From Struthio camelus (Eukaryota > Chordata > Aves > Struthioniformes > Struthionidae), in assembly GCF_040807025.1 (NCBI RefSeq), contig NC_090968.1:5693906-5757905 (forward strand): DNA of 64,000 bases, in the 5' to 3' direction. Below are positions 1 to 64,000 of this stretch, one piece after another. The stretch's first letter is position 1. Every line of letters begins with the position of its first letter. The translations under genes and the position numbers were made by a program. Under the pieces are notes generated by a model, which was not told the origin of the DNA, searched no databases, and saw nothing but the letters and a program-made list of their open reading frames with translations.

Positions 1-126
1 AACCGCTTCCTGCTGCAGACCCCGGGCCGTGTCGCACCGGCCCGCCCGGGGCCCGCGGGGCGACAGCAGCCTGGCGCCAGCCGCCCTGGCGAGGCGCGAG
101 CCACGAGGGGGCTGAGGAGGGGGCAG
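1..126 (+). other. Open GC-rich segment ending in a consensus splice donor
   Basis: Frame 1 is open for 42 codons from the window edge to CAG|GTAAGG at 126/127. That could be the 3' end of an exon cut by the window boundary. The translated peptide is a low-complexity Pro/Gly/Arg/Ala sequence I do not recognise, and I see no plausible next exon downstream. In CpG-rich DNA both the open frame and the donor can arise by chance. Confidence 0.15.
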
Positions 127-2639
127 GTAAGGTTTTGTCCCACGCCTCTTCCTTGCTGCCGGTCCCACGTTGCAGACGCAGAGCCCTGGGCACGGTGGCC
201 CAGGCTGGCTGCAGCCGCTGCTGTAGCCGGGCGCTGTCCTGGAGCAGGACCGTCGCCCCCGGGGATGATGGGGAGACAGGCAGAGCGGGAGGGCAGGAGG
301 GCGAGCGGCTCTGGCAGCTCTCCGGAGGCAGGTCCCGCCGAGCCGCCGCGTGGGCAGCCCCCAGGGCCGCCCGGGAGCCACCGCCTGCCCCTTTCGTGCC
401 TTCAAAGTCTGGCTTTCGAGCCGGGCAAGCGAGAGGCAGAGGCGGTGTGCATGCACACGCACACCCCCCCCCCACCCCGGACCCGCTGCCCTCCCTCTCC
501 GGCCGTCGGCCGCAGCTCTGCCGGCGTGGCCGCGGCGGGCTCCGCGCAGGCTGGCACGTGCCTGCCCTGGAGCGCGTCCTCCGCTTCGCCGCGCTCGCCT
601 GCCGCGGCTGCTGCGGAGCCTCCCCCGGCCCTGCCCGCCCTTGCCCGGCATCCCAGCCGGCTCCCGCATCCCGAATGCCTGCAGATTCCCCCAAGGTTAG
701 CCGCTGCCAGCCCGGCTTTGCCCCTGCAGCCCTTCCCCGGCGGAGGCAGAGCTCGCAATGTGACCCTGCTCCCTGAAGGGCTCATCAGCCGCCAAGAGGA
801 GAAAGGCTTCGTCTCCCTGCAATTAATCAGAGCAGCTATTTGTAAATTAAGACAGCCGCTGCTCATCAGATAGCAAATGCCTCCGACGCGCCTCTTGCCG
901 GGCACGAGCTGGCGAGCCGAGAGCAGCAGACAATTAAAATGAGGTGTCTTGGGTTTCTCTTGGGGCTGATTTCTTCCCCCCTTTGGCATGTTTTGCATGT
1001 AAAGCTTTGCCCTGCGTTCCCAGCCCGTATGGCGGGTGCAGTTTTGCTGGCTGCTCGTCGCCTCGGGAGGCTATTAACCCTCGTGGCTCTCGCGGAGGGG
1101 CCCTAGGAGGAAGAGGCCGGGGTGCGGGAAGATGCCGAGCAGCCACGCAAGGCTGCCCACGGACCTCTCGCTACTCCTGCCCCGCATCCCCTGCCCGGCT
1201 TCTCCGCGCCGGGGCCGCGGAGCTGGGAGCGGACGGCGGCTCGACGGACGCGGCGACGGCGTTTGGGCTCGTAGCTGTGCGTTTGCCATGCCCGTTAGCG
1301 GGAACGTTTGGGATCAGGCGGCTGGTGAACAAAAGAGCTTCAGGAAATCGGAGCTCACCTAGTTGCTATGTAATTATTTCCACGCTACCAAAGCGAGAGG
1401 TGGGGGATTCGTTCTCTTGCCAATATGGTTATTGTTCCCTGACACCTTGGTGCCGAAGATGCCAGAGGACAGTCCACAATGGGCAGAAGAGCCTAATTAA
1501 AAATAAATCATTAATAATCAGCGGTGCCCTGCTGGCGAGGGAGGTGAACTTCCAAGTTTCTCGCCTCTGCTCCTCCGAACAGCCCCTGCTGGGGAACGGT
1601 CCGCGGCCGGCCCGCTGCCCCGCTCCCCTCTCCCGCTTTCCCCTCGCCCCGTCCCCGCGCCGTCCTTCCCCCCGCTCCGCGCTCCTCCCGGCGCGGGGAG
1701 CAGCGCGGTCGCGTGACATCTACTACTCAAAACAGCCGGCCCTGGCCTTATCACGGCACGCAAATGCTGGCGAGTAATAGCTGGCAGGAGCAGCAAGGAG
1801 AGGAAAAGGACAGCGAGCCCGGGAGCAGCTATTAGATGTGAAAGTGAAAAGCGTAAACAAAATATGGACCATTAGCTGGTGGTAATATTGGCTGTTTTTC
1901 CCCTCCTAATGCCTGGCAGAGCTAGCCAGTGTGGGCTGAGGGTCCCTCTTGTTCCTCGAAGCGGGGCGGGGGGAAGAGGGGCTGCTCCCGGGGTGGCGGG
2001 GGGTGCCGCCGGCTTAGCCCCGCTAATCTCCGCTTGTCAGCGCCGTCGAGGCTCTGTCAGCTGCCAGCGAGAGGAGCTGAAATCCGCCGGCTAAATCCGA
2101 CAGGGTAATTAAAACCAGGTAAGGAGATGGCTATCGGCTAACTTTTGTGATGTCCCTCCCTCTCCCCCGCCCCACTCCCAGCCCGCTTGCCATCTCTTCC
2201 AGGCAGTCCCAGCCTCCTCCTGGGCGAAAGAAAATTACAGTTTCAATGGCTGTGAGTAATAGCAGTGCCCAGGGAGCTGGGTGGGATCCCCACCGCCGGG
2301 CAAAGGCTCTCCTGTCCCCCGTCCCCCGCAGGCCGTGGTGCCGGAGCCGGTGAGCGGGCGGCCAGGGATGCTGCGGGAGCGCAGGGAGCCGGGAGCACCC
2401 CACACGGCACCCCGGAGCATCCCTCTCCGCCGGCGCCGGCCCCAGGGATGCTGCGCAGGCAAGGGACGGAGGAGTGGGGAAGCGTGTGAGTGTCAGAGGA
2501 AAGGAAAGTTTTTAGGCAAGAAAAGCGCATAATTTAGGGAAGAAGCTCCCCAGGGCCGTGCCAGGGTCCCTTCCCCTTCCAGCCGCGCTCCGAGCCCCTG
2601 CTCTGCCCTGCCCGGCTGCAGGAGCACGGCCTCGAGGGG

Positions 2640-2905
2640 AAGGGCGGCATTGCAATCCGATAGAGGCATAAAAAGATAGTTTTATCAATGGGGAAATCCG
2701 AGGCAGGGAGGTGGGATTTTCTGTTCTGGGTAAACGGAGCATCATGTCTCCAATTAAAGTTTGGAGGATTCATCTTGGAGCCGGGGCCCATCAGAAGCTG
2801 ACATTTATTAGGCTGTCAAAGTCAATCTCTTTCAAGAGCCGCTTCCCCAAGCACCACGGATTATATATCATTTATGCCTTTTCTATTAGGGCACTCAATT
2901 TGGGG
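2640..2905. promoter_or_regulatory. Candidate non-coding regulatory element, AT-rich island
   Basis: About 265 bp of moderate GC lies inside very GC-rich flanks. It contains CAATTAAA (2751-2758), an AGATAG GATA-type site, TGTCAAAG and TGACA (TALE-type) motifs and a TATATATCATTTATG stretch. The abrupt composition change and motif density resemble conserved vertebrate non-coding elements. No conservation data were available. Confidence 0.35.
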
Positions 2906-5599
2906 TAGTTTGTTTTTTGGTTTACGTCTTGTTCTGCTTCCTCTAAAGGGAAATAAATGCAGTTGCACAAACTAATTCCATTTCACAAAAAGCTATTCCT
3001 GGTTAATTATCATTCTGCTTGTGCACAAAAACCCAGACCAAAGATCAAGGCTTCCCCATGCTTGCTGCAGTACAGACACAAACAGCAGAGCCTGGGGTCT
3101 TCCCAGGGTTAAAAAGCGAGCCGTTCAGCTGGCAAACGGAGGAGCAAACCCCTGGGAGCGCCGGGCTGGCAGGGATGCGTGACGCCCGCGGGAGGAGGCT
3201 GCACAGCTGTTCCTGCAGCTGGATGTAGGAGCTGCAACTCCTGGCCGCAGCGAACGTCCAGGCTGGGGCTCATTTCAAGGCATTAGCACAGGATGGGGAG
3301 CTGAAAAGCAATCTGCAAACGCAATCAAGCATATAATGACGTTAGGACATGGCTAGGGTGCCTTCATGTCTTTGCCCTCCGCGCCCCTCCCTGGTTGGTG
3401 CCCGAGGTTTGCCGCGCTCGGAGCGCCCGCCGCGGGGGCGAGGCGCCCCGGTCTCCCCGCTTGGCTCCCGGGTGCTCCAGTCGTCTACAGAAATAAGGCC
3501 TGGCAGACACTGCCGGTTTAATTGATCAGGGCAAGGGCTGGCACCGGAGGAAGCATCTTGTTATCTGCTGCCTTCACCGCGGACGGCTGACGGGAGACTT
3601 TGTCGCACACAGGTTTCCAGCCAGAACTGTTCTTGCTCCCCTCTCAACTTCAGTGATGAAGGGAGTCTTCTCTTGATCTCCCTCGAGGTATTCGGTAAAG
3701 GGGGAAAAAATAGCCTTTGTGCCAGCATGCTGCTTGTGTGCCTCGAAGTGGGTTGGCTTTCTTCTGCCGCTAACACGCTGGCAGCGCCGGCCTCCCTGGG
3801 GACAGGCAGCTGGATTGACGGCTCCGTCCTCTTTCATTGTCTGAGACGGGGAGAAGATTTTTATCATCTTTCACTTTTCCCACCTTCCCGACCTATGTGA
3901 AGGTGCAGACCACGGGGCAGCGGGGGGGAAGGGGAGGCACGGGTATTTTAATCAGCCCGTTTATCCGGATCAGGATATCCCAGCCCGCGCCCGGCCCCGA
4001 ACCTGCCTCCCGCGCTCCGGTCCCGGCCCTTCGCCGTGTGCCGAGGCGGCTCTGCAGCTCCGCGCCATCCGCTGTCGATCCCTCCTGCCCTGTCTGAGGC
4101 TCGCTGTCCCGGTGATTTATCAGGCCGGTTCGGAGACGGGAGCGCGTTGAGCCTGGCGCCAGGAGTGCGCTCGGCAGGCTGCGGGGGCTGCAGGGGCGCG
4201 CGGGGGCCGGCGACGGCCGGGGGTCCCGCCGGTCCCCCCGCAAGGCGAGCGCAGCATCCCGCCGAGCTGGGCTGAGGCTCTGCCCCTGCCCGGGCGCTGC
4301 GGGAGCCGGGGAGATGCCCGGGCTGAGGCTGAGCTGGCGCGGGAAGCCGGAGACCCCCGGGGAAGCCCCCCGGGCCGGGGCTCCCGCGGGCCGGCCTGGC
4401 TTCGGTCGGCCCCCCGCAGCCAGCTCCTGCCTCCCCCGCTGCTGCGCGCGGGTCTCATCAGACTCCCTGTTACTGGAAGTCAGCCTCCTCGCGGCTGCCT
4501 GGACAGGGTTATTACAGGATATTATACAGACCATTTGCATGGCCACCTTCAGGTCATTTCGATCACTTTAAGCTACTTATCTGCCCATTTTCTTCCCCAT
4601 AATATTTGCCTAATTCGATTACTCTGCAGCCTCAGCATGCTGCCGTGAAATAATCAGGAGATATTACCCAGAGCAAGTCAACTGGATCCAGGTTTCCAGC
4701 TGCTTCTCTCTGCAGCCCGCTCGCCCGCGGGGGGCCCTGCTCCTGCCCTGCCTCGGGGGCCGCAGGGAGGGCGCAGGGACCCGTCCCCGCTGCCGCAGCG
4801 CGGCGAGGGGCAAAGGCTCTCCCCGCTGCGCCCCGGCCGGCCGCCCCCACGCAGCCCTCTCCTGCTCCCACCTCGCTGCAAACGAAGCTGCTCCCGGCCC
4901 GCTGCCACGTGCGTCCTGCTGCCCCAGGACTTTGTGCTAGAGGCTCTGGACGGGCTGAGCCGGGAGCCGGGTCAGGCGCTGCGGACGTCGCAGCGCAGAC
5001 GGCCGGGGGGAACGGACCGGCCCCCGGGAAAGGAGAGCCCTGCCGCCGCAGCCGGGCGCTCCCCGGCCGCCGGGCCGGTCCCCACGCCGCCTCGAGGCAC
5101 GCCGACGCGGAGCGCGGCCCCGCGCCAGCCTCTCTGCAGAGCCGGCTCCATCAGCGCAGCCTTTCTGGGATCGCATTAGCTACCAGCTAAGTACACAGCT
5201 CGTTTGTGTAATGACCTGTTTGCAAAGAAGCAGCAGGCCTTGACTGTGCGCCCATCCGCTCCGGAGCTGGGGGCTCCCGCACGAGCTCCCCTCCGGACAG
5301 CGCTGCCAAAACGCCCTCCCCAGGGGTCTGCAAGGAGCTTGCATCCCGCTTTCCCGCCCGGCCCTGCCGCTGCGATGGTGTTCGGGGCAGCCGGGGGGCC
5401 AGGACCCTGGGGGTACGGCCAAGGACAGGCAAGGTTGCAGGAGAAGAAGCCGAAGCCCGGAGGAGATGGGAAAGGGAGGGCCGCCGTCCTCGTCCGGACC
5501 AGACCCCCTCGCTGGCCGCGGCCGCCTGATGCAGCTCGGCTCGCGAGCGCGGAGAAGCCGAATTGGCTTCCCAGCTTGTTTCAGTCACTCCAGCCCCGG

Positions 5600-5830
5600 G
5601 GGAGCCTCGACAGGCCAATCAATGCCAGGCCCCTAACGAGAGGCCTTGGGTTAATTGGCAGAAGCGGCCGGCTAAATGAAGATTCAGTATGCATAGAAGG
5701 AGCTGGGGGAACGGCCTGTTTTCGGGGCTGGGCGCATCCAATTTGTGTCTGCAGCGGCCTTGGGAAGCTCAATTAGGCCGTCTCTGGCTTTTCTAATCAA
5801 ATCCAGCACCATTCGGCACTTGGCGCAGGA
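5600..5830. promoter_or_regulatory. Candidate regulatory element with clustered homeodomain sites
   Basis: The block carries CCAATCAA (5615-5622), TTAATTGG (5651-5658), CAATTAGG (5770-5777) and a further CCAATTTG and TAATCAAA within about 200 bp of otherwise GC-rich DNA. This is an inference from motif clustering only. Confidence 0.35.
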
Positions 5831-8800
5831 GCGGAGGCGAAGGTGGCGCGGGGACACGCGTGGGTGCTGGGGACGCGGGGTGCCAGCTCCGGGCCGCCGC
5901 ACCGAAACGTCATCACCGGAGAGCGCCCCGTGCCTCGCTGAGGAGCGAGGGGGGATCGGCGCTTCCCCGGGCTGATTTATTCCCATGTGAACTGCGTTTA
6001 GGGGAGGGTGGCTGAATCGCTAATGTTTTGCCTTTATGGATTTTTCCCCTCGCCCCCTGCAAGAGCCAGGAAAGCAGCAGCGGCGCGTTGGGCATCTCGG
6101 AAACGCTGCACCTCCGAGGCCTTGCGCACCCCGGGGGCTCGGCCGCGGGGCCTGATCCGGCGCCCCGCGGAGCTCGCCATCGGTCCGCCTGCCGAGGCAG
6201 ACAGAGGATGGAGAGAGCTGCTCCCTCCCGAGCTTGGACCGAACCCCGGAGTGACCCATCCGCTAACTCCAAACTGAAGGGAGACATCCAAGAACTGGCA
6301 CATGGGAACTTGCTATTTCCCGTGCGCTCGCAAAATTCACAACGTTTCCCTCCGGCTGGCCGAGCCGGCAGCCCAGTGTCCCCCTTGGCAGCAGCGATGC
6401 CCCCCTGCCTGCCGTCCCCACCGGCGTCCCGGGCACCTCCAGCCCCTGCGGGTGCCCCATCCCGCCGCAGCAGCCGTCTCCGGCGCGCGGAGCCCGTGTC
6501 CCGGCACCCGGCGCCCCTGCGGCGTCAGGCTGCCCGACGTGCCCTATTTAGCCAGCAGTTTGGAGCAACGCCACTAAAGCAACCCAGAAAAACGGGCTAA
6601 TCCTGCTGGCTTAGCACAGGCGGCCGAATCCTCCGCATGCAGCGGCCAGCTCTGCTGGACTTGCTTTTAATAAGCTCCGGTATTTGAAATGAAGTTTGCA
6701 TCTTGCGCTCCCCCTCCCTCCCCAGCGCCGAGCGCGAGGGCTCTCCTCCGCGCGTTTGCTGGGAAAGACGGCCACACTTAGCCGGAGGCGGCTGCCTTTC
6801 CCCACCTTCACTGCTTATTAGCATTTTGTTATTATTGTTTGGCCTGTAAATAAATAATTAATGCTCTCCTTTGCAGAAAGCCACTGAGGTAGGGGGTTTC
6901 CTAGAAAAGAGAGGCTTTTTTTTTTTTTTTGGATGGTGCTTGAAATGGCTTTCCCAAGGGAAACTCGTCTTGAGTCAGCAGGATCTGCTTCTCGGAGAGC
7001 TTTTTGATTATTTGGAGTACTAGCACTGTTCTTTGCACCCTTTTATCCTCCTTGACGCTCCTCGGAGGAACCACGGATTAAGCGACACCGAAATGTGAAC
7101 TCGATCTGGTTTGCAGGCGCCGCGTGTGTCCGTGCCAGGCACAGAGGCCCTGGCGGGGCAGAGGCGTTGCTTCGCTGAAAGCCGCTTCCCGGCGGATCTG
7201 GCGATGCTGGCCGGGGTCACCTGCTCCGACGGAGATGGGATGGGACCATTAGGCTCGTTCTCTCCCGAGGGGACACCCAACAGCCAGCGCGCCTCTCCCG
7301 TGCCGCGCTGGGTCTCCCTGGCTGCCGGACGGGTTTTTGCCCTGGTTTCTCCGGAGAGCAGCCCCGTGGGGCTGGAGGAGCCGCTCCTGGCAGCGTCCGG
7401 CTCCACCAGTCGCGGTCGCTCGGGGGATTTGTCCCACCAAGGGAGGGGGAGGTTGAGACCAGCAAAAGCCCCTCCTTTGCTGCTGGGATTGCACATATCT
7501 CTTCCTCCTGCATTTAGGAATAGATAAGCTTCATTAAATGCTGAGCACCTCTCCAGGGTTTGGAGAGCCGTAAGCCAACCTGTGCCTGCACAGGCAGCAT
7601 CCAGCACTCACAAGGTTTCAATTAAACTGAGACCTTCTGAGCAAGGGGGCTCACCCAGCTCTGCCCCACTCCCAGCTGGCGAGGGGGGGCTTTTCTGAGC
7701 CAGGTGCTCGGGGGCACGAAGCTGGGGTTCGGGCATGCCCTCCGCCAGCACCGCACCCTTGGGCAGGAGCATCCCACGGGCACCGGTGCCGCCGTCTCCG
7801 TGCCCAGCTGCCCGTGGGCCGTGTGGGGCCGGGGGCGATGCCTCCCCGTGGCCCTGAGCAGCTCTGCCCTGGTCCTCGTTTCCCTTGCCCCACTGCCTTA
7901 GCTTGCAGAGCTGCAAGTGATTTTAATGCACATAAAAATATCTGTAATTAAGTTCAGCTCCCAATGCCAAGGAAAATGAAAGCAGTAAATCACAGCCGGG
8001 CAGAAGGGGGAAGCAGCTGGCTGAAGCTGCTGCTCTGGGTCGCTGCTCACAGCCCCAATGGGGCCTGCCATGTCCCTGCTCAGCAAGGCGACGGCAAAAC
8101 CTAGTTTTGGAGGAAAAGCGGCTGCAACTGGAAGTGCCTGGCCCAGCGTGAAAAAGCCTGGAGTGACAGGTAGCGCTCAGCCGGGAGAAGGATGCTCCCG
8201 CCATCCGTCTGTGCGGAGAGGAGGGATGCTATAAATACTGCTGCTGACACAGCAAGCAGGGCTCCGAGTGGAAGTTAGAGACAATAAAAATAATCAAGGG
8301 ACTTGGGGATATTGCCAGGGACCTGAGGGGCACATCATGACAGCGGAGCAGGAAATAGCTTTAGACATCTCCAAGAGGCCTGTGAAAGGCTAAGGGGGGG
8401 TTATTCGCCGGGATGCTGGCAGGAGCGGCTCGCCTCGGCTCGGCTCCCCGTCCCTCCCCTCCACGGCAGCGGCTCCAGGGAGGAGGACGGAGTGGGGAAA
8501 GGCTATGGGAGCAGTCCTTGGGAGAAAAGAAGACAGTTCTGCGCAAAGCATAGCTTATAAACTCTGCTTTCCCTGGGGGAACGTCCTCTGTGTATTCCCT
8601 GATGTCTAACAATGCGGTTGCGCCTCCGCTGTAGCCTTTCCCACAGCAGAGACGCTGATTCGAGCTCCCTCTTCTACCCTGCAGCCTGCTTTACGAAACG
8701 TGCGGGGACTCAGCTGATTTGCTCGCTTAACACCCCGTCCGACGTGGCAGAACATGCCGCTGAGCCTCGCGCTGCCAGCGGGAGGTGGGAGGGCAGCGAG

Positions 8801-9124
8801 GCCAGGCACCGGGGAGCCGCGCTTGGAAAACACCTGCAGCGGGGCTGCCCTTCTCCCAACCCCTCCAAATCCAGCTGCTTCAGCCGGGAGCGACGGCCGC
8901 CGTCCCAAGCGAAGCAGCCCGCTTCCCGTCCGCCTGTGCGCTACGCCGAGCCCCTCGCGCCGGCGCGGCGAAGCCCCGGCTTGCCTTCGCCTGCCCCCGC
9001 CGAGCGGCGCCGGGACGGGGGCGCGTTTGCCCGGCGGCGACAACGGGAGCGTCGGACCGCCCGCCCCGGAGGGGGAGCCGGGCAGCGAGGCCGGCGGGGC
9101 CCTGGTCGTTTAGGGTTCGGATGT

Positions 9125-9250
9125 AGATCCGCAGCAGGTAAGTATGATAATCATGAATATTCATGGCCCCTTTCGCTCCTCGTGGCAGGGCTGATGAGCT
9201 GCATTTGCATTCGTCATTCTTTATTAATGAGCCCTCGGTTATTGGGAAAC
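9125..9250. promoter_or_regulatory. Candidate POU/homeodomain regulatory element
   Basis: The perfect palindrome ATGAATATTCAT (9153-9164), a POU-dimer-like site, is followed by the exact octamer ATTTGCAT (9203-9210) and TTATTAATGA (9221-9230). All are within 80 bp and lie between GC-rich flanks. A consensus donor CAG|GTAAGT also occurs at 9137/9138. The site is about 10 kb upstream of the GFRA2 start codon. Confidence 0.4.
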
Positions 9251-11043
9251 GGGGAGGGGGGCAGATAGGGGGAAAGGGGTGAAGATGGCATCCGTAAGCT
9301 GCTCCGGCGATGCCCCTGCGAGCCCGGGAGCTGCGGCCCGCCGCGCAGGGGCCCCACCGCCGGCCGGGCGAGCGCCGCGCCACCCCTCAGCCCTCTGCCC
9401 GCTGCGGGCAGACAGGAGGTAAAAGAGCTCCTTAGCAAATCAGCCACTTATTTCCCTGCCTCCCGTTTGCCACAGCCACATCTCTCGCCGTGCAGCGATT
9501 TCCCGGGGCTGCGCTGCACCAGGAGTTTAAAGGCTGCGGCGACGGCTGGGGGCTCACTGCGATTTCACCTCCTCTAATGGCCCTTTTCACCTGCTGCTGT
9601 GATTCCCCCCGTTACCTGTCGCCCCCTCGCTCACACTGCTTCGGCTCCTGAAAGCCCCGAGAGAGGCTGGCAGCCCGTCGGCTGGCTGCCTCCTCCCAGC
9701 CTCCGCCCGCACTTGGCTCCTCGCTTCCCCAGCCGCACCGCCTAACGGTACTAGAAAAGACACGAGTGCATCTGTGCAAGATAGGCGTCGATCTCCCAGG
9801 CAGTTTCTGCATGAACATCCCGTCCGGTTTCCTCCAAAACGGGCCAGCGCAGGCCGCCGGGTCCAGGCACGAGGGAAGAGCTCGGGGCTTGCGGCCGAGC
9901 CGGGAACGCTGCCGGATCCCCCAGCCTCGGCTCCCCGTCACGTGTCTAAGCTGTGCTTAAAAAAGTGTGCGTGGAGGGAGGTTAAAGAATATCCTTTTAA
10001 GTGGCACCAAATCCTGCAGTGATGTCGGCCGACCGGCATGCATTGAGCGCTGGCCGACTGGCGCCTCCCCAGCAAAGTCGCTCCGTCCCTAGAAATTGGG
10101 AGGAGATGTGACAACGAGGTGCTGGTGTTCCCTAAATTTCAGCTAGCTCTTGCAAAGCAGGGATGCTGCTCAGACCGATAAAAATGGGGAACAGCAAGGG
10201 GACAGCGGGGAAGAGCGTCCGGCTCCTCGGGATCTTCCCAAGGGCTCCTCCATCCCGGCCTGCCCCGCTCCGAGCAGCCGAGCCGCAGCCACCTCTCGCA
10301 GCATCGGAGGCTGCCAAAACGACGGCAGGAGCGTGACGGCCCACGCGCACCCTGATGTGCAGCTCCGTCTCGTTCCCTCGCCTGAAAGCCCTCTCAAAAT
10401 GAATTAAAAAAAAAAAAAAGAGGGGGCAAAAAAAGGAAAAGAGGAAGGAAGGGAGCGGGCGGCGCAGGAGCAGTGCCGGCGAGGCGAGCCGTGCCTCCGG
10501 TGCTCGCGTCCCCGGCAGCCAGCGCCGTCCCGGCGCGGCTCCTCTCCGCCTCTGCTGCCAGGGCGGCGGGAAAGCCGGGCACGCGCGGGAACGCGCTCCG
10601 GCGCGCCGGCTGCCCCGGGCTCTGGGCGCTTGGTGGGCTGCACGGCGGGGACGGAAAGCCCGGGAGCCCTGCGAGCCCTGCAGGAACGGGGCCCCTGCAC
10701 GGGCAGCGCTGCGACAGGGTGGCGGGGGGATGTACTCTGGAGCCATCCCTCCACCTCTGCTCTTTGCACCCCTGCGCGGCCGGGCACCCCGCTCCGTGCT
10801 GCCCCCCTCGCTCGGGGCAGCGCTGGCCCTCGCGCCGCTGCCCCCGGGCAGCTCCCGCTCCCTCAGGTCTGCGCGCCTGCACAGCCGACCCTTTTACTGC
10901 CGTACTACGGCTTCCTGGCAGGCGTCCAGGATCACAAAACCCGTGCTCACAAGCGGGGAATTTACTAGCCATGAAGGTGAAACAGAAATTCCCGAGTCCC
11001 TCAAAGCTTTGGCTTAGCGAGAGCCGGAACAGCAGGTGCCTTC

Positions 11044-11066
11044 GGAGGAGGAGGAGGAGGAGGAGG
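11044..11066 (+). repeat. GGA trinucleotide microsatellite
   Basis: About 23 bp of pure GGA repeat within GC-rich sequence. Confidence 0.85.
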
Positions 11067-13986
11067 CGTGGGGAAGGTCAGCCCAGGCAGGGTCCTGTCC
11101 GGTGCCCGAGCGGGTGGGGAAGGGGTGCGGGGCACCCGATGGCCCCCAGGGGCTCCTGCCGGCAGCGCGGGAGGCGGGAGGACGGGGTTCGCCGTGCGTC
11201 GCCATCCCCGCCCCGCGCCAGCAGGCTGGTCGGGCACCGGTGTGCTTAGCTCGTCCTTCGTGCTCCAGACGACGCGGGGCCATCTGCCCGTCTGCGAGAG
11301 CGGCCAAGAGCGTCAGCTGCCGCCGCGCGCCCTGCCAGCGCCGCGCAGCAGGGAGGGAGGCAGAGGAGGGAAGGGGCTGCAGGGCGGCGAAGGCAGCGGC
11401 TCCGCGCGGGGACCGAGCGCGATCCGGCAGCTGCTCTCCCTCCGCCGGGCAGCGAGGATGTGCGTGCACGCACGCGTGCAGGGCTGGTTGCACACCCCGG
11501 CACACCCTGCCTCAGGGACCCCGGCCTCGAGCCAGACCCCCCGGCTCTGCCCCGGAGCTCGTCCCCCCCGCTGCCCGCTCCGGCTCTCCCTTCCCGCGAG
11601 CGCGCTGATATGCAGGAATTTAATGTTGTTTCCTGACGTGGGGCCCAGTCTGGCCGCTCCGCTTGGACAGTGAAGGCACGGGCATCTTCATTCAATTATG
11701 TCAGATCCACTCAAGCGCTCCCTGCCCCAATGCAAACCATCTCAATTACTCCTCCCTAACATCCAGTTAATAGATGGAAATCTCATTCCCTGGGACCAGC
11801 TGCAAGTGCCGGCGGTGGGAGGGGGCAGCCCAGCCCGGGCTCCTGAGCTTTTAGTGAAACTTGATTTGCTTCATTGCCTGATTATGGCCGAGTGTGAGAC
11901 TGGAAGCAGCCCTCATTAGGCGGCTTTTCCCCAAGTCTCTCCAGAGCAGCCGCAAAGCCCCTTTCCTCCTCTCTGCCTCGCCTCCGCCCCGCTACGCCTC
12001 GATCCCTGCTTGTCCGCTCGGAAGGAGGAGCCGCTTCCGGCGGGTGATCCCGTCCCAGGCGCAGGCGCCGTCCAACGCGTGCTGCTCCAGCCGCCCGGAG
12101 CAGGGAGCCTGGGTGCCTCCACCAAGGAGAGAGCAGAGCCAAACCAATATGTTCCTTCGAAAGAAAATCCCCGACTGCAGCTCCCTCGGGCCGGCTTTGC
12201 GCTCCGGTGCCGTGGGGTTTCATTGAAATGTCAGGTGCGATTCGGGCCTGACGCGCGCGCGAGCGCAGGACCTGACAGCTCAGCTCTGCGCGCCTGGCCG
12301 GTACGCACCGAACCGCGCGGGCCGGGCTGATCGGCTGCTCCTTGGCTGAGCGCCACCGGGAAAATTACCCAGCCCCACTGCCGTCGGCGGCAAACTCCAC
12401 AAAATCCAGGAAGAGATGGGGAACGGCGGCAGCATCTTCCGAGCGGGCCGCGGGCGAGCGAGGAAGCGGCCCGAGCCGGCCCGAGCGGGCAGCCACCAGC
12501 CCGGCCCCAACGCATGGACGGAAGCTGCTTTTTCGGAGGCCCTGGCTCTCCACTCGGAAATCGGCTCTCGTTAGCGAGCCGCCCGAGGAGGAGAGGACGG
12601 CTGCAGGGTCGGGGGAGGCTGCAGCGGGGCTGGCGGGGGCGCGGGCTGCGCAGGGCCCCGCAGCGGCATTGGCAGCACCGCAGACATCCCCAGCCCTGCT
12701 TTGCGGGCGGGCTGAGCACGCAAGGCCTCTGCAGGTACCTGCTTCCTTCTCCCGCAGCAGCAGCGCAGGCCCCCGCGAGGCGGCCGGCGGGGAGGGAGAG
12801 GCAGGCGGAGGAAGGGGGCTGTTTTCCCCCAGAGAGGTCAAAGAGGGAGAGTCAGCTTGCAAAACAGCAGCGAGGGAAAAAATAGCCTCTGCTTTGCATG
12901 TAGCTGTCGGGGTCCATCAGCGTCGGGGTGGTGCAAGGACTCCTGGCTCCGAGCTCGCTGCCGTCAGCCGTCCTGCAAGTGTGGTCCCCAAGGAGACACC
13001 CGGAGGGAGGGACGGTGTGGCTTGCGGGACCGGGAAGAGACCTGACAGCGTTCCCGGATTCGGGCCCTGGGGATGAGCCCCTTGCAGGCGCCCCGAGGTG
13101 GAGCGCCCGCAGCCAGACCCCGCGTTAGAGGGAGGCTGGAGGCGCAGGGTTTGCTGGCGGCCGCGGGCTCACATCCCCCCGACAGGCGTTTCCTGCAGAG
13201 GAAGGTGCTGCACGGGGTCTGCAGCAGGAGGCTGCACGTGCTCCCTGCTGGGCCAGGGCTCGGCTTTCAGTCCCTGACACGAGTTTCTTTTCCTTGTCTT
13301 AAGAAATAAAATAGAAAAAAGTCTCATCTGCACAGGGGGAAAACAAATGGGCAAAATCCCGAGGCCTTGGAGGTAAAAGCCATGAAACAAAGCGAGCATG
13401 CCCGCGGCTCCCGGGAAGTTATGTGCCAGCGGTACCGGCACGGCTGTCCTGCCATAACTTACGCAGCTCTTGCAGAGCGGCTGAGTTATGGGGCACTTCG
13501 GCGCGGGGCCTGGCTCCCATTACTCATGGCCCCTGCGGAAAACCCTCCAGCGAGCGAGACGTGAAACACTGCAACGCTGAGCGAACGCTGGGCAGACGCG
13601 GGGCGGGCTGGGGCGATGCGACCGGCCTCGGCAGCGGATGGTGCGGCAGGCGGCTCGGTGCTGAGCTGCAAGGCTCCCTGCGGGAGCAGGCGATTTGCTG
13701 TGTTACGGAGGAAGGCGAAGCCCTGAAGTGGGAACCTGTAGCCCCAATCTGGGCTCTGCAAGCTGAGTTACAGCTGGGGATGTGCTCGTCCCTGCTCTGA
13801 CCACTAGGCTGCAGTTCCCGCCAAGGATTGGGAGGAGAGCCGACCGGTCCTGCCTTCCAGCTGCCCCTGAACCACATCCAACACTGCGTGAACCGCCAGC
13901 AGGTAAAATCAAGGCTGAGACCGGCATTGCTTCTGATCTCTGAAATAAGGCATGCACTTGGAGAGCAGAGCCAAGGTGCCGAAACA

Positions 13987-14076
13987 GCATCCTGGGAGCA
14001 TCCTAGGAGCAGCCTCCCAGCATCTTCCCGGCATCCTAGAGGAGCATCCTCCCAGCATCCTTTCAGCATCCTGGGA
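13987..14076 (+). repeat. 11-bp minisatellite, eight units
   Basis: Eight head-to-tail units begin with GCATCCTNNNN or close variants. Seven units are 11 bp and the fifth is 13 bp. The first and last units are identical (GCATCCTGGGA). Overlapping ORFs here are by-products of the repeat. Confidence 0.9.
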
Positions 14077-14479
14077 GCTCGGTACATCCATGCAGTGGAG
14101 GGACAAGTCCTCACCTCCTTGGCTGGGTACCCTCCAGCCCAAGCCCTGCCCTGCCAGGCTGCCGGGCCCCTTCACCTGTGGGGAGGGCAAAGCGCAGGCC
14201 CAGGGCTGGGGGGACCCCACCAGCTTGGGAAAAGGGATCTGAGCATCCCTGCTGGAAAGGAGCAGGGCAAGGACACCAGTGCCCAGCTTCCCAGCCCTCT
14301 CTGAGCCTGCCCGTCTCTGCAGGAGACCGGGTGGGAATGGCAGCTGCAGAAACCCAGCACAAAGCCAGGGCACCAGGGTCACCTCTCGCTGCCCGGCGCA
14401 ATGTTCGCTCTCTCCTCTTAGCGGTCATGACTAGAAGACAACAAGTGTTGGGGAGGGTGCAGAGGGTGGTCCTGCCCCC

Positions 14480-14605
14480 TGTGGATTACATTGCTAATGA
14501 ATAATCCACCACTTTAACAACCTTGACTCCTGCTAATGTGATAATGCTTTGCAGAATTAAAGTCTAAAGCCAAGAGTATAAGCAAATCCAGCTCATATTA
14601 AAGGG
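14480..14605. promoter_or_regulatory. Candidate regulatory element, AT-rich island
   Basis: The block has GATTACATTGCTAATGAATAAT (14485-14506), a second TAATGTGATAATG, and AATTAAAG within about 120 bp, between GC-rich sequences. The TAATGAATAAT core resembles POU/homeodomain composite sites. Confidence 0.3.
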
Positions 14606-17600
14606 ACTTAAACAGAAGGAGGGGAGAAATCTGCTGGTCACGTTCATCTATCTCTCTAAAGAAACGAAGCCCAGCTGAAGGAGAGTGGTGCCATCCAGAC
14701 AGAGAGGTTTCTTCATGGCTTCTTCCCAGTAATGCCCAGAGGCAGCTGGAGCCGCTGGGTGTCTGATGCCTTTCAATGTGGTTGTGCTGGTATTTGGGGA
14801 AGAGAAGTAGTAACCCACAGGACACGGTATCTGCCACCCGTTACCCCTCTGCCCCGGTCCGCCTGGGCCTGAGAAGGTAGCAAGAAGCCTCCAAAGCAAC
14901 TGGAAGCAAAGCTGGCAGCTGGCAACATCGCAGCCTCTGTGCTTCGGTAATTGGCTTTGGTGATTAGCATTGTCATTGCACAAAGGACTTGAATTTGCCC
15001 AGTGCAGTGACATAATAAAGTTGTTATTGGGTTTTTTTTCCTAAATATAAATATTTGCAGGGTTGTATTAGTAGGGAGAAGCAGACTGTCCTGGTATCCT
15101 TGCTGGGCTCTTGGCCCAGACCTGGAGGCGATGTGCCCTCCTCCTCCTCGACAAGAGAGTCCCTCGTGCATCTCCCAGAGCCTTCGGTCCCAAAACAACT
15201 CCTCCCCGGAGCCGGGTAGACCTTCCGCCTCCATCCTCCTTCTTCGGCTCTGTCAGTGCATCCCTTTTTCCTAAGAGCAACTGATCAATGGTTGCATAGC
15301 TTCCTTCCAGAGACACAGCCCTCTTCGTACTGAGGGCCAGACTCAGCCTGCTCGGACTCTGCTGGCTTTCTCCAAGCGCTCCCCTTTACTCCGCCCCAGG
15401 GCAAGGCAGGACTCGGGACGGCAAGGCCCCGCGCGTGCCGCCGCGCAGCGCGCCTCCTCCCGGCCGCGGAACAGGAGCTGGCGGCGGAGGCTGGTCACGA
15501 TGGGAGCGACCGCGTGAGGCTCCCCGCACCGGGCTCGGTGTCTTGATTTAAGGAGCTCCCAGTAACATGGACTATAAATTCCCCCGGAATAAATTATAAA
15601 TGAGAGGCCAGGTAGCTGGCTGCTCCTGATAAAGCTGGAGCTGGAATGCGACACAATCAATATCTGCAGTGGGAGCGCTGCTCGGATTAACCCCGCGGGA
15701 CTCGGCGCTCGCAGCTCCCGCCGGGGCTCTCGGCGGGGTGGCTGCTGCGGCCCGGCGAATAAATGGGGTCCTTTAGCTCAGGCCATTCGAGACAGGCGCC
15801 TTCTTGTTAGGTCCCGAGGCCCCAGCTCCCACCCCACCGGAGAGGCACTGACCCCGTTCTCCGCAGCTAAAGGCCCGTTTGTATTTTCCAGCCTCGTCCG
15901 GAGAGAGGGCACAAAGGACAGCGTGGCCCTCCGCGGCCCGGCACCCTGCCCCGCTCCCGCAGGCCTCCGGGGCACCCAGGGCCAGAGCCAGCCGGAAAAT
16001 CGAAAGCCGCCTCCGATAAAAGCAGCGGCAGCCTTTGGGGTGGGGGGAGGCCCTGCGGGAAAGGGGGCTTTGATGGCCACTTTGCACATCAGAGAAACAA
16101 AACGCAGGGAAAATCCATGTTTAAAGCTGTGCCTCTGGCTCCTGGCAGCAGCTGGGAGGACAGAAGTCCTTGGATTTCATCCCCGGGGGGGCTGAGGGGG
16201 CTTTTCCTTTGTCACCAAGCGAGTCCTGGCTGAGGAGGGGGAACAGCCCCGCTTGGAGCCTGGAAAGGCAGGAGAGCGGAGACCAGGCGCGCCAGGCCAA
16301 AGGGTGCGAGAGGAGAGCGGTTCCCCCTCCCGGCAGCGGAAACGCTCCGTCTGCTCGGCTCTCCGCCGGCGTTAGAGGGGATATCTGCCTTCCCGAGGAA
16401 GAGGCAGAAGGCATCTCGCGATGGGCTGGAGCTGCTTTTGTTGTTCTCGCTACTCGAATCAGATCTGCTGCGCTCGCAGACGGAGGGAGATAAGCGCAGG
16501 CACAGCGGAGAGAGAGCCGAACTGCACGGGAAGGCAGAAACGGCAGCTGCTTTTTGTCGGGACTGGCACTTTTGGGTAATCTTACCGCTGGAAGACGAGT
16601 GTAACACAGTGCAACGAGCCACGCAGAGACCTGACAACATTGCTTTAATGCTGGGCAGCCAAGGACACTGCTTTTCACCGCTGTCTCCGTTTAGGCCCTG
16701 TGAAAGCACAGTAGCATCCTGCTAAGTGAGAGGGTTGTTTTTTTTTTAAGGAGAAGGCAAGCCAGGGAGAGCAAAGAGGAGGAAAAAATAGGACGGGGAA
16801 GGATGTTGCTAAGTGGGAAGCCTCACTAGTGCTTACGGCTCTCATCTCTGGTTGGTTCGCGCCCCCCCCTTCTTTTTTTCTGGATCTTTACTCAAAGAGC
16901 AGCATGATTTTTGCATGCTGACTGCTTGCCAAGGCGATACGCGGGCCAACATCGCGGAGCCCCTTGCTGAACCGCGCTCCGGTGACAAGGTTGTGGAAAT
17001 AGGGCTGGCTGAGCATGACGCGGCAGGACGGGCAGGGCTCGGCGCCGCGGTGCAAAGCGCACGCTGCCTCTGCGGGTGAGCAGAGAGGGGCTGCTCCCCC
17101 TCGCTTTCCTTTCCGGCTCCCCAGGCCCCTCGATTGCGTCGAAGCTAACGAAGGAGCGTGGCCTCTCCCAGGGCAGCCTTGGCAGGTCCTAGGTCAGGAC
17201 TCCGCTCGCTGGCACTTGTCGGGTCCTGACCTTGAGTCAGGTAAAATTCCCTAAGCGTGAGAGCAGCCGCCGGCACAGCAGGCCTGGAGGCCATGGGGCC
17301 CAGGCAGCCAAGCCACGCACTCCCGCGATTGCTCTCTCAAGGTCCTCGCAGCCCCCCGGCTCGGCTCGGCCGCCGAGCCCTGCGCCTCCGCCAGCCTGTG
17401 CTGCTCCCCGTGGGCCACCGACCCACAGCGGAGCGGCTACGGGGAGCAGCAGCAGCCTTCCTTCGGCGCCATGGCCTCGCTGGAGCACCTGGGAGGCTTC
17501 CCCACGGTGCCCACTGCCCACCAGCGCCCGGAGCGGCGGGTCAGCCAGCGGCGCTGTGCCAGTGCAGGAAAACCGCTGCTGGAAATCACGCACCGTCACC

Positions 17601-17956
17601 GGAGCAGCAGCTGGGACGAGAAGCTGGGATGGCAGCCTTCTGGAGGGGGGCAAGAGGCTTTCCATCGCTTCCCACGGGGCTGGGAGGACGAGGAGGCTGG
17701 GAGAGCCAAATGTGGGTGAGCACGATGCCTCTGCGCTCGAGCACCCTGCTCACTTCCAAGGGCTGCGGAGCAGGAGCGGGGGGCAGTGGTGCGGGGAGCC
17801 CCAGGTCCGCAGCCTCAGCCCGGCCGGAGGCGTTGTTGTCCGGGCTGCAGGAGGAGGAGAGAGGCTGAGCTCTGGGAAGGGCTGAGCGAGGTGCTGTCTG
17901 GAAAGCCGAGCTGTCTGCGGAGCTTCAGACATGAATGAATAATTCCCCTGGCTGGA

Positions 17957-17958
17957 TG

Positions 17959-17990
<32 letters not shown>

Positions 17991-18011
17991 CACGCACATG
18001 TGCGTGTGTGC
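17957..18011 (+). repeat. GT/TG microsatellite with GC and CA interruptions
   Basis: TGTGTG repeats from about 17957 to 17990 continue into an interrupted GCACGCACATGTGCGTGTGTG segment. Alternating purine-pyrimidine sequence of this kind can adopt Z-DNA. It lies about 1.2 kb upstream of the GFRA2 ATG. Confidence 0.9.
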
Positions 18012-18290
18012 AATTCCTCCCACACGCCCCCGCCCAGGGAGCGATCAGCTGGTAGGTCCTTGTTTGGTTGCGTTCCCTTGTCTCCCTCCCCAAAGGGGCC
18101 GGTGGCAGTTCTCCGATCCGGTGCCAATGGGGCCACGTCCCTGTACCCGTGCGCACCCGCATCGGTCCCTCTCGGCCCCATCCCCATGTTCAGAGCCGGG
18201 GCCGGGGCTGGTCCCGGACATCCAGGAGGGGGGTCTCGCCTTTGGCTCTGCCCGGCCGCAGCAGCGGTGCCAGGGCAGAGCGGGGCACCC

Positions 18291-18310
18291 GGGGGGGGGG
18301 GGGGGGGGGG
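18291..18310 (+). repeat. Uninterrupted G20 homopolymer
   Basis: Twenty consecutive G residues directly follow CACCC. A second G-rich stretch (18353-18393, GGAT and GGAGGGAT units) follows within 50 bp. Such tracts are G-quadruplex-prone and are often mis-sized in assemblies, so the exact length should not be trusted. Confidence 0.9.
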
Positions 18311-18783
18311 CTGCGCGCAGGCAGGTCCCGCTGCGGCTGGGGGCAGATGGAAGGATGGGGGCGGATGGAGGGAGGGATGGAGGGATGGGGGGGTTGAAAG
18401 GGCTCCCGCAACCCCCCAGCTTGCAGAGCGAGGGGACCCCCGGGAGCGCCGCTGCCTCCTCCCGGAGCCCCGGCTCAGCCTGCCCGCTCCGCGGAGCGCA
18501 GCCCGGCAGCAAGGGCGGCGGAAGGGCGTCCGCGGCTGCGCTGCCCTCCGCGCTGCGCGGAGCCCCGGCCCCCCGGAGGGGCGGAGAGGCGCGGGGAGGG
18601 CCGGGCCGGGGAGGGGACGGGCGGCACGGGCGGCTCTGCCCCCTCTGCTGCCGCCGGGGCTCGGCGGAGCGCGGCCGCCCCTCGCCGCGCCCCCCCCCGC
18701 CGGCAGCCGGAGGCGGGCGCGCAGCCCCGCTCGGCACAGCCGCCGGCAGCCGGGCGCAGCGCGGAGCTCGCGGAGCGCCGAGT

Positions 18784-18924
18784 CGCGGTGCGCGGAGCGC
18801 GGAGCCCGGTGGGCGCCCGGCCGCGGTGCGCGGAGCCCGGTGCGCGCTCGGAGCCCGGTGCGCGCCCGGCCGCGGTGCGCGGAGCCCGGTGCGCGCTCGG
18901 AGCCCGGTGCGCGCCCGGCCGCGG
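18784..18924 (+). repeat. 49-bp GC-rich tandem repeat in the GFRA2 promoter/5' UTR
   Basis: Two complete 49-bp units (18821-18869 and 18870-18918) follow a related 37-bp partial unit (18784-18820) and are followed by the first bases of another. The spacing is exact. Each unit contains two copies of a GGAGCCCGGTGCGCGC core. The repeat is almost pure G+C and lies about 270-400 bp upstream of the start codon. Confidence 0.9.
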
Positions 18925-18926
18925 GC

Positions 18927-18971
18927 ATGCGGCGGCAGGCGGCGAGGCGCGCTGCCCGGCGCCGCGGCTGA
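18927..18971 (+). CDS. Candidate arginine-rich upstream ORF of GFRA2
   Basis: An ATG at 18927 with G at -3 opens a 14-codon frame ending in TGA at 18969-18971, about 215 nt before the GFRA2 start. The peptide MRRQAARRAARRRG is mostly arginine and alanine. If the transcript starts upstream of it, it could lower translation of GFRA2, as arginine-rich uORFs can. If a 5' UTR exon begins at 19031 it would be absent from the mRNA. There is no evidence that it is translated. Confidence 0.3.
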   Translation: MRRQAARRAARRRG

Positions 18972-19186
18972 CGGCTGACGGCCCCGGCTCCGCGCCGGGC
19001 GGAGCGCACACACACCTCTCTCTTTCGCAGCGCGCCGCGGACCCCCGGCGTCCTCGCCCGGATTTGGGATCTACCTGGCCGCCTTGGGTTTGGGGGGATT
19101 TTGTTCATTCCCCCCCCCCCAACCACACGCCTTTTTTTTATTTTTTTATTTTTTGCGCACGTGGAGGAACTCTTGGATTTACTAAC

Positions 19187-19226
19187 ATGATCTTGGCAAA
19201 CGCCTTCTGCATCGTCCTCTTTGTAG
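19187..19226 (+). CDS. GFRA2: GFRA2 coding exon 1 (signal peptide)
   Basis: The exon encodes residues 1-13 and the first base of codon 14. The ATG at 19187 is chosen because the [13 protein letters not shown] start is diagnostic of GFRA2, and the donor that follows (TAG|GTGAG at 19226/19227) leaves phase 1, which fits exon 2. The hydrophobic stretch I2-V13 is the core of a secretory signal peptide; by analogy with human GFRA2 cleavage would fall near residue 21. The context before the ATG (ACTAAC) has A at -3, which is favourable. The exon sits at the 3' edge of the CpG island. Confidence 0.96.
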
Positions 19227-22200
19227 GTGAGTCGCCCGGGCGGGGGTGCCCGCAGTCCTTGCCGGGCTGGCGGGGCAGGAGGCGGTGGTCGCCCCGCCGC
19301 CGCCCGCCCGGGGAGAGGGGACACGTCCTTCCCCGTACGCGTGCGGTGACGGGCGCTGTGCGGGCTGGAGAGAGGGAGCCGCGCTCCTCCGAGGCGGGTA
19401 TTGTGCTCTGTGCAGCTGGCGTCTCGTTCTGGATCGGGAGAGGGATGAGGTGAGACAATGTAAATTAGGATTTTAACTAGGGGCAACTTTATTTATCTTT
19501 CCTTTGTGAAACTTAAGATGAGGAGGAAAGCCCCAGCCGCCCCCTCCACTAGGAAGCCCCCTCCTGTGGCACCGCACGGGCAGTCTGGTGGCGGGGACAG
19601 CAGCGTGCTGGGGTGATTGCTCCGCCGGGCCAGATTGCTGTCCAAGGGAGCACGCAAGGAGCAGCGTCCGTTCATCGTGTGGCAGAAAAGCCCTGTTCGT
19701 CTTTGATTCCCCCCCCTCTCCTTGTCAGCCTACAAGGAGGCTATTGGCCCCTGGTTTGCTCCCCTCCCGTGTCTCCCAGCGCCCCCCCATCCACAGCTGC
19801 TGTGGCTCCAGTCTCCCCCGTTCCTGCTCGTGGCTTTGAACTCAGCATGGAGAATCGGTTCAGAAAGTTGAGCTAATTGCATGTGTGTATGTAGGGAATT
19901 GCTGTCCCCTCTGTTGCAATTCCAGTGCGTGTTGCTTTAGATCATATGTGAGCTATTTAGGAGCTTGTCTCTGCCAGGAAGAAAGCTTAGCATTTCTGGG
20001 GCAGCCTCCTACGGAGATGGGGAAGGTGCAGCAGAAAAGGGGGGGAAGGGGAGAAGTCAGAGATTGCAGAGGATCTGGGGTGAAAAGGAAGCAAATGAGA
20101 AAGGTCCCTTTTTTCTTCCTGCAAAGCAAGCAGTGCACCTCGGCACGCGTATGCCTCTGCCTCGGTCGTGTGCCGTGGCATGTTCCAGACAGTTACAGCT
20201 GTACCTGCGTCTCGCTGGCTCTCCGCGTGTGTGCGTGTGATCCGGAGCACACTGCAGCAGCGAGTGCCCGGGAAAAACTCTGCTGAGCTCGCCTTGGCGC
20301 GAGGCATGTAAGCCTGGCTGCGAGGACAGCAGGGAAGGGACAGGGAACGGCTGAGGGAGACTTGAAGGTTGGGAGATCAAACCTCCCTCGGGAACGTATG
20401 GGTTGGCAGAGCCGGGGTGGGGGCTGGCAGAAGACTCCACCACGGGCAGCATGCTCAGCAGGTCCCTGGATGAGGGCAGTGATGAAATGCTCTTCCTCTC
20501 CGTTGCTCCCGAGCGCAATCCTGCCCGTGCTTTAAGCTGGCTGGCAAGGGGAGGGAATGTCATGTGGGAGGCAGGCAAAGGGGAGGCTATTCCCATGCAT
20601 GCCGTTGCGCGGGGTGGGTTTTGGCATCCTGCTGGGCAGGGGATGGAGGTCTCCCAGGGAGCGGTGCCTCCCGCAGCCCCCCACTCAGCTGGAGCGGCCG
20701 CCAGCGCTGGGGTGGCTCCCTCGCCAGCCAGCTCCGTGGGACGTGGGCCTGGCCTGCGGGTGCTGAGCCCCTCCTTGGGGCATCGTCCTTGTCCGTGACC
20801 CGCAGCAGTGCCAGGGAGCAGCGAAGGGCAGAGGGAACTGCCAGCCCTGCCTTACTGACATGTCCGACTTGCTGGTGTCCGGCTTCTCACGAGCTAGACT
20901 GGAGAGGACAGAGACTGGCAGGATGCTCTGTCTAGGGAACCCAAACCGAGGCCCATTCGCCCTAGTAGAGGAGGGCGCTTTAAAGCAAGAGCCTCCACCC
21001 CTGCTTTCCTCTGTGCCTCGAGGGCCTCCTAGGTGGGCGTGCAGGAACCAAGCAAAAAGGCTGCTCTCCCCCAGCCAGAGGAGGTGTTAAGTGCTGAGCA
21101 GTCACTGCCAGGAAAGCTCACCCCTCGACTGAGCTTTGGGGATGGGTCCCGCAGACATCCTCCTGGCGCCTTCTGAGCCAGGCCTGGCGGTGAGGAGCCC
21201 TGGAGAGCCGGGCCCACCGCTGGGGAAGCCCGCCTCTTAAAATCTGGGCTCTTCTTTCTGAGGAGCCAAAAAAGCCCTTTTGGTTGGGATAAAGCAATCG
21301 CTACCGCCGAGGCAAGGCTGGGAGGCTGCATGTGCCCGAGTGCTTTTTTGAGTCGAGTTGTGAGGATAAATATTTGCTGCTAAAACTGCCAGTGTCCAAA
21401 GGTCTCTGGCATGACCAGTAAAAGGAAACATATATTACAGCTAGAAAAGAAAAGAGGCAACATAGCCTAATGCTGATGTGGGAAGCCGCAGGAGCGAGAG
21501 GAAAGCGGGCCATCACATTGTTCGCTGGCTGATTGTTGGAGGCTTGTGCATCTGTCTGCAAATCCTTGCTGTGCTCTGACACCCCGGAGACTGCTGGGGA
21601 TTAGGTTTAAATTCTCTGCAGATGTTTTATTGATATGAGTTCAGGGAGTGTGCGTCTGCGAGGCAGTTTCTTCGGGTAGAGGAAAAAATTCAGCCTCCAA
21701 ACTCCTCACCTTGCACCTCTGCGGGGGCGCTGGGGCGCGTTACCCGACTTGGCGATGCTGCGGCCCGAGAGGAGAGGAGGGTCCCGGGAAAACCTCTCCG
21801 TGGGGCCTGGCTCGGCAGCAGGGCTGAGTGCTCTCCTGCATTTGGGGCACTGGGCGGGCTGCGAACTGCACAGAAGGAGCCCTTCATGAGGATACTCCGC
21901 AGTCTCCGACCACCTTGTACATCCAAACAAGGCTGTTTCCCTTCCCCGCCCGCCTGCCTCATCACACCGGGTCTTTGGCAGCGATCGCGAGGCAGCACCA
22001 TCCTCCCAGCACCTCCAGTCCTTGCCTGGGCGTCTGTGCCAAGCCTGGAGACGCGTGGAGCCTGCCTGGGGCAGGGGACGTGGCTGGGAGCAGGCCGGAG
22101 GAGAGGCTTCAGCCTGTGGTTTGGGAAGGGCATGCAAAGAGGCTTCCTGGCATCACATGGAGAAGGCAAAACTGGAGCTGAGATCTGGGCCTGCCTGGGC

Positions 22201-25200
22201 TTGGGACTATCACACCAAGGGATCTGCAGCCAGGCTCAACAAGACCGGAGGAGATGTGGGACACTGGGAGTTATGGAGATGCTCTTTCTTTCTACCCCAA
22301 AACTTAATCCATCTCATGGCAAAGAGCCTACATTTCCACCCTGGGGCGCCCGTGTCTCCTCTGCTGCAAGCTGTGAGGAGCGTGCCTGTACCCTTCCTGG
22401 ATCCTGCTGCTTCCCATGTGGAATATAATCCTGAAAGGGCATTCACCAGGGAGATCTGTGACCCAAAATTGGATGTAACGTGGCCGTAGGGGCTCTACAC
22501 CTGGTCCTGGTTACCTGGACAACCTTCAGACCTCTCTAAATGCAACAACATTTGTTTGGGGGCATCGGCTGAAAACCACGAGGACGGGATCTATTCCTTG
22601 GCCTGGATGCAAGCAGTGGATGTGTTTCCACCCAGGCCACTGACCCTGGATGCCTCCAGAGCTGTCCTAGCCCTGTGTGTCCCCTCTCCTCTCCCCATGC
22701 CCTCAGCGTGTCCCAGCCTGGCGAGGAGGGCAGGTGGCTCGTGGGGTTGCTTGCTGCCGCATGTCTCCGTGGGACGGTGCTAGCCCCAGGCCGGGCCGGA
22801 TGAAGGCAGAGCAAAGCGAGCTATCAGCCACGGGGCCTCGGTGGCATCCAGCGTGATGGAAGGGACACGGGTGGCCGGTGTCACATGCCTCTAGGTGTCA
22901 CTGTCGCCCTGCCGTACCCAGCCGAGTGGCCGTGGTGGGGAAGCGGGCTTGGTGCTGGAGGCCCCAGCCAGGCTGACATTTCCGATCTGGTGCTTTCCAT
23001 GTCGCAGCGAAGGGGAAGGACGTGGGGAATAGCTTCTCCCCGGGGTGCGGGAGGCAGCGCTGCAGGGCGCAGCCGCTTGCCTTTGCTGGCTGCGCGGGCG
23101 GGGAAGGGGCAGCGGCTGCAGGCAGAAGCGGGAGCCGCCGTCCCTGTCCCTCGCCCTCCGGGGCGGCAGGAGATGAGCATCCCGGGGACGCCCCGCAGCT
23201 CCCGCCGCGCTCTGCACCCCTCCTTGGGTGCTCCTCTGGCTCCGGGGCCCCCCGGCCTGTGGTCACCGGCTGGTGACGTGGAGAGGGCTCGGCGGGGCGC
23301 AGGCGTGTGGAGCAGCAGGGCCGTAGCGCGCAGCCGTCCCCCCTTCCCCGTGCACCCACTGCAGGACGGGGCAGCGGTCTTGCCTGGAGTCTGATGTGGC
23401 GAGAAGCTGTTTCAGAAAGCAAAAAGGAAGCGCTAAAATGATAGAAATAAAGTGAGAGGTCAGGGAGTGCCTGCTAGGAAGCGGAGGGGATGGAGCAGTT
23501 TGCCAAGGTGGGATCCAAGGAGAGGGTGCGGGAAGGCGGTGGCCATGCATGGGCGGGCGCGGGGCGAGCTCGTGGGGAGGCTGGCGTAGAGGCGTGCAAG
23601 AAGAGACCCTGGGGGAAGAGTTTGCACTGAGCTGCATCCAATCTGCAGCCTTGCCAAGCTCAAGCGCTCAAAAACCGTGAGTCAGATGCCCCAAAAAATC
23701 CTGTGGCAGGCCCGAAAATGATGAGATACAAAACAAAAACAAAACAACAGTGTGCAGGGAGAGTTTGGATTGGCCTGTTTTCTTTGAGTTGTGAGAGGTC
23801 ATGTGTGGAAGCTCTTCTCCCCAAGCATCAGGGCTGGAAACTTGCTGAGTTTGTTTATTTGCATATTTGGTTTTAATAAGAAAGGGAGAGTCCTGTGTCA
23901 TCACATGACTCCGGGAGCCAAGGCCGCTCGGTTAACCCTGCACCTTCCTCTGCCCGCTCCGGGGGGGAGCGTGGCGGCCAGCGTTGGTGGCACGTTGCAT
24001 CCTCCCAGGGCAGGCACCCTGCAGGTGATGGAGGAGCTGTAATGCCCTGTGGCATCGCTCTGGCTTTTTCAGGCCACCAGCTGAATTTAGCCACATTTCC
24101 ACCCCCCTAAACAGCCGCCGGGGGGTTGTGCATGGGGACCCATCCAGGCGCTGCCTTTAGGAGCGGTGGAAGGAGGCTCTCCTGCGCCGGAGCAGCCTGG
24201 AGGCGGCTCTGGTGCGTGCTCAGCGGTGCAGAGCAGCGCGTGCCAGGCGCAGACGGATGTACGAGCGTGTTCAGGAGGGCTGGGAGCTGTGGGCATGGTC
24301 CAGGCCGTGATTCTGCATACGTGGCCTGGGGATGGGGGGTAACGGGTTACTTGGACGTGGGGCACCAGTTCACCCCGCCTGGTCACCTTCCCTCACTGCT
24401 CTCTGCCCTTGTCCCCCCTTCCCCTGCCCTGGTGCAGATGAGATCTTCCGCTGCCGGGCAGGCCCATCCTCGCTGCCCGGCCAGGACCCGCCGGGCTGGC
24501 GGGCGCCCGTGGACTGCGTGCGGGCCAACGAGCTGTGCGCCGCGGAGCCCAGCTGCAGCTCCCGCTACCGCACGCTGCGGCAGTGCCTGGCCGGCCGCGA
24601 CAGGAACACCATGCTGGCCAACAAGGAGTGCCAGGCGGCCCTCGAGGTGCTGCAGGGGAGCCCGCTCTACGACTGCCGCTGCAAGCGGGGCATGAAGAAG
24701 GAGCTTCAGTGCCTTCAGATCTACTGGAGTATACACCTGGGGCTGACCGAAGGTACGCGGCAGGCGCGTCCGCAGGCTGGCGGCGGGCCGGGGGGGAGGA
24801 TGCTGGCGGTGAGGAGGTCCGGACCCAGGCGGAGGGCTCTGCTGGGGAGCCCCACGCATTGCATGTGTGCCCCAGGGAAAGGCGGCTGGTGCAGCCTTGC
24901 CTAGGGGGAGCCCTGCCCCAGCACCCCAGGGCCCAGCGCAGGGTGCTGGCGGGTGAGCGCCCTCGCGGGCTGCTGCGAGCTCACGTGCAACCCGCCTGGG
25001 AGGGCTGCCCCGTGCTCCTGCACCGGGCCGCACCCGCGCCCTGTGCGCTGCCTCTCGCCAGCACTGCTGGCTGGGACCCAGCTCCCCAGGGCTTGCGGGT
25101 GGCAGGGGTGTTGTTCCCAGTGTGTGGGCTGTGATTGCAGGCTGTTTGCCGCTCCAGCGCCTGCACGTTCCTCCCGGGAAAGGCTGGGGCAAGGGGGAAC

Positions 25201-28200
25201 ATCTCTGCAGAAACTGCTTTGAAACAAGGGCAGCTGCTCCAGGTCCTCGTGCATCACTAATGCTGGAGGAAAAGGGGGCTTTTTCCTGTGGTTTTGGGCA
25301 AGTCCCTTCTCTCCTTTTCCTGTTTTAGAGACACTAAAGCACTCTGAGATCAGCAGAGAAAAAAGGCAGGAGGGAACTTTCTGAGGGCATCCAGCCCTGG
25401 TCCTGGTGCCTGGTGCTTTTGGTGGTCCCATGTCTGGTATTGAGGTCTTTGCAGCACCTCAGGAAGGGACGTGGGTGACTGCGTGCTGTGGGGCTGTCCC
25501 AGCCCATCCTCTACTGGAGCTGGTGGGCTGGGACGGCAGTGGGGGCTCGGTGGGACCTTGGCTTGCAGAAACCTGATGCAAGGGTGGTGAAGGAGTAATT
25601 GCAGGCTGGTGAAGGAGTAAATCAGAGGCTGGAGCAGTGCAAGTAATTGAAATTGGATTTTGCCAGCCCTGGGCTGTTTGCTTATTGAAGGCAGGATTAT
25701 CTGGTGGCTGAAGGCCGGCGGAGGCAGCGGGTTCACCCCCTGCCGCTCGCCCCTCTGCAGGTGCATCGCCAGGTCAGGCCTGCGACCGCCGCTGGCACCA
25801 AGTGTATTGGCAGCTTGGCTCCATTTCAAGTGTTAATCTGAGTCCTTCAAAATGCCTGCTCCTCTGCTGTTTCACGACCCTGGCTTAAAGCCACCTCCTT
25901 TAGCAAGAGTCCAGGGGCCAGAGTTCACTGCAGGGGCTCTGCTGCGGAGCCGTTCCCAGGGCGGATGCAGGTCTCTGACCTCCCTTATCAGCTTGGATTG
26001 AAGAGAGGGAAAGGTTGTGGTGGGTCTGCTGGTGGCTGCGACGTGCATAGAGCTGCACGGGGCACTGCTCCGAGGGGTGACCCTGTAGAAATTGCCTCCA
26101 AATCTGGGTCAGCTCTGTGACTAGCTAGCCCAAAAAACAGCCCAGGGCAGGACTTACTGCTTAATTGTTCTTCACCCCTCGTTAGCAGCCTTCATTCAGC
26201 GATTTCAAAGGGCTCTGCAAACATGAATGAAGGAAGCTTTACTGCCGGTTGGGCACTCCAGGACTATGCTTGGAGGAGGGAGGAGGAGGTGGTGGGAAGA
26301 AGTGAATTTACCAGGTCTGAAGGAGAGGTAGAAGCTTAGGGGAGATCCTGCGGTTCACAGCATAAAAGCTGTGAGGAGCCTAAGGTGTAGCCCGACCTAC
26401 CCTTTAGTAAAGATACTGTGTCCCGGCCGCTCCGGCTTCCCTCCGTCCATCCCCTTGGCTGCGGGAGCCAGGCGCTCCCTGCCATTAAGGAGGGCTGCTT
26501 TCACTCCAGTTTTGTTCCTGGAGGTTAATTGCATCTCAGCTAGCTCAAGAAAAGTCCACTGCCCTTTTAATGCTTAGTAATTTTCCTAGCCAGCAGTAGG
26601 GTTCAGCTAGTATTTAATTATTTATTGCATCGGCAAAGCAATATACCAGGAGGTTACAGTGTTTCCTAAATGCACTTTAATAAAGGTGCTGTTTGTCATC
26701 AGAGCATTAGGAAACCCGGCAAAGCAAATGGGGTTGGCTTGAAAGGGAGGACTTTGCAAGCTGCCCGGAGCGTATTTCCTTCCTGGTGGCTAGCACAGGC
26801 AGGCAGCACCCATCCATGCCCTGGCAGTGCCTGCTGCTCCCATGTAACGTCACCTCGAAGCTCCTCTGGTGCTGTCAGGTGTTTCCACCTCGGAGATCTC
26901 CTGCTTCAGCCAGGGCCAGAGACCCCCAACAGCCTGGCGACCGAGCTGCCGCAGACCGGGCTGGGAGCCCCGATCTCCCCTGCTGGAGATCCTGTAGCCT
27001 CTGCAGCACCCCTGTGCAAGGGAGAGGCTGCTGGTCCAGAGGTCCCTCATCCCTTTTCTCCTAGAAGTCCCATTGCTCCCCATTTTTAAAGCTATCTGAG
27101 ACAGCCGAATCCCATGTCCAGCCGGGATGTCCCTGGCCGGGCCCTGCCCTGGCCCTGGTCCCAGGAACCACCCAGGCTCTGCACTTCCAGATGTCTAGGG
27201 AAGGGTGCTGAGGAGCAGCTGGGGTTGGAGCAAGCCCTCCCTCATTGCTCCCCGCCTCTTAATGAGCTTGTTTTCCAGCACAAGGCTTCAAGTGGCTCCT
27301 TAATTACAAGGGATAAATGCTGCTGCCTCAGGCTAATAATATCTTGGTAGAGCAAATGTGGGTCGAAGCGGGGTAGCAGGCTGTGAGGTGCAGGCTTCTC
27401 CGCTCTCCCGGGCTACTGGAGCATCTTCCTCATGCATCGGGTTTGCTGGAGATGTAGAGCCTGGAGCCCCTTTGGCCAGGGCAGACCAATACCCCTGGGG
27501 TAATGCGATGTGGCAGACCCAGTCCTAGCGGGAATGCTCTGATGCTAAAATGACAGGGCTATCTGATCAGGCCTGTATTCTTCCACATCTTGGGAATAAT
27601 CATGGAATCATGGAAATATTGCTATTTTCACAAAATACATCAGAGGTAGAGCAGGGCAGAAAGTGATTTTTACAGTGTTCTTCTAAGCAGAGCCTTTCCT
27701 CAAACCCAAAAGAAAAAAGAAGAAAAATCCAAGGTTGAGTAAAGACCCTAAAACTTTCAGCTTGCAGCTGGCCCAAACTCTATGGCTGCATTCACAAAAC
27801 GTTGACCTTTTAAATCTAAATTCACTAAACTATTAGAAGTCAGTTTGAATGCAGCCTCTGCCAAATCCAACTTGAACAAGCTGAGTTAGTGGAAGGATCC
27901 AGACGTCAGCGAGCCGGCACGAACCTGCCCTCGCGGGCTGCCAGCCCGGCTTTCACTGAGTCAGCCGTGCGGAGGAAAGTTCGAAAAACCCTCAGCCAGC
28001 AAGAACTAAACCTGAGCTGCTCAGAAATGGGCTTTTTTAGTTTTCCTTTTTTTTTTTTTTTTTGGTAGGATATGGTTTTAAATCCTGTATCATTTTTCAA
28101 TTCCTGAATTGAAAATTCCCATGCAGGGGGGCCTCGGGTACCCTGGCAGCAGCCTGGGGCCGTGCGGGAGGGGAGGGAGAGGGACCGGCACCTGGGACCA

Positions 28201-31200
28201 GCGGGGGCTTTGGCCTAAGCTCGGCTGTCCCCAGTTTGGGGAGGGTGCTGGAGCCTCTCTGGGGGCTGAGGTTATTCCCTGTGGTCTTTTAATTTGCTTT
28301 TTTTTTCTCTTCTCCTTCTTTCCTCCCACTCTAGGAGAAGAATTTTATGAAGCTTCCCCCTATGAGCCGGTCACCTCTCGTCTCTCTGATATATTCAGAC
28401 TTGCTTCAATTTTCTCAGGTAATAAAAGCAACATGCTTCCGCTGTTTTATCTTTGCCTGCCTGTGAATATAAACCTGCTCCCAAGCTCACCGGGAATGAA
28501 ACCTGTGGCTCCCTCCCCCGCAGCCTGGTCCTGTCCCCCTCCAGCCTCTCCTCTGCCAGTTTAAATCCCTCTCGCCTCCCAGACGGGATGCTTCGAGCAT
28601 CATCCCCTGGCAGCACACAGCTTCCCCCAGCTGGGGTGCCCAAGCAGGGAGCGATTTTAGGGGTAGGTTGGCAAAGCAGGGGCTGATGTACTTTGGGACA
28701 GATCCCTCCCGTTTCAGGCCATCCTGGAGGGTTTAGGCACTGCCAGTCTGGCTCCAGGCGGGCGGCGGGGAGCAGATGAGCCGGGCCGGGGCTGGGGCAT
28801 GCTGCGAGCTCCAACACGGCAGGGCCGCAGAGAGCAGGCTCTTCCTTAGGCTGCATTTGTTTTTCCCAGGTTGCAGTTTAGGTTTTTCCCTGTTGGACTC
28901 AGCTGCCTCCAACCGCGGGAAAATAACGATTTGATAAAGCAAGCTGGAGAGCTTGTAATTCCCTCGTTTGTCTTGCCGACACAACAGACGTGTTGCCTTG
29001 CCCAGCCAAGTGTCACTGCCGTTAAGCAGAGGAAGATGCTTGGACGCAGCCCTTGCTGCATCTGGGGCCCGAGGGACCCAGCGGCAGCGAGGGAGCGGAG
29101 CAGAGCGGGGGCGAGCGGGGAGGCCGGGCGGCCGGGGCTGCGCCCGTGTCCAGGCAGTGAGAGCCTGGGGATGGGAGCAAAAACCAGCTGAGAAAGTCGT
29201 GGGGAATAGGAGAGGCCGCAAGGTGCGTGCGGTCTGTAGGCGCAGGTCTGTCTTTTCCTGGAGGAACCAGGCTTTCCGGGGCTCCTCGGGAAATCGTCAA
29301 GGAGAGCGGAGGAGGAAAACCCACGGGAGCTGGGGCAGCGGCGCGGCCCCGCGGCCGCTCGGAGCATCCCGCTGCCTCCACCTCCTCCTCCTGGGAAGCC
29401 AACTCCACCGCCGGGCCAACAGGAACTTTTTTTTGCCATCTATTTCCATGACAACCCTGGGTACTGCTATCCCTCTCCTCCCTCCGCCGATTCGAATTAG
29501 GTCACGCAGTGCCTTGCCTTCTCCTCGCTCTTTCTCGTCTTAACCCCTTTCCCCGAAAGCCACCCGGCGCCACTTGGTTTTGGGGTGTCCCTTGGTCGCC
29601 TGCAGGAGGGACGGGCGAGGGCACACGCGGCTCCTTCCCTGCTCGCAGCGCCGTGACTTGCTGCTCTGCTCCGGCGAGGGGTCGGCCGCACTTTCCTAGC
29701 GCACCCGCCGGGTTTTAACTTCCGACGGGAATCTGCGCGGCCGCCTCCGGGGAGCTTAGCGCCAGGCTCGGGCTGACAATGCCACCCCCTCCCGTCTCCC
29801 TCCTTTTTTTGGACTGAATTATCGTCAAGGAAATATTTTAGCTGCTGGGAGGTATGAAAAGCCAAGAGACTGCGATGGGGGATTAAGCATCCATGGGTTG
29901 ATTTATTCAGAAAAATGGAGTGAGATGAAAAGAGAGCCTTTCCAGCGATTTGGGGGCTGGAGGAAGGGGACGCGGAGCCGTGCCGCCGTGGCTGCGGGGG
30001 CTGCGCAGGGCCGCAGGGTGAGGCTGGGAGCCTCCTCCGGGTCTCTCCTCCAGCATCCTCCATGGCCAGCGCTGCGTTTTCCACCCCTGCCGCTGCCCCC
30101 TCTCCTCCGGGGCCCGGCCGGCCAGCTCTAGCGAGGCTGTGACGGGAGCGCGGGCAGCGAGCCACCCCCGGGAGCCCCGTCCTGACCCCAAGCCCAGAGC
30201 AAATGAGCTGTTACTGTTGTTTCTCGATAATGAGGCTGAGCCGGAGCACTGTTAATTGCCTATGGGGATAGCAGTGGGATTATGTTACCTTTCTAGAAGA
30301 AGGGGCTGCGTAAGCAAGGAGGGAGGCGATGCACACGCGTGTGCACCGGGCTCTGATCGCTCTCGGCCGCGAGGGGCAGCCCTGCAGGACCGGGGCAGTT
30401 GGCAGTGCCGGGAGCAAGCGCTCCGATCCCCGCCGCCGGAGCCGGCCCTGCAGGAACGACAGCAGCAGACACGGGGAAGAAGGAAGAGTCTCGGCCTTTT
30501 TTCTCCACCGGCGGGGAATTGAGGCAGGAGGATCAAGTGCGCTGCCCAAGGCTGTACAGGGAGCGTGCGTCGGAGCGAGGGTTCGAGCCCCGCTCTCCCG
30601 GGTGCCCGGCACGTGCCTGAGCTGCTGCACGGCTCTGCCAGGCTCCAGCCCTCTCCGTCCCGCCGTCTCACCCTGCTGCGAAGCCAGCCCCTCCGCGCCA
30701 CCTCTGCGGCGGCAGCGCCGCCTTCGCCATCCTGCGCCTGCTGTCCCTGCCCCCGTGCCACGCCGCGCGGGACAGCTCGCTCGAGAGGCCCCTGCTCCTT
30801 GCTCCCCGTTTCTTTCTCGCCTCATGAAATTTTCATGCTTGTGCTTTATTAATGAGCTCCCCGCAAACCCTGCGCTTTCACGCGGCGGCTCTATTAAAAT
30901 GCATCCAGGTCCCCGCAGGTCTCGGGCAGGGCAGGCGCGGATGCTCGCGAGGAGCAGACAGCAATGGCATCAGAGTCGTGAGCTGCCTCCATGCTCAGCC
31001 CATGGCTGGAGGGACGCTATAGTCCCACCAAGGCTGGGCGGGGGGGGAGACGGTTTGCTGTGAAATGGCAGTTCCTACCCTGTCCCATCGTCGGGGCTTG
31101 GCTGGACGGGGAGGCTGCAAAGTCCCAAAGGACTTGTCTTCCCTTTCTGCCTCCCTCTCTCGTGGCTTTATTCCTACATGGCTTATGCCTCATTTGCATG

Positions 31201-34200
31201 AAGAGCAGAGAGCAGGATTTCCTCCCCCAGCTCGGTGCGAGTTAACACTCCTATCATCCTTTAACTAAAACGTCTCTTTTAGCTCAAATGACCTTCTTAC
31301 CTCTTGCACTATTTTTCAAGACAGATCTACTTATAAATCATATATCATAAGAAGCATTCACTTTACGTATGTCTTATCAAGCTCCCCGTCTCCGCTGCCG
31401 TGGTAGATCTCCACGCGGTGCATTAATCACGCAGATGACACGTTTGACATTTAGAGGGCTTTCTCTGAGCAGCTTTCCTCCGTCGGCGCCGGGGCTCGTG
31501 TCGTCAGCGCTGCGGGCTGCGCTCCCCGGCGGGAGGGGAGCCCGACGGCTCGCTGCGGCCGGGGCGCGACGGGGGGCCGGGGCTGGGGGTTTGCAGCGAG
31601 GGGGCGGGCGGCGTGACCCCCCGAGCGCCCCTCCCTTGGGGGGCTGGTCCTGCTGGAGCGGGACGGGGGCCAGACCAGGAGGGGCATGATGCTCACGCAG
31701 GCAGCTGCTTGCCGTTTGCTAATTTGCAGGGCCGGCGACTATTTCTGTTAGGAAACCCTCCTCCGCGCCCCCATTTGTCTTTGCCAGTGGAAACCAGGGA
31801 ACAATGGAAGAATCCAAGAAATTGGTTGGGTTGCAGAGAAGAGGCAAGTAGGGAAGAAATTACTGGTGCAGTCAGGTGGCTTTTAAAATACCACCTGGCT
31901 TGCCAAGGGCAATTCATCATTTTGACAAAAAATAAAAAAAAAATCGGTGCTTGTTCCCGCTCGGCGGTTCGGCTCTGTTTGCCCACCCTCCCCGTGCGCT
32001 GTGTTTGCTGATGGCCGGGATTCCCGGCGTGGATGCGGGAGCCGGCCGGCGCCTGGCAGGTGGCACGTCCTGGCGCGGGCCAGGGTGCGTGCGGCTCCGG
32101 CCGAGCCCACCTCGGAGGAGGAGGGGCCAGTGGGAGCAGCCCCCGGGCCGGCACCGGGATGCTCGGAGGTGACCTGGTTTCTGGGGAGCCTCGGGAGGCG
32201 ATGCAGAGGCTGGCTGGGCCCCCATGCAGCACAGCAGATTATTCCACTTTGTAGCTGGCTGAATAATTAATAATTATTCCCTGAATAATTGACTAGGAAA
32301 AATATTGCAGATTCACGGCATAAATGAATGCCACACGTGTCCTGGCATCGCCAGCCACTCCACCGTCCCCCTGGCCCGCGCTCACCCCTTCTCCCGCTTG
32401 CTCCCCGGGCAGGAATGGACCCCACCGCCAACTCCAAAAGCAACCACTGCCTCGACGCGGCCAAAGCCTGCAACCTGAACGACAACTGCAAGCGGCTGCG
32501 CTCCAGCTACATCTCCACCTGCAGCAGGGAGATCTCGGCGGCCGAGCACTGCAGCCGGCGCAAGTGCCACAAGGCGCTGCGGCAGTTCTTCGACCGCGTG
32601 CCCAGCGAGTACACCTACCGCCTGCTCTTCTGCTCCTGCAAGGACCAGGCCTGCGCCGAGCGCCGGCGCCAGACCATCGTCCCCTCCTGCTCCTACGAGG
32701 ACAAGGAGAAACCCAACTGCCTGGATCTGCGGAGCATGTGCCGGACGGACCACCTCTGCCGGTAAGGGCTGCGTGGCACGGGGCTCCCTGCGCGCCTCCG
32801 GGGCTGCCGCGGGTTTCTCCCAGCCCCTCCGTGCCACGAGGAGACCTGCGGGTCGTAGAGGGGATTCGGGGCTGGCCCGCGGTGGGGGTTGCAACGCTCC
32901 CTCCTTGCACGACCCTAGTGCAAACCTGGCGCCTTGGCGTTTTCCCAGCGCGGTGAGCCGTTTGCCGGCTGGGTCTCCCCTGGTGCTAGGATTACGTTTC
33001 GTACGGCGTAAAATGGTGCAGAGTTAATGTTTTCTGGATGGCGGTTCAGAGGTTGGTGGGCTCAGAGGCGGCCCGGGGGTCTCCCCTCTTGCTGCAAGGT
33101 GGAGCTGAGGATTTTTCCAGGCTTGCGGGCGGTTCCCAAGGCCTGGGGTCGCTGACTGCGTTTCCCTGGGCGCCGTTTGCTTTGCTGCCTCCCTCCAGGG
33201 AGCCCCGAGGCTGCAAGGGAGCGATGCCCGCCGATCCAAACGCCAGCTTGGAGGCAGCTGCCTTTCCACCTGCTGCCACTAGATCTGGTGCAGGGTCCCC
33301 AGGGAGCTGCGCCGTCTCCGTTCCCACCTGGGAACGGGCTCTGCTCTGTCTCGCCGAGCCACGGGGGAACCAATGCACCAAAGGCACCACGGCAGCGGCG
33401 GCATCGCAGCCCCGCAGGCAGCGGGACCCCTGAGCACGCTCTCAGCATCCCTAGGCGAAACTTCATCACTGGCAAAAGCAGCGTTTTCCCTGTGGCAGAG
33501 CTAAGTCAAGGGAGATCAGGTTTTTGCTTTGTTATGAAACTCATTATTCATATGGCAAAAAAAAAAAAAAAAAAAGCTCGTCACCCTCCAGGGGCCGGAT
33601 CAGCCTCATAAAGAATTTGTTTCCTGCGAGGAGGAAGGTCTCTTTGCCGTCAAGGTGATGGAGGTTCCCAGAGTCTGGTGGCAAAATAAATAAATAACAG
33701 TTCCAGGTCCTCCACTCACTGCAAGCGAATGTGTTTGCAACGTGGGAATGTGGCTTTTTATCAAAAAGTAATACCATAAGCCAGTGTCTATGAATAAAAG
33801 ATATCAGGGCTGCGCTGAGTTGCGGCCAAATTAATGGCAGCACCTCTCCGTCAGCGGCCCTGACGCTCGCTCGCGCGTTAAACGCTGGGGCTGCATCCAG
33901 CTCACGGAGGGGAATAACCCGCATTAGCCACGTGTTGAGAGGCTGCGGAGCATTAATTATCAGCCTATTCCAGCATGAAATGAAATTTAGCCTGACGGAG
34001 GTGGAGCGGCAGAAGGGTGGGAAGCGTGCGGCATCCGCCTCCGCGTGGGGGACGTGCGCTCACCAGGTTGCTCCGAGTCTGAATACGTTTCCCGGCACGG
34101 CGTGTCCCGGAGAGCGCTGGGACAGGCCCGGGTACGGCAATGCCTCCCGTCGCAGGGGGGGCTGCAGCTGCGGAAGTATTTAAAAGCAGTGGCCTATTCA

Positions 34201-37200
34201 GGGGTGAGCGGTGCCCAGCGCCTGGAAGAATTTTGCTCGGCCGGCGCTGCCTTGCGTGGGAGGGAGGGTCTGGCTTTCTCGCCCCTGGCATCATGTGCAC
34301 AGCTTGCTATATGAGTAGATATGCACTTTATTGCCCTCTGCTCGCTGCTGTTTCGGGCCTGGGGTCCCCTCGGCGCTGTTCTGCCCGCACTGCTCCGTCC
34401 TTCCCTCTGGCTCTGCCCGGAGAAGTCTCCTGTCTGTGCGTGTCGTCCCCTGGAGGTGGCGGATCCCCAGTGCCCAGACATCCCCGGCGCCGCGGGACGG
34501 CTGCAGGGTTTCACAGCGTTGCACGAGGCTGCGATGTCCGGGCAGCTCCGCCGCGGGACGGCCGCAGCGTTGCACGAGGCTGCGATGTCCGGGCAGCTCT
34601 GCGTGGCAGTGGCAGTGAAGCCGGATGCAGACTCCTCTGGCAGCTGCTGTCTGTGCTTGCTCGGAGGGCTTGGAGGTGTCACGGCTTTCGGATGGGTTTG
34701 GCCTGGTGCAAAGAGGTCCCGCTCAGCGGCTGCGCACAGTGCCGTGCTGCGGGTTCGGTGCCCGCCTGCGGTTCGGGGCGGCTGCTTGTGCGGCATATCT
34801 GCTTTTGCTGTGTGGCTCCGTGCTTGCTTTGCAGGAGGAGGACGGCACCGTTAGCCTGTGCATCGCAGGAAGGGCCTCTGCCTTCGTCTCCAAGGCCCCC
34901 CTGCGTTTATTAATAACAAAGCGTTGGCGGAAAGCCACTGCCCAGGTGGTAATCCCAGCTCTGGGTGCTGGCAAGAGGTATGACTGGAGCGGGCCGGCTC
35001 CGTCCTCCTTCGCCCCGGCCGCCCCAGGGGCACAGCGGGGATTTCTGAGTGGTGCCTGCGCTTATCAGGCAGCATCGCGGACTGATGCTCGTCTTCCTTA
35101 TCGGTACATGGGACTGGCAAGGCCAATTGAGCTCTGAAGCAAATCAGCAAGCTGAGCGGTGACAGGAGACGAGATAACGCTCCCGCGCCGGGCTGGGAGC
35201 GCAATTAAGCCTCGCAGCCGGACGCCTAAGGCGAGGCGAGGCGCTCCGCACCGGGAGAGCCCGCGAAGGGCAGCTTTCTGCCGCAGCCTGGCCGCGGTCG
35301 GTGCAGGCGGATGCGGACCCAGCCCAAGGCTGGCGAGGAGCCCGAGGGTGCTCCTTCCACCCGCGCAGCCGGCCAGCTCGGCGGGAGAGGCTCGGAGGGC
35401 GTCGGAGAGCCAGGAAGGGCAGGAGATGCTCGAGCGGGGAGGAGGTTGGCCCTGCCGGACAGAAATGACCTTGCGGTCACTCGTAAAGGGCCGTTCCTGC
35501 AAGGAGCATGCTTTCTTTTCTGTTTTTCTGCTTACTTTGTTCCCACTCCCAAATGGAAAGAAGCAGAGGAATTGGAGGGGGGGTGTATTAATTTATATAT
35601 TTACTTTTGCCTGGCTGAAAATTTGCCACGGATGTCTAGCAGGCAAAACAACTGTTTGGGAGGTTTCATGGCTTTCTGCCGCCGCTCTCCGGCTGCACAG
35701 GGCTGGCTGTTAAGTGGCCGTCAAACACCAGCCGCTGCCCCATCAATAGTCATAAAGTTGGGGAGATAAAAGCCATCAGTTTTTCATTACAGCTGAAAGC
35801 AGTTGTGCAGACTGAGCGCGTCGGACAGAGGTGTTTTGACTCGCAGGCGGTGTCCCTGCACGGGCAGGGCTCCCGATCGCGGCCAGGAGCCGCGCGGGCT
35901 CGGGGCCCCGCGAGCGCCAACCTGTGCCTTTCCACCCCTCGGTCCCCCTCGGCAGCAGGAGGCCTGGGGATGTGCCAGGGTTTTTCTAGTCTCTTGGCAC
36001 CAGCTCCCTGGGCTGAAATCCTAGGCAGGCTATAGATGAATCAAGTTAAACAGTCTCAGCCTATTCCCTAAGGAGGCTCAGGCGCAATGTAATATCATAT
36101 TGCCTTTTTTTCTTATTTCGTGCATTTCTTTGACACCACTTGGACAGAAGATTTGGGAAGTAGAGAAGGCTGGCTGGAGAAAAGGTGACTCTTGGTAGCT
36201 TGAAATCCTCCTGCTCTTCCTCTGTTTTTCTGAGGCCTTAAAAAGCCCCCAAGAGGTTTCCTGTCCCCCAGCCCTGACCCTTTCTCCAAACTCCCAGCCA
36301 TGAGAATAGGGAGCAATCAGACACAGATCGGTGCAATTTGTGAAGCTTTTCGTGCCAGGAAGCTTTTCCCAGCACAACAGAGGATTCTGACAAACTCCCT
36401 GAGCTTTGTGTCTGATTGCAACGGACAGGTTTTAGCTCCCAGAATATAAAAACCTTTTGCAAAACACTAACCTCAGCTAAGGGGGAAAAAGAAGGAAAGG
36501 GGAGAAAAGAGCTGATTTCAGCAGCTGCAGTTTGCTGTATTTTTCATCTTGCATCAGCAAGTCAGGAACACAAATAATCTGCTCTTATATGCTTCACTGA
36601 TGCTGGTGCTGAAGAATTTCCCAGCCTCCACTGGCTGTCGTTCCTCAGCACCCGAAGGCAGCGTAATGTTTCTTTTTCTTGTGGTTTTTTTCCCCCCTTT
36701 TTTTTCCATGCATTTCAGCATGGCTGAACTGGCTGGGGAGGCCAGGTCTTGCCCAGCTCCTTGCTGGGCCCCGGCGGTCCCCTGCATCTCCACGTGCATC
36801 GCTGAGGTCCGTTTCCCAAGAGCAGCCCCCGGGCTGGGATCAGCCTTTTCTAGCTAGCGCGTACCCTGCGCGGGTGAAGGGAATTCATGAGAAATGCGCT
36901 GGGGAGGGAAAGCTTTGCTTCGTCACCCAAAACCCAAGGGGGACGCCTGGCTTGGGGCAACATCCTTGGCCTGAAACGGGCCCCGTTTGGTGCTGGGACG
37001 GGGAGCAGGGCTCGTAGGGCTGGGGGTGGCTGAGGTGGGCACGAGGCCAGGAGCAAATCCCGCCCGGCTCGGTACTGATTGAACATAAAACGCGGGAACA
37101 AAATCCTGTGGTTTTTTGTCGTCTTGTTTTTTTTTTTAAACCTGCGTCCTTGTCTTCGCGCCCTTTGTTTAGCACAGACAAAGTGACATTTATAACGGAT

Positions 37201-40200
37201 GTTGCTTTGATAAACAGCAGAGCGGCAGCTCAGCTTTCTCATTATACCCTGTAATGAGAGCGGCTTGAAGGAGCAGCTCAGCTGTCCGCACATTTGTCTG
37301 GGAAGAGGGAGGAGGAGGAAAAAAAAACCGCCCCTGGATTTAGAGGTGGCTCTGCAGGCTGGGAGCGTGATGCCCGGGGCCTCCAGATCCACCCCAAACT
37401 TGCAAATCTGCAGGGTTTGGTGGCTTCTGCTTCCCAAGGGAGGAGAGGGGCGGGCGGGCGAGCCGGCTGGGCTGGAGGAGTCCTCTGGATACTGGGCTCG
37501 GTGGCTATCTTGCTCAAGGCTAACCACACTCTTAACACAATAATAAGTCAATTCGCACTGAATAATTAAATAGAGAGCCTTCATAAGTATTGACTTAATG
37601 TGACAGCAAGTCTATACTGACTCAGGGTTTGCTTATGTAAACACAATCTCTTGTTCGGCTTAGTTAGCAGTTCAATGAAATAGAACAGTCCTTCAATTAA
37701 AATCAAATGATGCGTGCGTTTAATTCTTCCCTTCCCTTACCGGGTAATAACAGGTTTTGAGCATAGATGAGAGGATAAGAAAATCTTTCAACTGCTCTTA
37801 TCCATGATGAATCAAAATGCAGTGTCCTGAAGATATATATGGATAACTAAACTTCCCAATTAACAGTTCCTAACTTAGCAGTTGATCTGTTGTCTATTTG
37901 TCCTCATTGTCTTTTTTTCTCACTGCTCTTAATATCTAATCTGCATCTCTCTGGTTCTCTCTCCTTTTGCCTCCTCCCTTCAGTTCCCGTCTTCCTGGGC
38001 AAGGGCAGCTTTGGGAAGAAGGGTGGCTTATGGGAGCTACCGCTCACCCGTTCTGAGCCTCCGGAGCTAGGCCGGGAGGTGATTTTTTTGCTAAAAGCAG
38101 AAATAACGTCCTCCTAGTTCATACCAGAAGAGTTGACTCCAGTCTCCAAATTTGGCCAATAGCTTTGCTTGGCTAAAACAAATCTTTCCATAGATCTTTT
38201 TCTCCGTGCTACATTTGCAAGCTTTGGTAGAGGATCATCCAGAAATGTGGAATTTGCTCTGGCTTCCCTCTCGTTTCTCTAGCTGATCCCCACTCCCTCC
38301 TGCAGCCCCACGTGCAGCTCTTGGCCCGGACCTCAGAGCTTCCTATGCTAAAGTGCGCAGGGGCTCTTTGCTCCCAGCAGCCTGGGCTGGCTCCCCCGAT
38401 GGCTCCTCGCCGAGAACGACAAACCTGCCTACGTGTTTTCCCCTTCTTCCCCACAAACGGGTTTTTTTTCCTCCTGCTTCCCAGAAAGCAGCCCCCAACA
38501 GGCCTTTGAATATGTCTTTTCCCCACTGAACTTCCAAATAAATCCCGTGCTGGCCAAGGGTGCTCCCTGGGAGCCGCTGCTTCAAATTGCCTGGCCGCGC
38601 TGTTCTTGTTGTTTAAGGCTAACTTTTTTTTAAATCTCGGCATCTCACAGCTTTGCAAGCGTTCATCCCCAGCGCTACGAGGCAGGCAGAACAAGTGTCA
38701 GGAGGAGGACGCCCAGCGGGCCCGGAGAGCTGTGGGTTTTTCATCTCTTGCTGGGTTTTGCATGTTGGCGCAGCTTCTTGAACATCCACTGCGCTGCGGG
38801 AGCGGGGGGGCGGGGGGAGGCGCGTTTCCGAGCCGCCTCTCGACGCTTGTGTCTATTAAAGCCATTTTTTCTCGATCCCTGTAAATTGCCTGTGAAAATA
38901 CACGTCTTGAGTAATCTCTGCATCTTGGACATTTTCTGCATGAAATATTCAAGAGCCTGGTACTGTTTGCTTTGATGGGTAGTGAGTTATTAGCAGCGCT
39001 GGGCTTGGACTTCTCATAGGCAGTCGGTGATGGGAACAATTAGCACCCAATTAGGCACCTTGCATCTGTTCTGGGGAATTCTCGCCTTAAAAATTGCAAC
39101 AAACCAACGAGCAAAAAAAAAAAAAAAAGAAAACAATCAAAAATCTTCTGCCGTGTAGGTAACTTTTAATGTTAGAGGGAGGGTGTCTGGCTGGCGCTGG
39201 CAAGCTGCTTCCGCGGTGCTGCACGGTACCTAGGCTGGCAACGGGGTGAGCGGGCTCGAGCCGACGGGTCGGTCCCCGCAGCGAGGCGCGGGCTCCCCGC
39301 TCCTGGCCCTGGCCGAGCCGCTCGTCTGCGCTGAGCTGCCGGGCACGGGCCCCCCGGCAGCGAGGCGGCCCACCGACGTGGCCCTGGGATCAGCCGCCAG
39401 CTCTCCCTGCTGCAAGGAGTTTGCAGAGGGGCTGGAAAGCTCCTAAATGCCAAAATCCAGCATGCAACGCTCAGGGCCTGCTGCCCAGGTCGCCTCGTCC
39501 CAGCCTTCTCATCCAGAAACCGAACACGGTTTCTAGATGAATTCATCAAAGAGAAACTGCTCGGAAAACCCTAACTTTGAAATCCAGTGCTTGGCTGGGG
39601 TCTGGACATGATTTATTTTTGTTAATCCTTTTTTCACTCTTTTTTTTTTTTTTTATTCCCCTTGGATGCCTTTCAGGAAAATACCGGGCTGGCCGAGCCG
39701 GCTGCCGCGCAGCGGGGCGCTGCGCTCCGGCTCCCCGCGCCGCTTCCCTGCCTTCCCCGGCCCGCAGCGCGGCTCTGCCCGGAGCAGGTCTCCGGCTTCG
39801 AGGCAGGGGCCGGACAGGCCACCTGCCGCTCGAGCTGCGAGCCAGCCGTTTGGCACAAATTCCACCCGTTTCTGCTAGGATGGACTTGGCTCCCTCTCCT
39901 TTTCGCCCAGGCACTTAAAAGCAGAAATCCGAGAAGCTATGGGACCGTTCCAGTAAGGTTTATTCCTGGCAGGGAGAGTCTCATCCAGTGACTGCGAACT
40001 CATTGTATACAACGGAAAGAGTGACATCTGGCTTGGATATTCTGCAAAGATTACCAGCTGGCTTGTCATGTATTATGAAAAGAATAACATTTGCCTTAGA
40101 GGATGCTACAAGCCAGGAGCAGGGCCCCGGGGAGCAGTGTGACAAATTTGCATGGCACTCCGTGATGAACTTGCCACCGTTCTTTAAGAGACTTGACATG

Positions 40201-43200
40201 CCTTCGCCTCTAATTTGGGGAGAGGGAAATGCCCTCCCCGGAGCAGAGGGGGAGGAGGAGGAGGGAGCGCAAACGCCGCCCTGCCGCGGGGCCGGCTGGG
40301 CAGGAGCGGCGCTGAGGCTCGTGGCCGCCCGCCCCGCGCTCTCCCCTCCTTTGGGTCCCGCGCGCGAGCCCCGCTGCAGGCAGCTCTGCCCCAAAAGCCC
40401 TGCGGGAGCCGCTTTTTAGGGGGGGCTGAGCCCCCCTCCCCGCGCCCCTAGCAAAGCACTTTGCACGCGCCGGGGCTTCGCGTGCCGCCGGCGGCTCCCG
40501 CGAGCGAGGCCGGGGGCTTGCAGCGAGCTAACGGGCGGATGCGGCCATTCCCTGCGAGGCGCTGGGGAGAGGGGAGCGGAGGTCTGGGTTTGCCTCCTTC
40601 CCTCTCAAGGGCTGCCGGAGCTTGCGTTGCCGGAGGAAGAGTTTGCTCCCAGTCTCGCACTTTCCGCAGGGAGGGGAAAAAAAAGCAATGTTTTCTTTCT
40701 TTCTCCCGAAAACCCGGCCCTGCCGTTGCCTGCCTGGCGGAGCGCGGCGGCAGGGCCAGCGCGCTCCCCCCTCGCCTTCGCCGCCTGCCGCGCTGCCGTC
40801 TGCCAGGCACGGGGAGGTGCGAACCGGCAGGCAGAAGCCGGGGAATTGGTGAGTAACGTGCAAAAGAGAAACCCACCTCGTCTCGGCTGTCTGTGGCGTT
40901 GGCGCCTCCCGCCCCCTTTTCCGCTTGGACGCGGAAGCGCTGCCGGCGAGCAGCCCCGCGCCGGCTTGCACCCGCGGCGGGCCCAGGCGTCCCCGGGACC
41001 TCCGAGCTGTAGGGACCCTGCAGCTCATGACCAGCGCTTGCAGGAGCGGAAGGCAGCATCTGCAAGGCTCCATTGCAGAGCTGGCCATGAAAACCCCTTT
41101 TTTTCCTGAGCGCAGCGCTTTCTCCAAGCCTGTGCTTCCCGCGCCAGGCGGCGCGCGTCTCAGCGCGGGGCTGCAGCCCGCGGGGCTGCGGTTTGTCGGC
41201 AGGCCGGTTCAGAGCGCGGTGGCACGCGCGAGTCCTGTCCGCCCGCCCCGAGCGACCCAGAAGAAGAGGCTGACCTTGCCCTGCAAATTCGCAGTCTGCT
41301 GGGAGGCTGGAAGTGGGTCAGGCAGCTGGCATTAAGTGGGAAAAAATCATCTCAGTCGCACAACCAGCAGGCAAAAGCAAGCACGGCCGGCACACCTGGC
41401 TTTGGAAAGTGGTGAAAGGAGGATATAAAGTATAACACGGAGGTTTCCAGCTTGCTGTTTCTTGATGGGCACAAGAAGCTTTCACCAAAGCCCTCGGGTA
41501 GCTGGGGAACTCGCTGCTGCATGATGCTGTGGAGACCAAACGTGGGTGAGCCCCAAAAGAGACTCAGCAGGTCCACGGGAAATAGCTGCATCCATGGCCA
41601 TGGAGGGCTGCGGTCTGGAAAAACCCCGTTCCCTGGCAGCTGGAAACAGCGAAGGTCTCCAGGAAAGGGGCTGCCGGCGCAAGCCGCTGCCCTCGCTCGC
41701 CCCGCGTGCCCTGGCCGAGCCCCGGGGTTCGCGCTGGTGCTCCCTCGGATTGCCTTCCCCACCTCCCCGGCACGTGGCATCGCACTGACGAGCAGTATAT
41801 ATGCTCTTCGCTGGCGCTGGCTGCGTTTCAGCAGCGTCTACTCCTTCCCCACCCCTCAGCTTTTTCTTCCGTGCGCTCGAAATCCGTTGTGATGAAAAGT
41901 CCTGGATAGATGTAAGGTATTACTGCAGATCCGTGCTACTTTGTTCAATCACCGCTTCGTGTGTTCCTCCATCTAATTTGATCAAAACCTTCTGAAAACA
42001 AATTATTCCTATTTAAAAAATAACACAATTTCTACCCTTTATTTCCATCAATTCTTATGGCTTTAGGCAGGTACTGTTGCATGATTCAATCACTGGTTGG
42101 ACAAAAATGACATTTAATTAACAAGGAAGGGGAAGGAAGCTAAAGAAAATGAAGTATAGTGCTTTTTTTCCTATATAAAGTGTGGAAAAAAAGAGCCTAG
42201 GAGATTTTCTGTTGTGAAATGCCGGGTCTCATCTACCGTGTCAGCAGTTTGGCCACGTCATGGTAATTCCTCCACGGGGCTGAGATCCAGCCTGGGCCAC
42301 AGTTCAGCTTCAAGTCTATTCATTTAATGACTGAGTCAATTTGGAAAACAGATTCCCATCCGTCTGTCTGCCTGGTCCATCTGTCCACCCATCCCTGTCT
42401 ACGTCCCTCTTATTGCTTTATCTTTCTGTTTCGGTAATTTGGTCCATCCCAAGAAACTCCCCCCACCCCCCCCAAGGGGTGGCATGCAAAAACGCGTAAC
42501 CAGGTTCCAGGGCCATAATGTGATTTTTGTGATTTTGGTACTACATCGGCGGTATTACTGACGCGCCCCTCGAAAGGGCTCTTCTGCCCCCTCCGCCTCC
42601 TTCTGCCCCTTGTTGCTCCTCTTCCTCTCCTCGCCCTTCCTGCCGTTTCCCCCCCAGGCACCTCTCGGGGCCGGAGGGGGCAGCCCGGCCCCCGGGGTCT
42701 CCGCGCGGCTCCCTTTTCTTTTTCCCTTCTCAGCTGAAAAGCAGCAAAAACGCAACCCCCAGCCTCAGGCTTTTTAATTGCGCACTAAGCTTCAACGTTG
42801 CAGGGGGAAGATAAAAACAAGCAGTGAAATTTTACAGTCGTGTAACGATGCCAGGAGCGGCGTGGCCAAACGGGGCTGTGAAGCCCGCGGCGCCGCGTCC
42901 CGGCGAGCCGGGCAGAGCGTGCCCGCCGCGCCGGCCGATCCCGAGACGCTAAGGGCGGCCGGCGAACCTCCCCAAGCATCCTTCGCCCGCTGAGAAATGG
43001 GATTTGCCCCTGGAAAACTCAATTTGCTGAGGCCAAGCCGGTGGCCAGCGTCCGCAGCGGAGGCTGAGCTGCTGCCGCTCTGCTCTGCCCGTCGCTGCTT
43101 CGCTTGCAGAGGGAGCAAGCATGCCGGGAAGCGGGGGGTGACGGCCAACCGCTCTCCCTTGCCTGCCGGGCCGGAGCCGTGTCGGAGCCGTGCCCGGCTC

Positions 43201-45842
43201 CTCGAGACAAATAGCTGCAGCTCCCGCGCCACTAGATCTCATTTAGATCTCCGCTCGCTCTCCCATTTATCCTCTTCTGTCTCTTTGGGTTTTTTTTTTT
43301 TTTTTATTTTAAACTTTGCTCCTTTCCTCTCCCCGAGTTTCTCCGTTTCGGGGAAGGAGGCGAAAACGCGCTGCCCCAGCTCCAGCCCCCGTTGCTCTTG
43401 TGTTTTGGCCCCAGGTCGCGCCTGGCCGACTTCCACGCCAACTGCCAAGGCTCCCTGCAGTCCCAGAGCGGCTGCCCCGGGGACAACTTCCAGGCGTGCC
43501 TGGGCTCCTACGCCGGGCTCATCGGTGAGTGCCGGCGGCGGCGGGGGCCGGGGGGGCGCGGGCCGGCGCCCGCCCTGCCTCACCCCCCTGCCTTCCCCCC
43601 CCCCGGCCCCGGAGCAGGCTTCGACATGACGCCCAACTACGTGGACGCCGGCACGGCCAGCGTCACCGTCTCGCCCTGGTGCTCCTGCAAAGGCAGCGGC
43701 AACCTGGAGGAGGAGTGCGAGAGGTTCCTGCGGGACTTCACCGAGAACCCCTGCCTCCGTAAGGCTGCCGGGGCCCCGGGCGCGGGCTGGGAGGGAGCCC
43801 GGGGCCGGCCGCCGAGGACGCGGATGGAGGGGGTCTCGGCGGCGCCGGGCTGCTTTCCCGCGCTGCGGTAGCTGCTGCGCGGCGCGGGAGCCAGCGGGGA
43901 GGCGGACACCAGTGGAAAAGCCCCGTGAAAAGCCCAGTGGCTTTCCCCAGGGGAAAGCCTGGCATTACGGCAATCCCCAAGTAATTTTCTTCTCCCCCGC
44001 CAGGAAACGCCATCCAGGCCTTCGGCAACGGCACGGACATGAACCTCTCGGTCAAGAACCCCTTGCCCCCCGTCACCGCGCCGCCCAAGACGGAGAAAAG
44101 CCCGGCCTTGCCCGACGACATCAACGACAGCAACACCATGTACGACACGAGCGTCATCACCACCTGCACCTCCATCCAGGTAGGAGCCTCCCCGGCTGCG
44201 CAGGCTCTTCCGAAAAGCCGGGCGGGCTCAGCCCTCCCGCGCCGGCTCCCTCGCTGGCCTGATGCGCCCGGACGGCAGCGAGGGGAAGCAGGGCGGCCGG
44301 TGTTTTTGTAGCCTCTCCGGCTGCGTCCCGAGGCTTGAAGCACGCAGAAGCTTCCCGAGTCGCACGGATCCGGCCTCTGCTCGGGAGCGGGCGGAGGAGC
44401 CGCGGCCGCGAAACCCGGGAAAGGGACGGCGGCGACGCGCGGGGCTCCGGGCGGTGAAGGATGGAGATAAACCTCACGGCCCGACCTCGCTTTGCCCCGA
44501 GAGGCTGCAGCTGCTTTCGCGCCCGTCTGCCTATCGGCTATTGCTTTCGTTCCTCCCCGCTAACCGCTGCTCTGGGAGGCCGGCTCGCCCCCGGCGCTCG
44601 CCCCCGCTCAGCCGCCCGCCGGCCCCGCTCTCCGTCCGGAGCCGGCGGGATGAGCTGCTGCAGCGGGCTCCGCTGCAGCCCCTGCCCAGAGCCGGGCGCT
44701 CCCGCTGCCGCCCGGCTGGGCATCGCGAGCCGCGGCCCCCGGAGCCGCGCTGCCGCTGCTTTGGAGTCAGAACAGCCGTTCACGTTCCACGTGGTTTGGG
44801 GAAACTCGGAAAACACATGTTTTCTTACATGAGGCAGGGGGTGGCAGTGCCTGGCGGGTCCCGCTTTGCACCTCTGGGGTGAGCTCCCGCCGGGAGAGGA
44901 GCGGGACCGTACTTCCCTGGGAGCTGGCACAGTCACGGCCCCGGGGGCCCCGCGGCCTGGGGTATGGCAGCAACATAAAGAAATACTCCGGCTGCTCCGC
45001 AGGGATGTTTGCAGCAAGGAGCACGGGAGGGAAGTGACCTCAGGAGCTTTGAATGAATTTTTGCAGAGTTGCTTGCTTTGCGCTCATTCTCCTACTTTAA
45101 GCAGGAGCCCAGCAAAGACGTGAAGCAGCCTGGGGAGCAAGGGGCAAGGCTGCCTCCTCCCTCCTCTCCCTCCGCACAGCTCTCTTGACAGCTCTCGGGG
45201 TCTCAAAAGCACATGGAAAGACTTAACGTCGCTTTGGACTGCCGTTTCCGATGCCCCGTGCCAGCGCGGGTGCCCGCTCATCGCAGCCCTGTGCCAGGGA
45301 TGAGAGCGTCGCCCAGCGCCCCGGGGCCGCGCGGACCGCCGGCGGGCGGCAGGAGGATGGGAGACCCCCGTCTTCCTTTGCTCCCTGCTGCAAACCGCGG
45401 CTGCCGGAGGGTTTTGGGGGAGTGGGATGCTGAGCAGATGGGAGTTTGGCGGTTAACGCAGCTAAAACCTCGGGGTGTGCCTGCAGCCCTGGCGCCTGCC
45501 CTCAGCCTTCCTCCCGCTCTCCCTCTCTAGGAGCACGGACCGAAGCTCAACGCGTCCAGAGAGCAGAGCCTGTGCTACTCGGAGGTGAGCGCGGGAAAGG
45601 GGGCTCGGCGGGCGCCGGCGCGGGGGCCACCGCCTGCTGCAGGGTGTCCGGGCACCCACGGGAGCGTGTCCCCACCGGTGCCTAAAGCGCTGCTCTCCCC
45701 TCCTCGCCCGCAGACCCAGCTGACCACGGACCTCATGCCGGACCAGAAGACCTTCGTGGACCAGAAGGCGGCCGGCGGGCGGCAGGCGCCGGGCTGGATC
45801 CTGCCGGCTGCGCCCTTCCTCCTGGCGAAGCTGGCCTTGTAG
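19187..45842 (+). CDS. GFRA2: GFRA2, GDNF family receptor alpha-2 (nine-exon gene, coding span)
   Basis: The joined exons 19187-19226, 24438-24752, 28335-28418, 32413-32761, 43415-43524, 43618-43758, 44004-44179, 45531-45584 and 45714-45842 give 465 residues plus stop. Human GFRA2 has 464. The start [13 protein letters not shown], the three cysteine-rich repeats (about 40-105, 159-239, 249-345), the hinge and the hydrophobic C-terminus identify GFRA2 rather than GFRA1, 3 or 4, and it reads closest to chicken GFRA2. In the family this is a GPI-anchored neuronal surface co-receptor that binds neurturin, mainly through D2, and assembles with RET. It lacks an intracellular domain and signals through RET. 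All eight introns are GT-AG and phase-compatible, and no frameshift or internal stop is present. It is the only gene I can support here. Introns total about 25 kb. The identification is from memory of family sequences, not from a database search. Confidence 0.97.
19227..24437 (+). other. GFRA2: GFRA2 intron 1
   Basis: 5,211 bp from GTGAGT to TGCAG, in phase 1. The content is GC-rich and I recognise no further exon in it. Predicted ORFs on both strands do not correspond to any family I know. Moderately AT-rich stretches near 21.34-21.66 and 23.67-23.90 kb have no distinctive structure. Confidence 0.9.
24438..24752 (+). CDS. GFRA2: GFRA2 coding exon 2 (domain D1)
   Basis: The exon encodes residues 14-118 and the first base of codon 119. 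It is 315 nt, with acceptor TGCAG at 24433-24437 and donor GTACGC at 24753. It carries the first GDNF-receptor cysteine-rich repeat with Cys 40, 47, 53, 63, 78, 93, 95 and 105, the same eight positions as human GFRA2. The block [25 protein letters not shown] (about 40-70) and the [13 protein letters not shown] segment are family hallmarks. D1 is the least critical domain for ligand binding in this family. Residues 16-22 differ from the human and chicken forms I recall and include an extra Cys19 in the predicted signal-peptide end. The human D1 glycosylation site around residue 52 is absent. Confidence 0.97.
25270..25360 (+). repeat. Possible decayed MIR-like SINE, sense orientation
   Basis: The segment carries TGGGCAAGTC, then a CTCTCC and TTTTCC pyrimidine stretch, then TAAAGCACTCTGAGATC, in the order found in the central and 3' parts of amniote core-SINEs. 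Similarity is by eye and patchy. Confidence 0.35.
26185..26245 (+). repeat. Possible ancient SINE tail
   Basis: ATTTCAAAGGGCTCTGCAAA followed by CATGAATGAA resembles the conserved tail CAAAGCGCTTTACAAACAT found in several ancient vertebrate SINE families. Only about 45 bp is alignable by eye, so the family cannot be named. Confidence 0.35.
28335..28418 (+). CDS. GFRA2: GFRA2 coding exon 3 (D1-D2 linker)
   Basis: The exon is 84 nt and encodes the end of G119 through residue 146 plus one base. Acceptor CTCTAG is at 28329-28334 and donor GTAATA at 28419. The peptide [20 protein letters not shown] followed by RLASIFSG is essentially identical to the mammalian sequence, which makes this small exon unambiguous. 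It links D1 to D2 and contributes acidic and aromatic residues at the start of the ligand-binding half. Both ends are phase 1, so it can be skipped together with exon 2. Confidence 0.97.
28419..32412 (+). other. GFRA2: GFRA2 intron 3
   Basis: 3,994 bp, GTAATA to GGGCAG, phase 1. It holds an antisense MIR-like SINE at about 30514-30605 and an AT-rich stretch at 31240-31380. The long ORFs around 29.0-30.8 kb are compositionally biased and unsupported as genes. Confidence 0.9.
30514..30605 (-). repeat. MIR-type core-SINE fragment, antisense to GFRA2
   Basis: Read on the + strand, GAGGCAGGAGGATCAAGTG, then GCCCAAGG, CTGTACAG, GGAGCGAGGGTTCGAGCCC follows the antisense MIR consensus (GAGGCACAGAGAGGTTAAGTG, GCCCAAGG, TCACACAG, GGCAGAGCCGGGATTCGAACCC) in order and spacing. 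The GGTTCGAGCCC element is the tRNA-derived B-box region. MIR elements predate the amniote radiation, so a recognisable copy in a sauropsid intron is plausible. Confidence 0.6.
32413..32761 (+). CDS. GFRA2: GFRA2 coding exon 4 (domain D2 and start of D3)
   Basis: The exon is 349 nt and encodes the end of G147 to C262 and two bases of R263. The acceptor is GGGCAG before 32413 and the donor GTAAGG starts at 32762. It holds all of D2 (Cys 159, 166, 172, 183, 193, 198, 220, 222, 227, 239), the principal ligand-binding domain in the family, and opens D3 (Cys 249, 256, 262). The basic helix around [12 protein letters not shown] (195-206) and the CAERRRQTI segment (227-235) are strongly conserved family features. 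The D1-D2 linker here (MDPTANSKS) is two residues shorter than in human and matches the bird form I recall. Confidence 0.98.
34488..34599 (+). repeat. Tandem duplication, units of 61 and 51 bp
   Basis: Copy 1 (34488-34548) and copy 2 (34549-34599) abut exactly. They share CGCCGCGGGACGG at the start and a run of about 34 bp ending GGGCAGCTC, and differ by a 10-bp indel and very few substitutions. High identity indicates a recent duplication. Confidence 0.9.
37500..37880. promoter_or_regulatory. Candidate intronic enhancer in GFRA2 intron 4
   Basis: About 380 bp of AT-rich DNA in a GC-rich intron. It contains a consensus AP-1 site TGACTCA (37618-37624), a forkhead site GTAAACA (37637-37643) and many AATTAAA/TTAATT homeodomain-type motifs. 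Both strands are rich in stop codons except short frames, so this is not an exon. The enhancer role is inference. Confidence 0.4.
43415..43524 (+). CDS. GFRA2: GFRA2 coding exon 5 (domain D3, first part)
   Basis: The exon is 110 nt and encodes the last base of R263 through I299 plus one base of G300. Acceptor CCCCAG is at 43409-43414 and donor GTGAGT at 43525. It contributes Cys 273, 283 and 291 of D3 and the conserved [10 protein letters not shown] and [11 protein letters not shown] blocks. The loop [13 protein letters not shown] (275-287) is more variable between species. A pyrimidine-rich stretch with a T-run at about 43290-43306 lies about 110-125 bp upstream of the acceptor. The following intron is only 93 bp. 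Confidence 0.97.
43525..43617 (+). other. GFRA2: GFRA2 intron 5
   Basis: Only 93 bp, GTGAGT to GAGCAG, almost entirely G and C with a C-rich pyrimidine tract before the acceptor. It is the shortest intron of the gene. Confidence 0.95.
43618..43758 (+). CDS. GFRA2: GFRA2 coding exon 6 (domain D3, second part)
   Basis: The exon is 141 nt, the same length as the corresponding human segment, and encodes the end of G300 to L346 plus one base of R347. The acceptor is GAGCAG and the donor GTAAGG at 43759. It completes D3 with Cys 321, 323, 333 and 345 in the family pattern [11 protein letters not shown] followed by [16 protein letters not shown]. Substitutions against human cluster at 310-317, a variable surface segment. 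Confidence 0.97.
43759..44003 (+). other. GFRA2: GFRA2 intron 6
   Basis: 245 bp, GTAAGG to GCCAG, phase 1. The 3' half has a good TTTTCTTCTCCCCC pyrimidine tract. No other feature is seen. Confidence 0.95.
44004..44179 (+). CDS. GFRA2: GFRA2 coding exon 7 (D3 end and hinge)
   Basis: The exon is 176 nt and encodes the end of R347 to Q405, finishing in phase 0. The acceptor is GCCAG before 44004 and the donor GTAGGA starts at 44180. It begins with the conserved [11 protein letters not shown] block. It then becomes a proline- and serine-rich hinge (about 359-395) and ends with [10 protein letters not shown], in which Cys401 probably pairs with Cys420 of exon 8. Potential N-glycosylation sequons are at N355 (NGT), N360 (NLS) and N387 (NDS). 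The hinge diverges from mammals but agrees with the bird sequence I recall ([13 protein letters not shown]). Confidence 0.96.
44180..45530 (+). other. GFRA2: GFRA2 intron 7
   Basis: 1,351 bp, GTAGGA to CTCTAG, phase 0, GC-rich with no recognisable internal feature. ORFs on both strands are compositionally biased and unsupported. Confidence 0.93.
45531..45584 (+). CDS. GFRA2: GFRA2 coding exon 8 (C-terminal stalk)
   Basis: The exon is 54 nt, 18 codons, phase 0 on both sides, encoding [18 protein letters not shown] (406-423). The acceptor is CTCTAG at 45525-45530 and the donor GTGAGC at 45585. It contains an N412-A-S sequon, also present at the equivalent place in mammals, and Cys420, the likely partner of Cys401. 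Because it is a symmetrical phase-0 exon it could be skipped in frame, at the cost of that cysteine. Confidence 0.95.
45585..45713 (+). other. GFRA2: GFRA2 intron 8
   Basis: 129 bp, GTGAGC to CCGCAG, phase 0, GC-rich. Confidence 0.94.
45714..45842 (+). CDS. GFRA2: GFRA2 coding exon 9 (GPI signal and stop)
   Basis: The exon encodes residues 424-465 and the TAG stop at 45840-45842, after the acceptor CCGCAG at 45708-45713. The sequence runs [22 protein letters not shown] (424-445), then RQAPG and a hydrophobic tail W451-L465. This is the layout of a GPI-attachment signal: small residues A442-G445 as candidate omega sites, a short polar spacer, and a hydrophobic C-terminus that is removed in the ER. 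GPI attachment is established for the family; the exact omega site is inferred. Confidence 0.96.
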   Translation, partial: TQLTTDLMPDQKTFVDQKAAGGRQAPGWILPAAPFLLAKLAL

Positions 45843-46667
45843 AGGGGCGAGGAGCAGCGCCGGCAGGGCAGGCGGCCGCGGCACGGGCGCCGCTGCCCAC
45901 CCGCCCGCCCGCCCGCAGAAGCTCCGGCAGCAGCGCTCGCTCTCGGCCCCTTTCCGCTGGGCGCTTCTGCTGCTTGAGGAAGGGAAGCGAAAGGGACAGC
46001 TCGTGTCCAAGCCTGCCGCGCTCACGCGTAGCGACGCTGCCAGCCCCCCACAACGTGCCGGGCGGCAGGAGGACCCTCGAGACGCTGGGAAACTTTTTGG
46101 TGGTTTTCTTTCCATTTTTTTCCTTCTTCCTTCCTTTTTCTTTCTTTTTTTTTTTTTTTTTTCCCAAGAGTGCATTGGGTTTCTTTTCTAAAGCAAGAGC
46201 CCGAGGCTCGGACCAAAACCCACGCGCCGTACCGAAAGCGCTCGCAGGGAGCCAAAGCTGCGAACGGAAACGGAGGCGGGGGGAAACCACGCGGCGGCAG
46301 CGAGCCGAGCTCAGCCCCGGCCGCCCGCCAGGGACGCGGCCCCGGCACGCAGGCGTTTCCAGCGTCGGACGCGGCGGGCCGCGGGACCGCGGACGTTTCC
46401 CGGCGCAGGGGGACTCTCCTTACCTACTCACGTCGGTGTTATTAGTTTTTCTTTCCCGTGGTTGGCAACGATCTTAAAATCAAAGAGAAAAGACACTAAT
46501 GTTCAAGCGCCGGGAGGTTGTCCTGATGTTTTCGTATGGAGAGGCAGGTTTTCTTTTTTCCTTCGTCCTGTTGAACTTGGGTTGGACAAAAGGGGCCACC
46601 TACGGCTGGAAACCTCTCTCTGTTACTCTCGCAGTTTCCTTTCTCTTATACATACATATATAGAGTA

Positions 46668-46710
46668 TGTATATAGCATTCACCTATACTTACATATATG
46701 TATGTATATA
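46668..46710 (+). promoter_or_regulatory. Two Pumilio-type TGTATATA elements in the 3' UTR
   Basis: TGTATATA occurs at 46668-46675 and again at 46703-46710, both exact matches to TGTANATA, the binding site of PUM1/PUM2. They sit in a TA-rich repeat, so chance occurrence is possible. Confidence 0.4.
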
Positions 46711-46847
46711 TAACCATATACATATACAGTGTGGCTTTTTTATTTCCTTTTTTTTTAAAGAAAAAAAAAGATGAAATGGCAACAACAGCAACTAAAAATG
46801 TATTATTGTAAAGTTTATTTTTTTTAAATAATGTCTATAACGGAAAA

Positions 46848-46853
46848 AATAAA
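46848..46853 (+). terminator. GFRA2: GFRA2 polyadenylation signal AATAAA
   Basis: This canonical AATAAA hexamer lies about 1.0 kb after the stop codon, in an A/T-rich context that gives way to GC-rich sequence about 30 nt downstream. It is the first well-placed AATAAA after the stop that I noticed. Confidence 0.75.
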
Positions 46854-47189
46854 CCGAGAACAAACCAAGAAACTGAAAACAGGGCCGAGGAGCAGAACCC
46901 GCGCCCTGCCTGCCTGCGGGCTGGGGCCAGGCCTGAAACAAGGGTGACTCGAAGCACGGCTGGGCTCGGAGGCGCCGGGCGGAGCGCGCGGATTTGGGTC
47001 GGGCTCTACAGCTCGCCGAGCCGCCTGGCGCTCCCGGACTTCTTTGCTTCGGGAGACGACCAACCCAGCAAACGTTTCAAAGGAACTGACACGTTCCCCT
47101 GTGATGGGGCGTTGGGTATTTTTTTTTTTTAAAAAAATGTGAGATCACTTTGTTTTTGGAAATACCATCCCCCTTTTCTTAGCATCCTT

Positions 47190-47206
47190 CCCCCCCCCCC
47201 CCCCCC
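47190..47206 (+). repeat. C17 homopolymer
   Basis: Seventeen consecutive C residues about 340 bp beyond the GFRA2 poly(A) signal; length may be affected by sequencing error. Confidence 0.9.
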
Positions 47207-50200
47207 GGCCACCTGACAGCGCTTGAAAACAAAACGCAACATTAAAATTTGGGTCACACAAAACATCAGGTTTTACTTGAATGTTTTTTTTTTTTTGGGG
47301 GGGAGTCAAACGAAGACGGTTCTTTTTCCGCTTTACTGGCCGTGCCAGGGAACAGGAAGGTCAACCCGCCTACGGCTCTGCCCGCCACGAAACGGGGCGG
47401 CACGGGGCACTTCGGGGACTTGCAGGCGCCCGCGAAACGCCCAAAAGCCGAGCCGTGCGCCGGGGAGAGCGGACACGTCGCGTCTCTGGCGCCGCGGGCT
47501 CCGGGGCTCTCCGCCGGGCCTTGGTGCCTCTGCCCGAGGACGGAGCTTGTGCTCGCTCTCGGGGCGAAACCGCGGCCGGCTGGGCGAGCGGCCGAGGTCG
47601 CTGCTCGTCCGCACCTTTTTCAGCTGCGGTCGGCCGAGGGGGTCGAAGCTCTTGCGGCGGACGGAGGCGCCGAGCCGCCCCGACTCCCCGGGGATGGGCT
47701 GAGCGCACCGCGCGGCGCAGGCTGGCTCGGACAGCGGTTTGATTTCCTGTCTCCCTTGATGGCTTCTCGAGGCTAGAAACATCCAGGGCTTTCCTGAAGA
47801 CGGTAAGAACTCCTTTGCTTCAAGGTGCAAACTTCTGCTCAGAGAGGGAGGTCCCCTATGGCTCAAGTTCATTCCTGCAATGCCCCTGCTCTCTCGGGGC
47901 AATTAAGGAGGCGGCTAACGAGCTGGGGGCTGCGGCTAGGGCTAGCTCGGGGCAGGCTGCCCTGGGGGCAATGGCCCAAAGCTTGCTCGGCCGCAGCCTT
48001 TCACCCTCTCCTCCCGGGTGGCATCACAATTAGCAGTGTTTGGAGACACCTGGGTCCTGCAGCACAGCTTCCTGATGTAATTACTGCTGCAAATGAGCAA
48101 TGGATTAAATCATGAAGAAAGGAGGGGGGGAACAATTATATACGGTTGCCAAAGGTCACAGCTCTGCCCACCTTGCAGCAAGCAACCCTCAGGATGGGTC
48201 AAGGCTTTTTTTTCTCCTTTAAATTGTCTTCTTTTGGGGAGCCAGGTGTTTCAGGTTTGGGGCTTGCTCAGGACTGGAGTAAATTCTGTACCAGGTTTCT
48301 GCCCCCTGCTTTGGGGTTGTTGCACCCCTGGGAGAGGGAAGAGCCTGGCCTTGGGGTCTGCTAGCGTGAAACAAGGGCTGTGAGGATGGGGCAAAGGCAG
48401 AGGACCCTCGAGGCAGCGTGGGATGGAGAGATGAAAGATCACTGCCAGCTCCCGCATCCAAGCCCAGCGTGGTGCTGCCAGGTCGGGTGGGCACCAGGTG
48501 AGGCCTCAATAGCTCCTGTCCCATGTTCTCTGTGATGCAAATGCTGTTTTTCTCCTTCCCCCCCTCCCCTCCTCCCCTGCTGTTTGTGGTGCAGAGCCTG
48601 GGCTGGAGAGGAAAATCCCAGGGTAGGGGGGGGAGTGAGGTCAATGGTGATGTGCATAGTGGCTTATGCACCTTTGGACCCACCAAATCCCCCTGGTGCC
48701 AGAGCCTGGCTGGGCGGCGCTGGGGGTCTGGAGCAACGTCAGGTTTTCTGCACCTTCCCCACTGCTCAGCAGCCCTCCCCAGGTGAAGGGGCCAGCACCG
48801 ACGGGCGCAGCGGAGAGAGAGCGCGGTGCTGCTGCGGGGTCGCCCCTCCGGCTCTGCGAGGGAGGGAGGAGCAGGCTGAGCTGGGCCAACGTGTGAGCAG
48901 CGGGCGCTGGAGCCGCGATGGGCGGTCGCTCCTGCTCGTGGCCTTCCTGTGCTCTCAGGTGGCAGCGGTGGCTTTGGGTGGCTTCTGCAGGGCCTGGCGT
49001 AGGTGGAGCGCCCCCAGGGCTGCTCTGGTGCCGGTGCTGCTTGGGACCCGGGTGCAATTGCCCTGCCTGCACTGGAGCCCCCCCGCGGGGGGACGGGGCG
49101 GAAGCGCCTCTTCATTAGTGTCAGAAAACCTCCTCTGCGGAAAGCGGCCCTGGGGGAGGGACGGTGTCGAGGAGTCCTTATTTACCTCTTGTTCTGGAAC
49201 AGGCCTTGAAATCTCGGACTGGCGCCAGCAGCCGCTTCTGCTGCCGATAAATTCCTTTTTGGAAAGACAGATTTAACATTTACCGTAGCGGCTTTGTGCT
49301 CACAAAAGCCCGCATGCAAGCAAAGCCTTTGGATAGCCTGCCGCCACGGCGGTGGAGGCGTGCGGAAACCTGAGAGCCCGCCGGGACGGGGCCGTCCGCA
49401 CTAACTCCTTCCACCTGCAGGCAAACAGCTCCAAAAGGGAGAGTGGCCAAATGATCCTGCCCCGAGGGCCTGGAAAAAGCAGGGAGGAACTCATCCGGCT
49501 GCTGGGGCGCTGCGCCGGGCCCGCTTCCCCGGCGCTCGCCGCCTCTCCCTGCTCCGACAACTAATAACCCGTCTCCAACACGCTCCTTCAACCACAAAAT
49601 AACCCCAGATACTTTCTTCAGCATACTCCGAGTACATTAATTACAGAAGAGAGAAATGCCTGTGCTTCCAGTTACTGCCTAGCAGTGAAAAACGACTGAG
49701 TGTAAAACATGTCTGCTAGATAATTAACTTCATAGATAATTTCTTCTTCATTTTGACTCAATTACTTCCTTGATACGAGAAAGTGCTGAAAAGACTTTTT
49801 TGGATGTTGCATAAAGCAATAATTGAATGCAGCCACTAACGCTTTCCCAGAGAGCCTCCCTGTCCCCGATAAAGAAAGCGGGGTGGAAATCGTGTGCAAT
49901 CCCTGCTCGGGAGCCGCTGGGAGCAGCAACTTTCAAGCTGCTGTCGCCTGTGCGAAGGTGCTGCGGTGGCAGCAGTGCCACCGTCGACGTCACCGCAGAG
50001 CCATAGGATGCCGCCCGCGCCGGGTGCGGAGGAGAGGGGCGAGCGCCGGCCACCGGAGGAGGGGTGGCAAGGACGGGCCCGACGGTGCCCAAAGCGCTCT
50101 GGCTTGGAAACAACACTCTTGAGATTTCTCTATTATTTTTTTTCTTTTTTTTTTTTTTAGAAGGATAGGAACTTTGGAAGGAGTTTTTGCAGGCAATATC

Positions 50201-52506
50201 GAGCAGAAACCTGGAGTTAGCGAAGCAAGCCACAAGCCGTGTTTGCTGTTAGCAGCCGCTTGTTCCCCTTCTCGTGAAAGGCAGGGTTTTGTTTGCCCGT
50301 GCGAGCGGGTGTCCGAGGGATGCTCCCCTCTCCGGCCGCGATCTGGCACCCCGTGCAGCCACGCGCGGCTCCTCGGGTCCTGTGCCGGAGTCGGGGCAAA
50401 TCGTCTAATTAGAGCAGATCAACCCATGAGGATTTCCTCCTCTGTTTACTGGATGGAGCTCTCCGTTCCCCAGCTGTGCCTCGCGTCCACCCAAGCTAGC
50501 AGGCAAATTAAACAGAGAAAGCAATTTAACCTAGTTGGAGACCAAAGCATCCTGCTTAATGCTGTGCATAAATTTCCAAGCTGTTTGCTCCTGGGCATCA
50601 AAGGAGGAGCTGACTGCTCAGTGCCCCCGGAAAGCCGCGAGTGATGCTCCAGGACGGGGCAGGGGCGCCGGCGAGGTGGCCTTGGGCATCCTGGCTCGCT
50701 GCCCCTTGGCTTCCCTCCCCAGGGCGCTCACCTGCGCGCTGCCGCAAGCTGAGCTCGGCACCCGGCTGGCACGGAGGCTCCTCCGTCTGCTTGTGCCAGC
50801 AGGGCTTTTTAAGCGGTGACAAATTCTCTGAGTTACTTGCAGGAAATGCCAACCGGTGGGAGCGCTAGGAGGAGGAAAGGAGGGGAAAAAAAATTGATTT
50901 CAGAGCTACTTTTAAAAATAGCTTCCATTTTGTATTTTGTACCAAAAATACAAATGTACAAAACTAAGGTGCCGTCAAACTTGGGGGGGGAGGGGGAGAA
51001 GCACTTTCTAGAAAATTGGTTTTAATGGCTTCCTATGAAAAGCCATATTTCACTGAAATTACTTCAAGACAAAAACTTCTCGGCGATGCAGATTGCGGCT
51101 AGCAGGCACGCGGACCTCTCGCGGCTGCAGACCACCCCCCGGTAGGCGGGTGGCGTGCACCGGCCGCTGAGCGGCTCCCGATCTGCCAAATCGCGTAACG
51201 GGACGGAAGAGGGGAACCCAAGGGTGCCCTTCCCTCCCCTGGACGACGGCACGCAGGGAGTCCAGGCACATCGGCGCCCATGGCTGGGCATTGCATTGGG
51301 TGGGTACAGGAGGAAAATGGGAGCTCTGGGTGGCCGTGGGAGGCAATCGTCCTGCTCTGCGCTGTGTCTGCAGGATGTTCCTGCTATGTAAATGCCTGGG
51401 AAGAGAAAGGGAAGGCGTTCATAACTGCGGCGAGGGATGAGAAATGCTCTTCAGTGTCCCTGTCACTGAGAAAAGTGGCAGAGAAAGGGAGTAAAGCTTT
51501 CCAGCTGCTTGCAATTTAACAGTAAACAGCTCTGATGCTTCATCTTGTCTTAGACTCCCCTTCCAGCTTGTATCTCTCTCTCTTTCTATCCCAAGATCAA
51601 TAACTTTGCAAGAAAGATCAAAACTTCCACAGGAGAAGAGATTTAAAATCCAGTAAAACTGGCCAGCTGGCAACTGTATTAAAAGAACAACCCCTCATCT
51701 TCTACCGGGAAGAGTTACAGCCACCAAACCTCTTTGTTTAACCTTTGGGCTTGCAACGAAGTGCACTGGCATGCAGGGAAGCGCCCAGGCTTAACACTGT
51801 TAGATAAAGCAAATCCTGAAACGCACCTGTAATAAATTTCAAGCAGCCGTGATGTAAGGCTTATTACACAGCGGTGTTAGGTGGGACAACCAGGGGGCTA
51901 ATTTAATACAGGAATTTATTGGGTTTAGCAAGTACATTTTAAAGGGCCATATAACCTTGTAAAGAAGGTTTAAGATCCTCCGCAGCAAGCGGGTCCGTGG
52001 CTTTGCCGTTGTGGCACAGGGAAGGGAGCCGCCACGCAGCGACTGGCACGAGGAGATGCCGGAGCTGGGATGCAGGGAGCGGGGCAGCTCCCTTGGCATA
52101 AAAACAACCCCGGATCCGCTCCGAAAGGCCGTGTGAGCGCGAAGCAGCTCAGCCCCGTGCTCCCTCCTGCCCAGCCCGGGCTCAGCGCTGCCCAAAGCGG
52201 CTGCGTCCCTGCAAATTATTCCTCGGCGCCTGCCACGTCTTTGCATGCGTTAATTGGACTCAGTGAGTAAAACACAACTGAGCAAAGACTCTAATTCCCT
52301 GTCTGTATATTCATTACAGAAGCAGCAGCAACAGGGATGTCAAGGAGGATTAAGTGGAGAGCCGGGAAGTTGCAGGCGGTTATGGTACAAGCTGCAAACG
52401 TGCTCGCTCGCTCGCGTGCACGTGTGCTGCGGGAACAGCTCCCCATCGCGCTTGCAACAGCCTTTCCAGCCTCAACTCTCCCCAGGATCTGGAGTCTGGA
52501 AGTGAT

Positions 52507-52521
52507 TCTCTCTCTCTCTCT
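52507..52521 (+). repeat. TC microsatellite
   Basis: A short (TC)n run. Confidence 0.8.
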
Positions 52522-54922
52522 TTCCTTTCTGCTGCATAGGAAAAGTCGCATCATTTAACGCGGGAAGTCCCGCAGGACGCAAAACGCAGGAGGTCACCAG
52601 AGCAGCGTTGCACAGAGTGGCAAGCGAAGGGCCAAAACCCAGCAGCTGCCCCCGTCGCTTCACCCCCGCGGAGCCGAGGTGGCTTAGCCGTCCTTTGCTG
52701 CTGGGCTCCCAAAAAAAGGAGCCCCCGTAGGCCAGCAGCGAGATGGTTAAAGCTCCTCGCTCGCAGCCGTGTTGTGCTCGCCGGCCGAGCGCTGATGAAC
52801 GGGGCCGGCTGCCCTGGCCCCGGCAAGCCCCGTTCCCAGGCCTCCTCGGACAAAGACGGCATTTTGCAGCGGGTCTGACCCCCGGGCGGTTGTGCACACA
52901 GTGGTGCCGGTTGTCCCCCCGCGGGGGCACCAGCCGCGCTCGGTGCTGGGGAGGAACAAGGGGTTCAGTGTTCCTCCGGGGCTCCGCGGCCGCGGGGTCC
53001 TTTGGGTGACCCTGCACAGTCGTCTGTGCAGAAAATGCAGCTAATGTGCCGCAGGGGAAAGGCTTGGCCTTTCCCCATGAAAGGAGCCCGGTTTAACGGC
53101 GTTCTTTCCAGCTTAACCTTTAAATATACGTACCCAGGAATTCATCTCCCCGGAGGAGCTGCGACTCCAGCGTAGCTGGCATCCGCTTCCTTTGCGGCCG
53201 TGGCGTCGCGTGCAGTGTGTTTCTCCCGGGGGAAGCCGGGATGAGATGCCCCATCCAGCCTGGCCGCAGGTTTCCTGGCCCCTCGGATGCGCCGCCGGGA
53301 GCGCCTGCCTGGGCTTCCTCTCCGGACACCTCCTGGCCTGCTACTGCCTCCTGCTGCCGTCTCGCGCGGGGGACAGTGACTCTGAGTGCAGTACAATTAA
53401 TACATGGCAGTAATTGCAGCGTCCATCTATTCAGCTTTTTTAAGTGCTTCTAGGTACATGCGTCTTTTGCTGCTTCGTAAAGCCGGCAGGGCCCTGTGCT
53501 TGCTGCTGCTTGCAGGAGAAAGGGACAAGAGAGGAGAAATTGGTCTGGGCGACTCGTCCTAGCTATTTTGGGCCAAGCTTTTCCAAAGCTATGATTTTTT
53601 TTTTTTTTTTGGAAATGTCCTTAGTGATTTTGCTTCTTAATGTCATGTAGCTGGAGGAAGCAAGTCTCCCGCTCCCAGGGTCCGAGTCGCGTGCTGGTTT
53701 AGGTGGGGAGGGAAACCGGGAGGTCCCTGTGCAGCCCCTGTGTGTCCCCCTGCTCCGAGAGGGCAGTTGCTCAGGCCGGTTTTTAAGCCCTCCAAGGAGG
53801 GAGCTTCCCCTGGCTCTCGGTCCCTTTCCCGGTGCTCGACCGCCCTCGCCGCGAAGGTCTCTAACCGCGACTGCCCTTGCTGCAATCTGAGCCCCGCTGG
53901 GCGCCGGGCTCACCCCAGCCCCGCGCGGGGAGCGGAGGGGGCCGCGCCTGGGTGCTGAAACCGGGGGAAAAACCCTGCCCTCGACCCGCCGGCTCGGCTC
54001 TCGCCAGGACCCCCGAGGTCGTTGCTCCCGCCGGGAGCGCCCTGGGAAGCACGCAGCGGGGAAGGGGCTCTGCGAGCCGGCGGCCCGGCTGCAGCCCGGG
54101 GTCCCCGCCAGCCGGCCGCCCGGCGGGCTGCCACGGCCTGATTTAATTAGCTGCCGAACATGACGCTTGTTTTAATTCTGTGCGTTCAGAGACGCGCGTT
54201 GCTGCCCACACAGACCAGTTGCCATAACAACTTTAATTTGTTTTGTAGCCTCCGCTCTGATGGATTTGGGGATTTTTTTTTGTTTTGTTTTGTTTGTTAA
54301 TCTCCCTTTCTCCCCCCTTCCCTTCTTTCATTCCTTCTTCCTAACTGCGCTCGCTCCCCCTCTCTTTCTGTTCTGTAATAACTGGTAAAAAGTCATTGCT
54401 TGGGCCCGGCCGCCCCTGCGACCCCAGCCCGAACTGGGGTCCGCAGCCCTGGCGCGGGGACCTGCCACCCAGCTGAAAGGACGCAGTGATCTGTCCTGAG
54501 CGATTGGCGTGCACTAGTCCCCATCGCCAAGGGTGAAGTCGTAATCTTCCCAAATTACTGTCCTGCTAATTGCACCGATGAAATATGAATTAAAAAAAAA
54601 AAAAAAAGCCCGGCTTCCCCTTCCCTCACCACCCGCCCTGCAGTCCCGGGGATGCAAACTGTGCCTAAACCTCTCAGGGGACGAGGTGATGGTACCAGGA
54701 TGTTTCAATCGTTTTAAAGAGATTGACTGTCTGCTGAATTATTTAGAAACAGAAGTAAATATAAAGTGCTGGAGGGAGATCCCTGACTCCGTGCCGACGG
54801 GGGAGGCTCGGAGAGGCCGAGCTCTTTCTGGAGGGGTTTGGTCTCCCCCCCGCGCCGCTGGGGCCGGAGACGGGGCAGGTCCGCGTCCAGGGCTCGGGGG
54901 GTCCCGTTGCTGCCGGGTCTCG

Positions 54923-54974
54923 GAGATACCTGCCTTGTAATTAAGGATGCATTAAACATTCAAAGCACTCTACA
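54923..54974 (+). repeat. Left copy of a conserved-looking inverted repeat pair
   Basis: The 52-bp core begins GAGATACCTGCC, has TAATTAAGGATGCATTAA in the centre and ends CAAAGCACTCTACA. Its reverse complement recurs at 57518-57569 with 50 of 52 identical. Weaker similarity continues to the right to about 55010. It contains homeodomain-like TAATTAA and ATGCATTAA motifs and has no coding potential. Confidence 0.92.
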
Positions 54975-57049
54975 GGCAAAAAGAGGAAGAGAAAAGCCCG
55001 AGCGGGATTGCCCGCGTTTAGCTTTGCACCTTGCTGGCCCGGGTGGATAACTCCTGCCTGGCCAGGCAGCACCAGGTCCTCTCTGCAGAGCAGCGCGGCG
55101 TCAAGCGCTGTAGAACAGCACGGAAGTCGACGGTCGCGTTTAGCTTCGTTGCTCGCTGCGGGTTTGAGTGTGCCAAGGGAGAGGCGAGTTATCGGCACCC
55201 TCGGCACGGGGCGGCCGGTGGGGGAGCGTGGACCCGCTACCGATCCCACGCTGCTCTGCCGGGCACCGGCTCCGGCAACGGCCGGGTCGTTCAGCAAATC
55301 GGGCCAAAGCCCAGGCTCATCCGTGGGAGGAACGGGCTGCAAACCAGATCCAAACCCCAGCGTGCTGCAGGTCGGAGAAGCTGTCCCAGTTGCTGCTGGG
55401 CTCACCCCCGAGGCTTGGCTTGGCGTTTCCAAAGCGCTCCGGGATTCCTCTGGCTGGAGGGATGGGAGCACTGCAATTTATTAGACTCGCATCAGAGCGC
55501 AATGATGCAAAAATGCAGCGCTGGCCCAACTGCGGCGATGCTGACGCCAGTGGTGGGGCGATCTCGTACCAACGGAAATCCAGAAGCATCTTCAGCTCCC
55601 CTCTATTTGGCAGCAGCAGCTGTGATGGGGCCGCGTGCGCTCGGCAGAGCAGCGAGGCACGAAACGGTGCTGGGCGAGGGGGCCCTGCGGGAAGGAGAGC
55701 TCTGAGGAGCAAGGCCAGGCTCGCAAATCCACTCCGGCGCTGTCAGGATGACTTACGCCACAAAATCTGCTCTCTGGCCTTCTGGCTCCGCTTCCGCAGG
55801 GATATGGGTGCTGGCTCTCCCGCGCCAGGCAGCTCCGTGGCGGCGTGAAACGCCTGGCAGAGCCCGCCGGCAGCAAGGCGCCTCGGCGCAGGCGGCAGCA
55901 GACCCGACCCACCGCGCAGCCCCGTGTCGCTCGGACGCCCCGGTCCCTGTCCCTTGCCTTTTCGGGCTGGCTTTTTTGCAAAAAAAAAGGCTGAACTGGG
56001 AACGAAAGTCAGTGACTGCTTGCAACGGCTGGGGCTCAGTGAGCGTGGCTTGTGCCCAGGCACCCCCAGCCCAGGAGGTTTCCGCTCCCCGAGGGATTCA
56101 TTTGCACAGGAACGGCTTTGCAGCGGGACTGACAGTAATAACGGGCTGCGGGAGCGTCCTGCTGCGGCGCTGGATGCTAACGACTCTGTGCAGGGGTGGA
56201 AGGGGCTGCTGCCGAAAGCGGCCTGTGGGCTGCTGATTTGTCGCTGAACCCTGGGATTATAATGAGTTTGCAAAGAGGCGAGCCCCTCCACGCCATGTCC
56301 CGAGCCTGGCGTGCCCCGAGGGCTGGATCCCGCGGCAGATCCGCCAGGAAAGGCCGGCCGGGGAAGGAGCCAGACCTTGGTTCGTTGGCGGGGAAGGCGA
56401 GCGCGGTGGCCGGGAGTTTGGGGATGCGCCGATCCGTCACGCGCTGCTCCGACGCAATGCCGCCGCTGCAAGGCCACCCGTCCGCCCGGTCCCCCCGGCA
56501 CCGCAGCTCCTCGTTGCTGTGGTTTTACAGCTTCCCATAAACAGTCCCCCTCCATCTCTCGCTCTGTTTTTAATTACCTAGAAAATAACCTCCATTCAAT
56601 TTACAGCTCATTTGAAGCTATGAGCAAGGGGCCATAAATATTTAATGCATTTAGAAGTGGCACCAACTGTCCAGGGCTTTTTTTTTTTTCTTTTCCAGGA
56701 GTTGCTTTGTTTTAGCACATTTATTCTCCCACGTCTTTATTTCCTCCTGTTCCCTCTATCCATAATTTCCCATGAATACAGAGCGGGTGGTAAAAGACAG
56801 CTACTGCCGGCAAAGGGTTCGACCCCTCCGCGGGCGGGCAGGTCCGCGCGCCTGCACCCAGCAGGGGTTCCCCAAAAAAGGTGGTTATGCACCCAAATTT
56901 CTGCCTCTTAACGGTGGCTTCCCGGGCGCTGCCACCTTCACACGGGGCCTCTCCGGGGCTGCTCCCTCCGCGGCACGAAGGGTCCTGCTTGTTATGCCAG
57001 CGAGCGCCTTCTGCTCCCAGGTTTTTGTGGGTTTACCCGGAACACGGTT

Positions 57050-57360
57050 TGGTTGCGTCTATTAATTACTACAACACAAATTTTATTGTAACATAATAGA
57101 TATATTTACTCTACGAGGAGTGACAGCGTTTATTAATTATGCACAAGCGGGCTTAGAAAAAGGATTTGTTTGCTTTGATGTCTAATGCGACGGACTGTTT
57201 TTTTTTCTGCTTGTTAAACTTAATCAAAAGCAATCAAAATACTCTCTCATAAATTACAGCAAATTAATTCCAAACAAAAGGGAAAAATATTAGGTAGCAA
57301 AAAATGGAAGTAAAATTAAAAAATGTGAGCTAGGATTTGAGCTAATTAAAATACCGCGTG
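57050..57360. promoter_or_regulatory. Candidate conserved AT-rich element
   Basis: About 310 bp of AT-rich DNA with repeated ATTAATTA, TTAATTA and AATCAAAA motifs, sharply bounded by GC-rich sequence. It lies between the two inverted copies. The regulatory role is inferred from composition only. Confidence 0.3.
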
Positions 57361-57517
57361 CTGCTACAGGCTTTCCTTTCCTCTGGAACGGCGGAGCAGG
57401 AATAGGAAGAGCGCGGCAACGGGCATCGGAGGGGCTGGGGGGCAGGAGCGCCGGGCGGGCTCTCTTCACCTGCCTGCAAGCAGTGATCCCACTTGCGCTT
57501 CTCCCCCTCTTGTTGCT

Positions 57518-57569
57518 TGTAGAGTGCTTTGAATGCTTAATGCATCCTTAATTAAAAGGCAGGTATCTC
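57518..57569 (-). repeat. Right copy of the inverted repeat pair
   Basis: This is the reverse complement of 54923-54974, differing at two positions (G/T in the TTG/TTTAATTAA junction and A/G in TTAAACATT/TTAAGCATT). The weaker extension reaches left to about 57482. The spacing between the cores is 2,543 bp. Confidence 0.92.
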
Positions 57570-59288
57570 ATCTATTGCTGTCAATTGGCAGCCGGGGCCA
57601 CGAGACGTTCCCGGGGGCCCGGCACCTCCCTCGCGCCGGCCCGTGCCCGCGCGCCCGCCTCCCCCTGCGTACGCCTGCTGACATTTCGAGGGGGAAATTA
57701 TGTGTGCCGCTTTAATTCACTGTTAAATTAAATTATGAATGTTTGCAACGTAGTAATTTCTTTTGTTCTAGCAGCAGATTGTTTTATATATCTGCCTATA
57801 TTACCACGTTATTAATTTAATGATTTCACAATAGCGCTTCGCTCCTCTGGGTACCGCAAAGCGAAACGTGCGCGCGGCGCGGACCGGCTCGCTCTTCCCT
57901 GCGCGCGTTGTAGGTTTTCAGGGACGCAGGGGTTGTTGCTGGCAGCGCGGCCGGGGGTTACGGAGCGGGACAACGCGCGCGCTGCCCTAAGGGGCGGCGG
58001 GGTCCCCGCCGAGCCCCAGGCGGCCCTCGAGCGCTCCCCGGTTTTGCTGCGTCTCTGCCCATTGCAAACTTTAGCCCCTCTGCTTTCCTGCCTCTTTCTG
58101 CTGCTAAAAAGGCTAAAAAGAGCCTTGCAAGCGTCGGCGCGGCCGCGGCGGCTCTGCCTGCGTCGTTGCTGGGCCTCGGCGTTGCGCCAAGCCCGGCGAC
58201 GTTTCAGCGCGTTTCTTTTCTTCAAGCCCGAACTCCCGGAGCCAAGGGGCTGCAAGGGATCTTGCACGTGTCTTTTTTTTTTTTTTCCCCCTACTCCTTT
58301 TGTCCTCCCTTGCACCACCCCATGCGGCGTGGAGAAAAGCTGGGAAAACTTGTCCACCTACATGCTCAGAAACCGCGGAAGAGCAGCAAGAAAGAAAGAA
58401 GAAAAAAAACCCAAAAAGGCGCCTGCGATTTGTTCTTTAGGAACGAGCCTCCGAGAACAAACGTCGCGTGGCTGCAGGGCGGCAAGTGGGAGGTGGCTGA
58501 GCGGCACCCGTGGGCGCCGGCTCGGCACGGGGCAGGCGGAGGCTGCTCCCGCGGGAAGGAGGGGGCGGCCGCCGGCTCGGCGCCCGCAGCATCCCTCCGC
58601 GGGATTTTGCCGCCTGGCAGCGCCCTGCTCGCCCCGAACTTCCCGCGGGACGGCGCCGGGAGCGCCCGGAGGCCCCGTTTGCGCCCTGCAAACGGCAAAG
58701 CAGCAGCTAAAGCAGCGACCCAGCGAGAACTGCTGAGCCTTGAACAGCCTCGGCCCAGCCCTGGGAAGGCTCCCAAACATAATTTCCATCCCAATCTATG
58801 CTGCTCCGCTTCTAAGGAGGTAATAGCTCCTACGGCGCTTCCGCCTCCTTTAGCTGAGCAATTTATGGCTTTTGCTTTAGCTTTCTGGCGCTCCTGGAAA
58901 GCATTTTGTTTGCATGGATTTGCACTTTTTCTCCTTCTTCTTCTTTCCATTTCTTGCTTCCAATTCTGAACGGGAAAGAAACGCTGCAAGAAGGAAATTC
59001 CAAGTTTCAGCTCTTGGCGGCCACCGAGGTCCCATTGCACGTTGTTCCCAGAAAGTGCCTGTTGACACCTCAAACGAAGCCGGAGCGCTGGGAAACGCAG
59101 CAGCCGAAACGGCCCAGCAGGTACCGCGAGAAGGATCGCGCGTCGGAGCCGTCGCGTCCCGCGGGCGCCACGTTGCGTGCCAAGGAGCGTCGCCAATGCA
59201 GCAACGCATCCATCAGTTCAGCAAGATGAATGCATTAAACTTTTATGGGCAAATTTATGCATTATAGATCAATGAGCCCCAGTGACTC

Positions 59289-59309
59289 TGTGTGTGTATA
59301 TATACATAT

Positions 59310-59340
<31 letters not shown>

Positions 59341-59341
59341 T
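59289..59341 (+). repeat. GT/TA/CATA microsatellite
   Basis: TGTGTGTATATATACATATATACATATA continues into a pure (AT)n run ending at about 59341. It is self-complementary and hairpin-prone. Confidence 0.9.
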
Positions 59342-62305
59342 GTTTTTTATCTGAAGATTATATAGACTAGTCATAAGCAGGTTGAGGGCCCCGTTGGATG
59401 CTCCGGGCCCGTGGGACACAGGTAAACCTCCAGTGCCTGGACGACGAAGGGGCAAACCCTTTGCCGGTGCTGGCCGCGGTGCAAAGCGAAGCTGCTCGTT
59501 AGCTCCCCGTGCCAGCGTTGCAAGGGCAGTTTGTCTTGTGCAACGTGTTGGCGTTCAAGCCCCAAAAGGGACCACGAAATAATCTGCTCTGACTGCCTTT
59601 ATACATCACGCACATCCCTATTTCACCCCGTTACCCTTGCATTGAAAGCAGCGGTGGGTGCTGGGCACCCCCGGAGAGGCACCTGGCTTGGATTCGAAGC
59701 CATTAAAAGCTGCGAATCCATCGGTTTTGCTGGCCTGCCCTGCCGCCGCCGCCGCTCGATCAGCCTCGCCGCTCAGACACGTGCCTTATTTTTCCAGGGG
59801 GAAGCTGCAGCCAGACACGATCAAACTCCTGGCTCTTGTTATGTCTTTCTTCACTAGATTAAAGAGTGCTTTAGTATCTTGTATTTTCTCCCAGGAAGGC
59901 ACTTACACATGGCAATCGAGTCACCTCTGTTGTCTTTTTGATGAAGTAAGTAGGCTGAGCTCCTTAAGCGCATTTTTTCCCCTGCACCTGTGTCCTGCCT
60001 GTGGCTCTTTCCTGCCCCTTTTAGGGCTTTTCAGCTCAGCCCGAGGCCGAGCTTCCCCTGCAGGGTCCCCGTCTGCGGGTGATTTGCACGGAAAGCGTGT
60101 CGGGGGGGGGGGGGGATTGCAGCCTCTCCGTGCAGTTGCATCCTGCTTGGGGAGCAGAGGGGGCGAGGAAGGGAACCACGGCCCCGCCGGCGTCGTCTCC
60201 GAGCCGGGCTGCCTTCGTTGCCTGCAAAGCGCCGTCCGTCCTGCCTTTGCAAGGCAGCAGGGAGCGAGGCCGTGCGGGCGCACGGGGCTGCACGGGCTCG
60301 TCCCCGCCGCGGCCTCGGGCTTTGCAAGGGGGCCCCGGGCTGCGGCCCCCGCTCGCGTTTTGGCCCGGCGGGCGCAGGGATGAGGCTGGCGCCAGCCTTC
60401 GCTGTCCCCTCAGGCTCCGCTCGCGTTGAGCACCCGCACGATTGCCTCCAACAATATTAAGAGCAACAGTGAAGCGGGAACAAAGCGAAGTCAGTGAGCG
60501 ATAGCGAAATGAAGGGCTGCCAGCTGCGCTGCAGGGGTCTGTGCGTGCCCGCGTCTTCTCTGCCATCTTCTTGCACGTTGCGTCCCGTATCGCCTCTGTG
60601 GGCTCCGCGACGTCGTCTAACCCCCCGGGATGATCTTCGCGGGGAGGGTGAAGCTTTTCTGCCTCCCTTCCAGCCAGCCAGGTCCCAGCGCTTCGTTAGT
60701 TAATCGAAAGCAGCGTTGAGCCAAGGAGCAGCAGGCGCGGCGCGGGCTGGGCGTCCGCCGGCGTCCCTCCTGCGCGCCGGCCCCTCCAGCCCGCGCGGTG
60801 CTTGGCAGCGGCTACGGGGGGAATCGCTGCTGAACCCCCGGCGACGGGACCAGCCGTTGCTGGTCGGCATCCGGACCCCGTCGCCCTCTTTGCTTGGCGA
60901 GCGCGCCGCAAGAAAGCCTCCAATCTCCCGTGTCCTGATCCTAATCCTGCCTTCTGACTTCCTTTACCGTGACTCATGCCGTGCAAAATACCGTGGATAC
61001 AGGGCTAAATAAATGAGGCAGTGCAAACATTAGAATATTTGCAAAGTGGTGCTCTCGAGCGTCAGACACTTGAAATAATCTGTTTAGGCATCGGGTGAAT
61101 TTGTTCCTACCAAAGGGCCGTCACTGGTGTCAAAGGCACTTAGCGTCAGGCCGGCAGCGTACCTACTGCTCGTTAGCTACCCAGCGCCAAACAGTAAACA
61201 CATTTCCCTGCTTTGCCGTCTTAAGAAGAAGAAAAAAAAAAACCCTTCTGACAGCTTGGTTAACCTTTCCCCCATCCCTTTCGCACTTGTGAGCGGGGAA
61301 GTTCTCAGCTCAGGGCAGCTGTGAAGAGCAGGAAGGGGGGGGGAAGTGTCAGATATCCGTTTTTTCACACCATCTAAAAATACGGCGTCTCACGCGCTCT
61401 GCCTTGGCCGGTGCAACCGAGGGGCTGGTCCCACGCGGCGGCCGAGGGGAGCCCTGCGTCGCAGGCGCCCAGGCGGGGAGCGCGCCCGCTTTCGGCCTCG
61501 CTGTGCCGAGGCACAAAGCCTCCTGGGCCCCAAAAGCCAATTTTTCTTAAAGCGTGAAAGCATTATTTTGGTTCTCAGCCCAGGAAACGTAAAAGAAAAT
61601 GTCCCGTGTGGGATATTAAGGGGGGAAAAAAAAATGGAGGGCTGTTCAGGACTAAGTAGCTATTGAAAGAAGCTTGTCTTCATTAAAATCGTTTTGCTGG
61701 AGGCCAGGGAACTGTTTCTCACTCGGCTCCAGGCCCCGTGTTTCCCCGCCGGAAGGGCCGGGGGAGTGTCTGGGTGGGTGGCGGGCGGCCTTCAGCGCAG
61801 ACCAAGCTGCAAAGGCGGCTGGCGATAAATTGTTTCAGCGGCAGCATCGTCTCCCAAAGGCTGCGCACGAAAACCTGGAGGAACGGCTTTTTTTTTTTTC
61901 TTTAATTTTTTCCCCCGTCTTGTAGGCGTAGCGCAAAGACTCGGAGATGATCAGGGTACTGAGGCGAGACCGCGGTGCTGGTTTGCGCGGCGGCTCTGGC
62001 TCCCTGCTCCACCGGGGGCTGCTGTCCCCGAGCCGCGGCGCGTCCTCCCGCGCGCCCGGCGTGGGCGCCCATCTCTCCCGTCGCGTCGTTGTGCGGCGCC
62101 AGCGCGGAAGAAGAGATCCGGAGCAAAGCGGAGGTTCATCAGCTGATTGTGCTTTTAAAGAAAAAAATCACATGAGTCAAAATGATTTATGAATTAAGTC
62201 ATTCTGTAGGTCTGGTTTTTATTTTCTTGTACTTTCGCCTCCAACCCAAGACGTGGGTTATCGCCCTTGCTTGCACTGCGGCAGGGGAGCTGGCTCTGCG
62301 CGACC

Positions 62306-62564
62306 GGGATGCAGGATGCAGGGCGCTGGATGTGGGATGTGGGATGCAGGATGCAGGGTGCGAGATGCAGGATGCAGGGTGCAGGATGCGGGATGCGGGA
62401 TGCGGGATGCAGGATGCAGGGTGCGGGATGCAGGATGCAGGGCGCAGGATGCGGGATGCGGGATGCGGGATGCAGGGTGCAGGGTGCGGGATGCAGGGTG
62501 CGAGATGCAGGATGCAGGGCGCAGGATGTGGGATGCGGGATGTGGGATGCAGGATGCGGGATGC
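62306..62564 (+). repeat. 7-bp minisatellite, 37 uninterrupted units
   Basis: Thirty-seven consecutive heptamers, mainly GGGATGC, AGGATGC and AGGGTGC, occur without a single insertion or deletion (259 bp). Variant order suggests a higher-order period of about nine units (63 bp): units 10-15 and 19-24 share the same order except one base. Because the unit is 7 nt and lacks stops, all six frames stay open across it, which explains the Cys/Met/Ala-rich and His/Pro-rich ORFs here. Confidence 0.95.
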
Positions 62565-64000
62565 AGGGAGGAGGCCGTTTCCCTGCATCGCCGCGGTCCA
62601 AGCAGGTCGGCCCTGGCTGGGAGCTGCCGAGGCCCCGCTGCGAAGTCTCTTGGCCGCAGCGGTTTGACAAGGCTCCTGGTGCAGGGCGGGCAGAGGAGCT
62701 CAGGGGTTAAGCTGCAAAGCTGGGAGGGATGAGGGGGCTGCACAGGGAAATGCCAAGCTGGAAGGGCGTCTGCTGCAGACCCCAAAGGTGTCTTCAAAAG
62801 GCTTCTTAACTATAGCGCCTGTGCTGGGAAGGGGGAGAGAAGGGGGGTGCGGGCGCCCCCGACCGGCCGCCCCCCCCGGGATGTCAGCCCCTCTCCGACA
62901 GCGGAGCAAAATGTGCTTTTCCGGATCCATCCAGGTGGTCTCCTTTAACCCAGCTCTCTGCCCCTGCGGGCAGGTCTGAGACCATGCTAGAAGTGAAGAT
63001 TTTGCCTATCTTTTTTCTCTGATTTCGGTGGGTTATAGAGTTACTTTAGAGAGAGCTTTTCCTTGTGGGAACTATAAAACCCCCAGCAATTGAGAAATGC
63101 AACTCTTAAAAAGAGGCTCTTTTGGCAAATACCGGCCTGCAAATCTGGACCTGGGTTTTTCAATTAAGCTTTTTTTTTTTTTTTAAGGCGAGTTAATTGA
63201 TATTTACTTAGTGTGTCAAAATAGCTGCAGTGCGTTGGAGTGCTGTGCGCCACGCGTGTGGAACAGGGCGCTGGGGAACGGAGGCATGAGTCAGTGGTAA
63301 ATGAATTAAAAGCAGCAGCTCCTGATCAAGGCCAATTACGTTGTTCCCTTCTAAGAAGTGGAAGGGAGGCACGTGGACTGCAGGGAAATGGCTCCCAGGA
63401 AACCTGCCCTGCTCTCCCTTTGGAGGAATTTGCCTCGTTTTCCCTCTGCGAGGAGGAAGGAGCAGGGGAGCGGGCTGCCGCCCGGGGGATGCCGGGGAGA
63501 GCGCGTCGGTCTGCCGGTAACTCCGTGCAAAGCGGCTTGAGTTAATCAAGCCGGCGCCGTGCCCCGAGGAGCGCCCAGCTGGCCGCGTGGCGGCGGCAAG
63601 GGGCTCGGGCGCGCCGTGCCGCGGTGCCGCGCCGCCCTCGGGGAGACGGCGCTGTTCCCGGAGCAGGCAGGGAGGACAGACCGCTGGCTCCGGAAGAGAG
63701 GCGGACGCGGTGGGAGGCAGAACGCGCTGGACGCCGGCTGCGGGCCCCGAGCCACCTCGCTCGGGATGGACTAAATCCACCCCGTGGACGTGCTCCTCGC
63801 ACGGATGCGGGTGTGCTTGCAGGCGGGGCGCTTGCTCAGCGGAGCGCGGACCTCTCGGGAACGTGAATTACACCCATCAGCTATGCACGTGTGTCTTGTA
63901 GTCGGGAGCGGAGAGTTTGCGGGGGCGAGGAGCTGGGGCGAGGAGCTGGCGGCGGTGGACGCCCTGCGGCGACGCGGGCTCTCGGCGCGCCGCCGCCGCG
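62565..64000. other. Window end: no gene recognised
   Basis: The sequence is moderately GC-rich, with an AT-rich stretch near 62.98-63.23 kb including a T-run at 63171-63184. It becomes CpG-rich from about 63.5 kb to the edge, with a 13-bp tandem near 63923-63948. The last 500 bp could be the start of a CpG island beyond the window. Confidence 0.5.

What the first reader, a model, noticed from the sequence alone, without database searches (positions are those of the whole stretch)
54923..57569. Near-identical 52-bp elements in inverted orientation, 2.5 kb apart
54923-54974 and the reverse complement of 57518-57569 agree at 50 of 52 positions, and a weaker match continues for about 35 bp on the inner side of each copy (to about 55010 and back to about 57482). 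Both copies are AT-rich with homeodomain-like motifs, while the 2.5 kb between them is not itself palindromic. A sharply conserved core with decayed flanks suggests selection on both copies: a duplicated regulatory element, an exapted ancient repeat, or eroded terminal inverted repeats of an old DNA transposon. I see no target-site duplication outside the pair. They could also pair to form a large stem-loop in RNA.
Basis: seen in the sequence. Interest (0 to 1): 0.8.

Follow-up and report, generated by a model that had tools for sequence, protein, structure and literature searches.

The report
Inverted regulatory-like pair beside GFRA2
A short AT-rich stretch of DNA was found just twice in this genome, as two mirror-image copies 2.5 kb apart downstream of the growth-factor receptor gene GFRA2; it is most likely a locally copied piece of a gene-control region, but whether both copies are needed could not be shown without other species' genomes.

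Summary
In detail: 54923-54974 and the reverse complement of 57518-57569 match at 50 of 52 positions, and the match runs inward to about 55008/57486 (84 aligned positions, 9 substitutions, one 2-bp gap). The search of the held 1.45-Gb genome found these two places only, so it is no ordinary repeat family. In 264 kb around it, it is the only inverted repeat at E<1e-6. The pair lies 9.1 kb past the stop; an LZTS-family exon lies 197 kb further on (genes between were not searched for). Both arms are AT-rich (37% GC), lack CpG and carry TAATTA and ATGCATTAA, homeodomain/POU-like strings that recur nearby. There is no target-site duplication and no transposase. Best reading: a local inverted duplication of an enhancer core. 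Other vertebrate genomes, which would decide it, were not available. Interesting in detail, ordinary in kind.

The parts
54923..55008 (+). Arm A: 52-bp core 54923-54974 plus weaker inner extension to about 55008
   Evidence: one of 2 matches in the genome search
57486..57569 (-). Arm B: core 57518-57569 plus weaker inner extension to about 57486, inverted relative to arm A
55009..57485 (.). Spacer of about 2.5 kb between the arms; no second copy found, no Pfam match in six frames
56560..56680 (.). AT-rich island inside the spacer with TAATTA (56571) and ATGCATTAA (56642, - strand); candidate regulatory block, borders approximate
   Evidence: conservation not tested
57040..57380 (.). AT-rich island inside the spacer with three TAATTA sites; candidate regulatory block, borders approximate
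   Evidence: conservation not tested
57690..57850 (.). AT-rich island just outside arm B; candidate regulatory block, borders approximate
   Evidence: conservation not tested
59230..59238 (+). Fourth ATGCATTAA site of the local cluster
19187..45842 (+). GFRA2 coding span. Strong matches near 24437-24754, 28335-28418, 32412-32762, 43413-43793 (two blocks) and 44006-44179; weak matches for the start-codon block 19187-19226, 45510-45596 and the last block to stop 45840-45842
   Evidence: 27 of 27 residues of the 28335-28418 exon identical to GFRA2 of PDB 6q2o; tblastn with recalled human GFRA2, five matches at E 4e-13 or better, the three weak ones at E 0.005 to 0.022; stop codon read

Best explanation
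A piece of about 86 bp from a distal enhancer region 3' of GFRA2 was copied once, locally and in reverse orientation, probably by a replication template switch. Each copy carries the same homeodomain/POU-like strings, and the two most likely act as two modules of one enhancer cluster for GFRA2 (or for the LZTS-family gene further along); enhancers work in either orientation, so the inversion needs no special role. Shown: the pair, its two-copy status in the genome search, its gene context, its composition and motif content. Inferred: enhancer function, target gene, copying mechanism, and that both copies are under constraint.
For: Two matches in the search of 1.45 Gb, both here. Position 9.1 kb past the GFRA2 stop and 197 kb before a Fez1/LZTS-family match at C27:5948732-5949319. 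Arms 37% GC without CpG in a 60% GC window; 7% of 52-bp stretches in the window are as AT-rich. ATGCATTAA occurs 4 times in the window, all between 54947 and 59238; with arm B masked 3 times in 54.8-59.3 kb against a mean of 0.034, reached in 0 of 2000 local surrogates; TAATTA with arm B masked 5 times against 0.77, reached in 2 of 2000. Only inverted repeat at E<1e-6 in 264 kb.
Against: No other species could be aligned, so constraint is untested. The differences between the copies fit one uniform rate (9 of 84, best-split permutation p 0.12), as expected of a younger duplication without selection. The motif strings were picked after seeing the arms. TAATTA is in excess over the whole window (24 against 2.1 in whole-window shuffles, 18 of the 24 outside 54938-57554), so it is not special to the pair. 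No chromatin or reporter data.
Confidence: 0.5

Rival explanations
1. A local inverted duplication some tens of millions of years old in which at least one copy has no function; identity is high simply because it is not very old.
For: 9 substitutions in 84 aligned positions without significant clustering (p 0.12). At a neutral rate of about 2e-9 per site and year (recalled, not from a call) this is of the order of 30 million years. Template switching that leaves inverted repeats is described in great apes (PMC7954356, passages seen), there within a single replication fork.
Against: A random stretch this AT-rich is expected 7% of the time here.
Confidence: 0.36
2. Eroded terminal inverted repeats of an old DNA transposon, or two insertions of an exapted repeat family.
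For: Inverted orientation and 2.5 kb spacing resemble terminal repeats.
Against: 2 matches to the 88-bp query and to the 33-bp core at up to 3 mismatches; the 3.1-kb query matches only itself and the arms; no TSD; no Pfam match in six frames of the spacer. The genome search skips very common words and scores only the best candidates, so it is not exhaustive.
Confidence: 0.05
3. The arms pair in a transcript as a 71-bp double-stranded stem with a 2.5-kb loop.
For: Two-arm cofolding energy -105.3 kcal/mol (no shuffle control).
Against: Any near-perfect inverted repeat folds like this. The pair is 9.1 kb past the stop codon, with seven polyadenylation-like hexamers between. No Rfam match. Both core differences leave a mismatch in the predicted stem.
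Confidence: 0.06
4. Assembly artefact: one arm is a false copy.
For: None found; raw reads were not available.
Against: The copies differ at 9 of 84 positions and by a 2-bp gap and have unrelated outer flanks; false duplications are usually long and identical (general knowledge).
Confidence: 0.03

Closest known systems
Duplicated conserved noncoding elements (dCNEs) of vertebrates
   Same: A short noncoding element near a developmental gene kept in more than one copy.
   Different: [quoted passage not shown] here both copies lie 2.5 kb apart beside one gene, inverted, and conservation across species is untested.
Shadow or redundant enhancer pairs, such as the paired Sox21 lens CNEs
   Same: Two elements of one locus with possibly overlapping activity (PMC3480646, abstract start and passages).
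   Different: Those are defined by activity; these by sequence identity, with no activity data.
Short-range replication template switches
   Same: They leave reverse-complement copies nearby (PMC7954356, passages seen).
   Different: Described there as local events within one replication fork; this spacing is 2.5 kb and no ancestral sequence is at hand.
UCON and Eulor ancient low-frequency repeats
   Same: Ancient noncoding repeats, discussed with conserved noncoding elements (PMC5753468, passages seen).
   Different: Those are repeat families; this was found in two copies in one place.

Membership tests
DNA transposon terminal inverted repeats | Target-site duplication outside the pair | tested here: not met
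   No abutting duplication of 3-8 bp
DNA transposon terminal inverted repeats | Transposase or remnant between the arms | tested here: not met
   No Pfam family at E up to 1 in six frames of 55009-57485; of the 3 spacer ORFs one had a DUF4764 match at E 0.24, below its cut-off. Non-autonomous elements would lack one anyway
DNA transposon terminal inverted repeats | Further copies in the genome | tested here: not met
   2 matches only, within the limits the tool states
Exapted repeat family (UCON/Eulor/MER121 kind) | Multiple dispersed copies | tested here: not met
   2 matches, both at this locus
Exapted repeat family (UCON/Eulor/MER121 kind) | Match to a Dfam/Repbase consensus | not testable with these tools
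   No repeat library on hand
Conserved noncoding element | Noncoding position | tested here: met
   Past the GFRA2 stop; no Pfam match in the spacer. Transcription of noncoding RNA not tested
Conserved noncoding element | Conservation across species | not testable with these tools
   The tool states that the genome has no relatives held
[quoted passage not shown]
   No match outside this locus, so none near other GFRA genes at this sensitivity
Enhancer | Activity or chromatin marks | not testable with these tools
   No functional data
Structured RNA | Match to a known family | tested here: not met
   No Rfam match
Structured RNA | Covarying stem across species | not testable with these tools
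   One genome only; within it both core differences leave a mismatch

The most novel reading that the evidence does not exclude
An ancient mirrored pair of one homeodomain-type core, kept nearly identical in a single locus and in fixed inverted orientation because the two copies work together (for example as paired anchoring or cooperative modules of the GFRA2-LZTS interval), with the order and orientation themselves under selection.
Probability: 0.07. Interest if true: 0.7.

Novelty: new member of a known kind. Interest (0 to 1): 0.3.

Why it matters
If both copies prove old and constrained, this two-copy locus is a clean natural test of whether duplicated enhancer cores are kept for dosage, robustness or arrangement, beside a receptor gene of the GDNF family. 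If only one copy is constrained, it is an ordinary local duplication.

Tried and rejected
Rejected: coding origin of the spacer (Pfam in six frames; 10 ORFs of the window, where the only row was DUF4764 at E 0.24, below its cut-off). A six-frame scan of the window with eight recalled signatures (homeodomain, paired, zinc finger, bHLH, forkhead, SOX, T-box, Wnt) gave one bHLH-like match, taken as chance. The codon-usage scan ranked no stretch clearly coding, but its row at 19097-19216 held the GFRA2 start. Pfam gave no family for the 27-residue exon peptide that identified GFRA2. Rejected: Rfam RNA. An exact scan of viral contigs for the 52-bp core gave 0 matches. Two recalled strict CTCF-like patterns gave no match in the window.

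Weak leads: a 15-bp exact match to arm A at 27297-27311 inside GFRA2 (E 0.006 in the window; 0.023 in 264 kb), and four further weak repeat pairs in 264 kb (three inverted, one direct) at E 0.003 to 0.033 after masking the tandem arrays. A non-collinear match beyond the inner extension had p 0.055. The outer flanks share two 6-mers (TTGCTG, GCCGGG) in the same order; taken as chance. Tests that lean towards a constrained core: Fisher p 0.026 counting gap columns as identical and 4e-6 ungapped, and 0.024 without gap columns.

Literature: ten searches; of the larger results only the top rows were listed (20 of 73, 25 of 40, 20 of 120 and 12 of 33). None of six sequence strings from the window is in a held paper. 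No listed title or abstract start concerned this pair. The one paper found holds neither LZTS1 nor GFRA2. One search also used the term of a wrong first guess at the gene (AJAP1).

Full report
OBSERVATION. The repeat finder extends them without gaps to 71 nt at 92% complementarity with 2505 nt between; blastn gives 86 columns at 87.2% and 104 bits. Sixty local first-order surrogates of the window never exceeded 63.5 bits on the minus strand. Allowing a 2-bp gap, the aligned tract has 84 positions with 9 substitutions: 2 in the 52-bp core, 7 in the 32 aligned inner positions. The inner extension on its own beats shuffles at p 0.025; the outer side ends abruptly (10 of 40 agree; local alignment p 0.18).

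WHERE IT LIES. A short exon at 28335-28418 encodes 27 residues identical to GFRA2 (PDB 6q2o, 27 of 27; the other GFRA sequences in the table score lower). The last frame ends in a TAG at 45840-45842. Borders of the weak blocks are uncertain. Arm A starts 9081 bp past the stop. The window is C27:5693906-5757905 of a 1.45-Gb assembly; C27 is 7,997,582 bp long. A Fez1-domain (LZTS-family) match lies on the same contig at 5948732-5949319, 197,258 bp beyond arm B. I did not search the DNA between for other genes. That the match is LZTS1, the neighbour of GFRA2 in mammals, is from memory; the family search also matched three other contigs and cannot tell LZTS paralogues apart.

COPY NUMBER. The 88-bp arm finds two places in the genome, the two arms. 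The 33-bp core at up to 3 mismatches finds the same two, with no match to the reversed control. The 3.1-kb stretch 54800-57900 finds only itself and the arms. The tool warns that it skips very common words and scores only the best candidates, so this excludes an ordinary repeat family rather than every distant relative. In the 264 kb that I could hold (the window, 50 kb upstream and 150 kb downstream), the arms are the only inverted pair among 143 rows at E below 1e-6; the other rows are direct, mostly tandem arrays. With the arrays masked and the limit at E 0.1, four further pairs appear, three of them inverted, all weak (E 0.003 to 0.033).

WHAT THE ARMS LOOK LIKE. Both are 37% GC without CpG in a window of 60% GC; 7% of 52-bp stretches are as AT-rich. 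They hold TAATTA and ATGCATTAA; I call these homeodomain- and POU-like from memory, not from a motif library. ATGCATTAA occurs 4 times in the window, all between 54947 and 59238, where whole-window shuffles expect 0.24, and 7 times in 264 kb. With arm B masked so that the duplication counts once, there are 3 in 54.8-59.3 kb against a local expectation of 0.034 (0 of 2000 surrogates reach it), and 5 TAATTA against 0.77 (2 of 2000). These strings were chosen after seeing the arms, and TAATTA is in excess over the whole window (24 against 2.1; 18 of the 24 lie outside 54938-57554). AT-rich islands with such sites lie inside the spacer and one more lies just outside arm B. This looks like a cluster of regulatory blocks, but no conservation or activity data were available.

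IS SELECTION ON BOTH COPIES SHOWN? Ungapped, the contrast is strong (Fisher p 4e-6), but much of it comes from one 2-bp gap that throws the inner flank out of register. A uniform divergence near 11% is therefore not excluded, and the pair could be a duplication of the order of 30 million years (recalled neutral rate) with no function for one copy. The outer breakpoint is sharp in any case and gives no information on constraint.

MECHANISM. I think a local inverted duplication, probably by template switching, copied part of an enhancer region. The sequence does not show which arm is the source; arm B sits in the more extended AT-rich surroundings (57040-57380 and 57690-57850), which makes it the likelier parent (inference). 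Because enhancers act in either orientation, the inversion need not matter. Whether the second copy now adds to GFRA2 regulation is the open question; I put both-copies-regulatory at 0.5 and non-functional second copy at 0.36.

READINGS THAT FARE BADLY. Transposon ends fail copy number, target-site duplication and transposase tests. An RNA stem is energetically possible (-105.3 kcal/mol, no shuffle control) but without evidence of a transcript, and both core differences leave mismatches. An assembly artefact is unlikely given 9 differences, a gap and unrelated outer flanks, but reads were not available.

LIMITS. No other vertebrate genome, repeat library, chromatin or transcript data were on hand. 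Papers were searched in one open-access library only.

The spacer was tested again in six frames and the main counts recomputed; wording on the number of exons, on the DNA up to the LZTS match and on TAATTA was narrowed.

Noticed in passing
19187-45842: The window holds GFRA2 on the + strand from start codon to stop; the two C-terminal blocks are only 31% identical to the recalled human protein, against 85-87% for the blocks at 24437-24754 and 32412-32762.
   Followed up: partly
27297-27311: A 15-bp exact match to arm A (reverse strand) inside a GFRA2 intron; marginal (E 0.006 in the window).
   Followed up: partly
59834-59892 and 170445-170502 (window coordinates; the second in the flank fetched): A weak inverted match of 59 bp at 78% (E 0.003), 110 kb apart in the same interval.
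   Followed up: no
62307-62567: Tandem array of a 7-bp unit (GGATGCA), about 37 copies.
   Followed up: no
18754-18924: GC-rich tandem array (49-bp unit with 98% matches at 18800-18924) about 260 bp upstream of the GFRA2 start codon.
   Followed up: no
30-50 kb upstream of the window (C27:5643906-5663905): GC is 40-42% in two 10-kb stretches against 52-68% in the other stretches of the 264 kb, near long tandem arrays; possible boundary of a different chromosomal domain.
   Followed up: no
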